Source of the DNA: Gordonia sp. (in: high G+C Gram-positive bacteria)
Lineage (GTDB): Bacteria > Actinomycetota > Actinomycetes > Mycobacteriales > Mycobacteriaceae
DNA: 45,822 nt
Assembly (NCBI RefSeq): GCF_012515855.1
Contig: NZ_JAAYXO010000227.1
Coordinates: 1 to 45,822 of the forward strand
Reading direction: 5' to 3'
How positions within the stretch are numbered: position 1 is the first letter of the stretch; every line of letters starts with the position of its first letter. The notes under the pieces were generated by a model. That model made no database searches. It had not been told where the DNA came from and worked only from the letters and a program-made list of their open reading frames with translations. Shown here piece after piece: positions 1 through 45,822 of this stretch. A program made the position numbers and the translations under genes.

Positions 1-990
1 ATCATCGGCCAGAACGAGGCCGTCGAGGCCGTGTCCCGCGCCATCCGCCGCACTCGCGCCGGCCTGAAGGACCCGAAGCGGCCCTCCGGCTCGTTCATCT
101 TCGCCGGCCCGTCCGGCGTCGGCAAGACCGAGCTGTCGAAGGCGCTGGCCGAGTTCCTGTTCGGCGACGAGGATTCGCTCATCCAGATCGACATGGGCGA
201 GTTCCACGACCGCTTCACCGCCTCGCGCCTGTTCGGTGCCCCTCCGGGCTACGTCGGCTACGAGGAGGGCGGCCAGCTCACCGAGAAGGTGCGCCGCAAG
301 CCGTTCTCCGTCGTGCTGTTCGACGAGATCGAGAAGGCCCACCCGGAGATCTACAACACCCTGTTGCAGGTCCTCGAAGACGGCCGTCTCACCGACGGTC
401 AGGGTCGCACCGTCGACTTCAAGAACACGGTGCTGATCTTCACGTCGAACCTGGGCACCGCCGACATCTCCAAGGCCGTCGGCATGGGCTTCAGCAAGGA
501 CGACGGCAGTGGCTCCAACTACGACCGGATGAAGCAGAAGGTCAACGACGAGCTGAAGAAGCACTTCCGCCCGGAGTTCCTGAACCGCATCGACGACATC
601 ATCGTCTTCCACCAGTTGACTCGCGACGAGATCATCCAGATGGTCGACCTGATGATCGGCCGTGTCGAGGAGCAGCTGAAGGCCAAGGACATGGACCTGG
701 AGCTGACCCCGAAGGCCAAGAGCCTGCTGGCCAAGCGCGGCTTCGATCCGGTGCTGGGTGCCCGGCCGCTGCGTCGCACCATTCAGCGCGAGATCGAGGA
801 TCAGCTGTCGGAGAAGATCCTCTTCGAGGAGATCAAGGCAGGCCAGATCATCCTGATCGACGTCGAGAACTGGGACGGCGAAGGCGACGGCGACGACGCC
901 AAGTTCACCTTCACCGGATCCGAGCGTCCGCGCGCGATCCCGGATGCTCCGGTGGAGCTGTCCAAGACCGCCGAGGGCGACGCCGGCTGA
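1..990 (+). CDS. clpC: ATP-dependent Clp protease ATPase subunit ClpC, C-terminal part (5' end outside window)
   Basis: The reading frame is open from base 1, so the gene enters from the left and only its last 329 codons are present. This part is the second AAA+ module: Walker A GPSGVGKT, Walker B LFDEIEKAHPE, the pore-loop GYVGYEEGG and the sensor-2 GARPLRR stretch before the small C-terminal domain. ClpC is the unfoldase that feeds substrates to ClpP1P2 in the cytoplasm. The C-terminal half closely follows my memory of mycobacterial ClpC1, including the NWDGEG stretch near the end, which separates it from ClpB. The GTG at position 31 is internal, not the start. The gene ends just before a strong hairpin terminator. 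Function is secure; upstream context is not visible. Confidence 0.95.
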   Translation: MIGQNEAVEAVSRAIRRTRAGLKDPKRPSGSFIFAGPSGVGKTELSKALAEFLFGDEDSLIQIDMGEFHDRFTASRLFGAPPGYVGYEEGGQLTEKVRRKPFSVVLFDEIEKAHPEIYNTLLQVLEDGRLTDGQGRTVDFKNTVLIFTSNLGTADISKAVGMGFSKDDGSGSNYDRMKQKVNDELKKHFRPEFLNRIDDIIVFHQLTRDEIIQMVDLMIGRVEEQLKAKDMDLELTPKAKSLLAKRGFDPVLGARPLRRTIQREIEDQLSEKILFEEIKAGQIILIDVENWDGEGDGDDAKFTFTGSERPRAIPDAPVELSKTAEGDAG

Positions 991-1035
991 TCGACTGAAG
1001 CGGGCTGATCGTTGTGATCGGTTGAGACGACCGTC

Positions 1036-1085
1036 AGACGCCGGTCGCCACGGGAGAGATCCCGTCGGCGACCGGCGTCTTTCGC
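1036..1085 (+). terminator. Rho-independent terminator of clpC
   Basis: A perfect 14-bp stem (AGACGCCGGTCGCC at 1036-1049 against 1067-1080) encloses a second stem (ACGGG at 1050-1054 against CCCGT at 1061-1065) and is followed by a short T run. It lies 46 bases after the clpC stop and before the next gene. Confidence 0.85.
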
Positions 1086-1216
1086 GTTGCGGTGCGGGTC
1101 CCGCTGGCCGGGACACTCCGCTCCGGGGTCGACGAACCTCTCATACCGTGGGGTCGCACCGTTCCGCGGACCTCGTCGGCGGGACCTCTCCTGACTCACT
1201 ACCGCGGAGGCATCCG

Positions 1217-2158
1217 ATGAGCACGCGTCGACCCGACCTGCACCCCGAAGTGGAGGCCATGCTGGCCACTCTCGAAGCGGGCTTCCCCGATGTCACCGCA
1301 TTCCCCGCCGCCGAGGTCCGCGGCATGATCGATGCGCGGCGAGCGCCGCTCGGCGACGAGCCCGCCATGCGGGCGGTGGTCGACGTGACGATCGACGGCC
1401 CCGACGGCAACGCGCTGCCCCTGCGGATCTACACCCCGCACGCGGCCGCAGATCGAGCGCTGCCGACGATCGTGTTCGCGCACGGCGGCGGCTTCGTCTT
1501 CTGCGGCATCGACAGCCACGACGAGTTCGCCCGCTCGCTGGCCGAGAACACGGCGAGCGTGGTGGTCTCCGTGGAGTATCGGCTGGCTCCGGAGCATCCG
1601 GCACCGGCGGCGCTGGAAGACATGTACGCCGCGGTCGGCTGGACGGCGCAGCACATCGGCGGCTACGGGGGCGATCCGACGCGCCTGGCCGTGGCCGGCG
1701 ACAGCGCGGGCGGACTGCTCTCGGCCGCCGTCTGCCTGGCGGTGCGCGACCGTGGCGGCCCGGAGATCGCAGCGCAGATCCTGCTGTATCCGATGATCGA
1801 CGACGACGTCGACACCGAGTCGTACCGTCGCTACGGCGAGGGCTACTACAACAGCGCCGCGGCCATGGCCTGGTACTGGGATCAGTACGCGCCGGGGGAG
1901 CGCGACGACCCGTTGGTGATGCCGTCGAAGGCGGCGTCGCTGGCCGGTCTGCCGCCTGCGGTCGTGGTGAGCGCGGAACTGGATCCGCCGTGCGATTCCG
2001 CCGAACGCTATGCCGATCGTCTGCGTGCCGACGGGGTGGAAGTCCACGGACATCGTCTCGACGGCCTGTTCCACGGTGTGCTGACCTTCGCGAAGTTCCC
2101 GCTGACACCGTCGGCCCGGGCGACGGTCTGGGAGCTGATCGGCCGCGTCCTCGGCTAG
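1217..2158 (+). CDS. HSL-family alpha/beta-hydrolase (carboxylesterase/lipase)
   Basis: This 313-residue cytoplasmic hydrolase belongs to the hormone-sensitive-lipase (GDXG) family. The oxyanion-hole motif HGGGF lies near residue 91, the nucleophile elbow GDSAGG near residue 165, the acid within the SAELDPP region near residue 257, and the histidine in DGLFHGVL near residue 287. I chose ATG 1217 because GCGGAGG stands 7 bases upstream; the open frame extends further up to 944, but that part crosses the clpC end and terminator and is not protein-like. It is monocistronic, with a hairpin behind it at 2163-2188. Substrate cannot be read from sequence. A possible role in cleaving ester products of the steroid monooxygenase at 15170 is only a hypothesis, as the genes are 13 kb apart. 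Confidence 0.88.
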   Translation: MSTRRPDLHPEVEAMLATLEAGFPDVTAFPAAEVRGMIDARRAPLGDEPAMRAVVDVTIDGPDGNALPLRIYTPHAAADRALPTIVFAHGGGFVFCGIDSHDEFARSLAENTASVVVSVEYRLAPEHPAPAALEDMYAAVGWTAQHIGGYGGDPTRLAVAGDSAGGLLSAAVCLAVRDRGGPEIAAQILLYPMIDDDVDTESYRRYGEGYYNSAAAMAWYWDQYAPGERDDPLVMPSKAASLAGLPPAVVVSAELDPPCDSAERYADRLRADGVEVHGHRLDGLFHGVLTFAKFPLTPSARATVWELIGRVLG

Positions 2159-2162
2159 TTCA

Positions 2163-2196
2163 GACACGCGACACCCGTGTCGTGTGTCGGTTGTTT
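2163..2196 (+). terminator. Probable terminator after the HSL esterase
   Basis: GACACGCGACAC (2163-2174) pairs with GTGTCGTGTGTC (2177-2188), one G-T wobble, followed by a T/G-rich stretch. It lies five bases after the esterase stop codon. Confidence 0.55.
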
Positions 2197-2304
2197 GATC
2201 GTCCCCCCTCGCGCGGTTGTGACCAGCGAAGATTACGATGAACGAACACTCGGTACGGCCGCTGCCCGTCGCACCGCAGTCGGCTACCGCGTAGGAGATC
2301 TGAG

Positions 2305-3246
2305 ATGTCGTTTCAACCGCCCCAGAACCCCCAATTTCAGAACCCCCAATTCCAGAACCCCCAGTTTCAGAACCCCCAGTTCCAACCGGCTCCGGCGCAG
2401 TCGGCGTCCGGCGGGCTGCTGGCACCGGTCGCGCCGCCGTCTACCGTTCGCATGATCCTCGGGGCGGTCGCGCTGGTTGCGGCGCTGGTGTTGATCGTCT
2501 GCGCCTTCCTCACGTGGGTGTCGGGTTCGGCGACGTCTTCGCAGGACATAGGCGCCATGAGCACCTCCGTCGAGATCAACATGGCGGTGTCCGGCATGGG
2601 CTCGGGCAGCGCGGAGATCAAGGTCATCGACGCCCCGGATCTGATCCGCGACCGACTCGAGGCGACCATGGCCGAGCAGGAGAAGGAGTTCTCGAACTCG
2701 GCCGACGAGAAAGCAGACTCCCCGGGTATCTGGACGCTGCTGCTCGGGGTGTTGATCGCCGCGGGCGCCGTGCTCCTGCTGGTCGGCCGGTTCAGTGGAA
2801 TCGGTGCCATCGTCACGACCGTCGGCGGTGCGGCCGCGACCATCGCCGCCATCGTGTTCGTCGCCGATCCGACCGGTGCCGTCGGGATGGAGGACGTGCC
2901 GGAGAAGTCCGACCTCGGTGCCGGATACGGGCTGTGGCTGACCCTCTTGGGCGCGTTGGCCGCGCTCGTCGCCGGAGCGGTCGCAGTCCTGTCGACGATG
3001 CGACCAGACCTGCTCGGCGGCAACCGCGCACCCGCAGGGGGGTTCCCGGGACAGCAGTTCCCCGCGCCGCAGTTCGGTCAGCCGCAGGGCCAGCAGTTCG
3101 GACAGCCCCAGCAGTTCGGTCAGCCCCAGCAGTTCGGACAGCCGGGTCAGTGGCCAGGGCAGCAGGGCTACGGCCAGGCGCCCCAGCCGGGTGGTTTTCC
3201 GCAGCAGCCGCCGTTCGGTCAGCAGGGCTTTCCGCCGCGCCAGTAG
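2305..3246 (+). CDS. Pro/Gln-repeat membrane protein, four predicted TM segments
   Basis: The product is 313 residues and of no family I recognise. The N-terminus is a low-complexity tail with four perfect NPQFQ repeats (about residues 7-26). Then come a hydrophobic helix near residues 49-72, an extracytoplasmic-type stretch of about 70 residues, and three further helices near 143-163, 168-190 and 209-230. The C-terminal 80 residues are again Gln/Pro/Gly-rich with repeated QQFGQPQ units. ATG 2305 follows a TAGGAG site 8 bases upstream. Proteins of this layout (short hydrophobic core, PQG-rich tails) are common in mycolata and often sit in the envelope, but no specific function can be assigned. 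The repeat tails could vary in length between strains. Confidence 0.8.
   Translation: MSFQPPQNPQFQNPQFQNPQFQNPQFQPAPAQSASGGLLAPVAPPSTVRMILGAVALVAALVLIVCAFLTWVSGSATSSQDIGAMSTSVEINMAVSGMGSGSAEIKVIDAPDLIRDRLEATMAEQEKEFSNSADEKADSPGIWTLLLGVLIAAGAVLLLVGRFSGIGAIVTTVGGAAATIAAIVFVADPTGAVGMEDVPEKSDLGAGYGLWLTLLGALAALVAGAVAVLSTMRPDLLGGNRAPAGGFPGQQFPAPQFGQPQGQQFGQPQQFGQPQQFGQPGQWPGQQGYGQAPQPGGFPQQPPFGQQGFPPRQ
2323..2382 (+). repeat. Four 15-bp in-frame tandem repeats encoding NPQFQ
   Basis: Four consecutive 15-base units (CAGAACCCCCAATTT and close variants) occupy 2323-2382, differing only at silent positions. They encode the N-terminal NPQFQ repeats of the membrane protein. A second looser repeat (CAGTTCGGNCAGCC units) lies at about 3070-3150 and encodes the C-terminal Gln/Pro tail. 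Confidence 0.9.
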
Positions 3247-3273
3247 CGATTTGGGGTCCACACAGGTGAGTGT

Positions 3274-4203
3274 GTGAGACTTTTCCCCATGCGTCCTGTC
3301 GCCAATCGTCCTGCTGCAGTCCTCGCGGTCGTTGTCACGGTGGCCGTGACAGCGATGATCGGGATCGTGTTGTCGACTTCGCGGGGCGGCGCGCCGTCGA
3401 GCAGCGCCACCGTCGTAGAGACGGCGGAGAAGCATGCTGTGCAACCGAACTACGTGGCGATCGGAAGCTCGTTCGCCGCCGGACCGGGCGACGGTCCGAT
3501 CGTCGACCGCGGGTGCCTGCGCACCGGCGACAACTACCCGAGTCAGGTCGCCGAGCAGCTGGGCCTCAAGCTGATCGACGTCACCTGCTCCGGATCGACC
3601 GCCGCGGAACTCGTGACCGGCCCCAAGGATCGGAGATCCCAGCGCCGTCCGCAGATCGAAGCAGTCGATGCCGACACCGAGCTGGTCACCATCACCACCG
3701 GCGGCAACGACATCGACTTCGTCGGGCGGCTCATCACCGAGGCGTGCACCAACCTGGTCGCGCTCGGTCTGTTGCCTTCGTGCGGGTCGGGCCGTCTGCC
3801 GCCGGCCGCGCCGACGACCGCCGACTACGCCCGGCTCGAGGCGTCACTGGTGTCAGCGGTCAAGGCGATCAAGGCGCGCGCGCCCCGGGCCGACGTGGTC
3901 ATCGTGGACTACACGCCGGTGGTCTCGATGAACGCGCCGATGTGCCCGATGCTGCCGCTGGCGCCGTGGAACGTGGTGCAGGATGCGCAGATCGCCGACG
4001 AGATGTCGGCCGTCAATCAGCGCGTCGCTGACCGAACCGGCGCCGATCACGTGGTGACGACGGGCCTTGCCGACGAGCACTCGGTCTGCGGACCCGAACC
4101 CTGGGCGCGCGGATTCGGCAAGGGCATGGCGTTCCACCCCAATGCGTCGGGCAAGGCGGGGATCGCCGACCTGGTGGTCGAATCGGTGCGCGGGGAGTCC
4201 TGA
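3274..4203 (+). CDS. Secreted SGNH-family lipase/esterase
   Basis: This 309-residue protein has an N-terminal hydrophobic helix (about residues 12-34, Ala/Val-rich) that should act as a signal peptide or anchor. The mature part shows the SGNH blocks: block I AIGSSFAAGPG (nucleophile Ser near 63, replacing the usual GDS), block III TGGNDIDF, and block V with FHPNASG near the end, plus paired cysteines. Such proteins hydrolyse lipids or acyl esters outside the membrane. The start is uncertain: GTG 3274 has a weak AGGTGAG just upstream, while ATG 3289 would remove five residues and lacks a clear site. It ends 22 bases before the convergent acyltransferase gene. Confidence 0.85.
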   Translation: MRLFPMRPVANRPAAVLAVVVTVAVTAMIGIVLSTSRGGAPSSSATVVETAEKHAVQPNYVAIGSSFAAGPGDGPIVDRGCLRTGDNYPSQVAEQLGLKLIDVTCSGSTAAELVTGPKDRRSQRRPQIEAVDADTELVTITTGGNDIDFVGRLITEACTNLVALGLLPSCGSGRLPPAAPTTADYARLEASLVSAVKAIKARAPRADVVIVDYTPVVSMNAPMCPMLPLAPWNVVQDAQIADEMSAVNQRVADRTGADHVVTTGLADEHSVCGPEPWARGFGKGMAFHPNASGKAGIADLVVESVRGES

Positions 4204-4225
4204 CTCGTCGGACGTGCCGCGTCGA

Positions 4226-5770
4226 TCAGGCAGCGACCTCGGCGGTGCGGGCGGCCTTGGCCTGCTTCACCGCGACCACCGCGGCCGACAGCAGCAATAG
4301 TGCACTGATGCCGGTGACCAGGACGCCGAGCGGCTCGTTGAAGGTCGCGTAGATGGTCAATCCGACGGCTGCGCCGACCACGCCGACCACAGCTGATCGA
4401 GTCCACTGCTGGATGCGCCAGTTGATCCGCTCGCGGCCGGTGGTGATCAGGCTGATCGGGCTGCGGCGCAGAGCCTCGACCCAATAGACGGTGACGATGA
4501 CGGTCACCAGGTAGGTCACCGTGATGTTGAGCCACAGCGGAATGTCGTCGAGGAGGCCGCGCGAGGTCACGACGACGGCGGACAGCGCCGCAACGTGCGC
4601 CAGGTAGATGCCGAACGAGCGGTCGGCGGCCACCCGCATGACGTTGTCGGCCAGCGAGCCGTTGCGCCGGCGGTCCTGCCAGATGGTTCCGCAGATGTAC
4701 AGGATGATGATGATCCCGACCAGGGCGAACGAGTTGTGGACCATGAAGACGTTGGTCGCACGGAACATCTCTTCGCCGGTGACGGGGCCTGGACCGTCGC
4801 TGTCGACGATCGCGACGTAGTAGATCAGGGTCACGACGATCGCGATCAGCGAGATCACGACGAGGGGAGCCCGGTAGCGGCGCATCGTGCGGGCGAAGGC
4901 GTCGAAGTGGTACGCCGCGAGACAGCCGGCGAGGATGAAGAACTGGTACGGGAGCAGGGTGATGCTCATGTGTGCCCAGAGCTTGTCGAGCGGGGAGATC
5001 TGGAAGATCGCGAGCGGCGGGCGGACCATGTGGAACAGCAGCCACAGGTGGAAGGCCAGGCTCGCCGCCAGAATGTAGCGGTGATAACCCCAGGTTCGTT
5101 TGATGACCCACAGGACCAGCGGGAACACCAGGTAGATCTGCATGCTCACCGACAGGAAGTACAGGTGGTAGGCGGCATCGCCGGTGATGAGCTCGTAGAC
5201 CAGGCTCTTGAGCGCCAACAGCCCGGTGCTGGGGTCGGTGAAGAGCTCGACGATGCCGTTCACGCCGCCGTACTCGAAGTGGCGTTTGCCCCAGTAGAAC
5301 AGGGTCCAGGCCACGAACGGCAGGCCGATCAGCTTGTATCGACGCCGCCAGAAGGTCGGGGCGTGCAGGTCGCGATTGCGGTACTGGTACGTCAGGACGA
5401 AGCCGGTGAGGGCGAAGAAGCAGTATCGGGTGTAGCGAAAGAGGAGTCCGAGGCCGTGGGCCGCCACATCGGCGGACGTCGCCAGCTGGAGGATGACGTG
5501 GTCGAGGATGACGCTGCCGAAGGTGAACAGGCGGACGAAGTCGATCTGATAGAGGTGCCCGTCGCGCCGCTTCTTCGGCTTCGGATGATCCTCGGCGGCC
5601 GACTCGACCGAGGCGTCGACGACTGACTCGGCCGACTTGGGGGCGTCGGCGGGCTTCTCGACGGAGGTCGCGAGCGTTCCCTCGGACTCCGGCGCTCCGG
5701 CGCTGTCGGTCGCGCGGTCCGGTGCGGCCTCGGTCTTCTGCTCGGCGGTCTTCTGCTCGGCGTCTGCCAC
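4226..5770 (-). CDS. Membrane acyltransferase, acyltransferase-3 (OafA/YrhL-like) family
   Basis: The product is 514 residues. An acidic, Ala-rich cytoplasmic N-terminal tail of about 65 residues, ending in a KPKKRRDG basic patch, precedes about ten hydrophobic segments. The family signature is visible in the first TM region (IDFVRLFTFGSVILDH, with the conserved Arg and His) and in later FWRRRYKLIGLPF and YLAHVA motifs. Family members move acyl groups onto envelope sugars, lipids or peptidoglycan. The GTG start has no strong Shine-Dalgarno site, so a slightly different start is possible. It is divergent from the mycolyltransferase-like gene at 5989, which fits a shared cell-envelope role, but the acceptor is unknown. 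Confidence 0.85.
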   Translation of the reverse strand: MADAEQKTAEQKTEAAPDRATDSAGAPESEGTLATSVEKPADAPKSAESVVDASVESAAEDHPKPKKRRDGHLYQIDFVRLFTFGSVILDHVILQLATSADVAAHGLGLLFRYTRYCFFALTGFVLTYQYRNRDLHAPTFWRRRYKLIGLPFVAWTLFYWGKRHFEYGGVNGIVELFTDPSTGLLALKSLVYELITGDAAYHLYFLSVSMQIYLVFPLVLWVIKRTWGYHRYILAASLAFHLWLLFHMVRPPLAIFQISPLDKLWAHMSITLLPYQFFILAGCLAAYHFDAFARTMRRYRAPLVVISLIAIVVTLIYYVAIVDSDGPGPVTGEEMFRATNVFMVHNSFALVGIIIILYICGTIWQDRRRNGSLADNVMRVAADRSFGIYLAHVAALSAVVVTSRGLLDDIPLWLNITVTYLVTVIVTVYWVEALRRSPISLITTGRERINWRIQQWTRSAVVGVVGAAVGLTIYATFNEPLGVLVTGISALLLLSAAVVAVKQAKAARTAEVAA

Positions 5771-5988
5771 CTTGGGGATCCCGTCGCACTCGTTTGTTCG
5801 GTGTATCTGGCTGTTCGCTTAGCAGAGGTTACAAGCCGAGGCTGTGGAAAGACACTTCGCACTGCGGGTTGTCGTCGTGAAAATGCGCTGGCCAGTGTCT
5901 TTCGGCGTCTGCGCGGATGGGTTTCGGGCATCGGTCGCAACCGGCTAGTATGTGACTGAAGTTAATGATGGGGCGTAAGGGGTTAAAC

Positions 5989-7050
5989 GTGCGTAGTTTC
6001 CGTTCGCGGGCCGTACTGCTGTCGAGCGTCTGTGCCGCGGTGGTCGCAGGAACCGGCGTCGCATCGGCCGAACCGGTCACGCCCTCCGTGCCGCCTAGTT
6101 CGGCGGCACCGAGTGCGACCGAACCCGCGACCGCGAAGCTGCCCGCACGATTGACCTCGTTGACCAAGGTGTCGCCGACCGTCTGGCTCGCTGAGGTGTA
6201 CTCCGCCGCGATGGGCAAGACCATTGCGCTTGACGTGCTCCGGCCGCAGGGCAGCGAAGAGCCCGCGCCGACCCTGTACCTCCTCAACGGCGCCGGTGGC
6301 GGCGAGGACGACGCCACCTGGCGGGAGAAGACCGATTACCAGCGCTTCTTCGCCGACAAGCACGTGAATGTGGTGACCCCGGTGGGTGGGGCCTTCTCCT
6401 ATTACACGGATTGGCAGAAGGACGACCCGGTGCTCGGGCGCAACAAGTGGCAGACCTTCCTCACCGAGGAACTGCCGCCCCTGCTCGACAAGGCGTTGAA
6501 CGCCACCGGTGCCAACGCGATCGCAGGCATCTCGATGTCGGGCACATCGGTGTTCAACCTCGCGATCTCGGCACCGAAGTTGTACCGCTCGGTCGCCGCC
6601 TACAGCGGTTGCGCGCGCACCAGCGATCCGCTCGGCCAGGCGTACATCCGCACCGTGATCGGCGACCGCGGACGCGGCGACATCACCAATATGTGGGGAC
6701 CGCTCGACGGACCGGGCTGGCGAGCCAACGACCCCTACCTGAACGTGGACAAACTCAAGGGCGTCAAGGTCTACATGACCACCGGCACCGGCCTCCCCGG
6801 ACGTTACGACACCCTCGATGCGCGTCTGATCGACGGTGAACCGTCGATCCTTCTCGACCAGATCCTCATGGGCGGCGCGATCGAAGCGGCCGTCAACAGT
6901 TGCACCGCGCAGATGGAGCAGGCGCTCAAGAAGGCGGGCGTCGACGCGACCGTGATCAATCGGCCGACCGGCACCCACTCGTGGGAGTACTGGCAGCGCG
7001 ATCTCATCACCACCTGGCCGATGATCGCCAAGGACCTCGGCATCGGCTGA
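5989..7050 (+). CDS. Antigen-85-like mycolyltransferase / secreted esterase
   Basis: This secreted alpha/beta-hydrolase of 353 residues belongs to the Ag85/corynomycolyl transferase family, which transfers mycoloyl groups between trehalose and arabinogalactan in the outer envelope of mycolata. A typical signal peptide (about residues 1-27) ends in GVASA before EPV, followed by a Pro/Ser/Ala-rich linker. The nucleophile motif is GISMSGTS, and the catalytic His lies in THSWEYW, which is diagnostic for Ag85 proteins. I prefer GTG 5989 because TAAGGGG ends 6 bases before it; an upstream ATG at 5968 is possible but poorly placed. Divergent from the acyltransferase. Presence of this gene supports a mycolic-acid-containing host. 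Confidence 0.9.
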   Translation: MRSFRSRAVLLSSVCAAVVAGTGVASAEPVTPSVPPSSAAPSATEPATAKLPARLTSLTKVSPTVWLAEVYSAAMGKTIALDVLRPQGSEEPAPTLYLLNGAGGGEDDATWREKTDYQRFFADKHVNVVTPVGGAFSYYTDWQKDDPVLGRNKWQTFLTEELPPLLDKALNATGANAIAGISMSGTSVFNLAISAPKLYRSVAAYSGCARTSDPLGQAYIRTVIGDRGRGDITNMWGPLDGPGWRANDPYLNVDKLKGVKVYMTTGTGLPGRYDTLDARLIDGEPSILLDQILMGGAIEAAVNSCTAQMEQALKKAGVDATVINRPTGTHSWEYWQRDLITTWPMIAKDLGIG

Positions 7051-7111
7051 CCGTTCCATTGATCGGGACGACCGCCGCCCGCGTCGTGCCCGGTGAGCCA
7101 AGATTCGGCTC

Positions 7112-7933
7112 GTGGAGAAGACGGTACGAGGGACAACTGCACGGGTAGACGACAAGGTCGCACTGGTCACCGGTGCCGCCAGCGGCATGGGGCGAACGAA
7201 CTGCATTCGCCTGGCCGAGGCCGGTGCCGACGTGATCGCACTCGACCAGACGTCCGCGGCGGAGGCGCTCGCCGAGACCGCATCGCTGGTGGCTGACGCC
7301 GGTGGTCGGTGCATCACCGCGACGTGCGACGTCGTCGACGTCGAGGGAATGGCGGCGGCGGTCGACGCGGCGGTCGTGCAGGCCGGTCGCCTCGACATCG
7401 TCGTCGCCAACGCGGGCATCTATCCCGCGGCCGGATTCTCCTGGGAGCTGACCGACGCCGAGTGGCAGCGGCCGCTCGACATCAACGTCACCGGCGTGTG
7501 GGCCACGGTCAAGGCGACGCTGCCGCATCTTGAATCCGGCGCGTCGATCGTCATCATCAGCTCCACCAACGGACTCAAGGGCGGTGCGCGCGTCGCGCAC
7601 TACGCCGCGGGCAAGCACGCGGTGGTCGGACTCGCGCGCACCTTGGCCAATGAGGTCGGACCCCGCGGCATTCGCGTCAACACCGTGCATCCGGGTTCGG
7701 TTGCGACGCCGATGATCCTCAACGACGCGGTGTTCGCCAAACTACGCCCCGACCTCGAGCATCCCACACAGAACGACGCTGCCGAAGCCCTGGCGAAGCG
7801 GAATCTCCTCCCGGTTCCGTGGGTGCAGCCCGAGGACGTCAGCAATGCCGTCTTGTTTCTCGCCTCCGAGATGTCCCGCTATGTGACCGGCACCCAACTC
7901 GTGGTGGATGCCGGACTCCTACAGAAGGTGTGA
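7112..7933 (+). CDS. Short-chain dehydrogenase/reductase (possibly mycofactocin-coupled)
   Basis: A classical SDR of 273 residues, with the nucleotide-binding TGAASGMG motif near residue 21, NAG in VVANAGIYP, catalytic Ser in ISSTN and the YAAGK (YxxxK) pair. The segment between the cofactor motif and the NAG motif is longer than usual, as in SDRs often annotated as mycofactocin-coupled; I cannot prove that. The GTG start has no clear ribosome-binding site. It lies 8 bases before a paralogous SDR in the same direction. The position beside steroid genes suggests a hydroxysteroid dehydrogenase, an inference only. Confidence 0.82.
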   Translation: MEKTVRGTTARVDDKVALVTGAASGMGRTNCIRLAEAGADVIALDQTSAAEALAETASLVADAGGRCITATCDVVDVEGMAAAVDAAVVQAGRLDIVVANAGIYPAAGFSWELTDAEWQRPLDINVTGVWATVKATLPHLESGASIVIISSTNGLKGGARVAHYAAGKHAVVGLARTLANEVGPRGIRVNTVHPGSVATPMILNDAVFAKLRPDLEHPTQNDAAEALAKRNLLPVPWVQPEDVSNAVLFLASEMSRYVTGTQLVVDAGLLQKV

Positions 7934-7941
7934 AGAACCGA

Positions 7942-8790
7942 ATGACTGACTCCAACGCACGTCCCGGCCGCCTGTCCGGGAAGATCGCGTTCATCACCGG
8001 CGCCGCCCGCGGCATCGGTCGTGCGCAAGCCGTCCGCTTCGCCGAGGAGGGCGCCGACATCATCGGCGTCGACCTCTGCGGACCGGTCGAGACCGTGCTG
8101 ATCGACCCGGCCACCGAGGCCGACCTCGCCGAGACCGCCTCCGCGGTCCGCGCCGCCGGCGGCCGCTTCTCCGGGCACGTCGCCGATGTTCGCGACGGCG
8201 AGGCGCTGCGCGCTGCCGTCGCCGCGGGCGTCGAGGAACTCGGCGGACTCGACGTGGTCTGCGCGACTGCCGGGATCACCTCGCGAGGCCTGACCGAAGA
8301 GCTCTCGGACGAGGCCTGGAAGACGATGCTCGACGTGAACCTGACCGGTGTGTGGCAGACGGCGAAGGCGTCGATCCCGCATCTGCTCGAGCGGGGCGCC
8401 GGGTCGATCGTTCTGGTGAGCTCTATCGCGGGTCTGCGCGGCCTCTACGGCGTCTCGCACTACGTCGCTGCCAAGCACGGCGTGGTCGGCCTGATGCGCT
8501 CGCTGGCGCAGGAGATGGCGCCGCACGGAATCCGCGTCAACACCGTGCATCCCACCAATGTGAATACTCCGATGATCCAGAACGACGTGGTCCGCGGCGG
8601 CTTCCGCCCCGATCTCGAGACCGTCAGCCTGGAAGAGTTCGCCGTCGCAGCCAAGACGATGAACATGCTCGACCTCCCATGGGTGGAGCCCGAAGACGTC
8701 GCCAACGCGTCGCTGTTCCTCGCCTCCGACGAGGCCCGCTACATCACCGCGGTGACCCTGCCCGTCGATGCGGGATCAACCCAGCGCTGA
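7942..8790 (+). CDS. Short-chain dehydrogenase/reductase, mycofactocin-coupled type
   Basis: An SDR of 282 residues with TGAARGIGRAQA at the Rossmann start, NAD-preferring acidic residues after beta2 (GVDLCG), a roughly 15-residue insertion after that strand (typical of the mycofactocin-associated SDR group), LVSSIAG with the catalytic Ser, and YVAAK. It is about as long as the preceding gene's product and clearly its paralogue, so the pair probably arose by tandem duplication. ATG 7942 is 8 bases after the preceding stop, so the two form an operon ended by the hairpin at 8808. It may oxidise a steroid or other secondary alcohol; the substrate is not readable from sequence. Confidence 0.85.
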   Translation: MTDSNARPGRLSGKIAFITGAARGIGRAQAVRFAEEGADIIGVDLCGPVETVLIDPATEADLAETASAVRAAGGRFSGHVADVRDGEALRAAVAAGVEELGGLDVVCATAGITSRGLTEELSDEAWKTMLDVNLTGVWQTAKASIPHLLERGAGSIVLVSSIAGLRGLYGVSHYVAAKHGVVGLMRSLAQEMAPHGIRVNTVHPTNVNTPMIQNDVVRGGFRPDLETVSLEEFAVAAKTMNMLDLPWVEPEDVANASLFLASDEARYITAVTLPVDAGSTQR

Positions 8791-8807
8791 GTGCGACTCG
8801 TGCGGAG

Positions 8808-8856
8808 AAGTGATCGATCTGCGCCCTCACAGGGCGCAGATCGATCACTTTTCTTT
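8808..8856 (+). terminator. Strong terminator between convergent SDR and HsaD-like operons
   Basis: A perfect stem of about 20 bp (AAGTGATCGATCTGCGCCCT at 8808-8827, mate at 8831-8850) with a 3-base loop is followed by TTCTTTT on the plus strand. The U-tract favours termination of the SDR pair; the minus-strand operon ends on the other side at 8974. Confidence 0.9.
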
Positions 8857-8973
8857 TGTGCCAGTGCAGCGCGCGCGGGGTCTCGATATCGGGCGGGTTC
8901 GCTATCGCTCACTCGCCGACTCGACCGGCCTGGGGAGGCGTGCTCCCTGCCCGAATCGACCGGCCAGGGGCGG

Positions 8974-9840
8974 TCAGGCTTCGAGGAGGAAGCTGATCAC
9001 GGTGCGCTCGAATGCGGCTTTGGCCTCGATCATCGCCCAGTGGCCGCAGTTCGGGAACACGTGCAGTTCGACGTCGGGGATGGTCCGCATCGGCACCAGC
9101 GCCATGTCGAGGGGGCTGACGCGGTCGTCTCGACCCCAGGTCAGCAGGGTCTTGGCCGACACCTTGTGCATCATGGCCCACTGCGGCGGGGTATCGGAGG
9201 CGTTCGATGCCTTGACCATCGCGGCGAAGGCGGCGCGACCGTACATGCGGCGCGCGCTCTCGATGGTGCCGGGCTCGGTAGCCAGGGCCCAGCGTTCCTC
9301 GATCAGTGCGTCGGTGACGACGGCCGGGTCCCACACCATCGAATGCAGCCAGCGGATCAGCGCCTCGCGGGTCGGCTCCTCGGTGAAGTCCTGCAGAAGC
9401 TTGATGCCCTCGCCCGGGCCCGGGCTGAAGATGTTGCGACCGATACCGCCGATGGTGACGAGTCTGCGGATGCGGCCGGGGTGCGCGATGTCGTAGCCGA
9501 TGCCCACGCCACCGCCCATCGAGTTGCCGATGACGTCGAAGGTGTCCAGTCCCAGCTTGTCGACGAACACCTCGAGGGCGCCGAGCGCGGTGATCATCGG
9601 ATGCCCGCCCCAGTCGTCGCTGACTCCGAAACCGGGGAACTCCAGAACCAGGCAGCGGAAGTGCTCGCCGAAGAGTCCGAGATTGCCGCGGAAGTTCCGC
9701 CAGCCGGAGACTCCCGGACCGGAACCATGAAGGAGCACCAGCGGCGGGCCGTCGCCGTACTCGTGGTAGCGCAGCACGCCGTTGTCGGTGGCGAGTTCGC
9801 GCAGCGTCTGGTCGTAGTCGGGGATGACAGAAGTGGTCAT
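8974..9840 (-). CDS. hsaD-like: Meta-cleavage product hydrolase, HsaD-like
   Basis: An alpha/beta-hydrolase of 288 residues. The oxyanion region HGSGPG is near residue 38, the nucleophile elbow GNSMGGG has Ser107, the acid is in WGRDDRV near 232 and the base in CGHW near 262. This is the fingerprint of C-C hydrolases acting on meta-cleavage products (BphD, HsaD). HsaD splits 4,9-DSHA, the product of HsaC, into DOHNAA and 2-hydroxyhexa-2,4-dienoate. The sequence is more distant from M. tuberculosis HsaD than the kstR or igr genes are from theirs, so a related ring-fission substrate is possible. ATG 9840 has AGGAGG about 5 bases upstream. Last gene of a seven-gene operon. Confidence 0.8.
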   Translation of the reverse strand: MTTSVIPDYDQTLRELATDNGVLRYHEYGDGPPLVLLHGSGPGVSGWRNFRGNLGLFGEHFRCLVLEFPGFGVSDDWGGHPMITALGALEVFVDKLGLDTFDVIGNSMGGGVGIGYDIAHPGRIRRLVTIGGIGRNIFSPGPGEGIKLLQDFTEEPTREALIRWLHSMVWDPAVVTDALIEERWALATEPGTIESARRMYGRAAFAAMVKASNASDTPPQWAMMHKVSAKTLLTWGRDDRVSPLDMALVPMRTIPDVELHVFPNCGHWAMIEAKAAFERTVISFLLEA

Positions 9841-9889
9841 GAGACCTCCTGGAAGCGGTGGGGACGGGGGACGGTGGGGCCGACGAGTG

Positions 9890-10147
9890 CTAGCCGATTC
9901 GGCCGGGAGTCGGCTCGACGCGGTAGGTGTCGGTCGGGACATTGCCGAGTCGGACCTGCTCGTCGATCGAGTCGCGCAGCTTGAGGCAGCTGGGAACGTG
10001 GTTCACGTCGGTGCCTTCGGCGGTCAGCCGGGCGAACTCAGGGCAGGCGGTGCGGGAGTCGTCGGTCCACTGCACACTCGTGTGCACCGGACTGAACTTC
10101 TCGACGAGAACGCGGTTGCTGCAGGTTCGGCAGGTCACGTCGTACAT
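9890..10147 (-). CDS. Small Cys-rich protein, possible zinc-binding fold
   Basis: The product has 85 residues. It opens with C6xxC9, then has His22, Cys35, His50 and Cys54, an arrangement that could bind Zn or another metal, and it ends in a polar tail. I do not recognise the family. ATG 10147 has TAGGAG upstream, the gaps to its neighbours are 25 and 49 bases, and codon use is like the neighbours, so it is a real gene in the KstD/KSI/HsaD-like operon. Its presence there suggests a role in steroid metabolism, perhaps as an accessory or electron-transfer protein, but no function is supported directly. Confidence 0.65.
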   Translation of the reverse strand: MYDVTCRTCSNRVLVEKFSPVHTSVQWTDDSRTACPEFARLTAEGTDVNHVPSCLKLRDSIDEQVRLGNVPTDTYRVEPTPGRIG

Positions 10148-10172
10148 GGTGGGTGGCTCCTAGGTTCTTTCG

Positions 10173-10832
10173 TCAGAGGATCGAGTGCGCGCGGGAGAGC
10201 GCAGGGACATCGAGTGCGGGGATGCCGAGCGCGGGCGCCTGGTCGGGGGAGAAGTCGCAGGCGACGTGGCACAGTCGCGCGATGCCGAGATTCTCAGGCA
10301 TCTCGGGGTCGAACCATCGGTCCACCAACCCCCAATGGACGGGATGGTTCATGTATTGCCCGCTGAGTGCTTCCCGCGTCCGGAACAGTTGTTCCCATAC
10401 GTGAGTGAATCGAGTCGGCCCGTGCGACGACTCCACATGGCTCAGACGCCACCAGACCATCGAGGTGATGTGTCGAGGCATCAGCAGCAGATCGCGTTCG
10501 AACCGGCAGCGCGCCTGGTCGGAGGCGTCGTCGCCGATACCGAGGAGCAGCGCTCGATAGACGAGGGCCTCGGTCGGATCGCCGCGGTGCCCGGTGGCAC
10601 CGGGTCGGTATCGGACGCTTTCGACAGACGCGAACCGCTCCCGCGACATCGCGGCGTCGACCGTGGTCGAGGGACCGTGAAGGAGCACATCGCCGCCGTT
10701 GATGGCGCCCGGCAACGTCCTGCCGATGACCCCGCCGGCCGGGCCGACCGCGACCCGCAGCGATTCGGCGAGGGCCGCCGGGTCGCGGTGCCGACCGGCG
10801 GTCAGGAGATGGGTGGACAGCAGGTCAGACAC
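10173..10832 (-). CDS. Dabb-fold (stress-responsive alpha/beta barrel) protein, two-domain
   Basis: A 219-residue protein. The C-terminal half carries the Dabb pattern: HITSMVWWRLS, then FTHVWEQLF and a well-conserved MNHPVHWGLVDRWFDPE stretch. The N-terminal half seems to be a degenerate copy of the same ferredoxin-like fold. The GTG start at 10832 overlaps the end of the upstream gene by 8 bases, implying translational coupling; the open frame extends to 11063 but only as an out-of-frame shadow of that gene. Dabb proteins include cyclases and dimeric stress proteins, so an enzymatic role on a steroid intermediate is possible but unproven. Confidence 0.7.
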   Translation of the reverse strand: MSDLLSTHLLTAGRHRDPAALAESLRVAVGPAGGVIGRTLPGAINGGDVLLHGPSTTVDAAMSRERFASVESVRYRPGATGHRGDPTEALVYRALLLGIGDDASDQARCRFERDLLLMPRHITSMVWWRLSHVESSHGPTRFTHVWEQLFRTREALSGQYMNHPVHWGLVDRWFDPEMPENLGIARLCHVACDFSPDQAPALGIPALDVPALSRAHSIL

Positions 10833-11196
10833 GTGCGAGCGCACCCAGTTCGGTGCCGTCGGCCGCCCACTCGCGCACGCGGTCGACGATGAGCGGTGCA
10901 ACACCCTCCCACCAGGCGGCCAGCGCGGAATCGTGCCTTCCTGCCCGGGCTGCGGCCCACCATCCGACGACATCGTCGACGGTGAGAATGGCGGTGATGG
11001 TGTTGGACTCGTCGTCGAGCCACAGCGGCGGATGCACCAGAATGGTCGCCACCCTGATGCCACGGGCCTCGGCCTTCGGCAGGTATTCGTCGCGGTAGAG
11101 GCGGAGAAAGTCTTCGCCCGCGCCCGGCGCGACGACGATCCGGTCGATCAAGTAGATCGGGTGGGCTGCGTCGCTGTCGTCGATCTCTTCGGTCAT
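10825..11196 (-). CDS. Small ferredoxin-like/Dabb or NIPSNAP-type protein
   Basis: A 123-residue protein (125 if GTG 11202 is used instead of ATG 11196). The pattern IYLIDRIVVAPGAGEDF, a Tyr-Leu-Pro helix and WWEGVAPLIVDRV resembles single-domain dimeric alpha/beta-barrel proteins such as NIPSNAP, EthD or Dabb members. It overlaps the next gene by 8 bases and follows the ketosteroid isomerase stop by 16, so it is firmly inside the steroid operon. Function is unknown. Together with its larger neighbour it may form a heteromer, since such folds usually pair; that is inference. Confidence 0.65.
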   Translation of the reverse strand: MTEEIDDSDAAHPIYLIDRIVVAPGAGEDFLRLYRDEYLPKAEARGIRVATILVHPPLWLDDESNTITAILTVDDVVGWWAAARAGRHDSALAAWWEGVAPLIVDRVREWAADGTELGALARV

Positions 11197-11212
11197 GTCC
11201 ACCGGGCCCGGG

Positions 11213-11578
11213 CTACTCGACGACCATGTCGGTGGGGGCCCAGAAAGCGCGCATCGACGTGATCTGACCGGCGTCGTCGAAGGTCATCACGTCGATCGGT
11301 TCGACGATGTAACTGGTGTCGCCCGCCTTGGTGACGACGCGAAACGAGAACGCCGCTTCGAGCCCCGAGACGCGGGCATGGAGGAGTTCGGTGGTGATCT
11401 CGCCCTGCAGCCCGCCGTAGAAGGCGCTGATGGCGTCGCGGCCGCGGTGCGGTTCCGAGCCCACCGGATCCTCGAGCGTCGCGTCGGCTGCGTACAGTGC
11501 GGCGACCGCGGCGCCGTCACCGGAGGCGACGGCCGCCAAGTAGTTCTCGATCACGGCTTTGATGTCGGGTGCGGTCAT
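11213..11578 (-). CDS. ksi: Steroid delta5-isomerase (3-ketosteroid isomerase)
   Basis: A 121-residue SnoaL/NTF2-fold enzyme that moves the C5-C6 double bond of 3-oxo-delta5-steroids to C4. It aligns over its whole length with the Comamonas/Pseudomonas enzyme as I recall it: ENYLAA (Tyr13), LEDPVGSEP (Asp37), FYGGL (Tyr54), EPIDVM (Asp96) and SMRAFW. Tyr13, Asp37 and Asp96 correspond to the catalytic Tyr14, Asp38 and Asp99. This makes it a true KSI and not merely a SnoaL-like protein. Placed right after two KstD-like genes, it would hand delta4-3-ketosteroids to delta1-dehydrogenation. The start ATG follows a purine-rich GAGGAG region. Confidence 0.9.
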   Translation of the reverse strand: MTAPDIKAVIENYLAAVASGDGAAVAALYAADATLEDPVGSEPHRGRDAISAFYGGLQGEITTELLHARVSGLEAAFSFRVVTKAGDTSYIVEPIDVMTFDDAGQITSMRAFWAPTDMVVE

Positions 11579-11644
11579 GCTGGTCTCCTCGAGTGGGTGG
11601 TGCGGGGTATCGCGTATGGGTACGGGAGGGGTTGAGGGCGGGCC

Positions 11645-13351
11645 TCAGCGGGTGGCCCGGCTGGCGGCCGCTGAGGCCCGAGACGGAGCGTCGGCGAGGT
11701 GGTTGACGGCCACGTAGCCGAAGGTCATGGCGGGGCCGATGGTGGCACCGGGGCCGGCGTACTCGTTGCCCATGACGGCGGCCGAAGTGTTGCCGGTGGC
11801 GTACAGACCGTCGATCACCGAGCCGTCGGCGCGCAGCACCTGGGCGTGCTCGTTGTAGACGAGACCGCCCTTGGTGCCGAGGTCGCCGACGCGCATCTGA
11901 AGGGCGTAGAACGGGCCCTGGTCGAGTGCGTCGAGGACGGGGTTCGGCAGCGTCGGGTCACCGTAGTAGCGGTCGTAGGCGCTGTCGCCGCGATTGAAGT
12001 CGTCGTCGTGCCCGCCCGCGGCCATGCCGTTGTAGCGGTCGACGGTGCCACGCAGCGCAGCGGGATCGACGCCGATCTGGGTCGCGAGCTCCTCGATCGT
12101 CGCCGCCGTGCGGATCAGGCCGGACGACATCCAGCTCTTCGGGAACTTCTGACCGGGCATCACGCCGCCGATCTGGTATCGCTTCTTGGCAAGCGCGTCG
12201 AAGATGAACCAGGTGGGTTCGTGACCGCCCGCGAGTTGGTCGTGGGTGAAGGTGACGTACGGCGAGGCCTCGTTGGTGAAACGCCGGCCGTGCTGGTCGA
12301 CGATGATCGCGCGCGGCACCGAGCGCTCCGAGACGAGCACCTGGTTGATGCCCTTCGGAGTTTGCAGCGATGGCATCCACCAGGCGTCGTCCATCAGCGA
12401 GACGGCCGCGCCGACGGCTTCGCCCGCACGGATGCCGTCGCCGGTGTTGCTGTCGGCGGCAGCGCTGAAGTTGGGGTGAGCGCCCTCGGGGAGGTAGCGG
12501 TTGCGCATCTCCTGGTTGAACTCGAAGCCGCCGCTGGCCATCACCACGCCGCGGGTGGCGCGGATGCGTCGGCTCTTTCCGCCGCGGGTCACCTCGACGC
12601 CGGTGACGGTGCCCGCGTCGTCGACGATCAGCGACTGCATCGGCGACGACAGCCAGAGCCGCGCGTCGGTGTCCTTGAGCGCGAGGCGAAGTCGGACGAT
12701 CAACGCTTGGCCGAGAGTCGCCATCTGCCTGCGCAGAACCACGGCCTGGACCGCGCGCAGCCCGGTCACGAACGCGGTGCGGCGTGCCTTCCAGGTCCGT
12801 GCGACCATGTTGAGCTGCACGAAGTCCTTCTGCGTGATGTACAGCCCGGGCGGGGTCGCGAGCGCTGCCGGCCGCAGCTGGGCCTGGTCGACGCCCAGCT
12901 TCTTGCTGTCGACGGGCTTCGGCTCGATGGACCGGCCGGCGGGCCGACCACCGGGGTTCTCCGGGTGGTAGTCGGCGTAACCGGTGCACCACTGGAAAGC
13001 GATGTGCGGGCTGCGCTCGAGGAGCTCGATCATCTTCGGCCCCTGCGCGATGTAGGCGTCGAGATTGGCCGACGGCACCTGGTCGCCGACGATCGAGTCG
13101 AGGTATGCGCGGACGTCGGCCGGTTCGTCGACGATGCCGATGCGCCGCAGTGCCGGGTTGTTCGGGACCCAGACGCCGCCGCCCGACAGAGCGGTGCTGC
13201 CGCCGTACACGTCGGCCTTCTCGACGATCAGGGCCTTCAGTCCGCGGTCGGCGGCGGTCAGCGCGGCGGTCATGCCGCCGGCACCGCTGCCGACGATGAC
13301 GACGTCGTATTCCTCATCCCACGTGTCGCGGGTGTTCTCCGGGGTGCTCAC
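11645..13351 (-). CDS. kstD-like: 3-ketosteroid delta1-dehydrogenase-like flavoprotein (KstD family)
   Basis: The product has 568 residues, the usual KstD size. The FAD-binding motif VVIVGSGAGGMTAA is near residue 18 and GGSTALSGGGVW follows. The KstD-type GYADYHPENPGG segment carries a candidate catalytic Tyr, and SIEPKP is conserved. NEASPYVTF and the C-terminal GNEYAGPGATIGPAMTFGY supply the later Tyr and Gly that bind the 3-keto group. It removes hydrogens from C1/C2 of 3-ketosteroids using FAD. It is closer to the KstD3 (Rv3537-like) type than to the KstD1 type of its upstream neighbour, so different steroids are probably handled. GTG start with AAAGGA upstream; 33 bases after the neighbour's stop. 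Confidence 0.85.
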   Translation of the reverse strand: MSTPENTRDTWDEEYDVVIVGSGAGGMTAALTAADRGLKALIVEKADVYGGSTALSGGGVWVPNNPALRRIGIVDEPADVRAYLDSIVGDQVPSANLDAYIAQGPKMIELLERSPHIAFQWCTGYADYHPENPGGRPAGRSIEPKPVDSKKLGVDQAQLRPAALATPPGLYITQKDFVQLNMVARTWKARRTAFVTGLRAVQAVVLRRQMATLGQALIVRLRLALKDTDARLWLSSPMQSLIVDDAGTVTGVEVTRGGKSRRIRATRGVVMASGGFEFNQEMRNRYLPEGAHPNFSAAADSNTGDGIRAGEAVGAAVSLMDDAWWMPSLQTPKGINQVLVSERSVPRAIIVDQHGRRFTNEASPYVTFTHDQLAGGHEPTWFIFDALAKKRYQIGGVMPGQKFPKSWMSSGLIRTAATIEELATQIGVDPAALRGTVDRYNGMAAGGHDDDFNRGDSAYDRYYGDPTLPNPVLDALDQGPFYALQMRVGDLGTKGGLVYNEHAQVLRADGSVIDGLYATGNTSAAVMGNEYAGPGATIGPAMTFGYVAVNHLADAPSRASAAASRATR

Positions 13352-13384
13352 TCGAGATTCCTTTGCGTGTTCTGGCGTTGGGGG

Positions 13385-14947
13385 TCAGGCGCGTGCGGCC
13401 AGGTCGCGGACGGCGAGGTGGCTGAACAGCATCGACGTGCCGATCGGATTGCCGCCGCCGGGGTAGGCCGTGCCGCTGGGCGCGGCCATGGTGTTGCCTG
13501 CGGCGTAGAGGCCGGGGATGGCGGTGCCGTCGGCGCGCAGGACGTTGCCCGCGACGTCGGTCTTGAGTCCGCCCTTGGTCCCGAGGTCGGAGACCCCGAA
13601 TGCCGCCGCGTGGAACGGTCCCTGATCGATGGTCACGAGGGGCGGCTCGCCGCCGGAGAACGCGCGGTCGTAGGCCTCGTCGCCGCGACCGAAGTCGGGG
13701 TCGACGCCGGTCGGGACCTGCTCGTTGAAGCGGGCGACCGTCGCGGCCAGGGCGTCGGCCGGGACGCCGATCTTCGCGGCGAGCTCCTCCAGGGTGTCGG
13801 CGGTGTGCCAGAGGCCCGCGTCGCGGTAGTCCTGCGTCGGGTAGAACTCGAAATTGGCGGCCTTGATCGGCGGGACCTCGCCCTCCTTGTCGTCGTAGAT
13901 CATCCAGAACGGGAGGGTCGCGGTGCCGTCGTCCACCTGGCGCAGGACGTCGCGCCCGAGGCGGTCGTAGGGTGCCGACTCGTTCACGAAACGCTTGCCG
14001 TCCTGGTTGACGAAGATGCCGCCGGTGAACCACAGGGCGAACGCCGAGCGGCCGTCCGGATGGGTGAGGCCCGGCGACCACCACGCCTGATCCATCAGGT
14101 CGACGTCGGCGCCCGCGTTGATGCCCGCGCGGTGCGCGAGGCCCTGGTTGGTGGCGGGGCCCATCGTGTCGCGGGCGACGCCGGGGACGCCGAACTCGGC
14201 GCGCATCGCGTCGTTGCCCTCGAATCCGCCACTGGCCAGCAGTACCCCGCGGCGGGCGCGGATCGCCTCACGCTTGCCGTCGACCTCGATGATCGCGCCG
14301 ACCACGGCGCCGTCGTCGATCACCAGATCCACCAGCGGGCTGCCCAGTTGCGTCGTCGCGTTGTCGTAGGCGGCGATGGCCTTGAGGAACCGGGCGATCA
14401 GCGCCCGGCCGCCGATGTACATGTCGTTGGGGGTGTCGGCACCGTGTCGGTCGACGTCGAGTGGTCCGCGGACCAGATCCTTGTACTCCGGAGCGTCGGC
14501 CACGGGCAGGGGGTTCGGCATGGTGTGCCGCATGCCGTCGAGCTTGGCCTTGGGGGCCTTGCCGTAGTAGTCGGGCCAGGGGAGCGGGACGAACTCGAGG
14601 TTTGCGTCGGTCTCCAGGTACTCGATCAGCGGGGCGCCGCCGCGGACGTAGGTCTCCTGCAGTTCCACCGGGGTGCGGTCGCCGACCACGGCCCGGTAGT
14701 AGGTGAGGGCGTCGTCGACGGAGTCCTCCGCGCCTGCCCGCAGCAGGGCGGGGTTGCAGGGGAACCACATGCCGCCGCCGCCCGAGTAGGCGGTGGTGCC
14801 GCCGAACTTGTCGGACGCCTCCACCATCAGCACGGAGAGACCCTCGCGTGCCGCGGTGTAGGTCCCGGTGACGCCGCCGGCGCCTGACCCGGCGACGATC
14901 ACGTCGTATTCGCGGGTCCATTCGGGGGTGGTGGCAGTCATCGGCAT
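13385..14947 (-). CDS. kstD1: 3-ketosteroid delta1-dehydrogenase, KstD1 type
   Basis: The product has 520 residues. It matches the Rhodococcus KstD1 pattern I recall nearly throughout: VAGSGAGGVTG FAD motif, FGGTTAYSGGGG, PWPDYYGKAPKA, DQAWWSPGLTHPDGRSAF, NESAPYDRLGRDV (second Tyr) and SGTAYPGGGNPIG, which holds the C-terminal Tyr and Gly of the active site. It introduces the 1,2 double bond needed, with 9-alpha-hydroxylation, to break the B ring. I chose ATG 14947 because a GGACGGAG site precedes it; ATG 14941 is an alternative. It is the first gene of the operon and faces the Baeyer-Villiger monooxygenase across a 222-base divergent promoter region. Confidence 0.9.
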   Translation of the reverse strand: MPMTATTPEWTREYDVIVAGSGAGGVTGTYTAAREGLSVLMVEASDKFGGTTAYSGGGGMWFPCNPALLRAGAEDSVDDALTYYRAVVGDRTPVELQETYVRGGAPLIEYLETDANLEFVPLPWPDYYGKAPKAKLDGMRHTMPNPLPVADAPEYKDLVRGPLDVDRHGADTPNDMYIGGRALIARFLKAIAAYDNATTQLGSPLVDLVIDDGAVVGAIIEVDGKREAIRARRGVLLASGGFEGNDAMRAEFGVPGVARDTMGPATNQGLAHRAGINAGADVDLMDQAWWSPGLTHPDGRSAFALWFTGGIFVNQDGKRFVNESAPYDRLGRDVLRQVDDGTATLPFWMIYDDKEGEVPPIKAANFEFYPTQDYRDAGLWHTADTLEELAAKIGVPADALAATVARFNEQVPTGVDPDFGRGDEAYDRAFSGGEPPLVTIDQGPFHAAAFGVSDLGTKGGLKTDVAGNVLRADGTAIPGLYAAGNTMAAPSGTAYPGGGNPIGTSMLFSHLAVRDLAARA

Positions 14948-15046
14948 TCGCTCCGTCCGGGATCCCCGCGGCGTAGGGCACGGGGGTTGATCGTCATGCA
15001 AGGCCCCTCGACCGTAGGGGTGCAGAGTCGTTCGACGGGGGCGATG

Positions 15047-15085
15047 TCCCGCTCATCGGGACGTGCCGGTGAGCGGGAACGTGCC
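15047..15085. promoter_or_regulatory. Inverted and direct repeats in the kstD1 / STMO divergent promoter
   Basis: TCCCGCTCA (15047-15055) and TGAGCGGGA (15070-15078) form a 9-bp inverted repeat with a 14-base spacer. Interleaved are two direct repeats, CGGGACGTGCC (15057-15067) and CGGGAACGTGCC (15074-15085). No KstR-type box is visible here. Likely operator(s) for divergent control; regulator unknown. Confidence 0.5.
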
Positions 15086-15169
15086 TGGTCCGCGGCGGTA
15101 TGCGCTCCCTAGGGTCGGGGTATCAGGTCAATGCTGTCGAGAACCTCGGCAGCGAGAGAAAGGCACATC

Positions 15170-16810
15170 GTGACCGAACGAACGGAGACATCGCCCCAGC
15201 GGACAGACGTTCCGGCACCGCTGGACGCCGTGGTGGTCGGCGCGGGTTTCGCAGGCATCTACTCCCTCTACCGGCTCCGCAAGGACGGACTCTCGGTCCG
15301 TGTGTTCGAGGCGGCCGAGGGCGTGGGCGGCGTCTGGTACTGGAACCGCTACCCGGGGGCGCGCTGTGACGTCGAGAGCGTCGACTACTCGTTCTCGTTC
15401 GACGACGACCTTCAGCAGGAGTGGAACTGGCGCGAGAAGTACGCCACCCAACCGGAGATCCTCGAGTACATGGAACACGTCGTCGAGCGGTTCGATCTCG
15501 CGCGCGACATCACCTTGAACACGCGCGTCACCGACATCCTGTTCGACGAGGACAGCCTGCTGTGGACGGTCACCACCGACACCGGTGAGGCCGTCCGCGC
15601 GCGCTTCGTGGTGCTGGGCCTGGGGCCGCTCTCGAACTCCAACATCCCGAACATCCCCGGGATCGGAGACTTCGCCGGACCGCTGCTCCACACCGGCCAG
15701 TGGCCGCACGAACCGGTCGACTTCACCGGTCAGCGTGTCGGCGTCATCGGCACCGGGTCGTCGGGCATCCAGTCGATTCCCGAGATCGCGAAGCAGGCAC
15801 GACAGCTCACGGTGTTCCAGCGGTCGCCCAACTTCTCCGTTCCGGCGGGCAACCGCGACCTCACCGACGACGACCGCGCCGAGCAGAAGGCCGGCTACGC
15901 CGAGCGTCGCCGGTTGTCGTTCCTGAGCGGCGGCGGGTCACCGCACCAACCGCATCCGCACGGCGCCCTCGAGGTGTCCGACGACGAGCGGCGAGCGGTG
16001 TACGAGGAGTGGTGGCAGAAGGGCGGGGTGCTGTTCAGCAAGGCCTTCCCCGATCAGTTCACCAGCGTCGAGGCCAACGACACCGCCCGCGAGTTCTGGG
16101 TTCAGAAGGTCCGCGCCAAGATCGACGACCCCGCCATCGCAGAGCAGCTGATCCCCACCGACCACCCGATCGGTACCAAGCGGATCTGCACCGACTCCGG
16201 CTACTTCGAGACCTACAACCGCGAGAACGTGGAGCTGGTCAACCTGCGCAAGGCGCCGATCGAGCGGATCGACGCCACCGGCGTGGTGACCGCCGACGGT
16301 CGTCATCACGACCTCGACGCGCTGGTCCTGGCCACCGGGTACGACGCCATGACCGGCTCGGTGAAGAAGATCAACATCGTCGGGCGTGGCGGTCGAACGC
16401 TCAACGACGAGTGGGCCGCAGGTGCCCGCACCTATCTGGGACTGGGGCTGGAGGGATTCCCGAACCTGTTCAACCTCACCGGACCCGGCAGCCCGTCCGT
16501 CCTGGCCAACATGGTCCTGCACTCGGAACTGCATGTCGACTGGGTCGCCGATGCGATCGCCGAGCTACAGGCCCGCGGCGCGTCGGTGATGGAGCCGACC
16601 AACGCGGCGGTCGAAGGCTGGGTCGAGGAGTGCCGGACCCGCGCCGAGTCCTCGCTGATGAGCATGGCCGACTCCTGGTACGTCGGCGCGAACATCGCCG
16701 GCCGCCCCCGGGTGTTCATGCCCTTCCTCGGCGGCCTCGGCGCCTATGGCGAGATCATCGGCAAGGTAGCCGCCGACGGCTACCCCGGCTTCGAGTTCAC
16801 CGCGAGCTGA
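15170..16810 (+). CDS. Baeyer-Villiger monooxygenase, steroid monooxygenase (STMO) type
   Basis: A 546-residue FAD/NADPH flavoprotein. GAGFAG near residue 24 binds FAD, the BVMO fingerprint FAGPLLHTGQWP lies near 165-185, and GTGSSGIQ is the NADPH motif. The sequence follows my memory of Rhodococcus rhodochrous steroid monooxygenase closely (for example WYWNRYPGARCDVES, SGGGSPH, FNLTGPGSPSVLANM and RPRVFMPFLGG). That enzyme inserts oxygen between C17 and C20 of progesterone, giving testosterone acetate. GTG 15170 is preferred for its GAGAGAAAGG site; the frame opens earlier at 15131. Divergent from the KstD1/KSI operon. No dedicated esterase gene is adjacent; the nearest HSL esterase is at 1217. 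Confidence 0.88.
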   Translation: MTERTETSPQRTDVPAPLDAVVVGAGFAGIYSLYRLRKDGLSVRVFEAAEGVGGVWYWNRYPGARCDVESVDYSFSFDDDLQQEWNWREKYATQPEILEYMEHVVERFDLARDITLNTRVTDILFDEDSLLWTVTTDTGEAVRARFVVLGLGPLSNSNIPNIPGIGDFAGPLLHTGQWPHEPVDFTGQRVGVIGTGSSGIQSIPEIAKQARQLTVFQRSPNFSVPAGNRDLTDDDRAEQKAGYAERRRLSFLSGGGSPHQPHPHGALEVSDDERRAVYEEWWQKGGVLFSKAFPDQFTSVEANDTAREFWVQKVRAKIDDPAIAEQLIPTDHPIGTKRICTDSGYFETYNRENVELVNLRKAPIERIDATGVVTADGRHHDLDALVLATGYDAMTGSVKKINIVGRGGRTLNDEWAAGARTYLGLGLEGFPNLFNLTGPGSPSVLANMVLHSELHVDWVADAIAELQARGASVMEPTNAAVEGWVEECRTRAESSLMSMADSWYVGANIAGRPRVFMPFLGGLGAYGEIIGKVAADGYPGFEFTAS

Positions 16811-16847
16811 TCAGGAAGCGGCTTCAGCCTGGGGCGACGGTGTTCCA

Positions 16848-17278
16848 GCGCTCGTAAGTGCACTCGACCGCCCTGCGGGTCAGCCTGCGTTTGTGGGTGC
16901 GGCCCTTGCAGGGTGGTCGAGTGCCGCGTCGTATCGAGGCTGGCGTGTGTGGTGGTGTCGGCGATCTCGATACGCGACAGTGCTCGCTGCGCTCGCAGGT
17001 CGCACTCGATCAGCGTGAGGGGCGATGGTGTACATGCGCTCGTAAGTCGCGCTCGACCGCCCTGCGGGTCAGCCTGCGTTTGTGGGTGCGGCCCGTTGCA
17101 GGGTGGTCGAGTGCCGCGTGTGAGCGGAGCGAATCCGCGGTCGTATCGAGGCCGGGGTGTGTCCGGGTGGTGTCGGCGATCTCGATACGCGACAGTGCTC
17201 GCTGCGCTCGCAGGTCGCACTCGATCATCGGGGGGCGACGGTGTGCATGCGCTCGTAGATCGCACTCGACCGCCCTGG
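16848..17278. repeat. Tandem array of ~190-210 bp intergenic repeats (2 full copies and a partial third)
   Basis: This gene-free stretch (16811-17319) is mostly repeats. Copy 1 spans 16848-17035, copy 2 17036-17248, and a partial third 17249-17277, each opening with GCGCTCGTA. Copy 2 is about 25 bases longer because of an inserted GAGCGGAGCGAATCCGC hairpin segment near 17120-17140. Each full copy contains a 17-bp near-perfect hairpin (GCACTCGACCGCCCTGC at 16860-16876 against 16908-16924) and a second block, CGATCTCGATACGCGACAG with CTCGCTGCGCTCG. The second block resembles REP-type palindromic elements scattered through actinobacterial genomes. Open frames across the array are repetitive and not protein-like. 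No coding gene is visible here. Confidence 0.85.
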
Positions 17279-17319
17279 GGTGCCGACCCGCGAGCGGCGA
17301 GCTCCGTGGGGCGGGCAGG

Positions 17320-17805
17320 TCAGCTGAAGTTGCCGAAGCCGCCGCGGTAGAAGAGGAGGGGGCCGTGGTCGGCGGCGTGGACGTCGAGCCCGGTGACCCG
17401 GCAGACGACGATCGTGTGGTCCCCGGCATCGTGCTCGGCTTCGACCGTCGCTTCGACGTGAGCCAGGGCCTCGTGGATGAAGGGGGCGCCGTTGCTGGCG
17501 GGGCTGTGGGCGACGCCGGCGAACTTGTCGGTGCCCGACTTCGAGAACTGACGGCACAACTCGCCCTGCGGGCCGGCGAGGACGTTGATGCAGACGGTTC
17601 CGCTGCTGCGCAGCCGCGGCCAGCTGGACGACGACTTGGCCGGGCAGAAGGCGATCAGGGGCGGCTCCAACGACACGGAGACCACCGACTGGCAGGTGAG
17701 GCCCACGGGCTCGTCACCGTCGTTCGCGGTGATGATGGCGACGCCGGTGGCGAAGTGTCCCATGACCTCGCGGAGGTCGGCGGACGAGATCTGAGAAGTG
17801 GGCAC
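17320..17805 (-). CDS. hsaB: Flavin reductase HsaB, small component of the HsaAB monooxygenase
   Basis: A 161-residue flavin reductase-like (FMN-binding split-barrel) protein that supplies reduced flavin to HsaA. Family features: MGHFATGVAIITA at the N-terminus, VGLTCQSVVSVSLEPPLIAFCP, and LLFYRGGFGNF at the C-terminus, corresponding to LLFYRGDY of M. tuberculosis HsaB. It is shorter than that protein because the C-terminal extension is absent. GTG 17805 is the likeliest start, with GAAGG upstream; the frame stays open to 17865. It follows the IclR regulator by 66 bases and lies apart from hsaA, from which it is separated by hsaC and the regulator. Confidence 0.87.
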   Translation of the reverse strand: MPTSQISSADLREVMGHFATGVAIITANDGDEPVGLTCQSVVSVSLEPPLIAFCPAKSSSSWPRLRSSGTVCINVLAGPQGELCRQFSKSGTDKFAGVAHSPASNGAPFIHEALAHVEATVEAEHDAGDHTIVVCRVTGLDVHAADHGPLLFYRGGFGNFS

Positions 17806-17871
17806 GACGGTGGAACCTTCTGCAGTGAAACGGGGATCGGGCCGGGCGGGGAGGAGAGTCGACACGGGCGG

Positions 17872-18705
17872 TCAGCCGGCGACGGGCAAGTGCTGCCGGC
17901 TGATCATCGGTCGGCGCTGCTGCAGCGTCGGGGTGATCCGGAGGTCGGATCCACCCGCATTGCGCCACGCGCCGAGCGCGGCCATCCGGAGCGGTGCGGC
18001 GAGCCGGTTGTCGAACTTCATCTGATCCACCGGACCGCAGATCGATATGGCGGCGGTGGCTTCGCCGGGCTCGCCGATCGGGACGGCGATGCATCCGAAA
18101 CGCGGGACCGCTTCTTCGCGCTCGACGGCGACGCCGCGATCGCGGACCGAGTCCAGTTCCTTCGACAGCTGGGTGGTGGACGCGATCGAGAAACGAGTCT
18201 TCCGCTCGAGGCGCTGGGTGCCTGCGTGACCCGGACCGGCCTGGTTCGGGTCCGACTGGCCCTGGTCGGCGTGGGCCAGCAGGACCTTGCCGATGGCGGT
18301 GCAATGCGCGGGCTGCTTGCCGCCCACGCGCGTCGGCAGTGCCTTGCCCAGGTTCTCGCCGACCTTCTCCAGGTAGACGACGTCGTTGTCCTGCAGTACC
18401 CCCAGGTGGACGACGAAGCCGGTCATCCGGTGCAGTTCGTGCAGGAACGGGAGCGCTGCGGCGTGCAGACGGTCCTGGTGGATCGCGAGGGATCCCAGCT
18501 CCACCAGGCGCATGCCGAGTTCGTACTCGCGGCCGTCGCGGCGCAGCCAGCGCAGGGCGACGAGGCGCTCGAGCATGCGGTGGGCCGACGACCGCGGCAG
18601 GCCGGTGCGATGAACGATCTCGGCCAGAGTCTGCCGGGCGTGACCGTCGAAGGCGTCGAGGACGAGTGTCAGGCGATCGATGACGGCGGTGGGGGTTTCA
18701 GTCAC
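17872..18705 (-). CDS. IclR-family transcriptional regulator
   Basis: A 277-residue regulator. The N-terminal winged helix-turn-helix (about residues 10-60) reads LAEIVHRTGLPRSSAHRMLERL, and the C-terminal IclR effector domain contains GKVLLA and a GCIAVPIGEP segment. I use GTG 18705 because AGGAG lies 10 bases upstream; ATG 18726 lacks one. It heads a two-gene unit with hsaB and sits beside hsaC-hsaA-kshA, so it is a good candidate to control ring-degradation genes in response to a steroid metabolite. A perfect inverted repeat 89 bases upstream of its start is a possible autoregulatory site. Confidence 0.85.
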   Translation of the reverse strand: MTETPTAVIDRLTLVLDAFDGHARQTLAEIVHRTGLPRSSAHRMLERLVALRWLRRDGREYELGMRLVELGSLAIHQDRLHAAALPFLHELHRMTGFVVHLGVLQDNDVVYLEKVGENLGKALPTRVGGKQPAHCTAIGKVLLAHADQGQSDPNQAGPGHAGTQRLERKTRFSIASTTQLSKELDSVRDRGVAVEREEAVPRFGCIAVPIGEPGEATAAISICGPVDQMKFDNRLAAPLRMAALGAWRNAGGSDLRITPTLQQRRPMISRQHLPVAG

Positions 18706-18793
18706 GGATTCTTCACTCCTGTGCATGGGCTGATGCGTTGGAACGGATGCTGCGGATCGGAAAGCTGCAGATCGAAAAGCCTCTGAACACGCT

Positions 18794-18814
18794 CTTTCTA
18801 TTAGGTATAGAAAG
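18794..18814. promoter_or_regulatory. Perfect palindrome upstream of iclR, putative operator
   Basis: CTTTCTAT (18794-18801) and ATAGAAAG (18807-18814) form an 8-bp perfect inverted repeat with a 5-base spacer, AT-rich in an otherwise GC-rich region. It lies between the IclR gene and the hsaC terminator. Likely binding site for the IclR protein itself; unproven. Confidence 0.55.
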
Positions 18815-18874
18815 TGTAGCGCGTCATGAGAGCCAAGTCACGTGAAACATGGAAAGTGATGGCCGACATGCACA

Positions 18875-18906
18875 AAAACGCCGCGTCCCAAGGGACGCGG
18901 CGTTTT
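18875..18906 (-). terminator. Terminator of the kshA-hsaA-hsaC operon
   Basis: A perfect 15-bp stem, AAAACGCCGCGTCCC (18875-18889) with its mate at 18892-18906, has a 2-base loop and ends in T runs on either strand. It lies 25 bases beyond the hsaC stop. Confidence 0.88.
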
Positions 18907-18930
18907 GGCCGGAGCGGTGTACAGGCTTGA

Positions 18931-19836
18931 CTACATGGCGGCGAGTGGCTCGCTGCCCGACCAGTCGTGGCCCCAGTAGCTGTCTGCGGTGATCTCCTCG
19001 GAGGTGTAGTGCGCCTCGTCGACCCGCATGCCGTGGCATCCGAACTCGATGTCCCAGCCGCCGGGTGCACGGACGTAGAACGAGACCATCTTGTCGTTGG
19101 TGTGGCGACCCAGCGTCGACGACACCGAGAACCCGTCCTTCACGACGCGATCGAGGGCCTGACCGACGGCGTCGAGCGTGTCGACCTCGACCATGATGTG
19201 GATCAGCCCGGGGGCGCCGCCGTGCGGGGCCGGGCACAGGGCCAAGCTGTGGTGGCGCTCGTTGATGCCCATGAACCGAATGCGGATGGGACCGAACTCC
19301 GGCGGTGCCGGGATCCGCATCGCGCCGCGCGGAACGAACCCGAGGACGTTCTGATAGAAGTCGAACGAGCCGTTCAGGTCCATCACCGGAAGGACCACGT
19401 GGCCGAGGCCCTGGTCGCCGGTGACGAACTTCGCGCCGAACGGCGTCACGATCGGGCTGTGGTCGAGGATGGGGCCGTGGAAGATCTCGAGCGTCGCGCC
19501 TGCCGGGTCCACAAAGGTGAAGCCCGCTTCGATGCGACGGGCGTCGGCCTCGTCGTTGGTGAGGTCGGTGACCTCGACGCCGGCCGCGGAGACGGTCTCG
19601 CGGACGCGGGCCAGGGCGGCGCCGTCGCGGACCTCCCAGCCGATGGTCACGATCTCGTCGGTGTCGCCCGCGACGACGGTGATACGTGCGGCGCGCTCGT
19701 CCATGCGCAGGTACAGCGCGTCTTCGTCGGGGCCGGAGCCCTTGGCGAACCCGAGGACGTCGAACGCGAAGGTGCGCCAGCGGTCGATGTCGTTGGTCTG
19801 GATCTTGACGTAGCCGAGGCTCTTGATGTCAGCCAT
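18931..19836 (-). CDS. hsaC: Extradiol dioxygenase HsaC (3,4-DHSA 4,5-dioxygenase type)
   Basis: A 301-residue type I extradiol dioxygenase with two VOC-type domains. The Fe(II) ligands are readable: His146 in GLGHVVL, His213 in LIHIMVEV and Glu264 in WDIEFG. A candidate catalytic His lies in ERHHSLAL (195/196) and a Tyr in SFYVRAPGG. HsaC cleaves the catecholic A ring of 3,4-DHSA to 4,9-DSHA, the substrate of HsaD. Similarity to M. tuberculosis HsaC runs over the full length (SLGYV, YLRMD, FHGP, TLGRH-ND, WGHD) but is only moderate, so a paralogous steroid pathway is possible. The gene follows hsaA by 36 bases and ends before a strong terminator. Confidence 0.88.
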   Translation of the reverse strand: MADIKSLGYVKIQTNDIDRWRTFAFDVLGFAKGSGPDEDALYLRMDERAARITVVAGDTDEIVTIGWEVRDGAALARVRETVSAAGVEVTDLTNDEADARRIEAGFTFVDPAGATLEIFHGPILDHSPIVTPFGAKFVTGDQGLGHVVLPVMDLNGSFDFYQNVLGFVPRGAMRIPAPPEFGPIRIRFMGINERHHSLALCPAPHGGAPGLIHIMVEVDTLDAVGQALDRVVKDGFSVSSTLGRHTNDKMVSFYVRAPGGWDIEFGCHGMRVDEAHYTSEEITADSYWGHDWSGSEPLAAM

Positions 19837-19872
19837 GTGTGATTCGGTTCTTTCTGTCGGTGCGGGGAGAGG

Positions 19873-21054
19873 TCAGATCATCGAGGTGAGGTTCGGCGGA
19901 ACCTCGAAGCCCATCGAGGAGAGTGCGGAGGCGTGCCACGGGGTGCTCGGCGTGTGGATGGCGTGGTTGAGGCCCGCGTGGGCGTCGCGCCAGAAGCGCT
20001 GCAGCGGCTTGTCCATGCGCAGTGCGTTGCCGCCCGAGCGGGCGAAGATCTGGTCGACCGCCATCACCGCGCGCCAGGCAGCGCGGATCTGGGTGCGTCG
20101 GCCTGCGGCGCGCCGATCGAAGGAGATCTCCTTGCCCGCGTCGACGAGGTCGTAGATCTCGTCGATGTTGGCGAGCAGTTCCTGACGTGCGGCGTTGATG
20201 TCCGCGGCGGCCTCGCCGATGGCGAACAGCGTGTACGGATCGTCCTTGATGGCGGTGCCCTGGGCGCCGATGCGGTCGCGCTGGTAATCCAGGTGGCAGG
20301 CGAGAGCGCCCTCGGCGATGCCCAGCACCGCGGAGGTGATGCCCAGCGGGAACATCGCCGACCACGGCATCTTGAAGAGCGTCTTGCTCATGCCGGCCTC
20401 GGCCTGCGCGGTGCCGTCGATCACGTGGTCGCCGTTCATCACTCGGTACGAGGGGACGAAGGCGTCCTTGACGATGATGTCCTTGGAGCCGGTGCCCTTG
20501 AGGCCGACGACGTTCCACGAGTCCTCGACGATCGTGTAGTCGCTGCGCGGCAGGATCATGTGCAGCATGGTCGGAGGCAGCGCCATCTCGCCCTCGGGGG
20601 TGCCGAGCATGGCGCCGAGGAAGATCCAGTCGCAGTGATCGGTGCCGGAGCTGAACTGCCAGCGGCCGTTGAAGATGTAGCCGCCGTCGACCGGACGGGC
20701 GATGCCGGTGGGTGCGTACGGCGACGCGATCCAGGTGTTGTCGTCCTCGCCCCACACCTCCTCCTGCACCTTCGGGTCGGCGAAGGCCATCTGCCACGGG
20801 TGGACGCCGACGATGCCGCACACCCAGCCGGTGGCGCCGTCGAGGCTGGCGGCCTTCATCACGGTCTCGGCGAACTCACGCGGATGGGCTTCGAGGCCGC
20901 CGTAGTTCTCCGGCGCCAGGAGCTTCATGACGCCGGTGGACTTGAGCTGCTTGGCGGTGGCGTCGGGCAGCTGGCCGAGGTCTTCGGCTTCCTGCGCCTG
21001 GCCGCTGATCTGGTCGGCGAGCTCGGCGATCGCGTCGATGGGTCGAATGGTCAT
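19873..21054 (-). CDS. hsaA: Flavin-dependent monooxygenase HsaA (3-HSA hydroxylase oxygenase)
   Basis: A 393-residue member of the acyl-CoA-dehydrogenase-fold group D flavin monooxygenases. Matching features to HsaA as I recall it: EDLGQLPDATAKQLK, GATGWVCGIVGVHPW, VWGEDDNTWIASPYAP, FSSGTDH, VVGLKGTGSKDIIVKDAFVP, MPWSAMFPL, and FWRDAHAGLNHA near the C-terminus. It hydroxylates the phenolic A ring of 3-HSA to the catechol 3,4-DHSA, using flavin reduced by HsaB. It follows kshA by 49 bases and precedes hsaC in the same operon. ATG 21054 is the only sensible start. Confidence 0.9.
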   Translation of the reverse strand: MTIRPIDAIAELADQISGQAQEAEDLGQLPDATAKQLKSTGVMKLLAPENYGGLEAHPREFAETVMKAASLDGATGWVCGIVGVHPWQMAFADPKVQEEVWGEDDNTWIASPYAPTGIARPVDGGYIFNGRWQFSSGTDHCDWIFLGAMLGTPEGEMALPPTMLHMILPRSDYTIVEDSWNVVGLKGTGSKDIIVKDAFVPSYRVMNGDHVIDGTAQAEAGMSKTLFKMPWSAMFPLGITSAVLGIAEGALACHLDYQRDRIGAQGTAIKDDPYTLFAIGEAAADINAARQELLANIDEIYDLVDAGKEISFDRRAAGRRTQIRAAWRAVMAVDQIFARSGGNALRMDKPLQRFWRDAHAGLNHAIHTPSTPWHASALSSMGFEVPPNLTSMI

Positions 21055-21103
21055 GATGTCTCGTTCTCTCTTGAAAAGTGTGGTGGGTGAATGGCGCGGG
21101 TCG

Positions 21104-22255
21104 TCAGACGGTGGTGTCCATGACGCGACCGGCGGAGATGTTCTCGGCGACCTCGGCCTTCCAGCTCTCGACCGCGCGGGTGGTGTCGATCTCGAACTCG
21201 AAGCGGTTGGTCATGTCTTCGGTGACGTCCTCGACGTCGACGTAGAACTGCTGGTACCAGCGGCGGAGCTGGTACACCGGACCGTCTTCCTCCGACAGCA
21301 GCGGGTTGTCGATCGGCGTCTTGTCCTTCCAGATCTCGACGTCCTGCTCGAAGCCGACCTCGACGCCCTGCGCGAACTGGGCGGCCATGCCCGCGGCGGC
21401 TTCTTCGGCCATGCCCGGGACCTTCTTGACCATGGCGCCGTACTGCAGGACGAAGGCGTTGTCGCTGATCGGGTAGTGGCAGTTGATCAGGACGGTCTCG
21501 ATGACCATGCCCTGCGCGTAGCTGGTCAGGTAGTCGATCATGTACGACGGCCCGTGGTAGTAGGCCTCGGACTCCAGACGTGAGTCGGGATCGTCGTAGT
21601 GGGAGCCGACCTGGATGTCGTCGCGCGGCACCGAGTGCATGATCTGGCCGGCCACAGGGCCCTCGAAGATGTTCTTGAAGAACGTCGGGAACGAGTAGTG
21701 CACGTAGAAGAAGTGCGCCATGTCGACCACGTTGTCGATGATCTCGCGGCAGTGCGAGCCTTCGACGACGATGGAGTTCCAGGTCCAGTCGGTCCACTCG
21801 TCGCTACCGACGCCCTCGATCTCGGGGATCGTGACCTCGTCGGTCGGCCTGCTGCCCTGGGGGTCGTGCCAGACGAACAGCTGCGCGTTGCGCTCCATCG
21901 CGTGCCAGGTGCGGGTCTTGGCGACCGGCGGCACACGGCGCGCGTACGGGATGCCGGTGCAGCGGCCGTTGCCGCCCCAGCGCCAGTCGTGGAACGGGCA
22001 GGCGATGGAGTCGCCCTTCACGGTGCCCTTGGCGAGGTTGCCGCCCATGTGGCGGCAGTAGGCGTCGAGGACATTCAGCTTGCCGTCGGACTCGGACTGG
22101 AAGACGACCAGCTCGGTGCCGAACGCCTTCACCTGGTGGGGCTTGCCGTCCTTGAATGTCTCGGCAAGGCCGAGGCAGTGCCAGCCGCGGGCAAAACGCG
22201 TCGGCGCGGCGGCCGATTCGATAGTCCGGAACTCGTCGTCGGCGGTGGTGGTCAT
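21104..22255 (-). CDS. kshA: 3-ketosteroid 9-alpha-hydroxylase oxygenase KshA
   Basis: A 383-residue Rieske non-heme iron oxygenase. The [2Fe-2S] ligands are Cys67 and His69 (YCRHMGG) and Cys86 and His89 (CPFHDWRWGGNG). The mononuclear iron site shows DMAHFFYVHY, with His181 and His186 as ligands. It hydroxylates C9 of AD/ADD or of steroid-CoA intermediates; with KstD activity this breaks the B ring. It needs the reductase KshB, which is not in this window. I chose ATG 22255 for its AGGAGGAG site; the frame extends to 22300. First gene of the kshA-hsaA-hsaC operon. Confidence 0.92.
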   Translation of the reverse strand: MTTTADDEFRTIESAAAPTRFARGWHCLGLAETFKDGKPHQVKAFGTELVVFQSESDGKLNVLDAYCRHMGGNLAKGTVKGDSIACPFHDWRWGGNGRCTGIPYARRVPPVAKTRTWHAMERNAQLFVWHDPQGSRPTDEVTIPEIEGVGSDEWTDWTWNSIVVEGSHCREIIDNVVDMAHFFYVHYSFPTFFKNIFEGPVAGQIMHSVPRDDIQVGSHYDDPDSRLESEAYYHGPSYMIDYLTSYAQGMVIETVLINCHYPISDNAFVLQYGAMVKKVPGMAEEAAAGMAAQFAQGVEVGFEQDVEIWKDKTPIDNPLLSEEDGPVYQLRRWYQQFYVDVEDVTEDMTNRFEFEIDTTRAVESWKAEVAENISAGRVMDTTV

Positions 22256-22366
22256 GGAGCTTCTCCTCCTAGGTGCCGGTCGGGGAGGTGTCCGGCGCAT
22301 CGGGTGGGTTCCAGGCGGTGGGCCCGGATTGCTCCATGGTGACCTGGGTCATGCTTGATCGGTCAT

Positions 22367-22390
22367 CGTGTTCCCGGTCAATGGAACACG
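22367..22390 (-). promoter_or_regulatory. Inverted repeat upstream of kshA, not of KstR type
   Basis: CGTGTTCC (22367-22374) and GGAACACG (22383-22390) form a perfect 8-bp repeat with an 8-base spacer. It lies 112 bases upstream of the kshA start, between kshA and the kstR terminator. The AAC/GTT halves are too far apart for the KstR box, so another regulator is likely. Confidence 0.5.
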
Positions 22391-22411
22391 CCGGCGAAGC
22401 CGTCGGTGCCG

Positions 22412-22466
22412 CACAAAAAACTTCGGCGTTCGACGGGCTGTGAGCCCGCTTCGAACGCCGAAGTTT
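22412..22466 (-). terminator. Terminator of kstR
   Basis: A 16-bp stem (AAACTTCGGCGTTCGA at 22418-22433 against 22451-22466) encloses an inner 6-bp stem (CGGGCT/AGCCCG, 22434-22448). The run of six A at 22415-22420 gives a U tract on the minus strand just after the kstR stop at 22481. Confidence 0.9.
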
Positions 22467-22480
22467 CTCAGCTGAGGAGG

Positions 22481-23143
22481 TCAGTCGCGCTCGAGCAGCA
22501 GCTTGACGGTCAGTTCCATGCGGTTGGTGACGTCGGTAGCCGACGCGCGACGGGTGAGCCATTGGACGAGATTCGACATCCAGACGTCCGAGATGACGCG
22601 GGCGACTGCGAGTTCGTGTGCCGACGGCTGGGCTTTGGGGTCCTTGCTGGTCATCATGGCGCCGGCGAGGAGTCGGTCGATGATGTCGGCGACCCGGTTG
22701 ACCTCGCTGGTGGCGGAGGCGTCGGCGAACATGAAGGCGCGGGTCATGGCCTCGGTGAGCAGCGGATCGCGCTGCATGGAGAGCGTGATCATGTCGAGGA
22801 CGAAGCGCAGTCGTTCGACGGCGGTCTCCCCTTGCAGCGAGGTGCGGTCGGCGCGCGACTCGACCTTCTCGAACTCGCGGGCCAGCGCCGTCACCAGCAG
22901 GTGGACCTTCGACGGGAAGTAGCGGTACAGCGTGCCGACGGCGACGTCGGCCTTCTCTGCGACGGCACGCATCTGGACTGCGTCGTAGCCGCCCTTGGAC
23001 GCGAGTGCCAGGGTGGCGTCCAGGATGCGTCGTCGTCGTTCACGCTGCGCGGCCGAACCCACCTCCGCTCCAGACAGCTGAGCGGGTGCGGGAGGCGGCG
23101 CAGGGCTATGGGTCTCGGTCTTCGTCGATCCCGCGCCTGCCAT
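22481..23143 (-). CDS. kstR: TetR-family repressor KstR of steroid catabolism
   Basis: A 220-residue TetR protein. After a Pro/Ala-rich N-terminal tail of about 30 residues, the HTH reads RRRRILDATLALASKGGYDAVQMRAVAEKADVA and ends in VGTLYRYFPSKVHLLV. The ligand domain has NPLLTEAM-like RDPLLTEAMTRAFMFADASATSEV and VISDVWMSNLVQWLTRRASATDV. This follows M. tuberculosis KstR (Rv3574) closely. KstR represses sterol genes and is released by steroid-CoA intermediates. ATG 23143 has AGGAG 8 bases upstream. Gene order kstR/fadE34 is conserved with mycobacteria, although here the two are divergent around one KstR box. Confidence 0.93.
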   Translation of the reverse strand: MAGAGSTKTETHSPAPPPAPAQLSGAEVGSAAQRERRRRILDATLALASKGGYDAVQMRAVAEKADVAVGTLYRYFPSKVHLLVTALAREFEKVESRADRTSLQGETAVERLRFVLDMITLSMQRDPLLTEAMTRAFMFADASATSEVNRVADIIDRLLAGAMMTSKDPKAQPSAHELAVARVISDVWMSNLVQWLTRRASATDVTNRMELTVKLLLERD

Positions 23144-23222
23144 AGAAATTCGTCTCCTCATCGCCTTGTGTCCACCGACTCCCGGTTGGCAGTCGCCCTC
23201 CGATGGTGTACACCCAATGAAT

Positions 23223-23240
23223 ATTAGAACAGGTTCTAAT
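23223..23240. promoter_or_regulatory. KstR operator between kstR and fadE34
   Basis: ATTAGAACAGGTTCTAAT is an 18-base palindrome (8-bp arms, AG centre) containing TnnAACnnGTTnnA at 23225-23238, the KstR box known from mycobacteria and rhodococci. It lies 35 bases upstream of the fadE34 start and 80 bases from the kstR start, and so could control both. Confidence 0.88.
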
Positions 23241-23274
23241 TGCCGTTATCAACAAAAAGTCGGAGGAGTTCTCG

Positions 23275-25446
23275 GTGACAATCGCCATGTCAGCGGACCA
23301 AAGGGTCGTAGTCGACAGTATCGCCGCTTGGGCGCAGGCGCGAGAGGTGCGTTCGGCGGTTCGCGCAGACCTCGACGAGTCCGGCGCTTCGTGGCGGCCA
23401 CTGTGGGGGCAAATCGCCGATCTCGGTCTTTTTGCCGCAGGTGTTCCGGAGAGCGCCGGCGGCGCGGACGGAACCATCGAGGACGTCGCGGTGATGTTCG
23501 CCGCGTGTGGCGCAGAGCTGGTCTCCGGGCCGTTGGCCGCTTCGATGGCCGCCGCCTACGCGCTCGCGACCGCAGGGAATCCGCTGGCCGAGGGCGTGAT
23601 GGCGGGGGAGCGACCGGTGGTCGTGCCCGCTGATGCGACCGCGGGGGATGCCTCGTTCGCGGTGTCCGGCGGAGCGGTCGAGCTCGGCTTGGTCCCCGCC
23701 TACGTCCCGGATGCGCTGATCGCCGCACCGCTGAGCTTCGATGGCGAACCCGCGGTCTGGACCGTGATCGATCCCGCGGCGGTCACCGTCGCGACGACCG
23801 CCGCCGACGGTCCGCTCGACGGCACCGCGATCCCGGTTCGAGTCTCGCTGACCGGCGTCTCGTCGGAGGCGGCGACGGCGCTGGCCGACGGTGAGCTGTT
23901 CGTCGCGCTGCTGCACGCCGGTCTGGTCGCCTACCAGGCGGGCGTCGCGCGGCACACCCTCGAGGTGGCCGTGGAGTACGCGAAGGTGCGGACCCAGTTC
24001 GGTGCGCCGATCGGATCGTTCCAGGCGGTGAAGCAAATCTGTGCCGACATGCTGTGCCGCAGCGAGCAGCTCGGTGCGGCCGGGTGGGATCTCGCGCGGG
24101 CCCTCGACGACGCCCTCGCCGAACCCGGTCCCGAGCGGCGGTCGCAGGTGGAGCTCAGCCGTCTGGCGTCGACGGTTCTGACCGCCGACCTGGCCCCGGC
24201 CAACGCCAAGGACGCCATCCAGGTCCTCGGCGGCATCGGCTTCACCTACGAACACGACGCGCACCTCGATCTGCGCTCGGCGCTGGCGGCGCGCATGCTG
24301 CTCGGCGGCGGACAGTCGCAGCGACAGCAGTTGGCGGCACTCGGTCGCGCGGGCGGTCGTCGCGAGTTCTCACTCGACCTCGTCGAGGCGGAGGCACAGC
24401 GGCCGGCCATCGCGGCCACCGCCGATGCGATCGCCGCGGCGGCACCTGAGGATCGTCGCGCCGAGCTCGCCCGCACCGGCTTCCTGGCGCCGCATTGGCC
24501 CGCACCGTACGGGCTGTCCGCCGACCCGGCCGTGCAGCTGCTGATCGATGCCGAACTGGATCGAGTGGGCGTCGTGCGTCCGGATCTGGTGATCGCGGGC
24601 TGGGCTCTGCCGACCATTCTGGAGCACGGAACCGATCTGCAGCGCGAGAAGTTCGTCGCGCCGACCCTCGCCGGCGATCTGCGCTGGTGCCAGCTCTTCA
24701 GCGAGCCGGAGGCGGGCAGCGATCTCGCGTCGCTGCGCACCCGCGCGGTGCGTACCGACGGTGGCTGGCTGCTGACCGGCCAGAAGATCTGGACGTCGGA
24801 GGCGCACACCTCCCAGTGGGCGGTCTGCCTGGCGCGGACCAACCCCGACGTGCCGAAGCACAAGGGCATCACCTATTTCCTGGTCGACATGGCCGCGGCA
24901 GGCATCGACATCCGGCCGCTGCGCGAGCTGACCGGCCGCGCGATGTTCAACGAGGTCTTCCTCGACAACGTCTTCGTCCCCGACGAGATGGTGGTCGGCG
25001 AGATCGACAACGGGTGGCGCCTGGCCCGCACGACGCTCGCCAATGAGCGCGTCGCCATGGGCGGCTCCGGTCTCGGCAAGGAGGTCGACTCGCTGCTCCG
25101 CCAGCTCGACGAGGCCGACGCCGAGCTCTCCCAGGCGCAGACCCTGGAGCTCGGCGGCATCATCGCGGACGCGCACATCGGCCGGGTGCTGGACGCGCGT
25201 TCGGTGGCTCAGCGACTCAGTGGCACCGACCCCGGTGCGACCTCGAGCGTGCGCAAGCTGATCGGTGTGGTCCATCGCCAGGCCGTGCCCGAGTTCGCCA
25301 CCGATCTGCTGGGAACCGCGGGCCTCGCGGCGTCGGCCGCCACCGGCTTCCTGTTGCTGAATCGCTGCCTGTCGATCGCGGGCGGGACCACCCAGATTCT
25401 GAAGAACGCCGCGGCGGAACGGATTCTAGGTTTGCCTCGCGGCTGA
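23275..25446 (+). CDS. fadE34: Fused two-domain acyl-CoA dehydrogenase FadE34/ChsE3
   Basis: A 723-residue fusion of two acyl-CoA dehydrogenase modules: the first about residues 1-350, with the ACAD signature KVRTQFGAPIGSFQAVKQI and QVLGGIGFTYEHD, and the second about 360-723, with CQLFSEPEAGSDLASL, GQKIWTSEAH and IAGGTTQILKN. Mycobacterial FadE34 has this same unusual architecture and dehydrogenates steroid-CoA thioesters carrying a five-carbon (cholanoate-type) side chain. GTG 23275 is chosen because GGAGGA stands 7 bases upstream; ATG 23287 is internal. It is divergent from kstR with a KstR box between, and a second KstR box separates it from the chsE1 operon, so it may be a one-gene unit. 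Confidence 0.9.
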   Translation: MTIAMSADQRVVVDSIAAWAQAREVRSAVRADLDESGASWRPLWGQIADLGLFAAGVPESAGGADGTIEDVAVMFAACGAELVSGPLAASMAAAYALATAGNPLAEGVMAGERPVVVPADATAGDASFAVSGGAVELGLVPAYVPDALIAAPLSFDGEPAVWTVIDPAAVTVATTAADGPLDGTAIPVRVSLTGVSSEAATALADGELFVALLHAGLVAYQAGVARHTLEVAVEYAKVRTQFGAPIGSFQAVKQICADMLCRSEQLGAAGWDLARALDDALAEPGPERRSQVELSRLASTVLTADLAPANAKDAIQVLGGIGFTYEHDAHLDLRSALAARMLLGGGQSQRQQLAALGRAGGRREFSLDLVEAEAQRPAIAATADAIAAAAPEDRRAELARTGFLAPHWPAPYGLSADPAVQLLIDAELDRVGVVRPDLVIAGWALPTILEHGTDLQREKFVAPTLAGDLRWCQLFSEPEAGSDLASLRTRAVRTDGGWLLTGQKIWTSEAHTSQWAVCLARTNPDVPKHKGITYFLVDMAAAGIDIRPLRELTGRAMFNEVFLDNVFVPDEMVVGEIDNGWRLARTTLANERVAMGGSGLGKEVDSLLRQLDEADAELSQAQTLELGGIIADAHIGRVLDARSVAQRLSGTDPGATSSVRKLIGVVHRQAVPEFATDLLGTAGLAASAATGFLLLNRCLSIAGGTTQILKNAAAERILGLPRG

Positions 25447-25538
25447 GTCGGTATTGCCTAAAATTCAGGCCGAAACCGCGACTGAAGTCCCTGGACACCG
25501 CTACTTTGTGACTGCGGTCTCGGTCGGTCTGATACAAA

Positions 25539-25552
25539 TAGAACACGTTCTA
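25539..25552 (+). promoter_or_regulatory. KstR operator upstream of the chsE1-ltp2-fadD operon
   Basis: TAGAACACGTTCTA matches TnnAACnnGTTnnA perfectly and is fully palindromic. It ends 23 bases before the chsE1 GTG start. Confidence 0.9.
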
Positions 25553-25575
25553 ATTTCTGCTTGAGGAGGAACCGG

Positions 25576-26667
25576 GTGGATTTCGCCCTGGACCCCACCG
25601 CAGCTGCGGTCCGCGACGTCGCCGATGAGGCGATCCGTCGACTGCAGCCCGACTGGGAAAGCAAGTTCGCCGACGGATTCGGCGGCTTCGACAACGCCGC
25701 GTGGGACGCCCTCGTCGCGTCCGGCGTCACCGTGCTGGCGCTGCCGGAGTCACTCGGCGGCGACGACCTGCCGATCGACGCGCTGGTGCCGTTGCTGATG
25801 CGTGCCGGACAGGACGCCGTGGTCGCACCGCTCGTCGGCACCCTGACCTCGGCGCTGCTGCTGGCCAAGGCGCCGAACGCAGCCGCGCACGGCAGGTCCA
25901 TCGCCGACGGCGGCTGGCACGCAGTCGCGATCGGCGAGCGCGGCAGCGCGCTCGGCGATCAGCCCACCCTGACGCTGACCGACACCGCAGACGGTGCGCG
26001 CCTCGATGGCGTCAAGACCGGGGTGCTGGCCGCCGACGGCGCCGCATCGATCGTCGTGGTCGCCGATCGCGGCGTGGTGATCGTGCCCGCCGCCGCCGCA
26101 GGCGTCTCGATCACCCGCACCACCTCGTCGTCCGGTCAGGGCGAGTACCGCGTGGTCTTCGACGGCGTCGCGGTCCCGGCCTCGGACATCCTGTCCGACA
26201 GCCCGCAGCCTGCGATCGACATCTACCGCGCACTCCTCGCCGCCTACGCCGACGGCCTCGTCGCGGGCGCCATCAAGCGGACTGCCGAGCACGTCTCCAC
26301 GCGTCATCAGTTCGGCAAGCCGATCGCCGCCTTCCAGGCCGTTGGTCAGCAGCTGGCGGACGTCTACGTCGTCTCGCGCACCATGAACCTGATCGCGACC
26401 GCCGCCGCGTGGGACATCGCCAACGATGCCGACGCCGAAGAGGACCTCGCGACCGCAATGTACTGGGTCGCCGCCGAGCTGCCCGCGACCCTCCGGATGA
26501 TGACCCACCTGCACGGCGGTGTCGGCGTCGACGTCACCTACCCGCTGCATCGGTACTTCTCGCTGGTCAAGGACGCCGCACGCCTGGCAGGCGGCGCCCA
26601 TTCCACGCTCGACGTGCTGGCCGACGAGACCGTCCCGGCCGGACAGGAGGCCCTGACATGTTCGTAG
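25576..26667 (+). CDS. chsE1: Acyl-CoA dehydrogenase subunit ChsE1 (FadE28)
   Basis: The product has 363 residues. ACAD features: LPESLGGDDLP, TRHQFGKPIAAFQAVGQQLADVY, and THLHGGVGVDVTYPLHRYFSLVKD, matching the end of FadE28. ChsE1 forms an alpha2beta2 enzyme with ChsE2 that dehydrogenates 3-oxo-4-pregnene-20-carboxyl-CoA (the three-carbon side chain). As in other ChsE1 proteins, the usual catalytic Glu appears to be supplied by the partner. GTG 25576 follows GAGGAGG by 7 bases. The stop overlaps the chsE2 start by 10 bases. First gene of an igr-type operon; the cyp125 gene found before fadE28 in mycobacteria is absent. Confidence 0.92.
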   Translation: MDFALDPTAAAVRDVADEAIRRLQPDWESKFADGFGGFDNAAWDALVASGVTVLALPESLGGDDLPIDALVPLLMRAGQDAVVAPLVGTLTSALLLAKAPNAAAHGRSIADGGWHAVAIGERGSALGDQPTLTLTDTADGARLDGVKTGVLAADGAASIVVVADRGVVIVPAAAAGVSITRTTSSSGQGEYRVVFDGVAVPASDILSDSPQPAIDIYRALLAAYADGLVAGAIKRTAEHVSTRHQFGKPIAAFQAVGQQLADVYVVSRTMNLIATAAAWDIANDADAEEDLATAMYWVAAELPATLRMMTHLHGGVGVDVTYPLHRYFSLVKDAARLAGGAHSTLDVLADETVPAGQEALTCS

Positions 26668-27824
26668 CGTTCACCGATGAGCAGATCGCCCTGCGCGACG
26701 AGCTCCGCGCCTACTTCGCCGGCCTCATCAGCCCGGACGAGGAGCGCATCATGCGCACCGAGCGTCACGGCCCCGCCTACCGCGACGTCATCGCGCGCAT
26801 GGGCGCCGACGGCTGGCTGGGTGTCGGCTGGCCCACCGAGTTCGGCGGCAAGGGCTTCGGCGAGATCGAACAGCAGATCTTCACCAACGAGGCCGTCCGC
26901 GCCGACGTCCCGTTGCCGTCGGTCACCCTGCAGACGGTCGGACCCACCCTGCAGCGCTACGGCACGCAGGAGCAGAAGGACTTCTTCCTGCCGAAGATCC
27001 TCGACGGCACCGTGCACTTCGCGATCGGGTACACCGAGCCGGACGCAGGCACCGACCTCGCCTCGCTGACCACGCGGGCCACCGTCGATCCGGCGACCGG
27101 CGACTACATCGTCAACGGTCAGAAGATCTTCACCACCGGCGGCCACGACGCCGACTACATCTGGCTGGCCTGCCGCACCGATCCGGAGGCGCCCAAGCAC
27201 AAGGGCATCACCATCCTGATCGTCGACACCAAGGATCCGGGCTTCACCTGGACCCCGATCATCACCGCCGACGGCGCGCACCACGTCAACGCCACCTACT
27301 ACAACGACGTCCGCGTGCCCGCGAGCATGCGCGTCTGCGACGAGGGCGACGGCTGGAAGCTGATCACCACGCAGCTGAACCACGAGCGCGTGATGCTCGG
27401 ACCGTCGGGCCGCATCGGCGGACTCGAGGACCGGCTCCGCTCCTGGGCCGCCGAGGCGACCTACGACGGCGCCGCGGTGATCGAGCAACAGGAGGTCCGC
27501 CGACTGATCGCGCAGATCGGCGCCTACGAGCGGCTCAACGAGCTGCTCAACTGGCAGGTCGCCTCGACCGGTGAGATCTCGATGGCCGACGCCGCCGCGA
27601 CCAAGGTCTTCTCCACCGAGCGGCTGCAGACCATCTACCGCCTGATCGACGACGTCGTCGGCCAGTTCGGCGACCTCGGTGAGCCGGTCACCAGCGAATT
27701 CGCCGACTGGCTCGACATGCAGGCCAAGCGCAACGTCGTCATCACGTTCGGCGGCGGCGTCAACGAGGTCATGCGCGACATGATCGGCACGGCGGGCCTC
27801 GGCCTGCCCCGGATCAAGCGATAG
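26658..27824 (+). CDS. chsE2: Acyl-CoA dehydrogenase subunit ChsE2 (FadE29)
   Basis: The product has 388 residues, the same size as FadE29. Nearly every block agrees with M. tuberculosis FadE29: ISPDEERIM, RHGPAYRDVIARMGADGWLG, GVGWPTEFGGKGFG, TLQTVGPTLQRYG, FAIGYTEPDAGTDLASL, NGQKIFTTGGHDADYIWLACRTDP, ILIVDTKDPG, LNHERVMLGP, and VVITFGGGVNEVMRDMI. It pairs with ChsE1. ATG 26658 has GGAGG 7 bases upstream and overlaps the end of chsE1 by 10 bases, indicating coupling for a fixed 1:1 ratio. The open frame runs much further upstream (to 25701), but only as a shadow of chsE1. Confidence 0.95.
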   Translation: MFVAFTDEQIALRDELRAYFAGLISPDEERIMRTERHGPAYRDVIARMGADGWLGVGWPTEFGGKGFGEIEQQIFTNEAVRADVPLPSVTLQTVGPTLQRYGTQEQKDFFLPKILDGTVHFAIGYTEPDAGTDLASLTTRATVDPATGDYIVNGQKIFTTGGHDADYIWLACRTDPEAPKHKGITILIVDTKDPGFTWTPIITADGAHHVNATYYNDVRVPASMRVCDEGDGWKLITTQLNHERVMLGPSGRIGGLEDRLRSWAAEATYDGAAVIEQQEVRRLIAQIGAYERLNELLNWQVASTGEISMADAAATKVFSTERLQTIYRLIDDVVGQFGDLGEPVTSEFADWLDMQAKRNVVITFGGGVNEVMRDMIGTAGLGLPRIKR

Positions 27825-27832
27825 GGAAGCAG

Positions 27833-28861
27833 ATGACGATCACTCCGGCATCGACGCCCGAACAGATCCGCGAAGCCGCCGACGCGATCGCGGCCGGCGG
27901 GGCCAGCGCTCCGCGCACCGGTCGCGACCCCATCAATCAGCCGATGATGAACAACTGGCTCGAGGCGATGGGCGACGACAATCCGATCTACGTCGACGAC
28001 CAGGCAGCGCGCGACGCGGGGCACCCCGGTGTCGTCGCACCACCGGCGATGGCGCAGGTCTGGACCATGCGCGGGCTGCACGGCGTCCGCACCGACGACG
28101 ACCCGCTGGGTCTGGCGACCCAGCTGTTCGACGACGCGGGCTACACCTCGGTGGTCGCCACCAACTGCGACACCGTCTACCACCGCTACACGCGTCCCGG
28201 CGAGGAGGTGACCATCTCGTCCGAGCTGACGCAGGTGGTCGGCCCCAAGCAGACCGCGCTCGGCGAGGGCTGGTTCTTCACCACTCGCAACACCTGGTCG
28301 GTGCCCGCGAGCGATGAGGCGGGCGGCAGCGAAGTGGTGGCCGAGATGGACTTCCGGATTCTGAAGTTCCGGCCGGCGGCCAAGGACGCCGCCGAGACCG
28401 CGGAGCCGCAGTTCGACGATCTCGACCCGACCAAGCTCATCCGACCGTCGGCGTCGCGCGACACCCAGTTCTTCTGGGACGGCGTCGCCGCGCACGAACT
28501 GCGCATTCAGCAGCTCCAGGACGGCTCGCTCCGACACCCGCCGATCCCCGCCGTGTGGACCGAACGCGACGCCGACGGCCAGTACCCGGGCACCGACTAC
28601 GTGGTGGCCGCGGGGACCGGCACGGTTTACAGCTTCGTGGTGCATCACGCGCCCCGCGTCCCGGGCCGCGAACTGCCGTTCGTCGTCGCACTCGTGGAAC
28701 TCGACGAGGGCGTCCGCATGCTCGGGCAGCTCCGCGGCGTCGACCCGGAGACCGTCGCGATCGGCATGCCGGTGGAGGTGGAGTTCCTCGACTTCCCGGG
28801 CGACGACGAGTCCGACCCCTGGCACCTGTACGCCTGGCGTGCAAAGGAGACGCAACAGTGA
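27833..28861 (+). CDS. chsH2: Enoyl-CoA hydratase subunit ChsH2 with MaoC and DUF35 domains
   Basis: A 342-residue two-domain protein. The N-terminal MaoC hot-dog part (about 1-190) shows GDDNPIYVDDQAARDAGH and VAPPAMAQVW. A linker follows, and then a DUF35 OB-fold part with the HPPIPAV...YPGTDYVVAAGTGTVYSFVVHH pattern. In mycobacteria ChsH2 pairs with ChsH1 to hydrate the steroid-22-oyl enoyl-CoA, and its DUF35 domain also binds the aldolase Ltp2. The gene lies 8 bases after chsE2 and shares GTGA with chsH1. Slightly longer than the 311-residue Rv3542c. Confidence 0.93.
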   Translation: MTITPASTPEQIREAADAIAAGGASAPRTGRDPINQPMMNNWLEAMGDDNPIYVDDQAARDAGHPGVVAPPAMAQVWTMRGLHGVRTDDDPLGLATQLFDDAGYTSVVATNCDTVYHRYTRPGEEVTISSELTQVVGPKQTALGEGWFFTTRNTWSVPASDEAGGSEVVAEMDFRILKFRPAAKDAAETAEPQFDDLDPTKLIRPSASRDTQFFWDGVAAHELRIQQLQDGSLRHPPIPAVWTERDADGQYPGTDYVVAAGTGTVYSFVVHHAPRVPGRELPFVVALVELDEGVRMLGQLRGVDPETVAIGMPVEVEFLDFPGDDESDPWHLYAWRAKETQQ

Positions 28862-29256
28862 CCTCGACCATCGCAGTGGGTCAGACCCTGCCGCCGCTGG
28901 TGATCGACGCCTCGCCGACCTTCGTGATCGCGACGGCGCTGGCCACCCGTGATTTCCAGGACGTGCACCACGATCGTGACCTGGCCCAGCAGAAGGGCTC
29001 CAAGGACATCTTCGTCAACATCCTGACCGACACCGGTCTGGTGGAGCGCTTCGTCACCGACTGGGCGGGCCCCCGGGCTCGGATCACCGGCATCAAGCTC
29101 AAGCTCGGCGTGCCCTGGTACGCGGGCGACACGATCACCTTCACCGGTGAGGTCACCGAGGTCGACGACGCTGCCGTCACCGTCGCGGTGACCGGAACCA
29201 ACTCCCTTGGCAAGCACGTGATCTCCACGGTCACCTTCACCCGTGAGGAGGCATGA
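28858..29256 (+). CDS. chsH1: Enoyl-CoA hydratase subunit ChsH1 (MaoC-like)
   Basis: A single hot-dog domain of 132 residues with the MaoC hydratase motif TRDFQDVHHDRDLAQQKG, which holds the Asp/His pair, and VPWYAGDTITFTGEV. It provides the active half of the ChsH1-ChsH2 hydratase, adding water across the C17(20) double bond of the pregnadiene-carboxyl-CoA. The GTG start overlaps the chsH2 stop by four bases, and its own stop overlaps the following ltp2 ATG region. Matches Rv3541c in size and place. Confidence 0.93.
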   Translation: MTSTIAVGQTLPPLVIDASPTFVIATALATRDFQDVHHDRDLAQQKGSKDIFVNILTDTGLVERFVTDWAGPRARITGIKLKLGVPWYAGDTITFTGEVTEVDDAAVTVAVTGTNSLGKHVISTVTFTREEA

Positions 29257-30449
29257 TGGCAGTCTCTGACTCGACCGACCGCACGCTGTCCGGCAAGGCC
29301 GCGATCGCGGGCATCGGGGCCACCGACTTCTCCAAGAACTCGGGTCGCAGCGAGCTCCGCCTGGCAGCCGAGTGCGTCAACGCCGCCCTCGACGACGCAG
29401 GCCTCACCGCCGCCGACGTCGACGGTCTGGTGACGTTCACGATGGACACCAACATGGAGATCGCCGTCGCTCGCGCGACCGGCATCCCCGAGCTGAAGTA
29501 CTTCTCGCGCATTCACTACGGCGGCGGCGCTGCGGCGTCGACCGTTCAGCAGGCGGCCATGGCCGTCGCGACCGGGGTCTGCGATGTCGTCGTGGCCTAC
29601 CGGGCGTTCAACGAGCGGTCGGGCAATCGCTTCGGTCAGGTGAGCCGCGAGGTCGCCAACCAGGCGAACTCGTCGGGCGCCGACAACGCGTTCTCGTACC
29701 CGCACGGCCTGTCGACTCCCGCCGGGTTCGTCGCGATGGTCGCGCAGCGGTACATGCACGAGTACGGCGCCACCAGCGAGGACTTTGGGCAGATCGCCGT
29801 CGTTGCGCGCAAGCACGCGGCCAACAACCCGAACGCCTTCTTCTACGGCAAGCCGATCACGCTCGAGGACCACCAGGCCTCGCGCTACATCGCGGAGCCG
29901 CTGCACCTGCTGGACTGCTGCCAGGAGTCGGACGGTGGCGTCGCCATCGTCATCGTCTCGCCCGAACGTGCCAAGGACCTGAAGCAGAAGCCGGTCACCA
30001 TCGCCGGTGCGGCGTCGGGCAGCGGCCGCGATCAGTTCATCATGACCAGTTACTACCGGGACGCGCTGCCGGAGCTGGCCGAGATGGGCCTCGTGGGCGA
30101 CCAGTTGTACGCGCAGTCCGGTCTCGGCCCGGCCGACATGGACATGGCGATCCTGTACGACCACTTCACCCCGTACACGCTCATCCAGCTGGAGGAACTC
30201 GGCTTCTGCGGTCGCGGTGAGGCGAAGGACTTCGTCTCGCAGCCGGGTGCCTTGGAAGTCGGCGGCGCGCTGCCGCTCAACACGCACGGCGGTCAGCTGG
30301 GCGAGGCCTACATCCACGGGATGAACGGCATCGCCGAAGGCGTCCGCCAGCTGCGCGGAACCTCCGTCAACCAGGTCGACGGCGCCGAGCGCGTCCTCGT
30401 CACCGCCGGCACGGGTGTTCCCACCTCCGGCCTCATCCTCACCGCTTGA
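29256..30449 (+). CDS. ltp2: Steroid-CoA retro-aldolase Ltp2 (thiolase-like)
   Basis: A 397-residue thiolase-superfamily protein without a thiolase catalytic Cys, as expected of Ltp2-type aldolases. Identity to M. tuberculosis Ltp2 is very high in GIGATDFSK, GRSELRLAAE, FTMDTN, IHYGGGAA, VVAYRAFNERSG, FSYPHGLSTP, KHAANNPNAFFYGKPIT, LYDHFTPYTLIQLEELGFCG, and NTHGGQLGEAYIHGMNGIAEG. It releases the 17-ketosteroid and propionyl-CoA from the 17-hydroxy side-chain CoA ester, with ChsH2. Two starts overlap the chsH1 stop (ATG 29253 and 29256); the second is better spaced from GAGGAG. Confidence 0.94.
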   Translation: MAVSDSTDRTLSGKAAIAGIGATDFSKNSGRSELRLAAECVNAALDDAGLTAADVDGLVTFTMDTNMEIAVARATGIPELKYFSRIHYGGGAAASTVQQAAMAVATGVCDVVVAYRAFNERSGNRFGQVSREVANQANSSGADNAFSYPHGLSTPAGFVAMVAQRYMHEYGATSEDFGQIAVVARKHAANNPNAFFYGKPITLEDHQASRYIAEPLHLLDCCQESDGGVAIVIVSPERAKDLKQKPVTIAGAASGSGRDQFIMTSYYRDALPELAEMGLVGDQLYAQSGLGPADMDMAILYDHFTPYTLIQLEELGFCGRGEAKDFVSQPGALEVGGALPLNTHGGQLGEAYIHGMNGIAEGVRQLRGTSVNQVDGAERVLVTAGTGVPTSGLILTA

Positions 30450-30493
30450 CCACCACTCCGACTTTGTCGGTCCTCGCAAGGAGATCTAGAAAG

Positions 30494-32116
30494 ATGAAGT
30501 TCAACCTCGCAGACGTCTTCGAGACAGTTGCTGACGCCGTGCCTGAGCGTGTGGTCCTCACGTGGGAGGGACATGACATCACGTACGCCGAGCTCGACAA
30601 GCTCGCCAACCAGGTGGCTCACCTGTTCGCCGCCAACGGGCTCGGCTTCAACGACAACGTCGCCCTGTTCCTGAAGAACAGCGTCGAGCACGTCACCTCG
30701 CTGGTCGGCCTGCTCAAGGTGCGCGCCGTTCCGGTGAACGTCAACTACCGCTACACCGACCCGGAGCTCGAGTACATCTTCGACAACTCCGATGCCAAGG
30801 CGATCGTCGTCGAGCTGCCCGAGCACCAGCGCAGCGTCGCGACGCTGATGGCCAACCTGCCGGAGCTGCACACCGTCTTCGTCATCGGCGACGCGATCGA
30901 GGAACTGTCCGCTGCAGCGGCTGCGCTCGAGGGCCGCGAGGTCAAGATCGTCGCGTTCAACGACTACGCGAACAACTCCACCGAGCGCGACTTCGAGGAG
31001 CGCACCGGCGAGGAGATGTACCTGCTCTACACCGGTGGCACCACCGGCTACCCGAAGGGCGTCATGTGGCAGCACGACGACTTCTTCCGCAAGCCGATCT
31101 CGGGCGGCAACCCGTACGGACCGCCGCGCGCCGACCTCGCCGAGCTGGCGAAGGAAGTCCAGAACTTCCCGTCGATGTCGTTCCTGATCGCCGCACCGCT
31201 GATGCACGGTGCCGCGTCGTACTCGCTGTTCACGTTAATCTCGCTCGGCAGCCGCCTGATCCTGGAGCGCGACTTCGACGCCGAGAAGATCATCCGCAAC
31301 ATCGGCCGCGACAAGACTCAGATGATCCTCATCGTCGGCGACGCCATGGGCATGCCGCTGGCCGACGAGATGGAGAAGCAGAAGGACACCGCGGACTTCT
31401 CGTCGCTGTTCTCGGTGACCTCGGGCGGCGCCATCTGGAGCCAGAGCGTCCGTGACCGGATGGTCGCGGTGAAGCCGGACCTGCTGCTCCGCGACAACTT
31501 CGGTGCGTCGGAGTCGGGCAACGACGGCGAGATCAAGATGGACGAGAACGGCAACCTGATGGTTCCGCCGACCGATCGCATGATGGTCGTCGACGAGCAC
31601 TTCAAGCAGATCACCGAGCCCGGCCAGGTGGGTCACATCGCCCGCATCGGCAACATCCCGCTGGGTTACTACAAGGATCCGGAGAAGACCGCTCGCACGT
31701 TCCCCACCATGGAGGACGGTCGTCGCATCTCGGTGCTCGGCGACATGGGCTACGTCCGTGAAGACGGCAGCATCGTCTTCCTGGGTCGCGGCAGCCAGTG
31801 CATCAACACCGGCGGCGAGAAGGTGTACGCCGAAGAGGTCGAAGGCGCCCTGCACGCTCACCCGGCCGTCGCTGACGCGCTCGTGGTGCCCGCACCGGAC
31901 CCCAAGTACGGCCAGCGCGTGGCTGCCGTCATCTCGCTGACGCCGGGCTTCGAGGAGCCGTCGCTCGAGGAGATTCAGGATCACTGCCGCCAGACGCTGG
32001 CACGCTACAAGGTTCCGCGCACGGTGGTCGTCGTCGACGAGGTCAAGCGCACCCCGGCGGGTAAGGCCGACTACAAGTGGGCCAAGGCGACCGCTGCTGA
32101 CGGCGTGACTGTCTAA
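30494..32116 (+). CDS. Acyl-CoA synthetase, FadD19-like (steroid side-chain ligase)
   Basis: A 540-residue ANL-family ligase. The P-loop-type motif LLYTGGTTGYPKGVMW is near residue 178, GNIPLGYY and GDMGYVREDG (adenylate and ribose binding) follow, and the catalytic Lys lies in RTPAGKADYKW near the end. Overall it resembles FadD19 and related actinobacterial steroid ligases, but only moderately, so it could be a CasG/CasI-type ligase for shorter acid side chains. ATG 30494 follows AAGGAG by 9 bases; the frame is open further to 30446. It lies 44 bases after ltp2 and ends at a strong terminator, so it is probably the last gene of the KstR-controlled operon. Confidence 0.85.
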   Translation: MKFNLADVFETVADAVPERVVLTWEGHDITYAELDKLANQVAHLFAANGLGFNDNVALFLKNSVEHVTSLVGLLKVRAVPVNVNYRYTDPELEYIFDNSDAKAIVVELPEHQRSVATLMANLPELHTVFVIGDAIEELSAAAAALEGREVKIVAFNDYANNSTERDFEERTGEEMYLLYTGGTTGYPKGVMWQHDDFFRKPISGGNPYGPPRADLAELAKEVQNFPSMSFLIAAPLMHGAASYSLFTLISLGSRLILERDFDAEKIIRNIGRDKTQMILIVGDAMGMPLADEMEKQKDTADFSSLFSVTSGGAIWSQSVRDRMVAVKPDLLLRDNFGASESGNDGEIKMDENGNLMVPPTDRMMVVDEHFKQITEPGQVGHIARIGNIPLGYYKDPEKTARTFPTMEDGRRISVLGDMGYVREDGSIVFLGRGSQCINTGGEKVYAEEVEGALHAHPAVADALVVPAPDPKYGQRVAAVISLTPGFEEPSLEEIQDHCRQTLARYKVPRTVVVVDEVKRTPAGKADYKWAKATAADGVTV

Positions 32117-32139
32117 AGCGCTACTCGGCACGAGAATTC

Positions 32140-32181
32140 TGATGGATCTGAGCCCCCTCGGGGCTCAGATCCATCACTTTT
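32140..32181 (+). terminator. Terminator of the chsE1-fadD operon
   Basis: A perfect 17-bp stem, TGATGGATCTGAGCCCC (32140-32156) and its mate (32160-32176), has a 3-base loop and is followed by CTTTTT. It sits between fadD and a convergent pseudogene. Confidence 0.92.
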
Positions 32182-32944
32182 TCAGGCGGCCTCGATCGCG
32201 GCGTTCAGCATGCCGACGATCTCCGCGATGACCTCCCCCGGTCGCTCCATCAGGTCGTGCCAGGTGTAGACCTTCTTGCGCCACTCGGCGGCGTCGAGGG
32301 CATTGAACTTGGCGCGGTCGGCGCGGAAGCGGTCGTGCTGGTGGTGGTAGGCCGGCCTCCGACTCCGAACCCTCCGACGCGACGGCCACCAGGCGGCGTG
32401 CTGCGGCGATGCCCGCCGACCCCTCGTAACGCACGAGCACAGCCTGCAACTGGGCGACCGTCACGGTCCCCTCCTGGAGCACCCTGTCGAGGAATCGTGC
32501 ACCGTGGTGCAGTGTCGCTGCCGCGAACACCGCCGTCACCGGCGCTGAGGTCACCGGGAGTCCGTTCACTGTCTCGACGTCGGTGTCGTCGTACCGTCGG
32601 CGAATCAGGTCGACTCGACCGAGTGGCCAGCGAGTGGCGCCGGGATTACTCGCAGACGCCACGGTCAGCGGATACGGCAGAGTCCGGATCATGCCGTGCC
32701 ACCAGGCCGCAGTGCTCCGGTCGGCGACGCCTCGGTGCGCGGCGACCGCGGCGCGGACCAGGAGTGCCTCGGTCATCGGGTGCGAGGCGCTCCGATAGAT
32801 TCCGCGCACAATGGTGACCCACTCGCCGCGAGCGACCCGGCCGCGAATCTGCTTGCGCGTGAGGCCGCAGGCGAGCGCCTCGCGGATGGTGATCACCCCG
32901 TCTCGGTCGGCGAGCAGTTCGGCGATCTGTCCGGTGTCTCCCAT
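32182..32944 (-). pseudogene. Decayed AbiEi-antitoxin / DUF559-type gene with internal deletion and frameshift
   Basis: The first about 200 codons from ATG 32944 read as a normal protein: an N-terminal winged helix (MGDTGQIAELLADRDGVITIREALACGLTRKQI family pattern) typical of AbiEi-like antitoxins, then a mixed domain ending SEGSESEA. After about position 32355 the frame becomes Pro/Arg-rich nonsense. In another minus-strand frame, from about 32350 to the TGA at 32182-32184, the expected endonuclease-like tail reappears (YHHQHDRFRADRAKFNAL, KVYTWHDLMERP). Related proteins have about 45 more residues between these parts, so bases were deleted and the frame lost. The junction coincides with the palindrome AGGCCGGCCT at 32349-32358. 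Confidence 0.75.
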
Positions 32945-33003
32945 GGTGATCAGACGCAGGCCAGCGCGGTCTGGTTCCACCGATCGGCGGCGTGTCGGAG
33001 ATT

Positions 33004-33042
33004 TTGATCGATCAGCGCCCCTGACGGGCGCTGATCGATCAA
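33004..33042. terminator. Hairpin between the pseudogene and the SHOCT gene
   Basis: TTGATCGATCAGCGCCC (33004-33020) pairs perfectly with 33026-33042 over a 5-base loop. No clear U tract follows on either strand. It is probably the end signal of the minus-strand SHOCT gene, and it belongs to the same GATC-rich hairpin family as those at 8808 and 32140. Confidence 0.6.
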
Positions 33043-33063
33043 GATGTGGTCCTGTCGTGGGCG

Positions 33064-33744
33064 TCAGCCGTGGCGCGCGATCACCGCGCGCTTGGCATCC
33101 TTGAACTCCTCGGCGTCGAGGACGCCCTGCTCGTGCAGGAGCGCGAGCTTGCGCAGTTCGTCGGTGAGCAGCGGCATCCCGGCATCGGGTGCGTCTTGCT
33201 TTCTCAGCAGCACTCGCGGTGGACCTGCCGGTGCGGCCACGGGATGGGGTTCGACCGGTTCGGCAGGCGGACGAGATGGCGTGGGCGGTGCCGGGGCGAC
33301 CGCGCTCGGTGCCGGGGACATCGGAGCCGGGGCGATCGGTGCGGGTGGTGCCGACTGCTCTGCGAGATTGATCCCGGCGATCATGCGCATGAGCTCGGCC
33401 GTCCACCGTCGGGCGAACTCGACATCGTCATCGAGCATCGTCCCGAAGTCGATCTCACCGTGGTTGGTGACTGCGACGAGGCCGGTCCCGGTCCATTTGC
33501 TGGGAAAGGTGAATCCATGCACTTCGCGAAGATGCGCTTCCAACAGGATTCGCTTGTCGGTGGTGGTGCCGTAGTGCGAGATGCCGAGCACGCGGAGGTT
33601 GGTGATGATCGTTCCCAGCGTGGCCGGCTTCATTCGGGTGGCCCCCAAGGCCGCCAGTACGGTCTCGCCCGGCAGTAGGTCAGGGGTGATGGCGCGGAGC
33701 CACTTGTCGGCCTTCTTCGCGCTTACCCGGGGACTTGATTCCAC
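33064..33744 (-). CDS. PH-like/SHOCT-domain protein
   Basis: A protein of about 226 residues in three parts. The N-terminal part (about 1-110) resembles bacterial PH-like domains (ETVLAALGATRMKPATLGTIITNLRVLGISHYG). A Pro/Ala-rich linker follows, then a C-terminal SHOCT motif (LRKLALLHEQGVLDAEEFKDAKRAVIAR). SHOCT domains are short oligomerisation modules; the cellular role is unknown. The start is uncertain: GTG 33744 lacks a good ribosome-binding site, and the frame remains open to 33840, close to the divergent lipoprotein gene. Confidence 0.75.
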   Translation of the reverse strand: MESSPRVSAKKADKWLRAITPDLLPGETVLAALGATRMKPATLGTIITNLRVLGISHYGTTTDKRILLEAHLREVHGFTFPSKWTGTGLVAVTNHGEIDFGTMLDDDVEFARRWTAELMRMIAGINLAEQSAPPAPIAPAPMSPAPSAVAPAPPTPSRPPAEPVEPHPVAAPAGPPRVLLRKQDAPDAGMPLLTDELRKLALLHEQGVLDAEEFKDAKRAVIARHG

Positions 33745-33845
33745 TCGGTCAGCATATCGATGCGCAGGAATTGCTGTTGTGCCCGTCAGGTGTCTGAGCG
33801 GAACTACAATTCGAGGACTCGATTCCCACCGAACGGACACGAACT

Positions 33846-34178
33846 ATGAAGTTGCGCTATCTCCTGATTGCACCGCTCGTGGCGGGCGTGGCAGTGCTGT
33901 CGGCGTGCGGCAGCGACGACGCCGGCACCTCCGATACGTCGACCAAGGTGTACCTCCAGGTGGTCAAGTCGGTGAACGCCTCGTTCGCGACCGAGGACGA
34001 TGCCGTGGAGGCGGGCAAGAAGGCGTGCTCGGACCTCGAGTCGGGAACGTCCATGGTCACTGTCATCAACGACATGTCGGCGCAGGCGGGTGGTACGGCG
34101 CAGGCCGCGACCGTCGTCGGCGCCGCGGTCAGCTCGTTCTGCCCCGATCAGAAGGACAAGGTGATTCCGGGCAACTGA
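33846..34178 (+). CDS. DUF732-type lipoprotein
   Basis: A 110-residue protein. The signal peptide ends in a lipobox, VLSACGS, with the lipidated Cys at 21. The mature part is a small helical domain with two further cysteines (KACSDLE and SSFCPD) likely to form a disulfide, as in the DUF732 family common in mycobacteria. It should be anchored on the outer face of the cytoplasmic membrane. Function unknown. ATG 33846 begins about 100 bases from the divergent SHOCT gene; the stop is 25 bases from the convergent ABC-F gene. Confidence 0.8.
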   Translation: MKLRYLLIAPLVAGVAVLSACGSDDAGTSDTSTKVYLQVVKSVNASFATEDDAVEAGKKACSDLESGTSMVTVINDMSAQAGGTAQAATVVGAAVSSFCPDQKDKVIPGN

Positions 34179-34203
34179 CGCCCGACACCGTCGGCGAGGC
34201 GCG

Positions 34204-35820
34204 TCACTCGGGCAATCCGGCGTGCTGCCGCAGGCGGCCGTCGCCGGTCAACTCCACCACGGCGTCCAGCCCGAGCTCGGCGAGGAACTGATAGTCGTGG
34301 CTCACCACGATCAACGCGCCGCGGTAGGCCTCCAGTGCCTCGGCGAGTTGCTCGACGCTCGTGACATCGAGATTGTTGGTCGGCTCGTCGAGGATCAGGA
34401 CCTGCGACGGCGGCTCGGCGAACAATAGCTTGGCCAAGCAGACGCGGAAGCGTTCTCCGCCGGAGAGGGTTGAGACCGGGCGGTCGGCGGCCGGGCCGCG
34501 GAGCAGCAGCCGCGCCAGGTGATTGCGGATCTCGCCGGGCTCGGCGTCGGGCGCCACCCGCTGTACGTTCGCGATGGCGCTGGCTTCTTCGTCGAGGCCG
34601 TCGAGCCGCTGCGACAGATAGCCGAAGCGCTCGGTGAGGAGGGCTCCACCCGGGCGGCCCGTCGGGGGCTGTACACCGGACACCAACTGCTCCAGCAGCG
34701 TCGTCTTGCCGGAGCCGTTGGGGCCGATGATCGCCACCCGCTCGGGGCCCGCGACGATCACCGTGCGGTCGCCGTCGGTGAACTCGGCGATCCGACGGCT
34801 GCGGGGAACGTCCGGGTCGGGAAGGTCCAGGCTGATGTGGTCGTCGTCGCGGATGCGCGCGTCGGCGGCGTCGAGCGCCGATTGCGCGGCGTCCACCTTC
34901 TGATCCAGTCCGGTCCGCATCGCACCCGCGGAGTTCTGCGCCGCGTTGGCGCGCATGCCCTGCAGGATCTTCGGTATCCCGCCGTCCCGCGCGGTCTTCT
35001 TGGCGGTCCGCTCGCGGCGGGCCAGCTTGGTCTCGGCCTCGATGCGCTGGCGCTTCTCGGTCTTGAGCGTCTGCTGTGCGGTCCGCGCGGCCTGGATCGC
35101 GGCGGCCTGCTCCTGCTCGAGGTGCGCGAGCCATTCGCTGTAGGGGCCGCCGAAGGTCTCGACTCGACCGTCGTGCAGTTCTGCGGTGTTCTCCATCCGC
35201 TCGAGCAGTTCGAGGTCGTGGCTCACCACGATCAGCGTGCCCGGCCAGTCGTCGATCATCGCGGCCAGTCGCGCACGGGTGGGACGGTCGAGATTGTTCG
35301 TCGGCTCGTCGAGCAGGGTGACGGCGGTGCGTCGCAGGTGAAGTCCGGTGACGGCCACCAGCATCGCCTCGCCGCCGGAGAGGGTGGCGACGCTGCGGTC
35401 GAGGTCGGCCGCCGAGAAGCCGATGCGATCGAGGCTCTCGTCGGCCCGGGCTTCGATGTCCCAGGCGTCGCCGATGGTGTCGAAGTGCTTCGGATCGGGG
35501 TCGCCGGCCTCGATGGCGCGGAGGGCGGCGAGCACGTCGCTGATCCCGAGGAGGTCGGCGACGGTCGCGTCGGCGGCGAGGGTCAGGTCCTGGGCCAGGT
35601 AGCCGACGTCGCCGTCGATGTCGATGCGGCCCGACGACGGCGACAGGTCACCGGCGATCAACTTGAGGAGCGTCGACTTGCCCGTGCCGTTGCGACCGAC
35701 CAGACCGGTGCGGCCGGGGTTGAAAGCTCCGGTGAGCGAGGTCAGCGCGGGGCTCCCGTCTGGCCACGAGAACGAGACGTCGCGCAGGACGACGGAGGCG
35801 GCGGTAGATTGTGCAGACAT
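34204..35820 (-). CDS. ABC-F family ATPase
   Basis: A 538-residue soluble protein with two ABC modules and no membrane part. Walker A motifs are GRNGTGKST (near 42) and GPNGSGKTT (near 363). Both modules have LSGGE signatures and DEPTNNLD Walker B regions, and a charged helical linker rich in Lys/Arg/Glu (about 235-300) joins them. ABC-F proteins act on the ribosome as translation factors or give target-protection antibiotic resistance; the exact subgroup is not clear. ATG 35820 is the probable start; an upstream ATG at 35859 would add 13 residues. Confidence 0.88.
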   Translation of the reverse strand: MSAQSTAASVVLRDVSFSWPDGSPALTSLTGAFNPGRTGLVGRNGTGKSTLLKLIAGDLSPSSGRIDIDGDVGYLAQDLTLAADATVADLLGISDVLAALRAIEAGDPDPKHFDTIGDAWDIEARADESLDRIGFSAADLDRSVATLSGGEAMLVAVTGLHLRRTAVTLLDEPTNNLDRPTRARLAAMIDDWPGTLIVVSHDLELLERMENTAELHDGRVETFGGPYSEWLAHLEQEQAAAIQAARTAQQTLKTEKRQRIEAETKLARRERTAKKTARDGGIPKILQGMRANAAQNSAGAMRTGLDQKVDAAQSALDAADARIRDDDHISLDLPDPDVPRSRRIAEFTDGDRTVIVAGPERVAIIGPNGSGKTTLLEQLVSGVQPPTGRPGGALLTERFGYLSQRLDGLDEEASAIANVQRVAPDAEPGEIRNHLARLLLRGPAADRPVSTLSGGERFRVCLAKLLFAEPPSQVLILDEPTNNLDVTSVEQLAEALEAYRGALIVVSHDYQFLAELGLDAVVELTGDGRLRQHAGLPE

Positions 35821-35985
35821 GGCGGGATCCTTCGGATCGGCAGGCTCCGCCCGCGACACGAGCGCGGGGGAAATGGACAGACGGGTGCCGTGTGACGGCG
35901 TCAGATTCTGTCGACCTCGATCTCCACGTCGGTCACCCTACCGGAGCGGCTCCGGGGGATCATCCGGTTTATCGCTCGCCGATCC

Positions 35986-36438
35986 TCAGCCGTTCTCGGA
36001 GGCGACGGCGGCCGCGTTGACCTTGGTGAGCACCCCGTGCAGTTCCTCGAGGAGTGCGAGGTCGCCGCCGAGGGCGTCGACCACCTGCTCGGGGATGGCG
36101 AGGGCCTGTTCGCGGAGTGCGACGCCGGCGTCGGTCAGGTGGATCTCGACACTGCGTTCGTCGTCGTCGCTGCGGCGGCGCTCAATGACGCCGTCGGCCT
36201 CGAGGCGTTTGAGCATCGGGGAGAGGGTGGCTGAGTCGAGCTGGAGCAGTCGGCCGATCTCCTTCACCGGAAGCGGTGCGTGCTGCCAGAGCGAGAGCAT
36301 CACCAGGTACTGCGGGTGCGTCAGGCCGAGCGGCTCGAGGAGCCGTCGGTACACGCGCAGCACCGACCGATTCGCCAGGGCGAGTGCGAAGCACACCTGG
36401 CGTTCCAGGAGCAGTGGGTTCCCAGTGATCGTGGCCAT
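35986..36438 (-). CDS. MarR-family regulator, OhrR-like
   Basis: A 150-residue MarR winged-helix regulator: LLLERQVCFALALANRS, then LTHPQYLVMLSLWQHAPLPVKEIGRLLQLDSATLSPMLKRLEADG and RRRSDDDERSVEIHLTDAG. The N-terminal Cys in RQVCFAL (residue 15) occupies the place of the peroxide-sensing Cys of OhrR proteins, so it may respond to organic hydroperoxides. No ohr gene is adjacent. ATG 36438 gives the family length, although the frame extends to 36537. It is divergent from the DUF5313 gene and may regulate both. Confidence 0.83.
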   Translation of the reverse strand: MATITGNPLLLERQVCFALALANRSVLRVYRRLLEPLGLTHPQYLVMLSLWQHAPLPVKEIGRLLQLDSATLSPMLKRLEADGVIERRRSDDDERSVEIHLTDAGVALREQALAIPEQVVDALGGDLALLEELHGVLTKVNAAAVASENG

Positions 36439-36476
36439 GTGATCGATTCTACGACGGATGAGTAGCGCGCGATCGA

Positions 36477-36515
36477 ATCGTGTACTAAGTTGTGCGGTAT
36501 TGAATAGTGCACGAT
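36477..36515. promoter_or_regulatory. Putative operator between the MarR and DUF5313 genes
   Basis: ATCGTGTAC (36477-36485) and GTGCACGAT (36507-36515) form an inverted repeat with one mismatch, 21-base spacer, in an AT-richer divergent promoter region. Additional GATCGA half-sites occur at 36441 and 36471. Candidate MarR/OhrR operator; weak evidence. Confidence 0.4.
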
Positions 36516-36539
36516 CTAATTGTGAGGGTGGCACCAACG

Positions 36540-36926
36540 ATGAGCGAACGACCGAATCCGCTTCAGTGGATCGGCTATGTGTACGGGGCTACGCTGCCTG
36601 AGGGCAAGCGCGAGTGGGTGAAGAACGACCTCACCGGCGCGATGGCCACGCCGCGCCACCTGATTCGCACGCAGGTCTCGTTTGTCCCGCTGTACCTGGC
36701 GCTCTTCTTCGCCTTCGACGGCGAGGTGTGGATCCGGCTGCTCATGGTGCTGCTCGCGGTGCTGCTGGCCTTGATCTTCTCCGCCGCGTACATGCAGCAG
36801 AATCGGGTGGTCCGGTTGCGCAAGCACGGACTCGGATTCTCCCCGCTCACCCAGCGTCAGCAGGTGCAGGCCGACGCGGCCAAACTCCGCTACGAAGCGA
36901 CGTACGTCGCCGCCCGCCGCCGGTAG
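36540..36926 (+). CDS. DUF5313 membrane protein
   Basis: A 128-residue protein of an actinobacterial family of unknown function: RPNPLQWIGYVYGATLP, EWVKNDLTGAMATPRHLIR, two hydrophobic helices near 46-60 and 65-85, and AAYMQQNRVVRLRKHGLGF. It is probably an inner-membrane protein with cytoplasmic ends. ATG 36540 is chosen as it gives the conserved N-terminus; the frame extends to 36507. It ends 4 bases before the convergent lipoprotein gene. Role unknown. Confidence 0.8.
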   Translation: MSERPNPLQWIGYVYGATLPEGKREWVKNDLTGAMATPRHLIRTQVSFVPLYLALFFAFDGEVWIRLLMVLLAVLLALIFSAAYMQQNRVVRLRKHGLGFSPLTQRQQVQADAAKLRYEATYVAARRR

Positions 36927-36930
36927 ATCG

Positions 36931-37503
36931 TTACGAGTGCTTCAGGACGCCGTTCTCGACCGAGAACGATGATGCGGGTGACTCGCAGCGGATTCCGCTG
37001 TACGGCAGGGCGGTGCACGAGAGGTCGCCGAACGTGATCCGACTGTGAGGCGGCAGGTCCTTGGCCGGGGTCGGCGCGCCCTCGACGATGGTCGGTTCGG
37101 TACCCGACGGCGTCAGCGTGATGGCGTTGGGTGGGCCGCCACCGACGTCGACCTGAATGGTCGGCGCGTCGGCCGGATACGGTGCCGAGCAGGTGATGCG
37201 CTGCGGAAGGCCGGCCACGGCGGGATTGAGCGAGCACTCGCGCAGCGGGCCGTGCGCGTACGCCCAACGGTAGTACCCGGGACTCCCCGCGGTCGCGTAG
37301 GCGGCGGGGTCGACGTCGGTGGCGGTGGGTGTGAGCGGAACCGAGGTGACGGTGATCGTGGACGCCGGGGTGGTCGACGGCGTGACCGCCGAGATCCCCT
37401 TGGTGGTCGTGGCCGTCGGAGTCAGTTCGGTGTCGGAGTCGCACGCGGTCAGCAGTCCGGCCGCGGCGACGACTGCCGCGGGTACCGCCCAGATTCGCTT
37501 CAC
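36931..37503 (-). CDS. Secreted lipoprotein of unknown function
   Basis: A 190-residue protein. The signal peptide (MKRIWAVPAAVVAAAGLL) ends in lipobox LTAC with the lipidated Cys at 21. A Thr/Pro-rich spacer of about 45 residues leads into a domain with Cys pairs (RECSLNP, ITCSAPYP, LSCTALPYSGIRCES), probably two disulfides. No family recognised; mycolata encode many such envelope lipoproteins. GTG 37503 is supported by a strong GGAAGGAAGG site just upstream. Confidence 0.78.
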   Translation of the reverse strand: MKRIWAVPAAVVAAAGLLTACDSDTELTPTATTTKGISAVTPSTTPASTITVTSVPLTPTATDVDPAAYATAGSPGYYRWAYAHGPLRECSLNPAVAGLPQRITCSAPYPADAPTIQVDVGGGPPNAITLTPSGTEPTIVEGAPTPAKDLPPHSRITFGDLSCTALPYSGIRCESPASSFSVENGVLKHS

Positions 37504-37601
37504 TCCAGTCCTTCCTTCCCGGCAGCCGCCGTGAATTCTCTGGGCATGAGGATACGCGCGTGGTGTGCCGGGGACGGTCCCGATCGATCGGCGCCGGACG
37601 T

Positions 37602-38222
37602 TCACAGTCGCGCCAACAGCGTGCGCACCGACGACCACCGTCGTTCGGCCCGCTGCTGATGCTCGGTGAGCGCGGCCCAGTGGCCGGCGAGCGCGTCGGT
37701 GGCAGCGTCTTCGCCGTGCAACGACATTCGCGCGATCAAACCCAGGTACCCGCGCCGATACCAGCGGTCCAGCAGCGCCGTCGCGAGGTGCGGGACATCG
37801 GCGCCGCCGGGCAGCGGTCCGGGGCCTCGGGAGCCGGGAGCGGCGACGTCGAGCATCACCTCGCGGAGCGCGGCACGCGCTTGCGGGTCGCCGAGTCCTT
37901 CGATCACCAGCGTCGGGGTCACCGGCAACTCGGCGTCGACCCGAGCGACGATGGTCGCGAACAACGCGCCGTGCGCCGGTCGCAGAAACAGCAGGGTGCC
38001 GAGCGGGAGGTGCCGGTCGGAGGCGTCGCTCCGGTCGTTCGCGGTGCCGACGACGGCGTGCACGGCGGCGGTGGTCATCGCATCCGGCGCCCAGATCAGC
38101 GAGGTCAGGAACTCCAGTTCCAGGCGAACGGTGTCGTCGACGTCGTCCGACGACAGGGGCAGCCCCGGCACGATGTCGTGGTCGTGGTCGTGGTGCCGGT
38201 CGCCGTCGGTGTCCGCGCTCAT
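37602..38222 (-). CDS. Hypothetical protein with His/Asp-rich N-terminus
   Basis: The product has 206 residues and is not recognised. It begins with a HHDHDHD cluster that could bind metal, followed by a helical domain (VRLELEFLTSLIWAPDAM, LLFLRPAHGALFATIVARVDAEL, DRWYRRGYLGLIARM). No signal peptide or membrane segment is seen, and I see no clear helix-turn-helix. ATG 38222 overlaps the SDR stop by four bases (ATGA), so it is translated with the SDR and pump genes upstream and may act with them. Confidence 0.7.
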   Translation of the reverse strand: MSADTDGDRHHDHDHDIVPGLPLSSDDVDDTVRLELEFLTSLIWAPDAMTTAAVHAVVGTANDRSDASDRHLPLGTLLFLRPAHGALFATIVARVDAELPVTPTLVIEGLGDPQARAALREVMLDVAAPGSRGPGPLPGGADVPHLATALLDRWYRRGYLGLIARMSLHGEDAATDALAGHWAALTEHQQRAERRWSSVRTLLARL

Positions 38223-39067
38223 GCGCTGGAGAGCGGCTTCTGATAGCCGTCGCGGCGCGACGATCCCGCCACCGCGACCACCTGATTCGGGACGGCCAGC
38301 CGCATCACCCGGTCGCGCAGCCACTGCGGCAGCACTCCCGTCAGGCCGACCAGCGGACCGACGCGCTTCGGCACCCACACCTGGAAGGTGCGGTTCTGCA
38401 TCGCGGAGACGACGGCGTCGGCGACGTCACCGGGCTGCAGCATCCCGACCGAACCGGTAGCGGTGCCTGCGGCGAGTTCGGTGTCGACCACGGTCGGCAT
38501 CACCACCGACAGGGTGACCCCGCTGCCGCGCAGTTCCTCGCGCACGCCGGTCAGGTAGCCGAGGACGCCGTGCTTGGTGGCCGCGTACGTGGACTCTCCG
38601 GGCGGTGCCAGGCGCGAAGCGGCCGAGGCGACGGTGACGATCTGCCCGCGCCCGCGTGCCCTCATGATCGGGGCCGCGAGCCGCACGCCGCGGATCACGC
38701 CCAGCAGGTTCACGGCGACCATGCGCTCGGCCGCGGCCGCAGGCTCGGCGTCGAAGGGGCCGACCCACATGACGCCTGCGTTGTTGACCAGGACGTCGAC
38801 GGGGCCGAAGTCGGCGGCGACGGCGTCCAGGAACGAGGCGAAGGAGTCGTCGTCGGTCACGTCGAGGGCGTAGCCGCGGACCTCGCCGCCGAGCGCGGCG
38901 GCCGCGGCGATCGCCGAGTCGGCGTCGACATCGCCGATCGCCACGCGGGCGCCGCGCACGGCCAGCGCGTCGGCGATGGCCAGGCCGATACCGCGCGCGG
39001 CGCCGGTCACGGCGACCACCGATCCGGCGACGGGGACCTCTGGACGGGACGAGCCGGGGATTCGCAT
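38219..39067 (-). CDS. SDR-family oxidoreductase
   Basis: A 282-residue short-chain dehydrogenase: VVAVTGAARGIGLAIA, NNAGVMWVG, VASAASRLA and YAATK, which give the Ser/Tyr/Lys set. The C-terminal extension (VWVPKRVGPLVGLTGVLPQWLRDRVMRL) resembles membrane-associated SDRs. ATG 39067 lies four bases after the pump gene stop; a longer start at 39121 would overlap it. The substrate is unknown; co-transcription with a DHA2 exporter suggests modification of an exported or toxic compound, but that is a guess. Confidence 0.85.
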   Translation of the reverse strand: MRIPGSSRPEVPVAGSVVAVTGAARGIGLAIADALAVRGARVAIGDVDADSAIAAAAALGGEVRGYALDVTDDDSFASFLDAVAADFGPVDVLVNNAGVMWVGPFDAEPAAAAERMVAVNLLGVIRGVRLAAPIMRARGRGQIVTVASAASRLAPPGESTYAATKHGVLGYLTGVREELRGSGVTLSVVMPTVVDTELAAGTATGSVGMLQPGDVADAVVSAMQNRTFQVWVPKRVGPLVGLTGVLPQWLRDRVMRLAVPNQVVAVAGSSRRDGYQKPLSSA

Positions 39068-39071
39068 GCGT

Positions 39072-40715
39072 CTACTCTGCACTGCGCGCAGGTTCCGCCA
39101 GTTCGGCGGGCACGTCATCATCGGGTCCCTCGGGACCGGCCGGCATCACCTCGCGGGGTGCGAACCAGCCCAGTCCGGCGGCGCCGACCACCAGAACGCC
39201 ACCGAGCACCAGGCAGGCGGCCTGCAGCGGTGGGAGGAATGCGGCGTGAGCGCCGTCGACGATCTGCTGGGCCAGCGGGGCGGCCTGCGGGGGCAGATTG
39301 TCGGCCACCTCGATGGCGCCGACCAGGGAGTTCCGGATGGCGTCGGAGGCCGTCTGTGCCGTCGTCGGGTCGATCGCGGACAACTGCTGATGCGCCAGGT
39401 TCGCGGTGTCGTCGATCCGCTTGGCGTACCCCGCTGCCAGAATGCTGCCCGCGAGCGCGATGCCGATGGCGGCGCCGAGCTCGCGCGCGGTGTCGTTGAC
39501 CGCGGACCCGACGCCCTGGTTCTCGAGGGGCGTGTTCGACATGATCGCCGTGGTGGAGGGGGCCGTCGCGAGGCCGATGCCGACCGCCACGACGCCCAGC
39601 AGCGCGCCCAGCTTCCAGTACGCGTCGGTCTCGACGAGGCCGATGGCCAGCACGCCCACGCCGGCGATCGCGATGCCGACGGTGAGGACCAGGCGCAGCG
39701 AGTGGTAGCGCACGGCGACCCAGTTGCCGATCATCGCGAAGGCGCCGACGCCGATGACCATCGGGAACAGCGCGACCGCGGACTTCAGCGCCGAGTAGCC
39801 GAACACCAGCTGCAACTGCAGCAGCAGGAGGTAGAAGACGCCGAAGGAGGCCAGGAACTGCAGTGCCACCGAGAGCGACCCGGCGGCGAATGCGCGGTTG
39901 CGGAACAGTCGCACGTCCAGCAGCGGCGAGGTACGTCGAAGTTCGATGACCACGAACCCGACGGCCAGGACAACACCGCCGATCAGGCACACCAGGATGA
40001 GCGGATCGGTCCAGCCGCGGTGCGCGGCTTCGAGCAGACCGAAGACGATGCCCGCGATTGCCGCCATCGAGGTCAGCGAGCCGACGAAGTCGAACGACCC
40101 GGGGTTCTCGTCCTTGGAGCTGCTGATCGTCAACGTCACCAGCAGAATGGCGAGCGACGACGCGGCGAACGTGATGAACACCGAATGCCAGTGGAAGAAG
40201 TTCAGCAGCACGCCGGTCACGAAGAAGCCGAGGATCGCGCCGGCACCCGCGACTCCCGCCCAGATGCTGATGGCGACGGGGCGCTTCTCGCGGGGAACGC
40301 CCGCGCTGATGAGCGACAGAGTCGCGGGCATGATCAGCGCGGCGCCCGCACCGGCCACCAGACGGGTGATGATCAGCTGGATCGGGGTGTCGACCCACAC
40401 CGCGGCGAGCGATGCGATGCCGAAGACTGCCAGCCCGACCAAGAGGACCGGCTTGCGGCCGAAGCGGTCGCCGATGGCGCCCGCGGGAAGGAGGAGAGCG
40501 GCGAGAACCAGCGTGTAGCCGTCGATGATCCACGTCATCTGGCCCGTGGACGCGCCGGTCGAACGTGCGATGTCGGGGAGAGCGGTATTGAGCGCGGCCA
40601 TGGCGGCGACGACTACACTCACGCCCAGACACGAAACGAGGATCAGCCAGATCGTCGAAAACGACCCTGTTCCGTTGTTGCCTGTTTCGTTGTTGACAGT
40701 TCTCCCGACACGCAT
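39072..40715 (-). CDS. DHA2-family MFS multidrug exporter
   Basis: A 547-residue membrane protein with about 14 hydrophobic segments. The DHA2 motifs are visible: TALPDIARSTGASTGQMTWIIDGYTLVLAALLLPAGAIGDRFGRKP (motif A in GDRFGRKP) and, later, an RELGAAIGIALAGS element near residue 440. Such 14-TM proton antiporters export drugs, dyes or lipid-like molecules. The N-terminal tail is polar and Asn/Thr-rich, and the exact start is uncertain because the ribosome-binding site is weak. First gene of a three-gene operon and divergent from a 46-codon gene. Confidence 0.88.
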   Translation of the reverse strand: MRVGRTVNNETGNNGTGSFSTIWLILVSCLGVSVVVAAMAALNTALPDIARSTGASTGQMTWIIDGYTLVLAALLLPAGAIGDRFGRKPVLLVGLAVFGIASLAAVWVDTPIQLIITRLVAGAGAALIMPATLSLISAGVPREKRPVAISIWAGVAGAGAILGFFVTGVLLNFFHWHSVFITFAASSLAILLVTLTISSSKDENPGSFDFVGSLTSMAAIAGIVFGLLEAAHRGWTDPLILVCLIGGVVLAVGFVVIELRRTSPLLDVRLFRNRAFAAGSLSVALQFLASFGVFYLLLLQLQLVFGYSALKSAVALFPMVIGVGAFAMIGNWVAVRYHSLRLVLTVGIAIAGVGVLAIGLVETDAYWKLGALLGVVAVGIGLATAPSTTAIMSNTPLENQGVGSAVNDTARELGAAIGIALAGSILAAGYAKRIDDTANLAHQQLSAIDPTTAQTASDAIRNSLVGAIEVADNLPPQAAPLAQQIVDGAHAAFLPPLQAACLVLGGVLVVGAAGLGWFAPREVMPAGPEGPDDDVPAELAEPARSAE

Positions 40716-40736
40716 CTGCAGTTCATCGCCTTCGTC

Positions 40737-40761
40737 TGTAACTTATGACACATTAGTCACA
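40737..40761. promoter_or_regulatory. Nested palindrome in the pump / small-protein divergent promoter
   Basis: TGTAAC (40737-40742) and GTCACA (40756-40761) form a near-perfect repeat, and inside it TGAC (40746-40749) pairs with GTCA (40756-40759). The region is AT-rich. Candidate operator of a TetR-type or other dimeric regulator; none is encoded next to it. Confidence 0.4.
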
Positions 40762-40798
40762 TGGATAACAGATCACTCTCGAGCGAAAGTTGATCACC

Positions 40799-40939
40799 AT
40801 GGCTTCTAACCAACTCACTCCGGCCACCGTGTCCGCGTTCCGGCAGGGGCGGATCCATGTCGGGCGCCTGCTCGTCATGCTCGCCGTCCTCGTCGGAGTG
40901 TTCGCCGTACTGCTCCTGATAGTCGCAAGCGCGGTCTGA
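40799..40939 (+). CDS. 46-residue single-pass membrane protein
   Basis: A short frame from ATG 40799 to TGA 40937-40939. It encodes a polar N-terminus (MASNQLTPATVSAFRQGRIH) followed by one long hydrophobic helix of about 23 residues that runs to the C-terminus. The stop codon lies inside the left arm of the downstream hairpin at 40924-40967, so gene and terminator fit together. It is divergent from the DHA2 pump gene. The ribosome-binding site is weak (GCGAAAG). Possible small regulator or subunit of a membrane complex; function unknown. Confidence 0.6.
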   Translation: MASNQLTPATVSAFRQGRIHVGRLLVMLAVLVGVFAVLLLIVASAV

Positions 40940-40967
40940 TCGGCATTCCGATCAGACCGCGCTTGCG
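40924..40967. terminator. Bidirectional terminator between the 46-aa gene and the kstD operon
   Basis: A perfect 20-bp stem (left arm 40924-40943 from CGCAAGCGCGG to GATCGG, right arm 40948-40967) has the 4-base loop CATT. It serves convergent genes on both sides; no long U tract is present. Confidence 0.8.
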
Positions 40968-40977
40968 TATTCACTGA

Positions 40978-41409
40978 CTATCCCGCGTACTTCTCGACCA
41001 CGGCGCCCACCGGCACCAGGGCGTCGACCACGTAGCCCTTGGCCTTGCCGCGGACGCTCTTGTAGGTCTTGGCCAGAACGGCGGGCGCGCTCTCGGCCTG
41101 CCGGTCGGTGACGGCCAGCAGGGCCTCGGCGGCCGCGTCGTCGTTGGCGGCCAGGTGGTCACCGAACGGCATTCCCGCCGGCTTGGAATCCCACAGCGGC
41201 GAGAGTGCCGTCATGAAGTCCGGCAGCATCTTGCTGGTGGCGACCTGCACGACACCCGGCTTGAACTTCTGGGCCGCCGCGTAAGCGGTCTTGATCGCAG
41301 CGCCGGACAGGCCGGACTGCTTCTTCACCTCCGCGTCGATGACGTCGGCGAAGTCGGAAGCCATGGCTTCGCGGTTCGCGTCGAGCAGGGGGACGAGCGT
41401 GGCACTCAT
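40978..41409 (-). CDS. DUF6918-like conserved protein in the kstD operon
   Basis: A 143-residue, mostly helical soluble protein with the pattern LLDANREAMASDFADVIDAEVKKQSGLSGAAIKTAYAA, FKPGVVQVATSKMLPDFMTALSPLWD, and SVRGKAKGYVVDALVPVGAVVEKYAG. This resembles the actinobacterial DUF6918 family as I remember it; function unknown. ATG 41409 follows GAAAGG, 14 bases after the MaoC gene stop. Third gene of a KstR-type operon, so its expression should follow steroid catabolism. M. tuberculosis does not have it at this position. Confidence 0.75.
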   Translation of the reverse strand: MSATLVPLLDANREAMASDFADVIDAEVKKQSGLSGAAIKTAYAAAQKFKPGVVQVATSKMLPDFMTALSPLWDSKPAGMPFGDHLAANDDAAAEALLAVTDRQAESAPAVLAKTYKSVRGKAKGYVVDALVPVGAVVEKYAG

Positions 41410-41423
41410 GCCGAGCCTTTCGG

Positions 41424-42284
41424 TCAGGATTTGATGAAGACGACGTTGCCCAGGGCCGGTGCATCGTCGCGATCGACGATCGTAGTGGCCGCAAGCAGTC
41501 GGTCGCCATCTTCCCAGGCCCGCACTCGCAGGGTCTCGCCGGGGAACACCACGCCCGCGAAGCTGACCCCGTAGTCGGCCAGCGCGGCGACGTCACCGCC
41601 GAAGATTTCGTCGACCACCGCGCGCGCCACGCTGCCGTAGGTGCACAGACCGTGCAGGATGGGCCGCGGGAAGCCGGCTGCGGCCGCGAACGCCGGATCG
41701 CTGTGCAGCGGGTTGCGGTCGCCGCACAGGCGGTACAGCAGTGCCTGGCCGGGCTGCGTCGGCACCAGGATCTCGTGGTCGGCGGCGCGGTCGGGCAGGT
41801 CGACGCGAGTCGACGTGCCGCGGTCGCCGCCGAAGCCGCCCTCGCCCTTGGCGAAGATCGACGACCGTGCGGTCCACAGCGGCTGTCCCGCCTCGTCGAC
41901 CGTGGTCGACTCCTGGACGATGACCGCGGCGGAGCCCTTGTCCTGCACCTCGGCGATCTTGGTGCGGGTGGTCGCGGTCCCCGATGCGGGCAGCGGCCGG
42001 TGCACGCGCACCTGCTGCGAGCCGTGGACGACCTTCGCGAGGTCGATGTCGACGCCCGGGAACTCGACCTTGGGGGCCTCGGTGGCGTTGAACGACGCCG
42101 CGACCGTCGCGAACGACGGCAGCACCTTCGGCGCGACGTCGTCGATGTACTGCAGCCCGACGGTGTCCATCGGGTCCTGTGCGCCGCCGACGGTCAGGTT
42201 GTAGAGCGCCACCTCGCGCGGGGTCCACGAGAACGTGACCTCGCCGAGGTCGGCGCCGACGGCTACTGAGGGATCGATCGGCAT
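41424..42284 (-). CDS. MaoC-like 2-enoyl-CoA hydratase (Rv3538/Hsd4B hydratase type)
   Basis: A 286-residue protein of two hot-dog halves. The second holds the hydratase-2 motif LYRLCGDRNPLHSDPAFAAAAGFPRPILHGLCTYG, with the catalytic Asp and His; the first half is degenerate, as in other hydratase 2 enzymes. The size and overall sequence fit Rv3538, which neighbours kstD in M. tuberculosis and hydrates steroid side-chain enoyl-CoAs. It lies 3 bases after the kstD stop. Confidence 0.88.
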   Translation of the reverse strand: MPIDPSVAVGADLGEVTFSWTPREVALYNLTVGGAQDPMDTVGLQYIDDVAPKVLPSFATVAASFNATEAPKVEFPGVDIDLAKVVHGSQQVRVHRPLPASGTATTRTKIAEVQDKGSAAVIVQESTTVDEAGQPLWTARSSIFAKGEGGFGGDRGTSTRVDLPDRAADHEILVPTQPGQALLYRLCGDRNPLHSDPAFAAAAGFPRPILHGLCTYGSVARAVVDEIFGGDVAALADYGVSFAGVVFPGETLRVRAWEDGDRLLAATTIVDRDDAPALGNVVFIKS

Positions 42285-42287
42285 GGG

Positions 42288-43982
42288 TCAGGCTCCTGCC
42301 TGTGAGACGGTGGCCTTCTTGGACTTCTCGAGGGCGTCGAGCGCGGCCAGGTAGCCGAACACCATGGCCGGTCCGATGGTCGCGCCGGGGCCGGCGTAGG
42401 TGTGGCCCATGACCGGCGCGCTGGTGTTGCCCGCGGCGTAGAGGCCGTTGATGACGGTGCCGTCCTCGCGCAGTGCGCGACCTGCGACGTCGGTGTCGAT
42501 GCCACCCTTGGTGCCGAGGTCGCCCGGCACCATCTTGACCGCGTAGAACGGGGCCTTGTCGACCACGCCCAGGCTCGGGTTCGGCTTGTTGGTGATGTCG
42601 CCGTAGTAGTGGTCGTAGGCGCTGTCGCCGCGGTGGAAGTCTTCGTCCTTGCCGCTGCGAGCGAAGCCGTTGAACCGATCGGTGGTGGCCTTGAGCTTGT
42701 CGACCGGCAGACCGGTCTTCTCGGCCAGCTCGTCCAGGGTCGCGGCCTTCACCACGACGCCCGACTTGGTCCAGCTCTTCGGCATCGGCTGACGCGCGGT
42801 GATGCCGGCGAACAGGTAGCGGTTGCGGCAGCGCTGGTCGAAGATCAGCCAGCCGGGGACGTTCTCGCCCGGGCCCTCGCCCTGGCCGAAGTCGCCGCCG
42901 TACATCTGGTGGACGGCCTCGACGTAGGGGAGCGACTCGTTCATGAAGCGCTCACCGCGAGTGTTGACGATGAAGGTGCCGGGGACCGAACGCTCCGACA
43001 GTGCGAACCACGGGCCCTTCGGCAAGGGGATGGTCGGACCCCACCAGGCGTCGTCCATCAGCGAGACGCCCGCACCCGCGGCGATGGCCGCGTTGATGCC
43101 GTCGCCGGTGTTCGACGGCGCGCCGGTGGTCCACTCGCTGCCGATCGGCGCGCGCTGGTACTTCGCGCGCATCTCCGGGTTGTGCTCGAATCCGCCGCTG
43201 CCGAGGATGACGCCGTAGCGCGCGCGGAGCTCGCCGGGCTCGCCGTCGACCGTGGTGCGGACGCCGACCACGTCGCCGTTCTCGACGATCAGATCGGTGA
43301 GCGGGGTGTTCAGCCGGATGTCGACGCCCGCCCGGCGGCAGCCGATTAGCAGCTCGGCGGCCAGGGCGGCGCCCATCGCGATCATCTTCTTGCCGCGGGT
43401 ACGGGCCCAGAAGAAGCGGGCGCCGACCTTCATCATGCGCAGCGGGCCGCGCCAGTGACGCATGCCGGTGTTGAGCCAGCGGTAGTCGGACTGCAGGACC
43501 ACCATGTTCAGCGGGGCCTTGGTGTACTGCGGGTGCAGAGTGGCGAGGTCGTCGCCGAGACGACGCGCGTCGAACGGCTTCGGCTCCACCGAGCGGCCCA
43601 TGGCGCGACCGCCGGGCGCCTCCGGGTAGTAGTCGGAGTAGCCCTTGACCCACTCGAGGTCGAGCACCGAATTGGCGATCAGGTAGTCGAGGGCCTCGGG
43701 TCCGCGATCGATGTAGGTGTCGATGCGGTCGGCCGGAGCGTGCTCGCCGATGATGGCGTGTGCGTACTTCCGGGCCTCCTCGGGGGTGTCTTCCACGCCG
43801 TCACGGCGGAGCACCGAGTTGTTCGGGATCCAGACGCCGCCGCCCGATCGTGACGTGGAGCCGCCCCAGTAGGGCGACTTCTCGATCAGCACGGTCTTGA
43901 GGCCCTTGGAGGCCGCGGTCAGGGCAGCTGCCAGCCCGGCACCGCCCGCCCCGACGACGATGACATCGAATTCCTCGCTCAT
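42288..43982 (-). CDS. kstD: 3-ketosteroid delta1-dehydrogenase KstD (Rv3537/KstD3 type)
   Basis: The product has 564 residues and follows M. tuberculosis KstD closely: VVGAGGAGLAAAL FAD motif, GGSTSRSGGGVWIPNN, GYSDYYPEAPGGRAMGRSVEPKPF, DDAWWGPTIPLPKGPWFALSER, RFMNESLPYVEAVHQMYGG, and GHTYAGPGATIGPAMVFGY. It introduces the C1-C2 double bond of 3-ketosteroids, using FAD. ATG 43982 has AAGGGAAA upstream; the frame opens at 44030. First gene of a three-gene operon, with two KstR boxes just ahead. It is the third KstD-type gene in the window and the one most like the sterol-pathway enzyme. Confidence 0.93.
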   Translation of the reverse strand: MSEEFDVIVVGAGGAGLAAALTAASKGLKTVLIEKSPYWGGSTSRSGGGVWIPNNSVLRRDGVEDTPEEARKYAHAIIGEHAPADRIDTYIDRGPEALDYLIANSVLDLEWVKGYSDYYPEAPGGRAMGRSVEPKPFDARRLGDDLATLHPQYTKAPLNMVVLQSDYRWLNTGMRHWRGPLRMMKVGARFFWARTRGKKMIAMGAALAAELLIGCRRAGVDIRLNTPLTDLIVENGDVVGVRTTVDGEPGELRARYGVILGSGGFEHNPEMRAKYQRAPIGSEWTTGAPSNTGDGINAAIAAGAGVSLMDDAWWGPTIPLPKGPWFALSERSVPGTFIVNTRGERFMNESLPYVEAVHQMYGGDFGQGEGPGENVPGWLIFDQRCRNRYLFAGITARQPMPKSWTKSGVVVKAATLDELAEKTGLPVDKLKATTDRFNGFARSGKDEDFHRGDSAYDHYYGDITNKPNPSLGVVDKAPFYAVKMVPGDLGTKGGIDTDVAGRALREDGTVINGLYAAGNTSAPVMGHTYAGPGATIGPAMVFGYLAALDALEKSKKATVSQAGA

Positions 43983-44022
43983 GATTTCCCTTCGGCTCGG
44001 CGTTGAACGCTTCGCGCAAAAA

Positions 44023-44064
44023 TAGAACACGTTTCAGTACAGCTTAAACTAGAACGTGTTCTGG
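44023..44064 (-). promoter_or_regulatory. Two KstR boxes upstream of kstD
   Basis: TAGAACACGTTTCA (44023-44036) matches TnnAACnnGTTnnA. TAGAACGTGTTCTG (44050-44063) matches all but the last base. The centres are 27 bases apart, and the first box begins 41 bases upstream of the kstD start. Confidence 0.85.
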
Positions 44065-44096
44065 GCAATAGCGGGCGAGGTCGGCGGGCGGCGCCT

Positions 44097-44170
44097 CGTA
44101 AATGAATCCCCGATTCGGGGCGAATCGCCCCGTTTCGTCGAGTACTCGCGCGATCGGGGATTCATTTACG
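44097..44170 (-). terminator. Large inverted repeat overlapping the methyltransferase stop codon
   Basis: CGTAAATGAATCCCCGAT (44097-44114) pairs perfectly with 44153-44170. Inside the loop is a smaller hairpin, CGGGGCG (44116-44122) with CGCCCCG. The TGA stop of the methyltransferase (44162-44164) lies inside one arm. Probably a terminator for the methyltransferase; the arrangement is unusual. Confidence 0.6.
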
Positions 44171-45013
44171 TTCAGCCGTCACCAGCCAGCAGTGGTTGTC
44201 GTGGGCCAGCACGCCGTCGACCACCTGCTCGCGGATCGCGGCGCGGGCCCGGGCCAGGAGGTCGAACCAGGCGTCGTCGCCGAGTTGTTCCCGGAGTGCG
44301 CCGCTGCTGGTGGCGCCGATGACGGCCAGTCGTTCGTCGACGCCGTCGGTGAGGCCGCCGGAGCCGTCGTCGCGCGAGTAGACACTGGTGAAGGTGAAGT
44401 CCTCGACCTCGACCGCCGACCACCCCGCGTCCGTCAGGATCCGCCGGACGTAGTCGGGGTCGGCGAAGGCCATCGGTCCGGGTTCGCCCGGGGCGGGCTT
44501 CGCCGGCGGCGGGTCGAGGGCCGCGGCGAGCACGTCGGTGCCCAGGGTGAACATCTGATTGTCGGCGCGCGCCTGCCAGCAGACGAAGGTGAGCGTGGCT
44601 CCGGGTGCCGCGGCGTCGTGCAGATTCACGAAGGCGGCGACGGGATCGTCGAAGAACATCACACCGAAGCGCGAGACGATCCGGTCGAAGCCGGTGTCGC
44701 TCAACGACCGCAGGTCGGCGGTCCCGGCGTCGGCGACCAGCGTGCGAGCCTGCGGCACCCGGCGCGCGGCGACGTCGATCATCGCCTGCGAGATGTCGAC
44801 CCCGACCGGATGTGCGCCGACTGCAGCCGTCGCCTCCAGGAGGGCCCCGGTGCCGCAGCCGACGTCGAGCACCGTCCCGACCGGGGCGGCGGTGGCGATG
44901 ATCCGCGCCGTGACGTCGCGGAACAGATGGTCGAACACTGCGCCCTGCGCGGCCCAGCCGGAGCCGGAGGTCGCCCAGTCTGGACCGGCGTCCTGATCGG
45001 CCACGGCGCTCAC
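44162..45013 (-). CDS. Class I SAM-dependent methyltransferase
   Basis: A 283-residue protein: the N-terminal AVFDHLF, then the SAM-binding VLDVGCGTGALL near residue 48, VGVDISQAMI, and FDRIVSRFGVMFFDDP. This fits the UbiE/Coq5-like or small-molecule methyltransferase group. The substrate cannot be read. The GTG start overlaps the stop of the VOC gene by four bases, so both are co-translated. It is not obviously connected to the steroid genes downstream. Confidence 0.83.
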   Translation of the reverse strand: MSAVADQDAGPDWATSGSGWAAQGAVFDHLFRDVTARIIATAAPVGTVLDVGCGTGALLEATAAVGAHPVGVDISQAMIDVAARRVPQARTLVADAGTADLRSLSDTGFDRIVSRFGVMFFDDPVAAFVNLHDAAAPGATLTFVCWQARADNQMFTLGTDVLAAALDPPPAKPAPGEPGPMAFADPDYVRRILTDAGWSAVEVEDFTFTSVYSRDDGSGGLTDGVDERLAVIGATSSGALREQLGDDAWFDLLARARAAIREQVVDGVLAHDNHCWLVTAERK

Positions 45014-45795
45014 ATCTCGGCGGGCGGAGTCGCGATGCAGATCGCTGCGCCCATGGGGTCCTTGAACGCCGCGAGCACGCCGTACGGGGTGTCGTCCGGC
45101 GGCATGAGGACCGAACCGCCCAACTCGGTTGCCTTGGCCAGCGTGGCGGCGACGTCGGCGACGGTGATGTAGACCTGCCAGAACGACGGGTGGCCTTCGC
45201 CGAGCATGGCGGCGGCGTCCATGATCCCCGCGGTGCCCTCACCGTCGATCATCACCTGCGAATAGCCGCTGGGACCGCCGTCGGCGTTCGGGACCGCTTC
45301 CAGGTCCCAGCCGAAGACTTTGGGGTAGAACGCGGTCGACGCCGCGTAGTCCATCGACATCTCGTCGAACCAGTAGGGGGTTCCGACCTCGCCTCGTTCC
45401 ACGAAGCCGGGGTGGGTGCCGGGCTGCCACGCGCCGAATGCGCCGCCCGCGGGGTCGATGTAGACGGCCATGGTGCCCATGTCGCCCACCGGCATCGGCG
45501 GCACGATCACCGTGCCGCCCGCTGCGCCGACTGCTTCGGTCGTCGCAGCGGCGTCGTCGCTGCGAAAATAGACGGCCCAGACATTCGTCGGTTCCGTCTC
45601 AGATCCGGGCATCGGCATCATTCCCGCGACCCGACTGCCGTTGATCGTGAAGTTCCGATAGCCGCCGAAGTCGGCGGTCGGCTCCTCGCAGTCCCAGCCG
45701 AAGAGGGAACCGTAGAACTCGGTGGCGCGGTCCACGTCGCTCGTCATCAAGTCGAACCAGATCGGGGCGCCGGGAGCGGCGGAGTAGGACGGCAT
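45010..45795 (-). CDS. Two-domain VOC (glyoxalase/bleomycin-resistance) family protein
   Basis: A 261-residue protein with two VOC domains. One is about 8-120 (IWFDLMTSDVDRATEFYGSLFGWD, then GAFGAWQPG) and the other about 137-255 (YWFDEMSMDYAASTAFYPKVFGWD, then AAICIATPP). Tandem domains of this type occur in actinobacterial proteins annotated as glyoxalase-like or hydroxylase-like; the reaction is unknown. ATG 45795 lies 27 bases before the window end, so the upstream region is not visible. The gene is translationally coupled to the methyltransferase. Confidence 0.83.
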   Translation of the reverse strand: MPSYSAAPGAPIWFDLMTSDVDRATEFYGSLFGWDCEEPTADFGGYRNFTINGSRVAGMMPMPGSETEPTNVWAVYFRSDDAAATTEAVGAAGGTVIVPPMPVGDMGTMAVYIDPAGGAFGAWQPGTHPGFVERGEVGTPYWFDEMSMDYAASTAFYPKVFGWDLEAVPNADGGPSGYSQVMIDGEGTAGIMDAAAMLGEGHPSFWQVYITVADVAATLAKATELGGSVLMPPDDTPYGVLAAFKDPMGAAICIATPPAEM

Positions 45796-45822
45796 CGCAG
45801 GTCTCGCTTTCGGTCACGGGAA

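Follow-up and report, generated by a model that had tools for sequence, protein, structure and literature searches.

A second steroid-nucleus gene cluster of Gordonia sp., with a Baeyer-Villiger monooxygenase and a conserved Dabb gene pair, putatively for C21 20-ketosteroids

The locus lies in a 45,822-nucleotide stretch of Gordonia sp. DNA (assembly GCF_012515855.1, contig NZ_JAAYXO010000227.1), called the window. Seven minus-strand genes (8974-14947) encode two KstD proteins, a KSI, Dabb1, Dabb2, a protein with four Cys and an HsaD-like hydrolase, and are divergent from the gene of an STMO-type Baeyer-Villiger monooxygenase (BVMO). This run facing the BVMO is present as initially annotated, including the intergenic gaps, which range from -8 (Dabb1/Dabb2) to 66 bases (KstDb/KSI). 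The annotation had limited the module to these eight genes; this was too narrow, as the run accounts for half of a second, larger set of steroid genes adjoining kstR, with KshA2-HsaA2-HsaC2, IclR-HsaB2, two SDRs and an esterase as further members. The features are as follows.

1217..2158, plus strand: Abh3, hormone-sensitive-lipase-type esterase, candidate steryl-acetate esterase (relatives after STMO-type BVMO elsewhere)
7112..7933, plus strand: SDR1, mycofactocin-coupled SDR type (307, cut-off 300)
7930..8790, plus strand: SDR2, mycofactocin-coupled SDR type (375, cut-off 300)
8805..8853, plus strand: hairpin between SDR2 and the end of the seven-gene run (terminator-scored on the plus strand only)
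8974..9840, minus strand: HsaD2, HsaD-like meta-cleavage product hydrolase (profile score)
9890..10147, minus strand: Cys-rich 85-aa protein with four invariant Cys (family found beside KshA)
10173..10832, minus strand: Dabb2, double Dabb-domain protein, GTG start at 10832 (Pfam Dabb, homologues)
10825..11202, minus strand: Dabb1, small NIPSNAP/Dabb-like protein, Dabb2 partner (homologues, overlap, fusion model)
11213..11578, minus strand: delta5-3-ketosteroid isomerase, KSI (1ocv)
11645..13351, minus strand: KstDb, second 3-ketosteroid dehydrogenase homologue (7p18)
13385..14947, minus strand: KstDa, KstD1-type 3-ketosteroid delta1-dehydrogenase, first gene of the run (PRK12837, 4c3x)
15047..15078, no strand: candidate operator, two TCCCGSTSAYCGG sites in the KstDa/BVMO divergent promoter (shared sequence motif)
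15170..16810, plus strand: STMO-type Baeyer-Villiger monooxygenase (4aos; motif FAGPLLHTGQWP)
17320..17865, minus strand: HsaB2, flavin reductase (182 of 230 bits)
17872..18726, minus strand: IclR-family regulator, conserved with the cluster (profile; neighbourhoods)
18931..19836, minus strand: HsaC2, extradiol dioxygenase (profile score)
19873..21054, minus strand: HsaA2, flavin-dependent hydroxylase oxygenase (407 of 450 bits)
21104..22255, minus strand: KshA2, Rieske 9alpha-hydroxylase oxygenase (KshA_C and Rieske)
22481..23161, minus strand: KstR, border with the cholesterol cluster, outside the module (331, cut-off 280)

Each of the eight genes corresponds to an open reading frame where it was first annotated. 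Selection by coding composition chose seven of them and omitted Dabb2, because its frame extends upstream (10173-11063); the reality of this gene is based on its homologues. KstDa starts at ATG 14947, with a TTG upstream at 15001, and its end is unchanged. For Dabb1, ATG 11196 is an alternative to the start at 11202, the BVMO probably starts at GTG 15170, and the start of KshA2 was picked by eye inside an ORF reaching 22300. Participation of the window's side-chain CoA genes (23275-32116) in the module was considered and is not supported, these genes being located beyond kstR and matching canonical-cluster genes. A sigma-70-like site was not found in the promoter scan, and three terminator-like hits, all from a single plus-strand hairpin read in three registers, were obtained versus 4.5 expected from shuffles.

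The identities of both KstDs, the KSI, the HsaD-like protein and the STMO-type BVMO were upheld by matches to solved structures, kept catalytic positions and profile scores. Among solved structures the BVMO matched STMO (4aos) best, with 856 bits versus 601 for phenylacetone monooxygenase (PAMO) and 513 for CHMO, and it aligned nearly end to end with this R. rhodochrous enzyme. Its translation contains FAGPLLHTGQWP, which matches the BVMO fingerprint FxGxxxHxxxW. KstDa scored 912 bits with PRK12837 (cut-off 675) and 439 bits with 4c3x, and KstDb 401 bits with 7p18; in both alignments the tyrosines and the glycine are retained at the catalytic positions (Tyr119, Tyr318, Tyr487 and Gly491 of SQ1 KstD1). 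The KSI matched 1ocv with 78 bits, and its Y13, D37 and D96 align with Y14, D38 and D99 of Comamonas KSI, the catalytic residues Tyr14, Asp38 and Asp99. KshA2 has a KshA_C domain (301 bits) plus a Rieske centre. The NCBIfam equivalog cut-offs were missed by HsaA (407/450 bits), HsaB (182/230), HsaC (359/450) and HsaD (261/400), and these proteins are therefore named Hsa-like only; HsaC2 passes the NCBIfam biphenyl-2,3-diol dioxygenase cut-off (393 over 366). Abh3 scored 327.5 of 350 bits, below the cut-off, with the LipP1 hormone-sensitive lipase equivalog.

Of the two proteins annotated as Dabb-fold, Dabb2 passes the gathering score of Pfam Dabb (PF07876; 27.2 vs 25 bits), whereas Dabb1 had no Pfam match, did not reach that score and shows a NIPSNAP-like fold as part of a predicted model of a natural Dabb1-Dabb2 fusion. 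Four such fusions were found (P0069-P0072). At the locus the GTG start of Dabb2 overlaps the end of Dabb1 by 8 nt, and an overlap of exactly 8 nt recurs in 71 of the 80 Dabb-pair loci (47 actinobacterial, 33 proteobacterial) that were kept of 364. Dabb1 and Dabb2 would form one heteromeric, probably enzymatic unit. In a joint alignment the Dabb1 rows fell on the last Dabb2 domain, and this alignment was left unused. The Cys-rich 85-mer is not specific to this system, since relatives lie directly after KshA in 13/13 loci of another type (L042, L050-L061); its model (pLDDT 80) gave no PDB match at E 0.001 or less.

Among 298 genomes of the host's order, Dabb2 was detected in 29, an STMO-type BVMO (at least 59%) in 31 and both in 28; only the four best candidates per genome were scored in one step and at most ten in another, so that weaker copies could be missed. 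Inside the host's family the comparison gave 28/0/3/24 of 55. As the genomes compared are related, independence is overstated by the Fisher values. As an internal control, Dabb2 was present in 1 of the 24 genomes whose listed BVMO was only 50-56%. Three genomes (G207, G226 and G281) have an STMO-type BVMO without Dabb2, and one (G253) has Dabb2 with a BVMO of only 56%. The two are also close: a BVMO of this kind is found no more than 25 kb away from 27/30 Dabb2 copies (at 59% or more for 26 copies and at 56% for the other), and on a Streptomyces plasmid, outside the host's order, the pair is about 14 kb from a BVMO of 64%. On an R. qingshengii plasmid an STMO-type BVMO (62%) is located next to KshA and SDRs, and no Dabb pair was seen within 12 kb of it. 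On a Burkholderia plasmid there is a Dabb pair, and neither a BVMO nor a ring gene occurs within 12 kb.

A gene of the KshA2/HsaA2/HsaC2/HsaD2 group was found at 37 of the 47 actinobacterial loci. In the neighbourhood comparison that the initial annotation had called for, linkage of the Dabb pair to STMO-type BVMO and ring-cleavage genes is seen in many other bacteria. Conservation of the order KSI-Dabb-Dabb-Cys-rich is rejected, with 0/47 loci showing it; a KSI lies near the pair in only 7/47 of these loci, and KSI and Cys-rich gene accompany it in only 5/47 (about 20 kb each). At 15 of the 27 loci where an STMO-type BVMO occurs, Abh3 directly follows it; in the window the two are 13 kb apart. 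The 33 proteobacterial loci have few ring genes within 10 kb. As the pair occurred in 1/147 genomes of a Sphingomonadales sample, too few for co-occurrence, KshA was scored in the 33 proteobacterial genomes instead. It was present in 21 versus 8/146 Sphingomonadales, a background that is not matched, as Rhodospirillales and other groups are represented among the 33 and some of these genomes look like near relatives of each other; the other 12 lack KshA at the threshold applied.

The initial annotation had read the locus as a module for 20-ketosteroids or other C21/C19 steroids. A steroid module it is, its gene set having been incomplete, and the STMO-type BVMO points to 20-ketosteroids. With a probability of about 0.6, it is a second cluster for steroid-nucleus catabolism whose substrates are C21 20-ketosteroids, e.g. 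progesterone or pregnenolone. The analysis shows the gene content, homology and conserved residues, co-occurrence and linkage, the shared sequence motif, and the fixed overlap and fusions of the Dabb pair. We infer the substrate, the order of steps, the esterase's role, the regulator's identity and the activity of the Dabb pair. The SDRs and KSI would yield the delta4-3-ketone, and KstDa and KstDb would introduce delta1. The BVMO would convert the 17-acetyl side chain to a 17-acetate ester, from which Abh3 may remove the acetate, and an SDR could oxidize the 17-alcohol. Rings A and B would be opened and cleaved by KshA2, HsaA2/HsaB2, HsaC2 and HsaD2. The Dabb pair may be required for a reaction that only 20-ketosteroids undergo, either the Baeyer-Villiger step itself or one close to it, and one operator-bearing region would drive the seven-gene run and the BVMO divergently.

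The ring genes would suit any 3-ketosteroid, and C19 steroids may be the substrate. A general C19 androgen cluster with an accessory BVMO, like C-19+ of M. smegmatis (presumably MSMEG_2851-2901), is considered unlikely. By description, C-19+ is likewise a second steroid ring cluster with kstD, kshA and kshB, and it differs in being described for C19 steroids in extracts of PMC5962712 and PMC5270728. Against this, androstenedione is not lactonised by R. rhodochrous STMO, according to an extract of PMC12239570. The ring genes are independent of the side chain; however, inheritance of the STMO-type BVMO is matched almost one to one by that of the Dabb pair, which a side-chain-free pathway would not need.

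Promiscuity, a trait of many BVMOs, would allow the enzyme to act on another ketone (of the D ring or a secosteroid fragment) in a cluster for bile-acid-like or other modified steroids. In an extract of PMC4810484 the pRHL1 cluster is said to resemble cholate genes most, and its function to be unclear; yet the closest solved enzyme is STMO and the side-chain CoA genes lie beyond kstR, which makes this reading improbable. That the Dabb genes encode stress or heme-binding proteins which hitchhike without a catabolic role, as the Pfam name (stress responsive) and a fold similar to those of heme Dabbs, oxygenases and isomerases alike could suggest, is equally improbable in view of the pair's co-inheritance with the BVMO, the many invariant polar residues of the last Dabb domain, the motif shared with the window that precedes Dabb1 by about 50 bp in L070 and L081, and the KshA enrichment in a second phylum.

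The proposed 20-ketosteroid cluster had been annotated as a candidate undescribed system. Its kind is already known, because R. jostii RHA1 pRHL1 has a relative and a kstD-KSI cluster has been in the literature since 1995; the Dabb1-Dabb2 pair is the new element. The pRHL1 cluster, which we take to be cluster 4, shares KshA, HsaA, HsaC, HsaB, HsaD, KSI, Cys-rich protein, IclR, KstD and Dabb1-Dabb2, and an STMO-type BVMO (61%) followed by Abh3 (62%). It differs in gene order, in extra SDR and hydrolase genes and in a KstDa relative that aligns only in pieces across frames. By content (KshA/HsaA/HsaC group, Dabb pair, BVMO with esterase), not by order, the window holds a second steroid cluster of this type. 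The 1995 cluster is reportedly the KstD-KSI-regulator cluster of Arthrobacter simplex described by Molnar; KstD and KSI stand together as in the window, and BVMO and Dabb are absent from the paper's title. On pRHL1, kshA4 is ro09003 (extract of PMC4064121), and in RHA1 the KstD ro09040 is expressed and not raised by cholesterol or 7-ketocholesterol (extract of PMC5348764), a pattern that would fit a non-sterol substrate.

The pdc cluster of Caenibius tardaugens, compared by description from an extract of PMC12239570, likewise has a BVMO for progesterone, and an induced Dabb gene lies elsewhere in that genome; it differs in combining BVMO and LLM with TetR and LuxR regulators and, as described there, no ring genes. 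In the same extract, progesterone versus testosterone induces a cluster of hypothetical, Dabb and NADP-oxidoreductase genes 9-, 15- and 11-fold. The first two are perhaps the Dabb1-Dabb2 pair; the C. tardaugens Dabb was not found by name among the 80 loci kept of 364 or the 120 proteins listed of 1077.

The Dabb pair, often found together with the BVMO, may represent a missing catabolic step. A more tentative proposal, held at somewhat below even odds, is that Dabb1-Dabb2 is an undescribed two-subunit cofactor-independent 20-ketosteroid enzyme whose conservation, fixed 8-nt overlap included, extends from Sphingomonadaceae to Actinobacteria and whose substrates are progesterone-type compounds or the Baeyer-Villiger esters of these, and that orphan rhodococcal clusters such as that of pRHL1 are progesterone/pregnane clusters. 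The function of some Rhodococcus steroid clusters is given as unknown in print (extract of PMC4810484), and the linkage of STMO, esterase and Dabb genes to such an orphan cluster would turn this into a concrete substrate prediction. Abh3 is a candidate for the steryl-acetate hydrolase, the esterase of the progesterone pathway that is called unknown in the extract of PMC12239570, and Dabb1-Dabb2 is a conserved, testable gene pair. As progesterone is a common soil and water pollutant (same extract), the pathway would have practical weight.

The initial annotation described a minus-strand run of seven genes facing a Baeyer-Villiger monooxygenase (BVMO) of the steroid monooxygenase (STMO) type, and both the run and the gene gaps given for it were confirmed in the window. 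Going downstream, the order is KstDa, KstDb, KSI, Dabb1, Dabb2, a Cys-rich 85-mer and an HsaD-like hydrolase (HsaD2), with the BVMO on the opposite strand. The module is, however, bigger than had been proposed and has genes on both flanks. The left flank of the run carries two mycofactocin-coupled-type SDRs and a candidate steryl-acetate esterase; to the right of the BVMO follow HsaB2, IclR, HsaC2, HsaA2 and KshA2, then KstR (331 bits against a cut-off of 280) and then cholesterol side-chain genes.

1217-2158: hormone-sensitive-lipase-type esterase (Abh3), left flank
8805-8853: hairpin with 23-nt arms separating the run from the convergent SDR2, scored as a terminator on the plus strand only
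8974-14947, minus strand: the seven-gene run
14948-15169: common divergent promoter region of KstDa and the BVMO, 222 bp
15170-16810, plus strand: STMO-type BVMO

The terminator scan of the window gave three matches, not above the 4.5 expected from shuffles. Perfect inverted repeats at 18875-18906 (HsaC2/IclR) and 22418-22466 (KshA2/KstR), perhaps terminators, are absent from its list. The intergenic region between BVMO and HsaB2 (16831-17280) holds direct repeats about 190-215 nt apart and up to 98% alike, and is also rich in inverted repeats. On the KstR side, the side-chain genes at 23275-32116 are, by family, presumably a fused ACAD, two ACADs, ChsH1/H2-like and Ltp2-like genes and FadD. 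At 41424-44030, KstDc, a third KstD, is accompanied by a MaoC protein; two relatives from this genus (L051, L052) have the same pair near KshA and a Cys-rich gene.

The assignment of the BVMO to the STMO type was upheld by 856 bits against the STMO of R. rhodochrous versus 601 against phenylacetone monooxygenase. That of KSI was borne out as well: its closest solved structures are the SnoaL-like 6p3l and Comamonas KSI 1ocv, and the three catalytic positions of the latter are retained. KstDa can be aligned over almost its whole length with 4c3x, KstD of R. erythropolis SQ1 (439 bits), and KstDb is nearest to 7p18 (401 bits); both retain the catalytic Tyr/Tyr/Tyr/Gly positions. All four Hsa-like proteins score under the Hsa equivalog cut-offs (HsaD2 at 261 bits against 400), and HsaC2 instead clears the model for biphenyl-2,3-diol dioxygenase (393 versus 366), making this a diverged second ring-cleavage set. 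The only other KshA of this genome is on contig C55, beside HsaA and HsaC of 42-45% identity; the contig stops within HsaC. A second HsaD-like hydrolase (G000:C188:13176-14018; L002, L043) is 58% identical to HsaD2, and no other queried steroid genes occur within the 13 kb read around it.

The locus had been put forward as a candidate for an undescribed system. This did not hold, because relatives of the cluster occur at L046, L047, L073 and L116 and on R. jostii RHA1 plasmid pRHL1. In the four loci BVMO, KstDa, KSI, KstDb and the Cys-rich gene are arranged almost as in the window; the Dabb pair (Dabb1 and Dabb2) lies within the same 20 kb in L046, L073 and L116, and in genome G060, the source of L047, Dabb2 sits 6 kb from the BVMO. 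On pRHL1 an STMO-type BVMO (61%) is followed by the Abh3-type esterase (62%), together with KSI, KshA, HsaA, HsaC, HsaB, the Cys-rich protein, HsaD, the Dabb pair, IclR and KstD. PMC4810484 calls the role of the pRHL1 genes unclear. The KstDa relative there (L009:30499-31833) aligns in pieces over several frames, perhaps a broken gene or a sequence error. An R. qingshengii plasmid (L145) has an STMO-type BVMO beside KshA, a mycofactocin-coupled SDR and CoA genes, the Dabb pair being absent within 12 kb.

Among 298 genomes of the order, Dabb2 was found in 29, an STMO-type BVMO (59% or more) in 31 and both in 28 (Fisher 8e-35). Within the window's family (55 genomes, tallied from the genome listing of the Cys-rich search) the table reads 28, 0, 3, 24 (1e-12); as related genomes are not independent, these values are descriptive. 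Such a BVMO lies within 25 kb of 27 of the 30 Dabb2 copies, one of the 27 (G253) at 56%; the exceptions are the two copies of G289 and that of G250. Dabb2 is present in 1/24 genomes whose listed BVMO reaches only 50-56%. Of five genomes sampled from the window's genus, its own alone has either gene, which suggests acquisition by transfer.

Neighbourhoods of 47 actinobacterial Dabb pairs were compared over about 10 kb per side, some shortened by contig ends. They contain an STMO-type BVMO (27), esterase (25), KshA2 (20), HsaA2 (22), HsaC2 (27), HsaD2 (22), IclR at 50% or more (38), the Cys-rich family (17) and KSI (7). Around the pair, the BVMO (27/47) and at least one ring gene (KshA2/HsaA2/HsaC2/HsaD2 group; 37/47) recur, but KSI and the Cys-rich gene occur together in only 5/47. 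Counting BVMO and esterase along with the ring genes, 42/47 have one or more of them, and the esterase is directly 3' of the BVMO in 15 of the 27 BVMO-bearing loci. On a Streptomyces plasmid some 14 kb separate the pair from a 64% BVMO; on a Burkholderia plasmid ring genes and BVMO are absent within 12 kb of it. The 33 proteobacterial loci have chiefly SDRs and weaker esterase matches. KshA (E of 1e-40 or less) occurs in 21 of these 33 genomes versus 9/147 Sphingomonadales, or 8/146 (enrichment 7e-13) when G298, itself a Dabb-pair genome with KshA 8.7 kb from Dabb2, is excluded.

Two TCCCGSTSAYCGG sites, the sole exact copies in the window, lie in the divergent promoter (15047-15078); with one mismatch permitted the window has 6 versus 1.8 expected. 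The motif was derived from the window, L046, L047, L073 and L116, so that counts for these are circular. The 47 actinobacterial loci have 29 sites, 19 of them upstream of cluster genes versus 5.1 expected (4 of the 19 in motif-defining L073 and L116). In six further loci (L044-L049) 8/8 sites are upstream versus 1.4 expected, 4 of the 8 being those of L046 and L047 at the motif-defining place. Thirteen loci of another type gave 3/7 versus 1.1 expected, and the 33 proteobacterial loci 0/1. Sites precede BVMO, KstDa, KshA2, HsaA2 and KSI, and in L070 and L081 one lies about 50 bp upstream of Dabb1. IclR is the natural candidate to bind this putative operator.

Relatives of the Cys-rich protein occur in 99/298 genomes, with C6, C9, C35 and C54 invariant across 24 aligned rows. 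Among 19 loci fetched around family members outside the window, the gene is directly 3' of KshA in 13 (L042, L050-L061) and not in the six window-like ones (L044-L049). The simplest guess is that it works with KshA. The M. tuberculosis neighbour Rv3527 may be a relative of it. PMC6429209 gives Rv3527 as hypothetical only.

In the accessible text of PMC12239570, a progesterone-induced cluster of a hypothetical protein, a Dabb protein and an NADP-oxidoreductase is mentioned once in the main text, and no follow-up was seen there, discussion included. The annotation of R138 matches this pattern, with Dabb1 as 'hypothetical protein' adjoining Dabb2 as 'Dabb family protein'. PMC6498646 was rejected as a Dabb-steroid paper, 'Dabb' there being an author's name. 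Open-access papers listed for Dabb with steroid degradation or Caenibius, for the stress-responsive barrel with KshA/HsaC and for STMO/progesterone/Rhodococcus added nothing relevant beyond PMC12239570. As a second steroid cluster the locus is of an ordinary kind, and its substrate prediction is a good one. Its single interesting element is the conserved Dabb unit, two genes inherited together with the progesterone-type BVMO.
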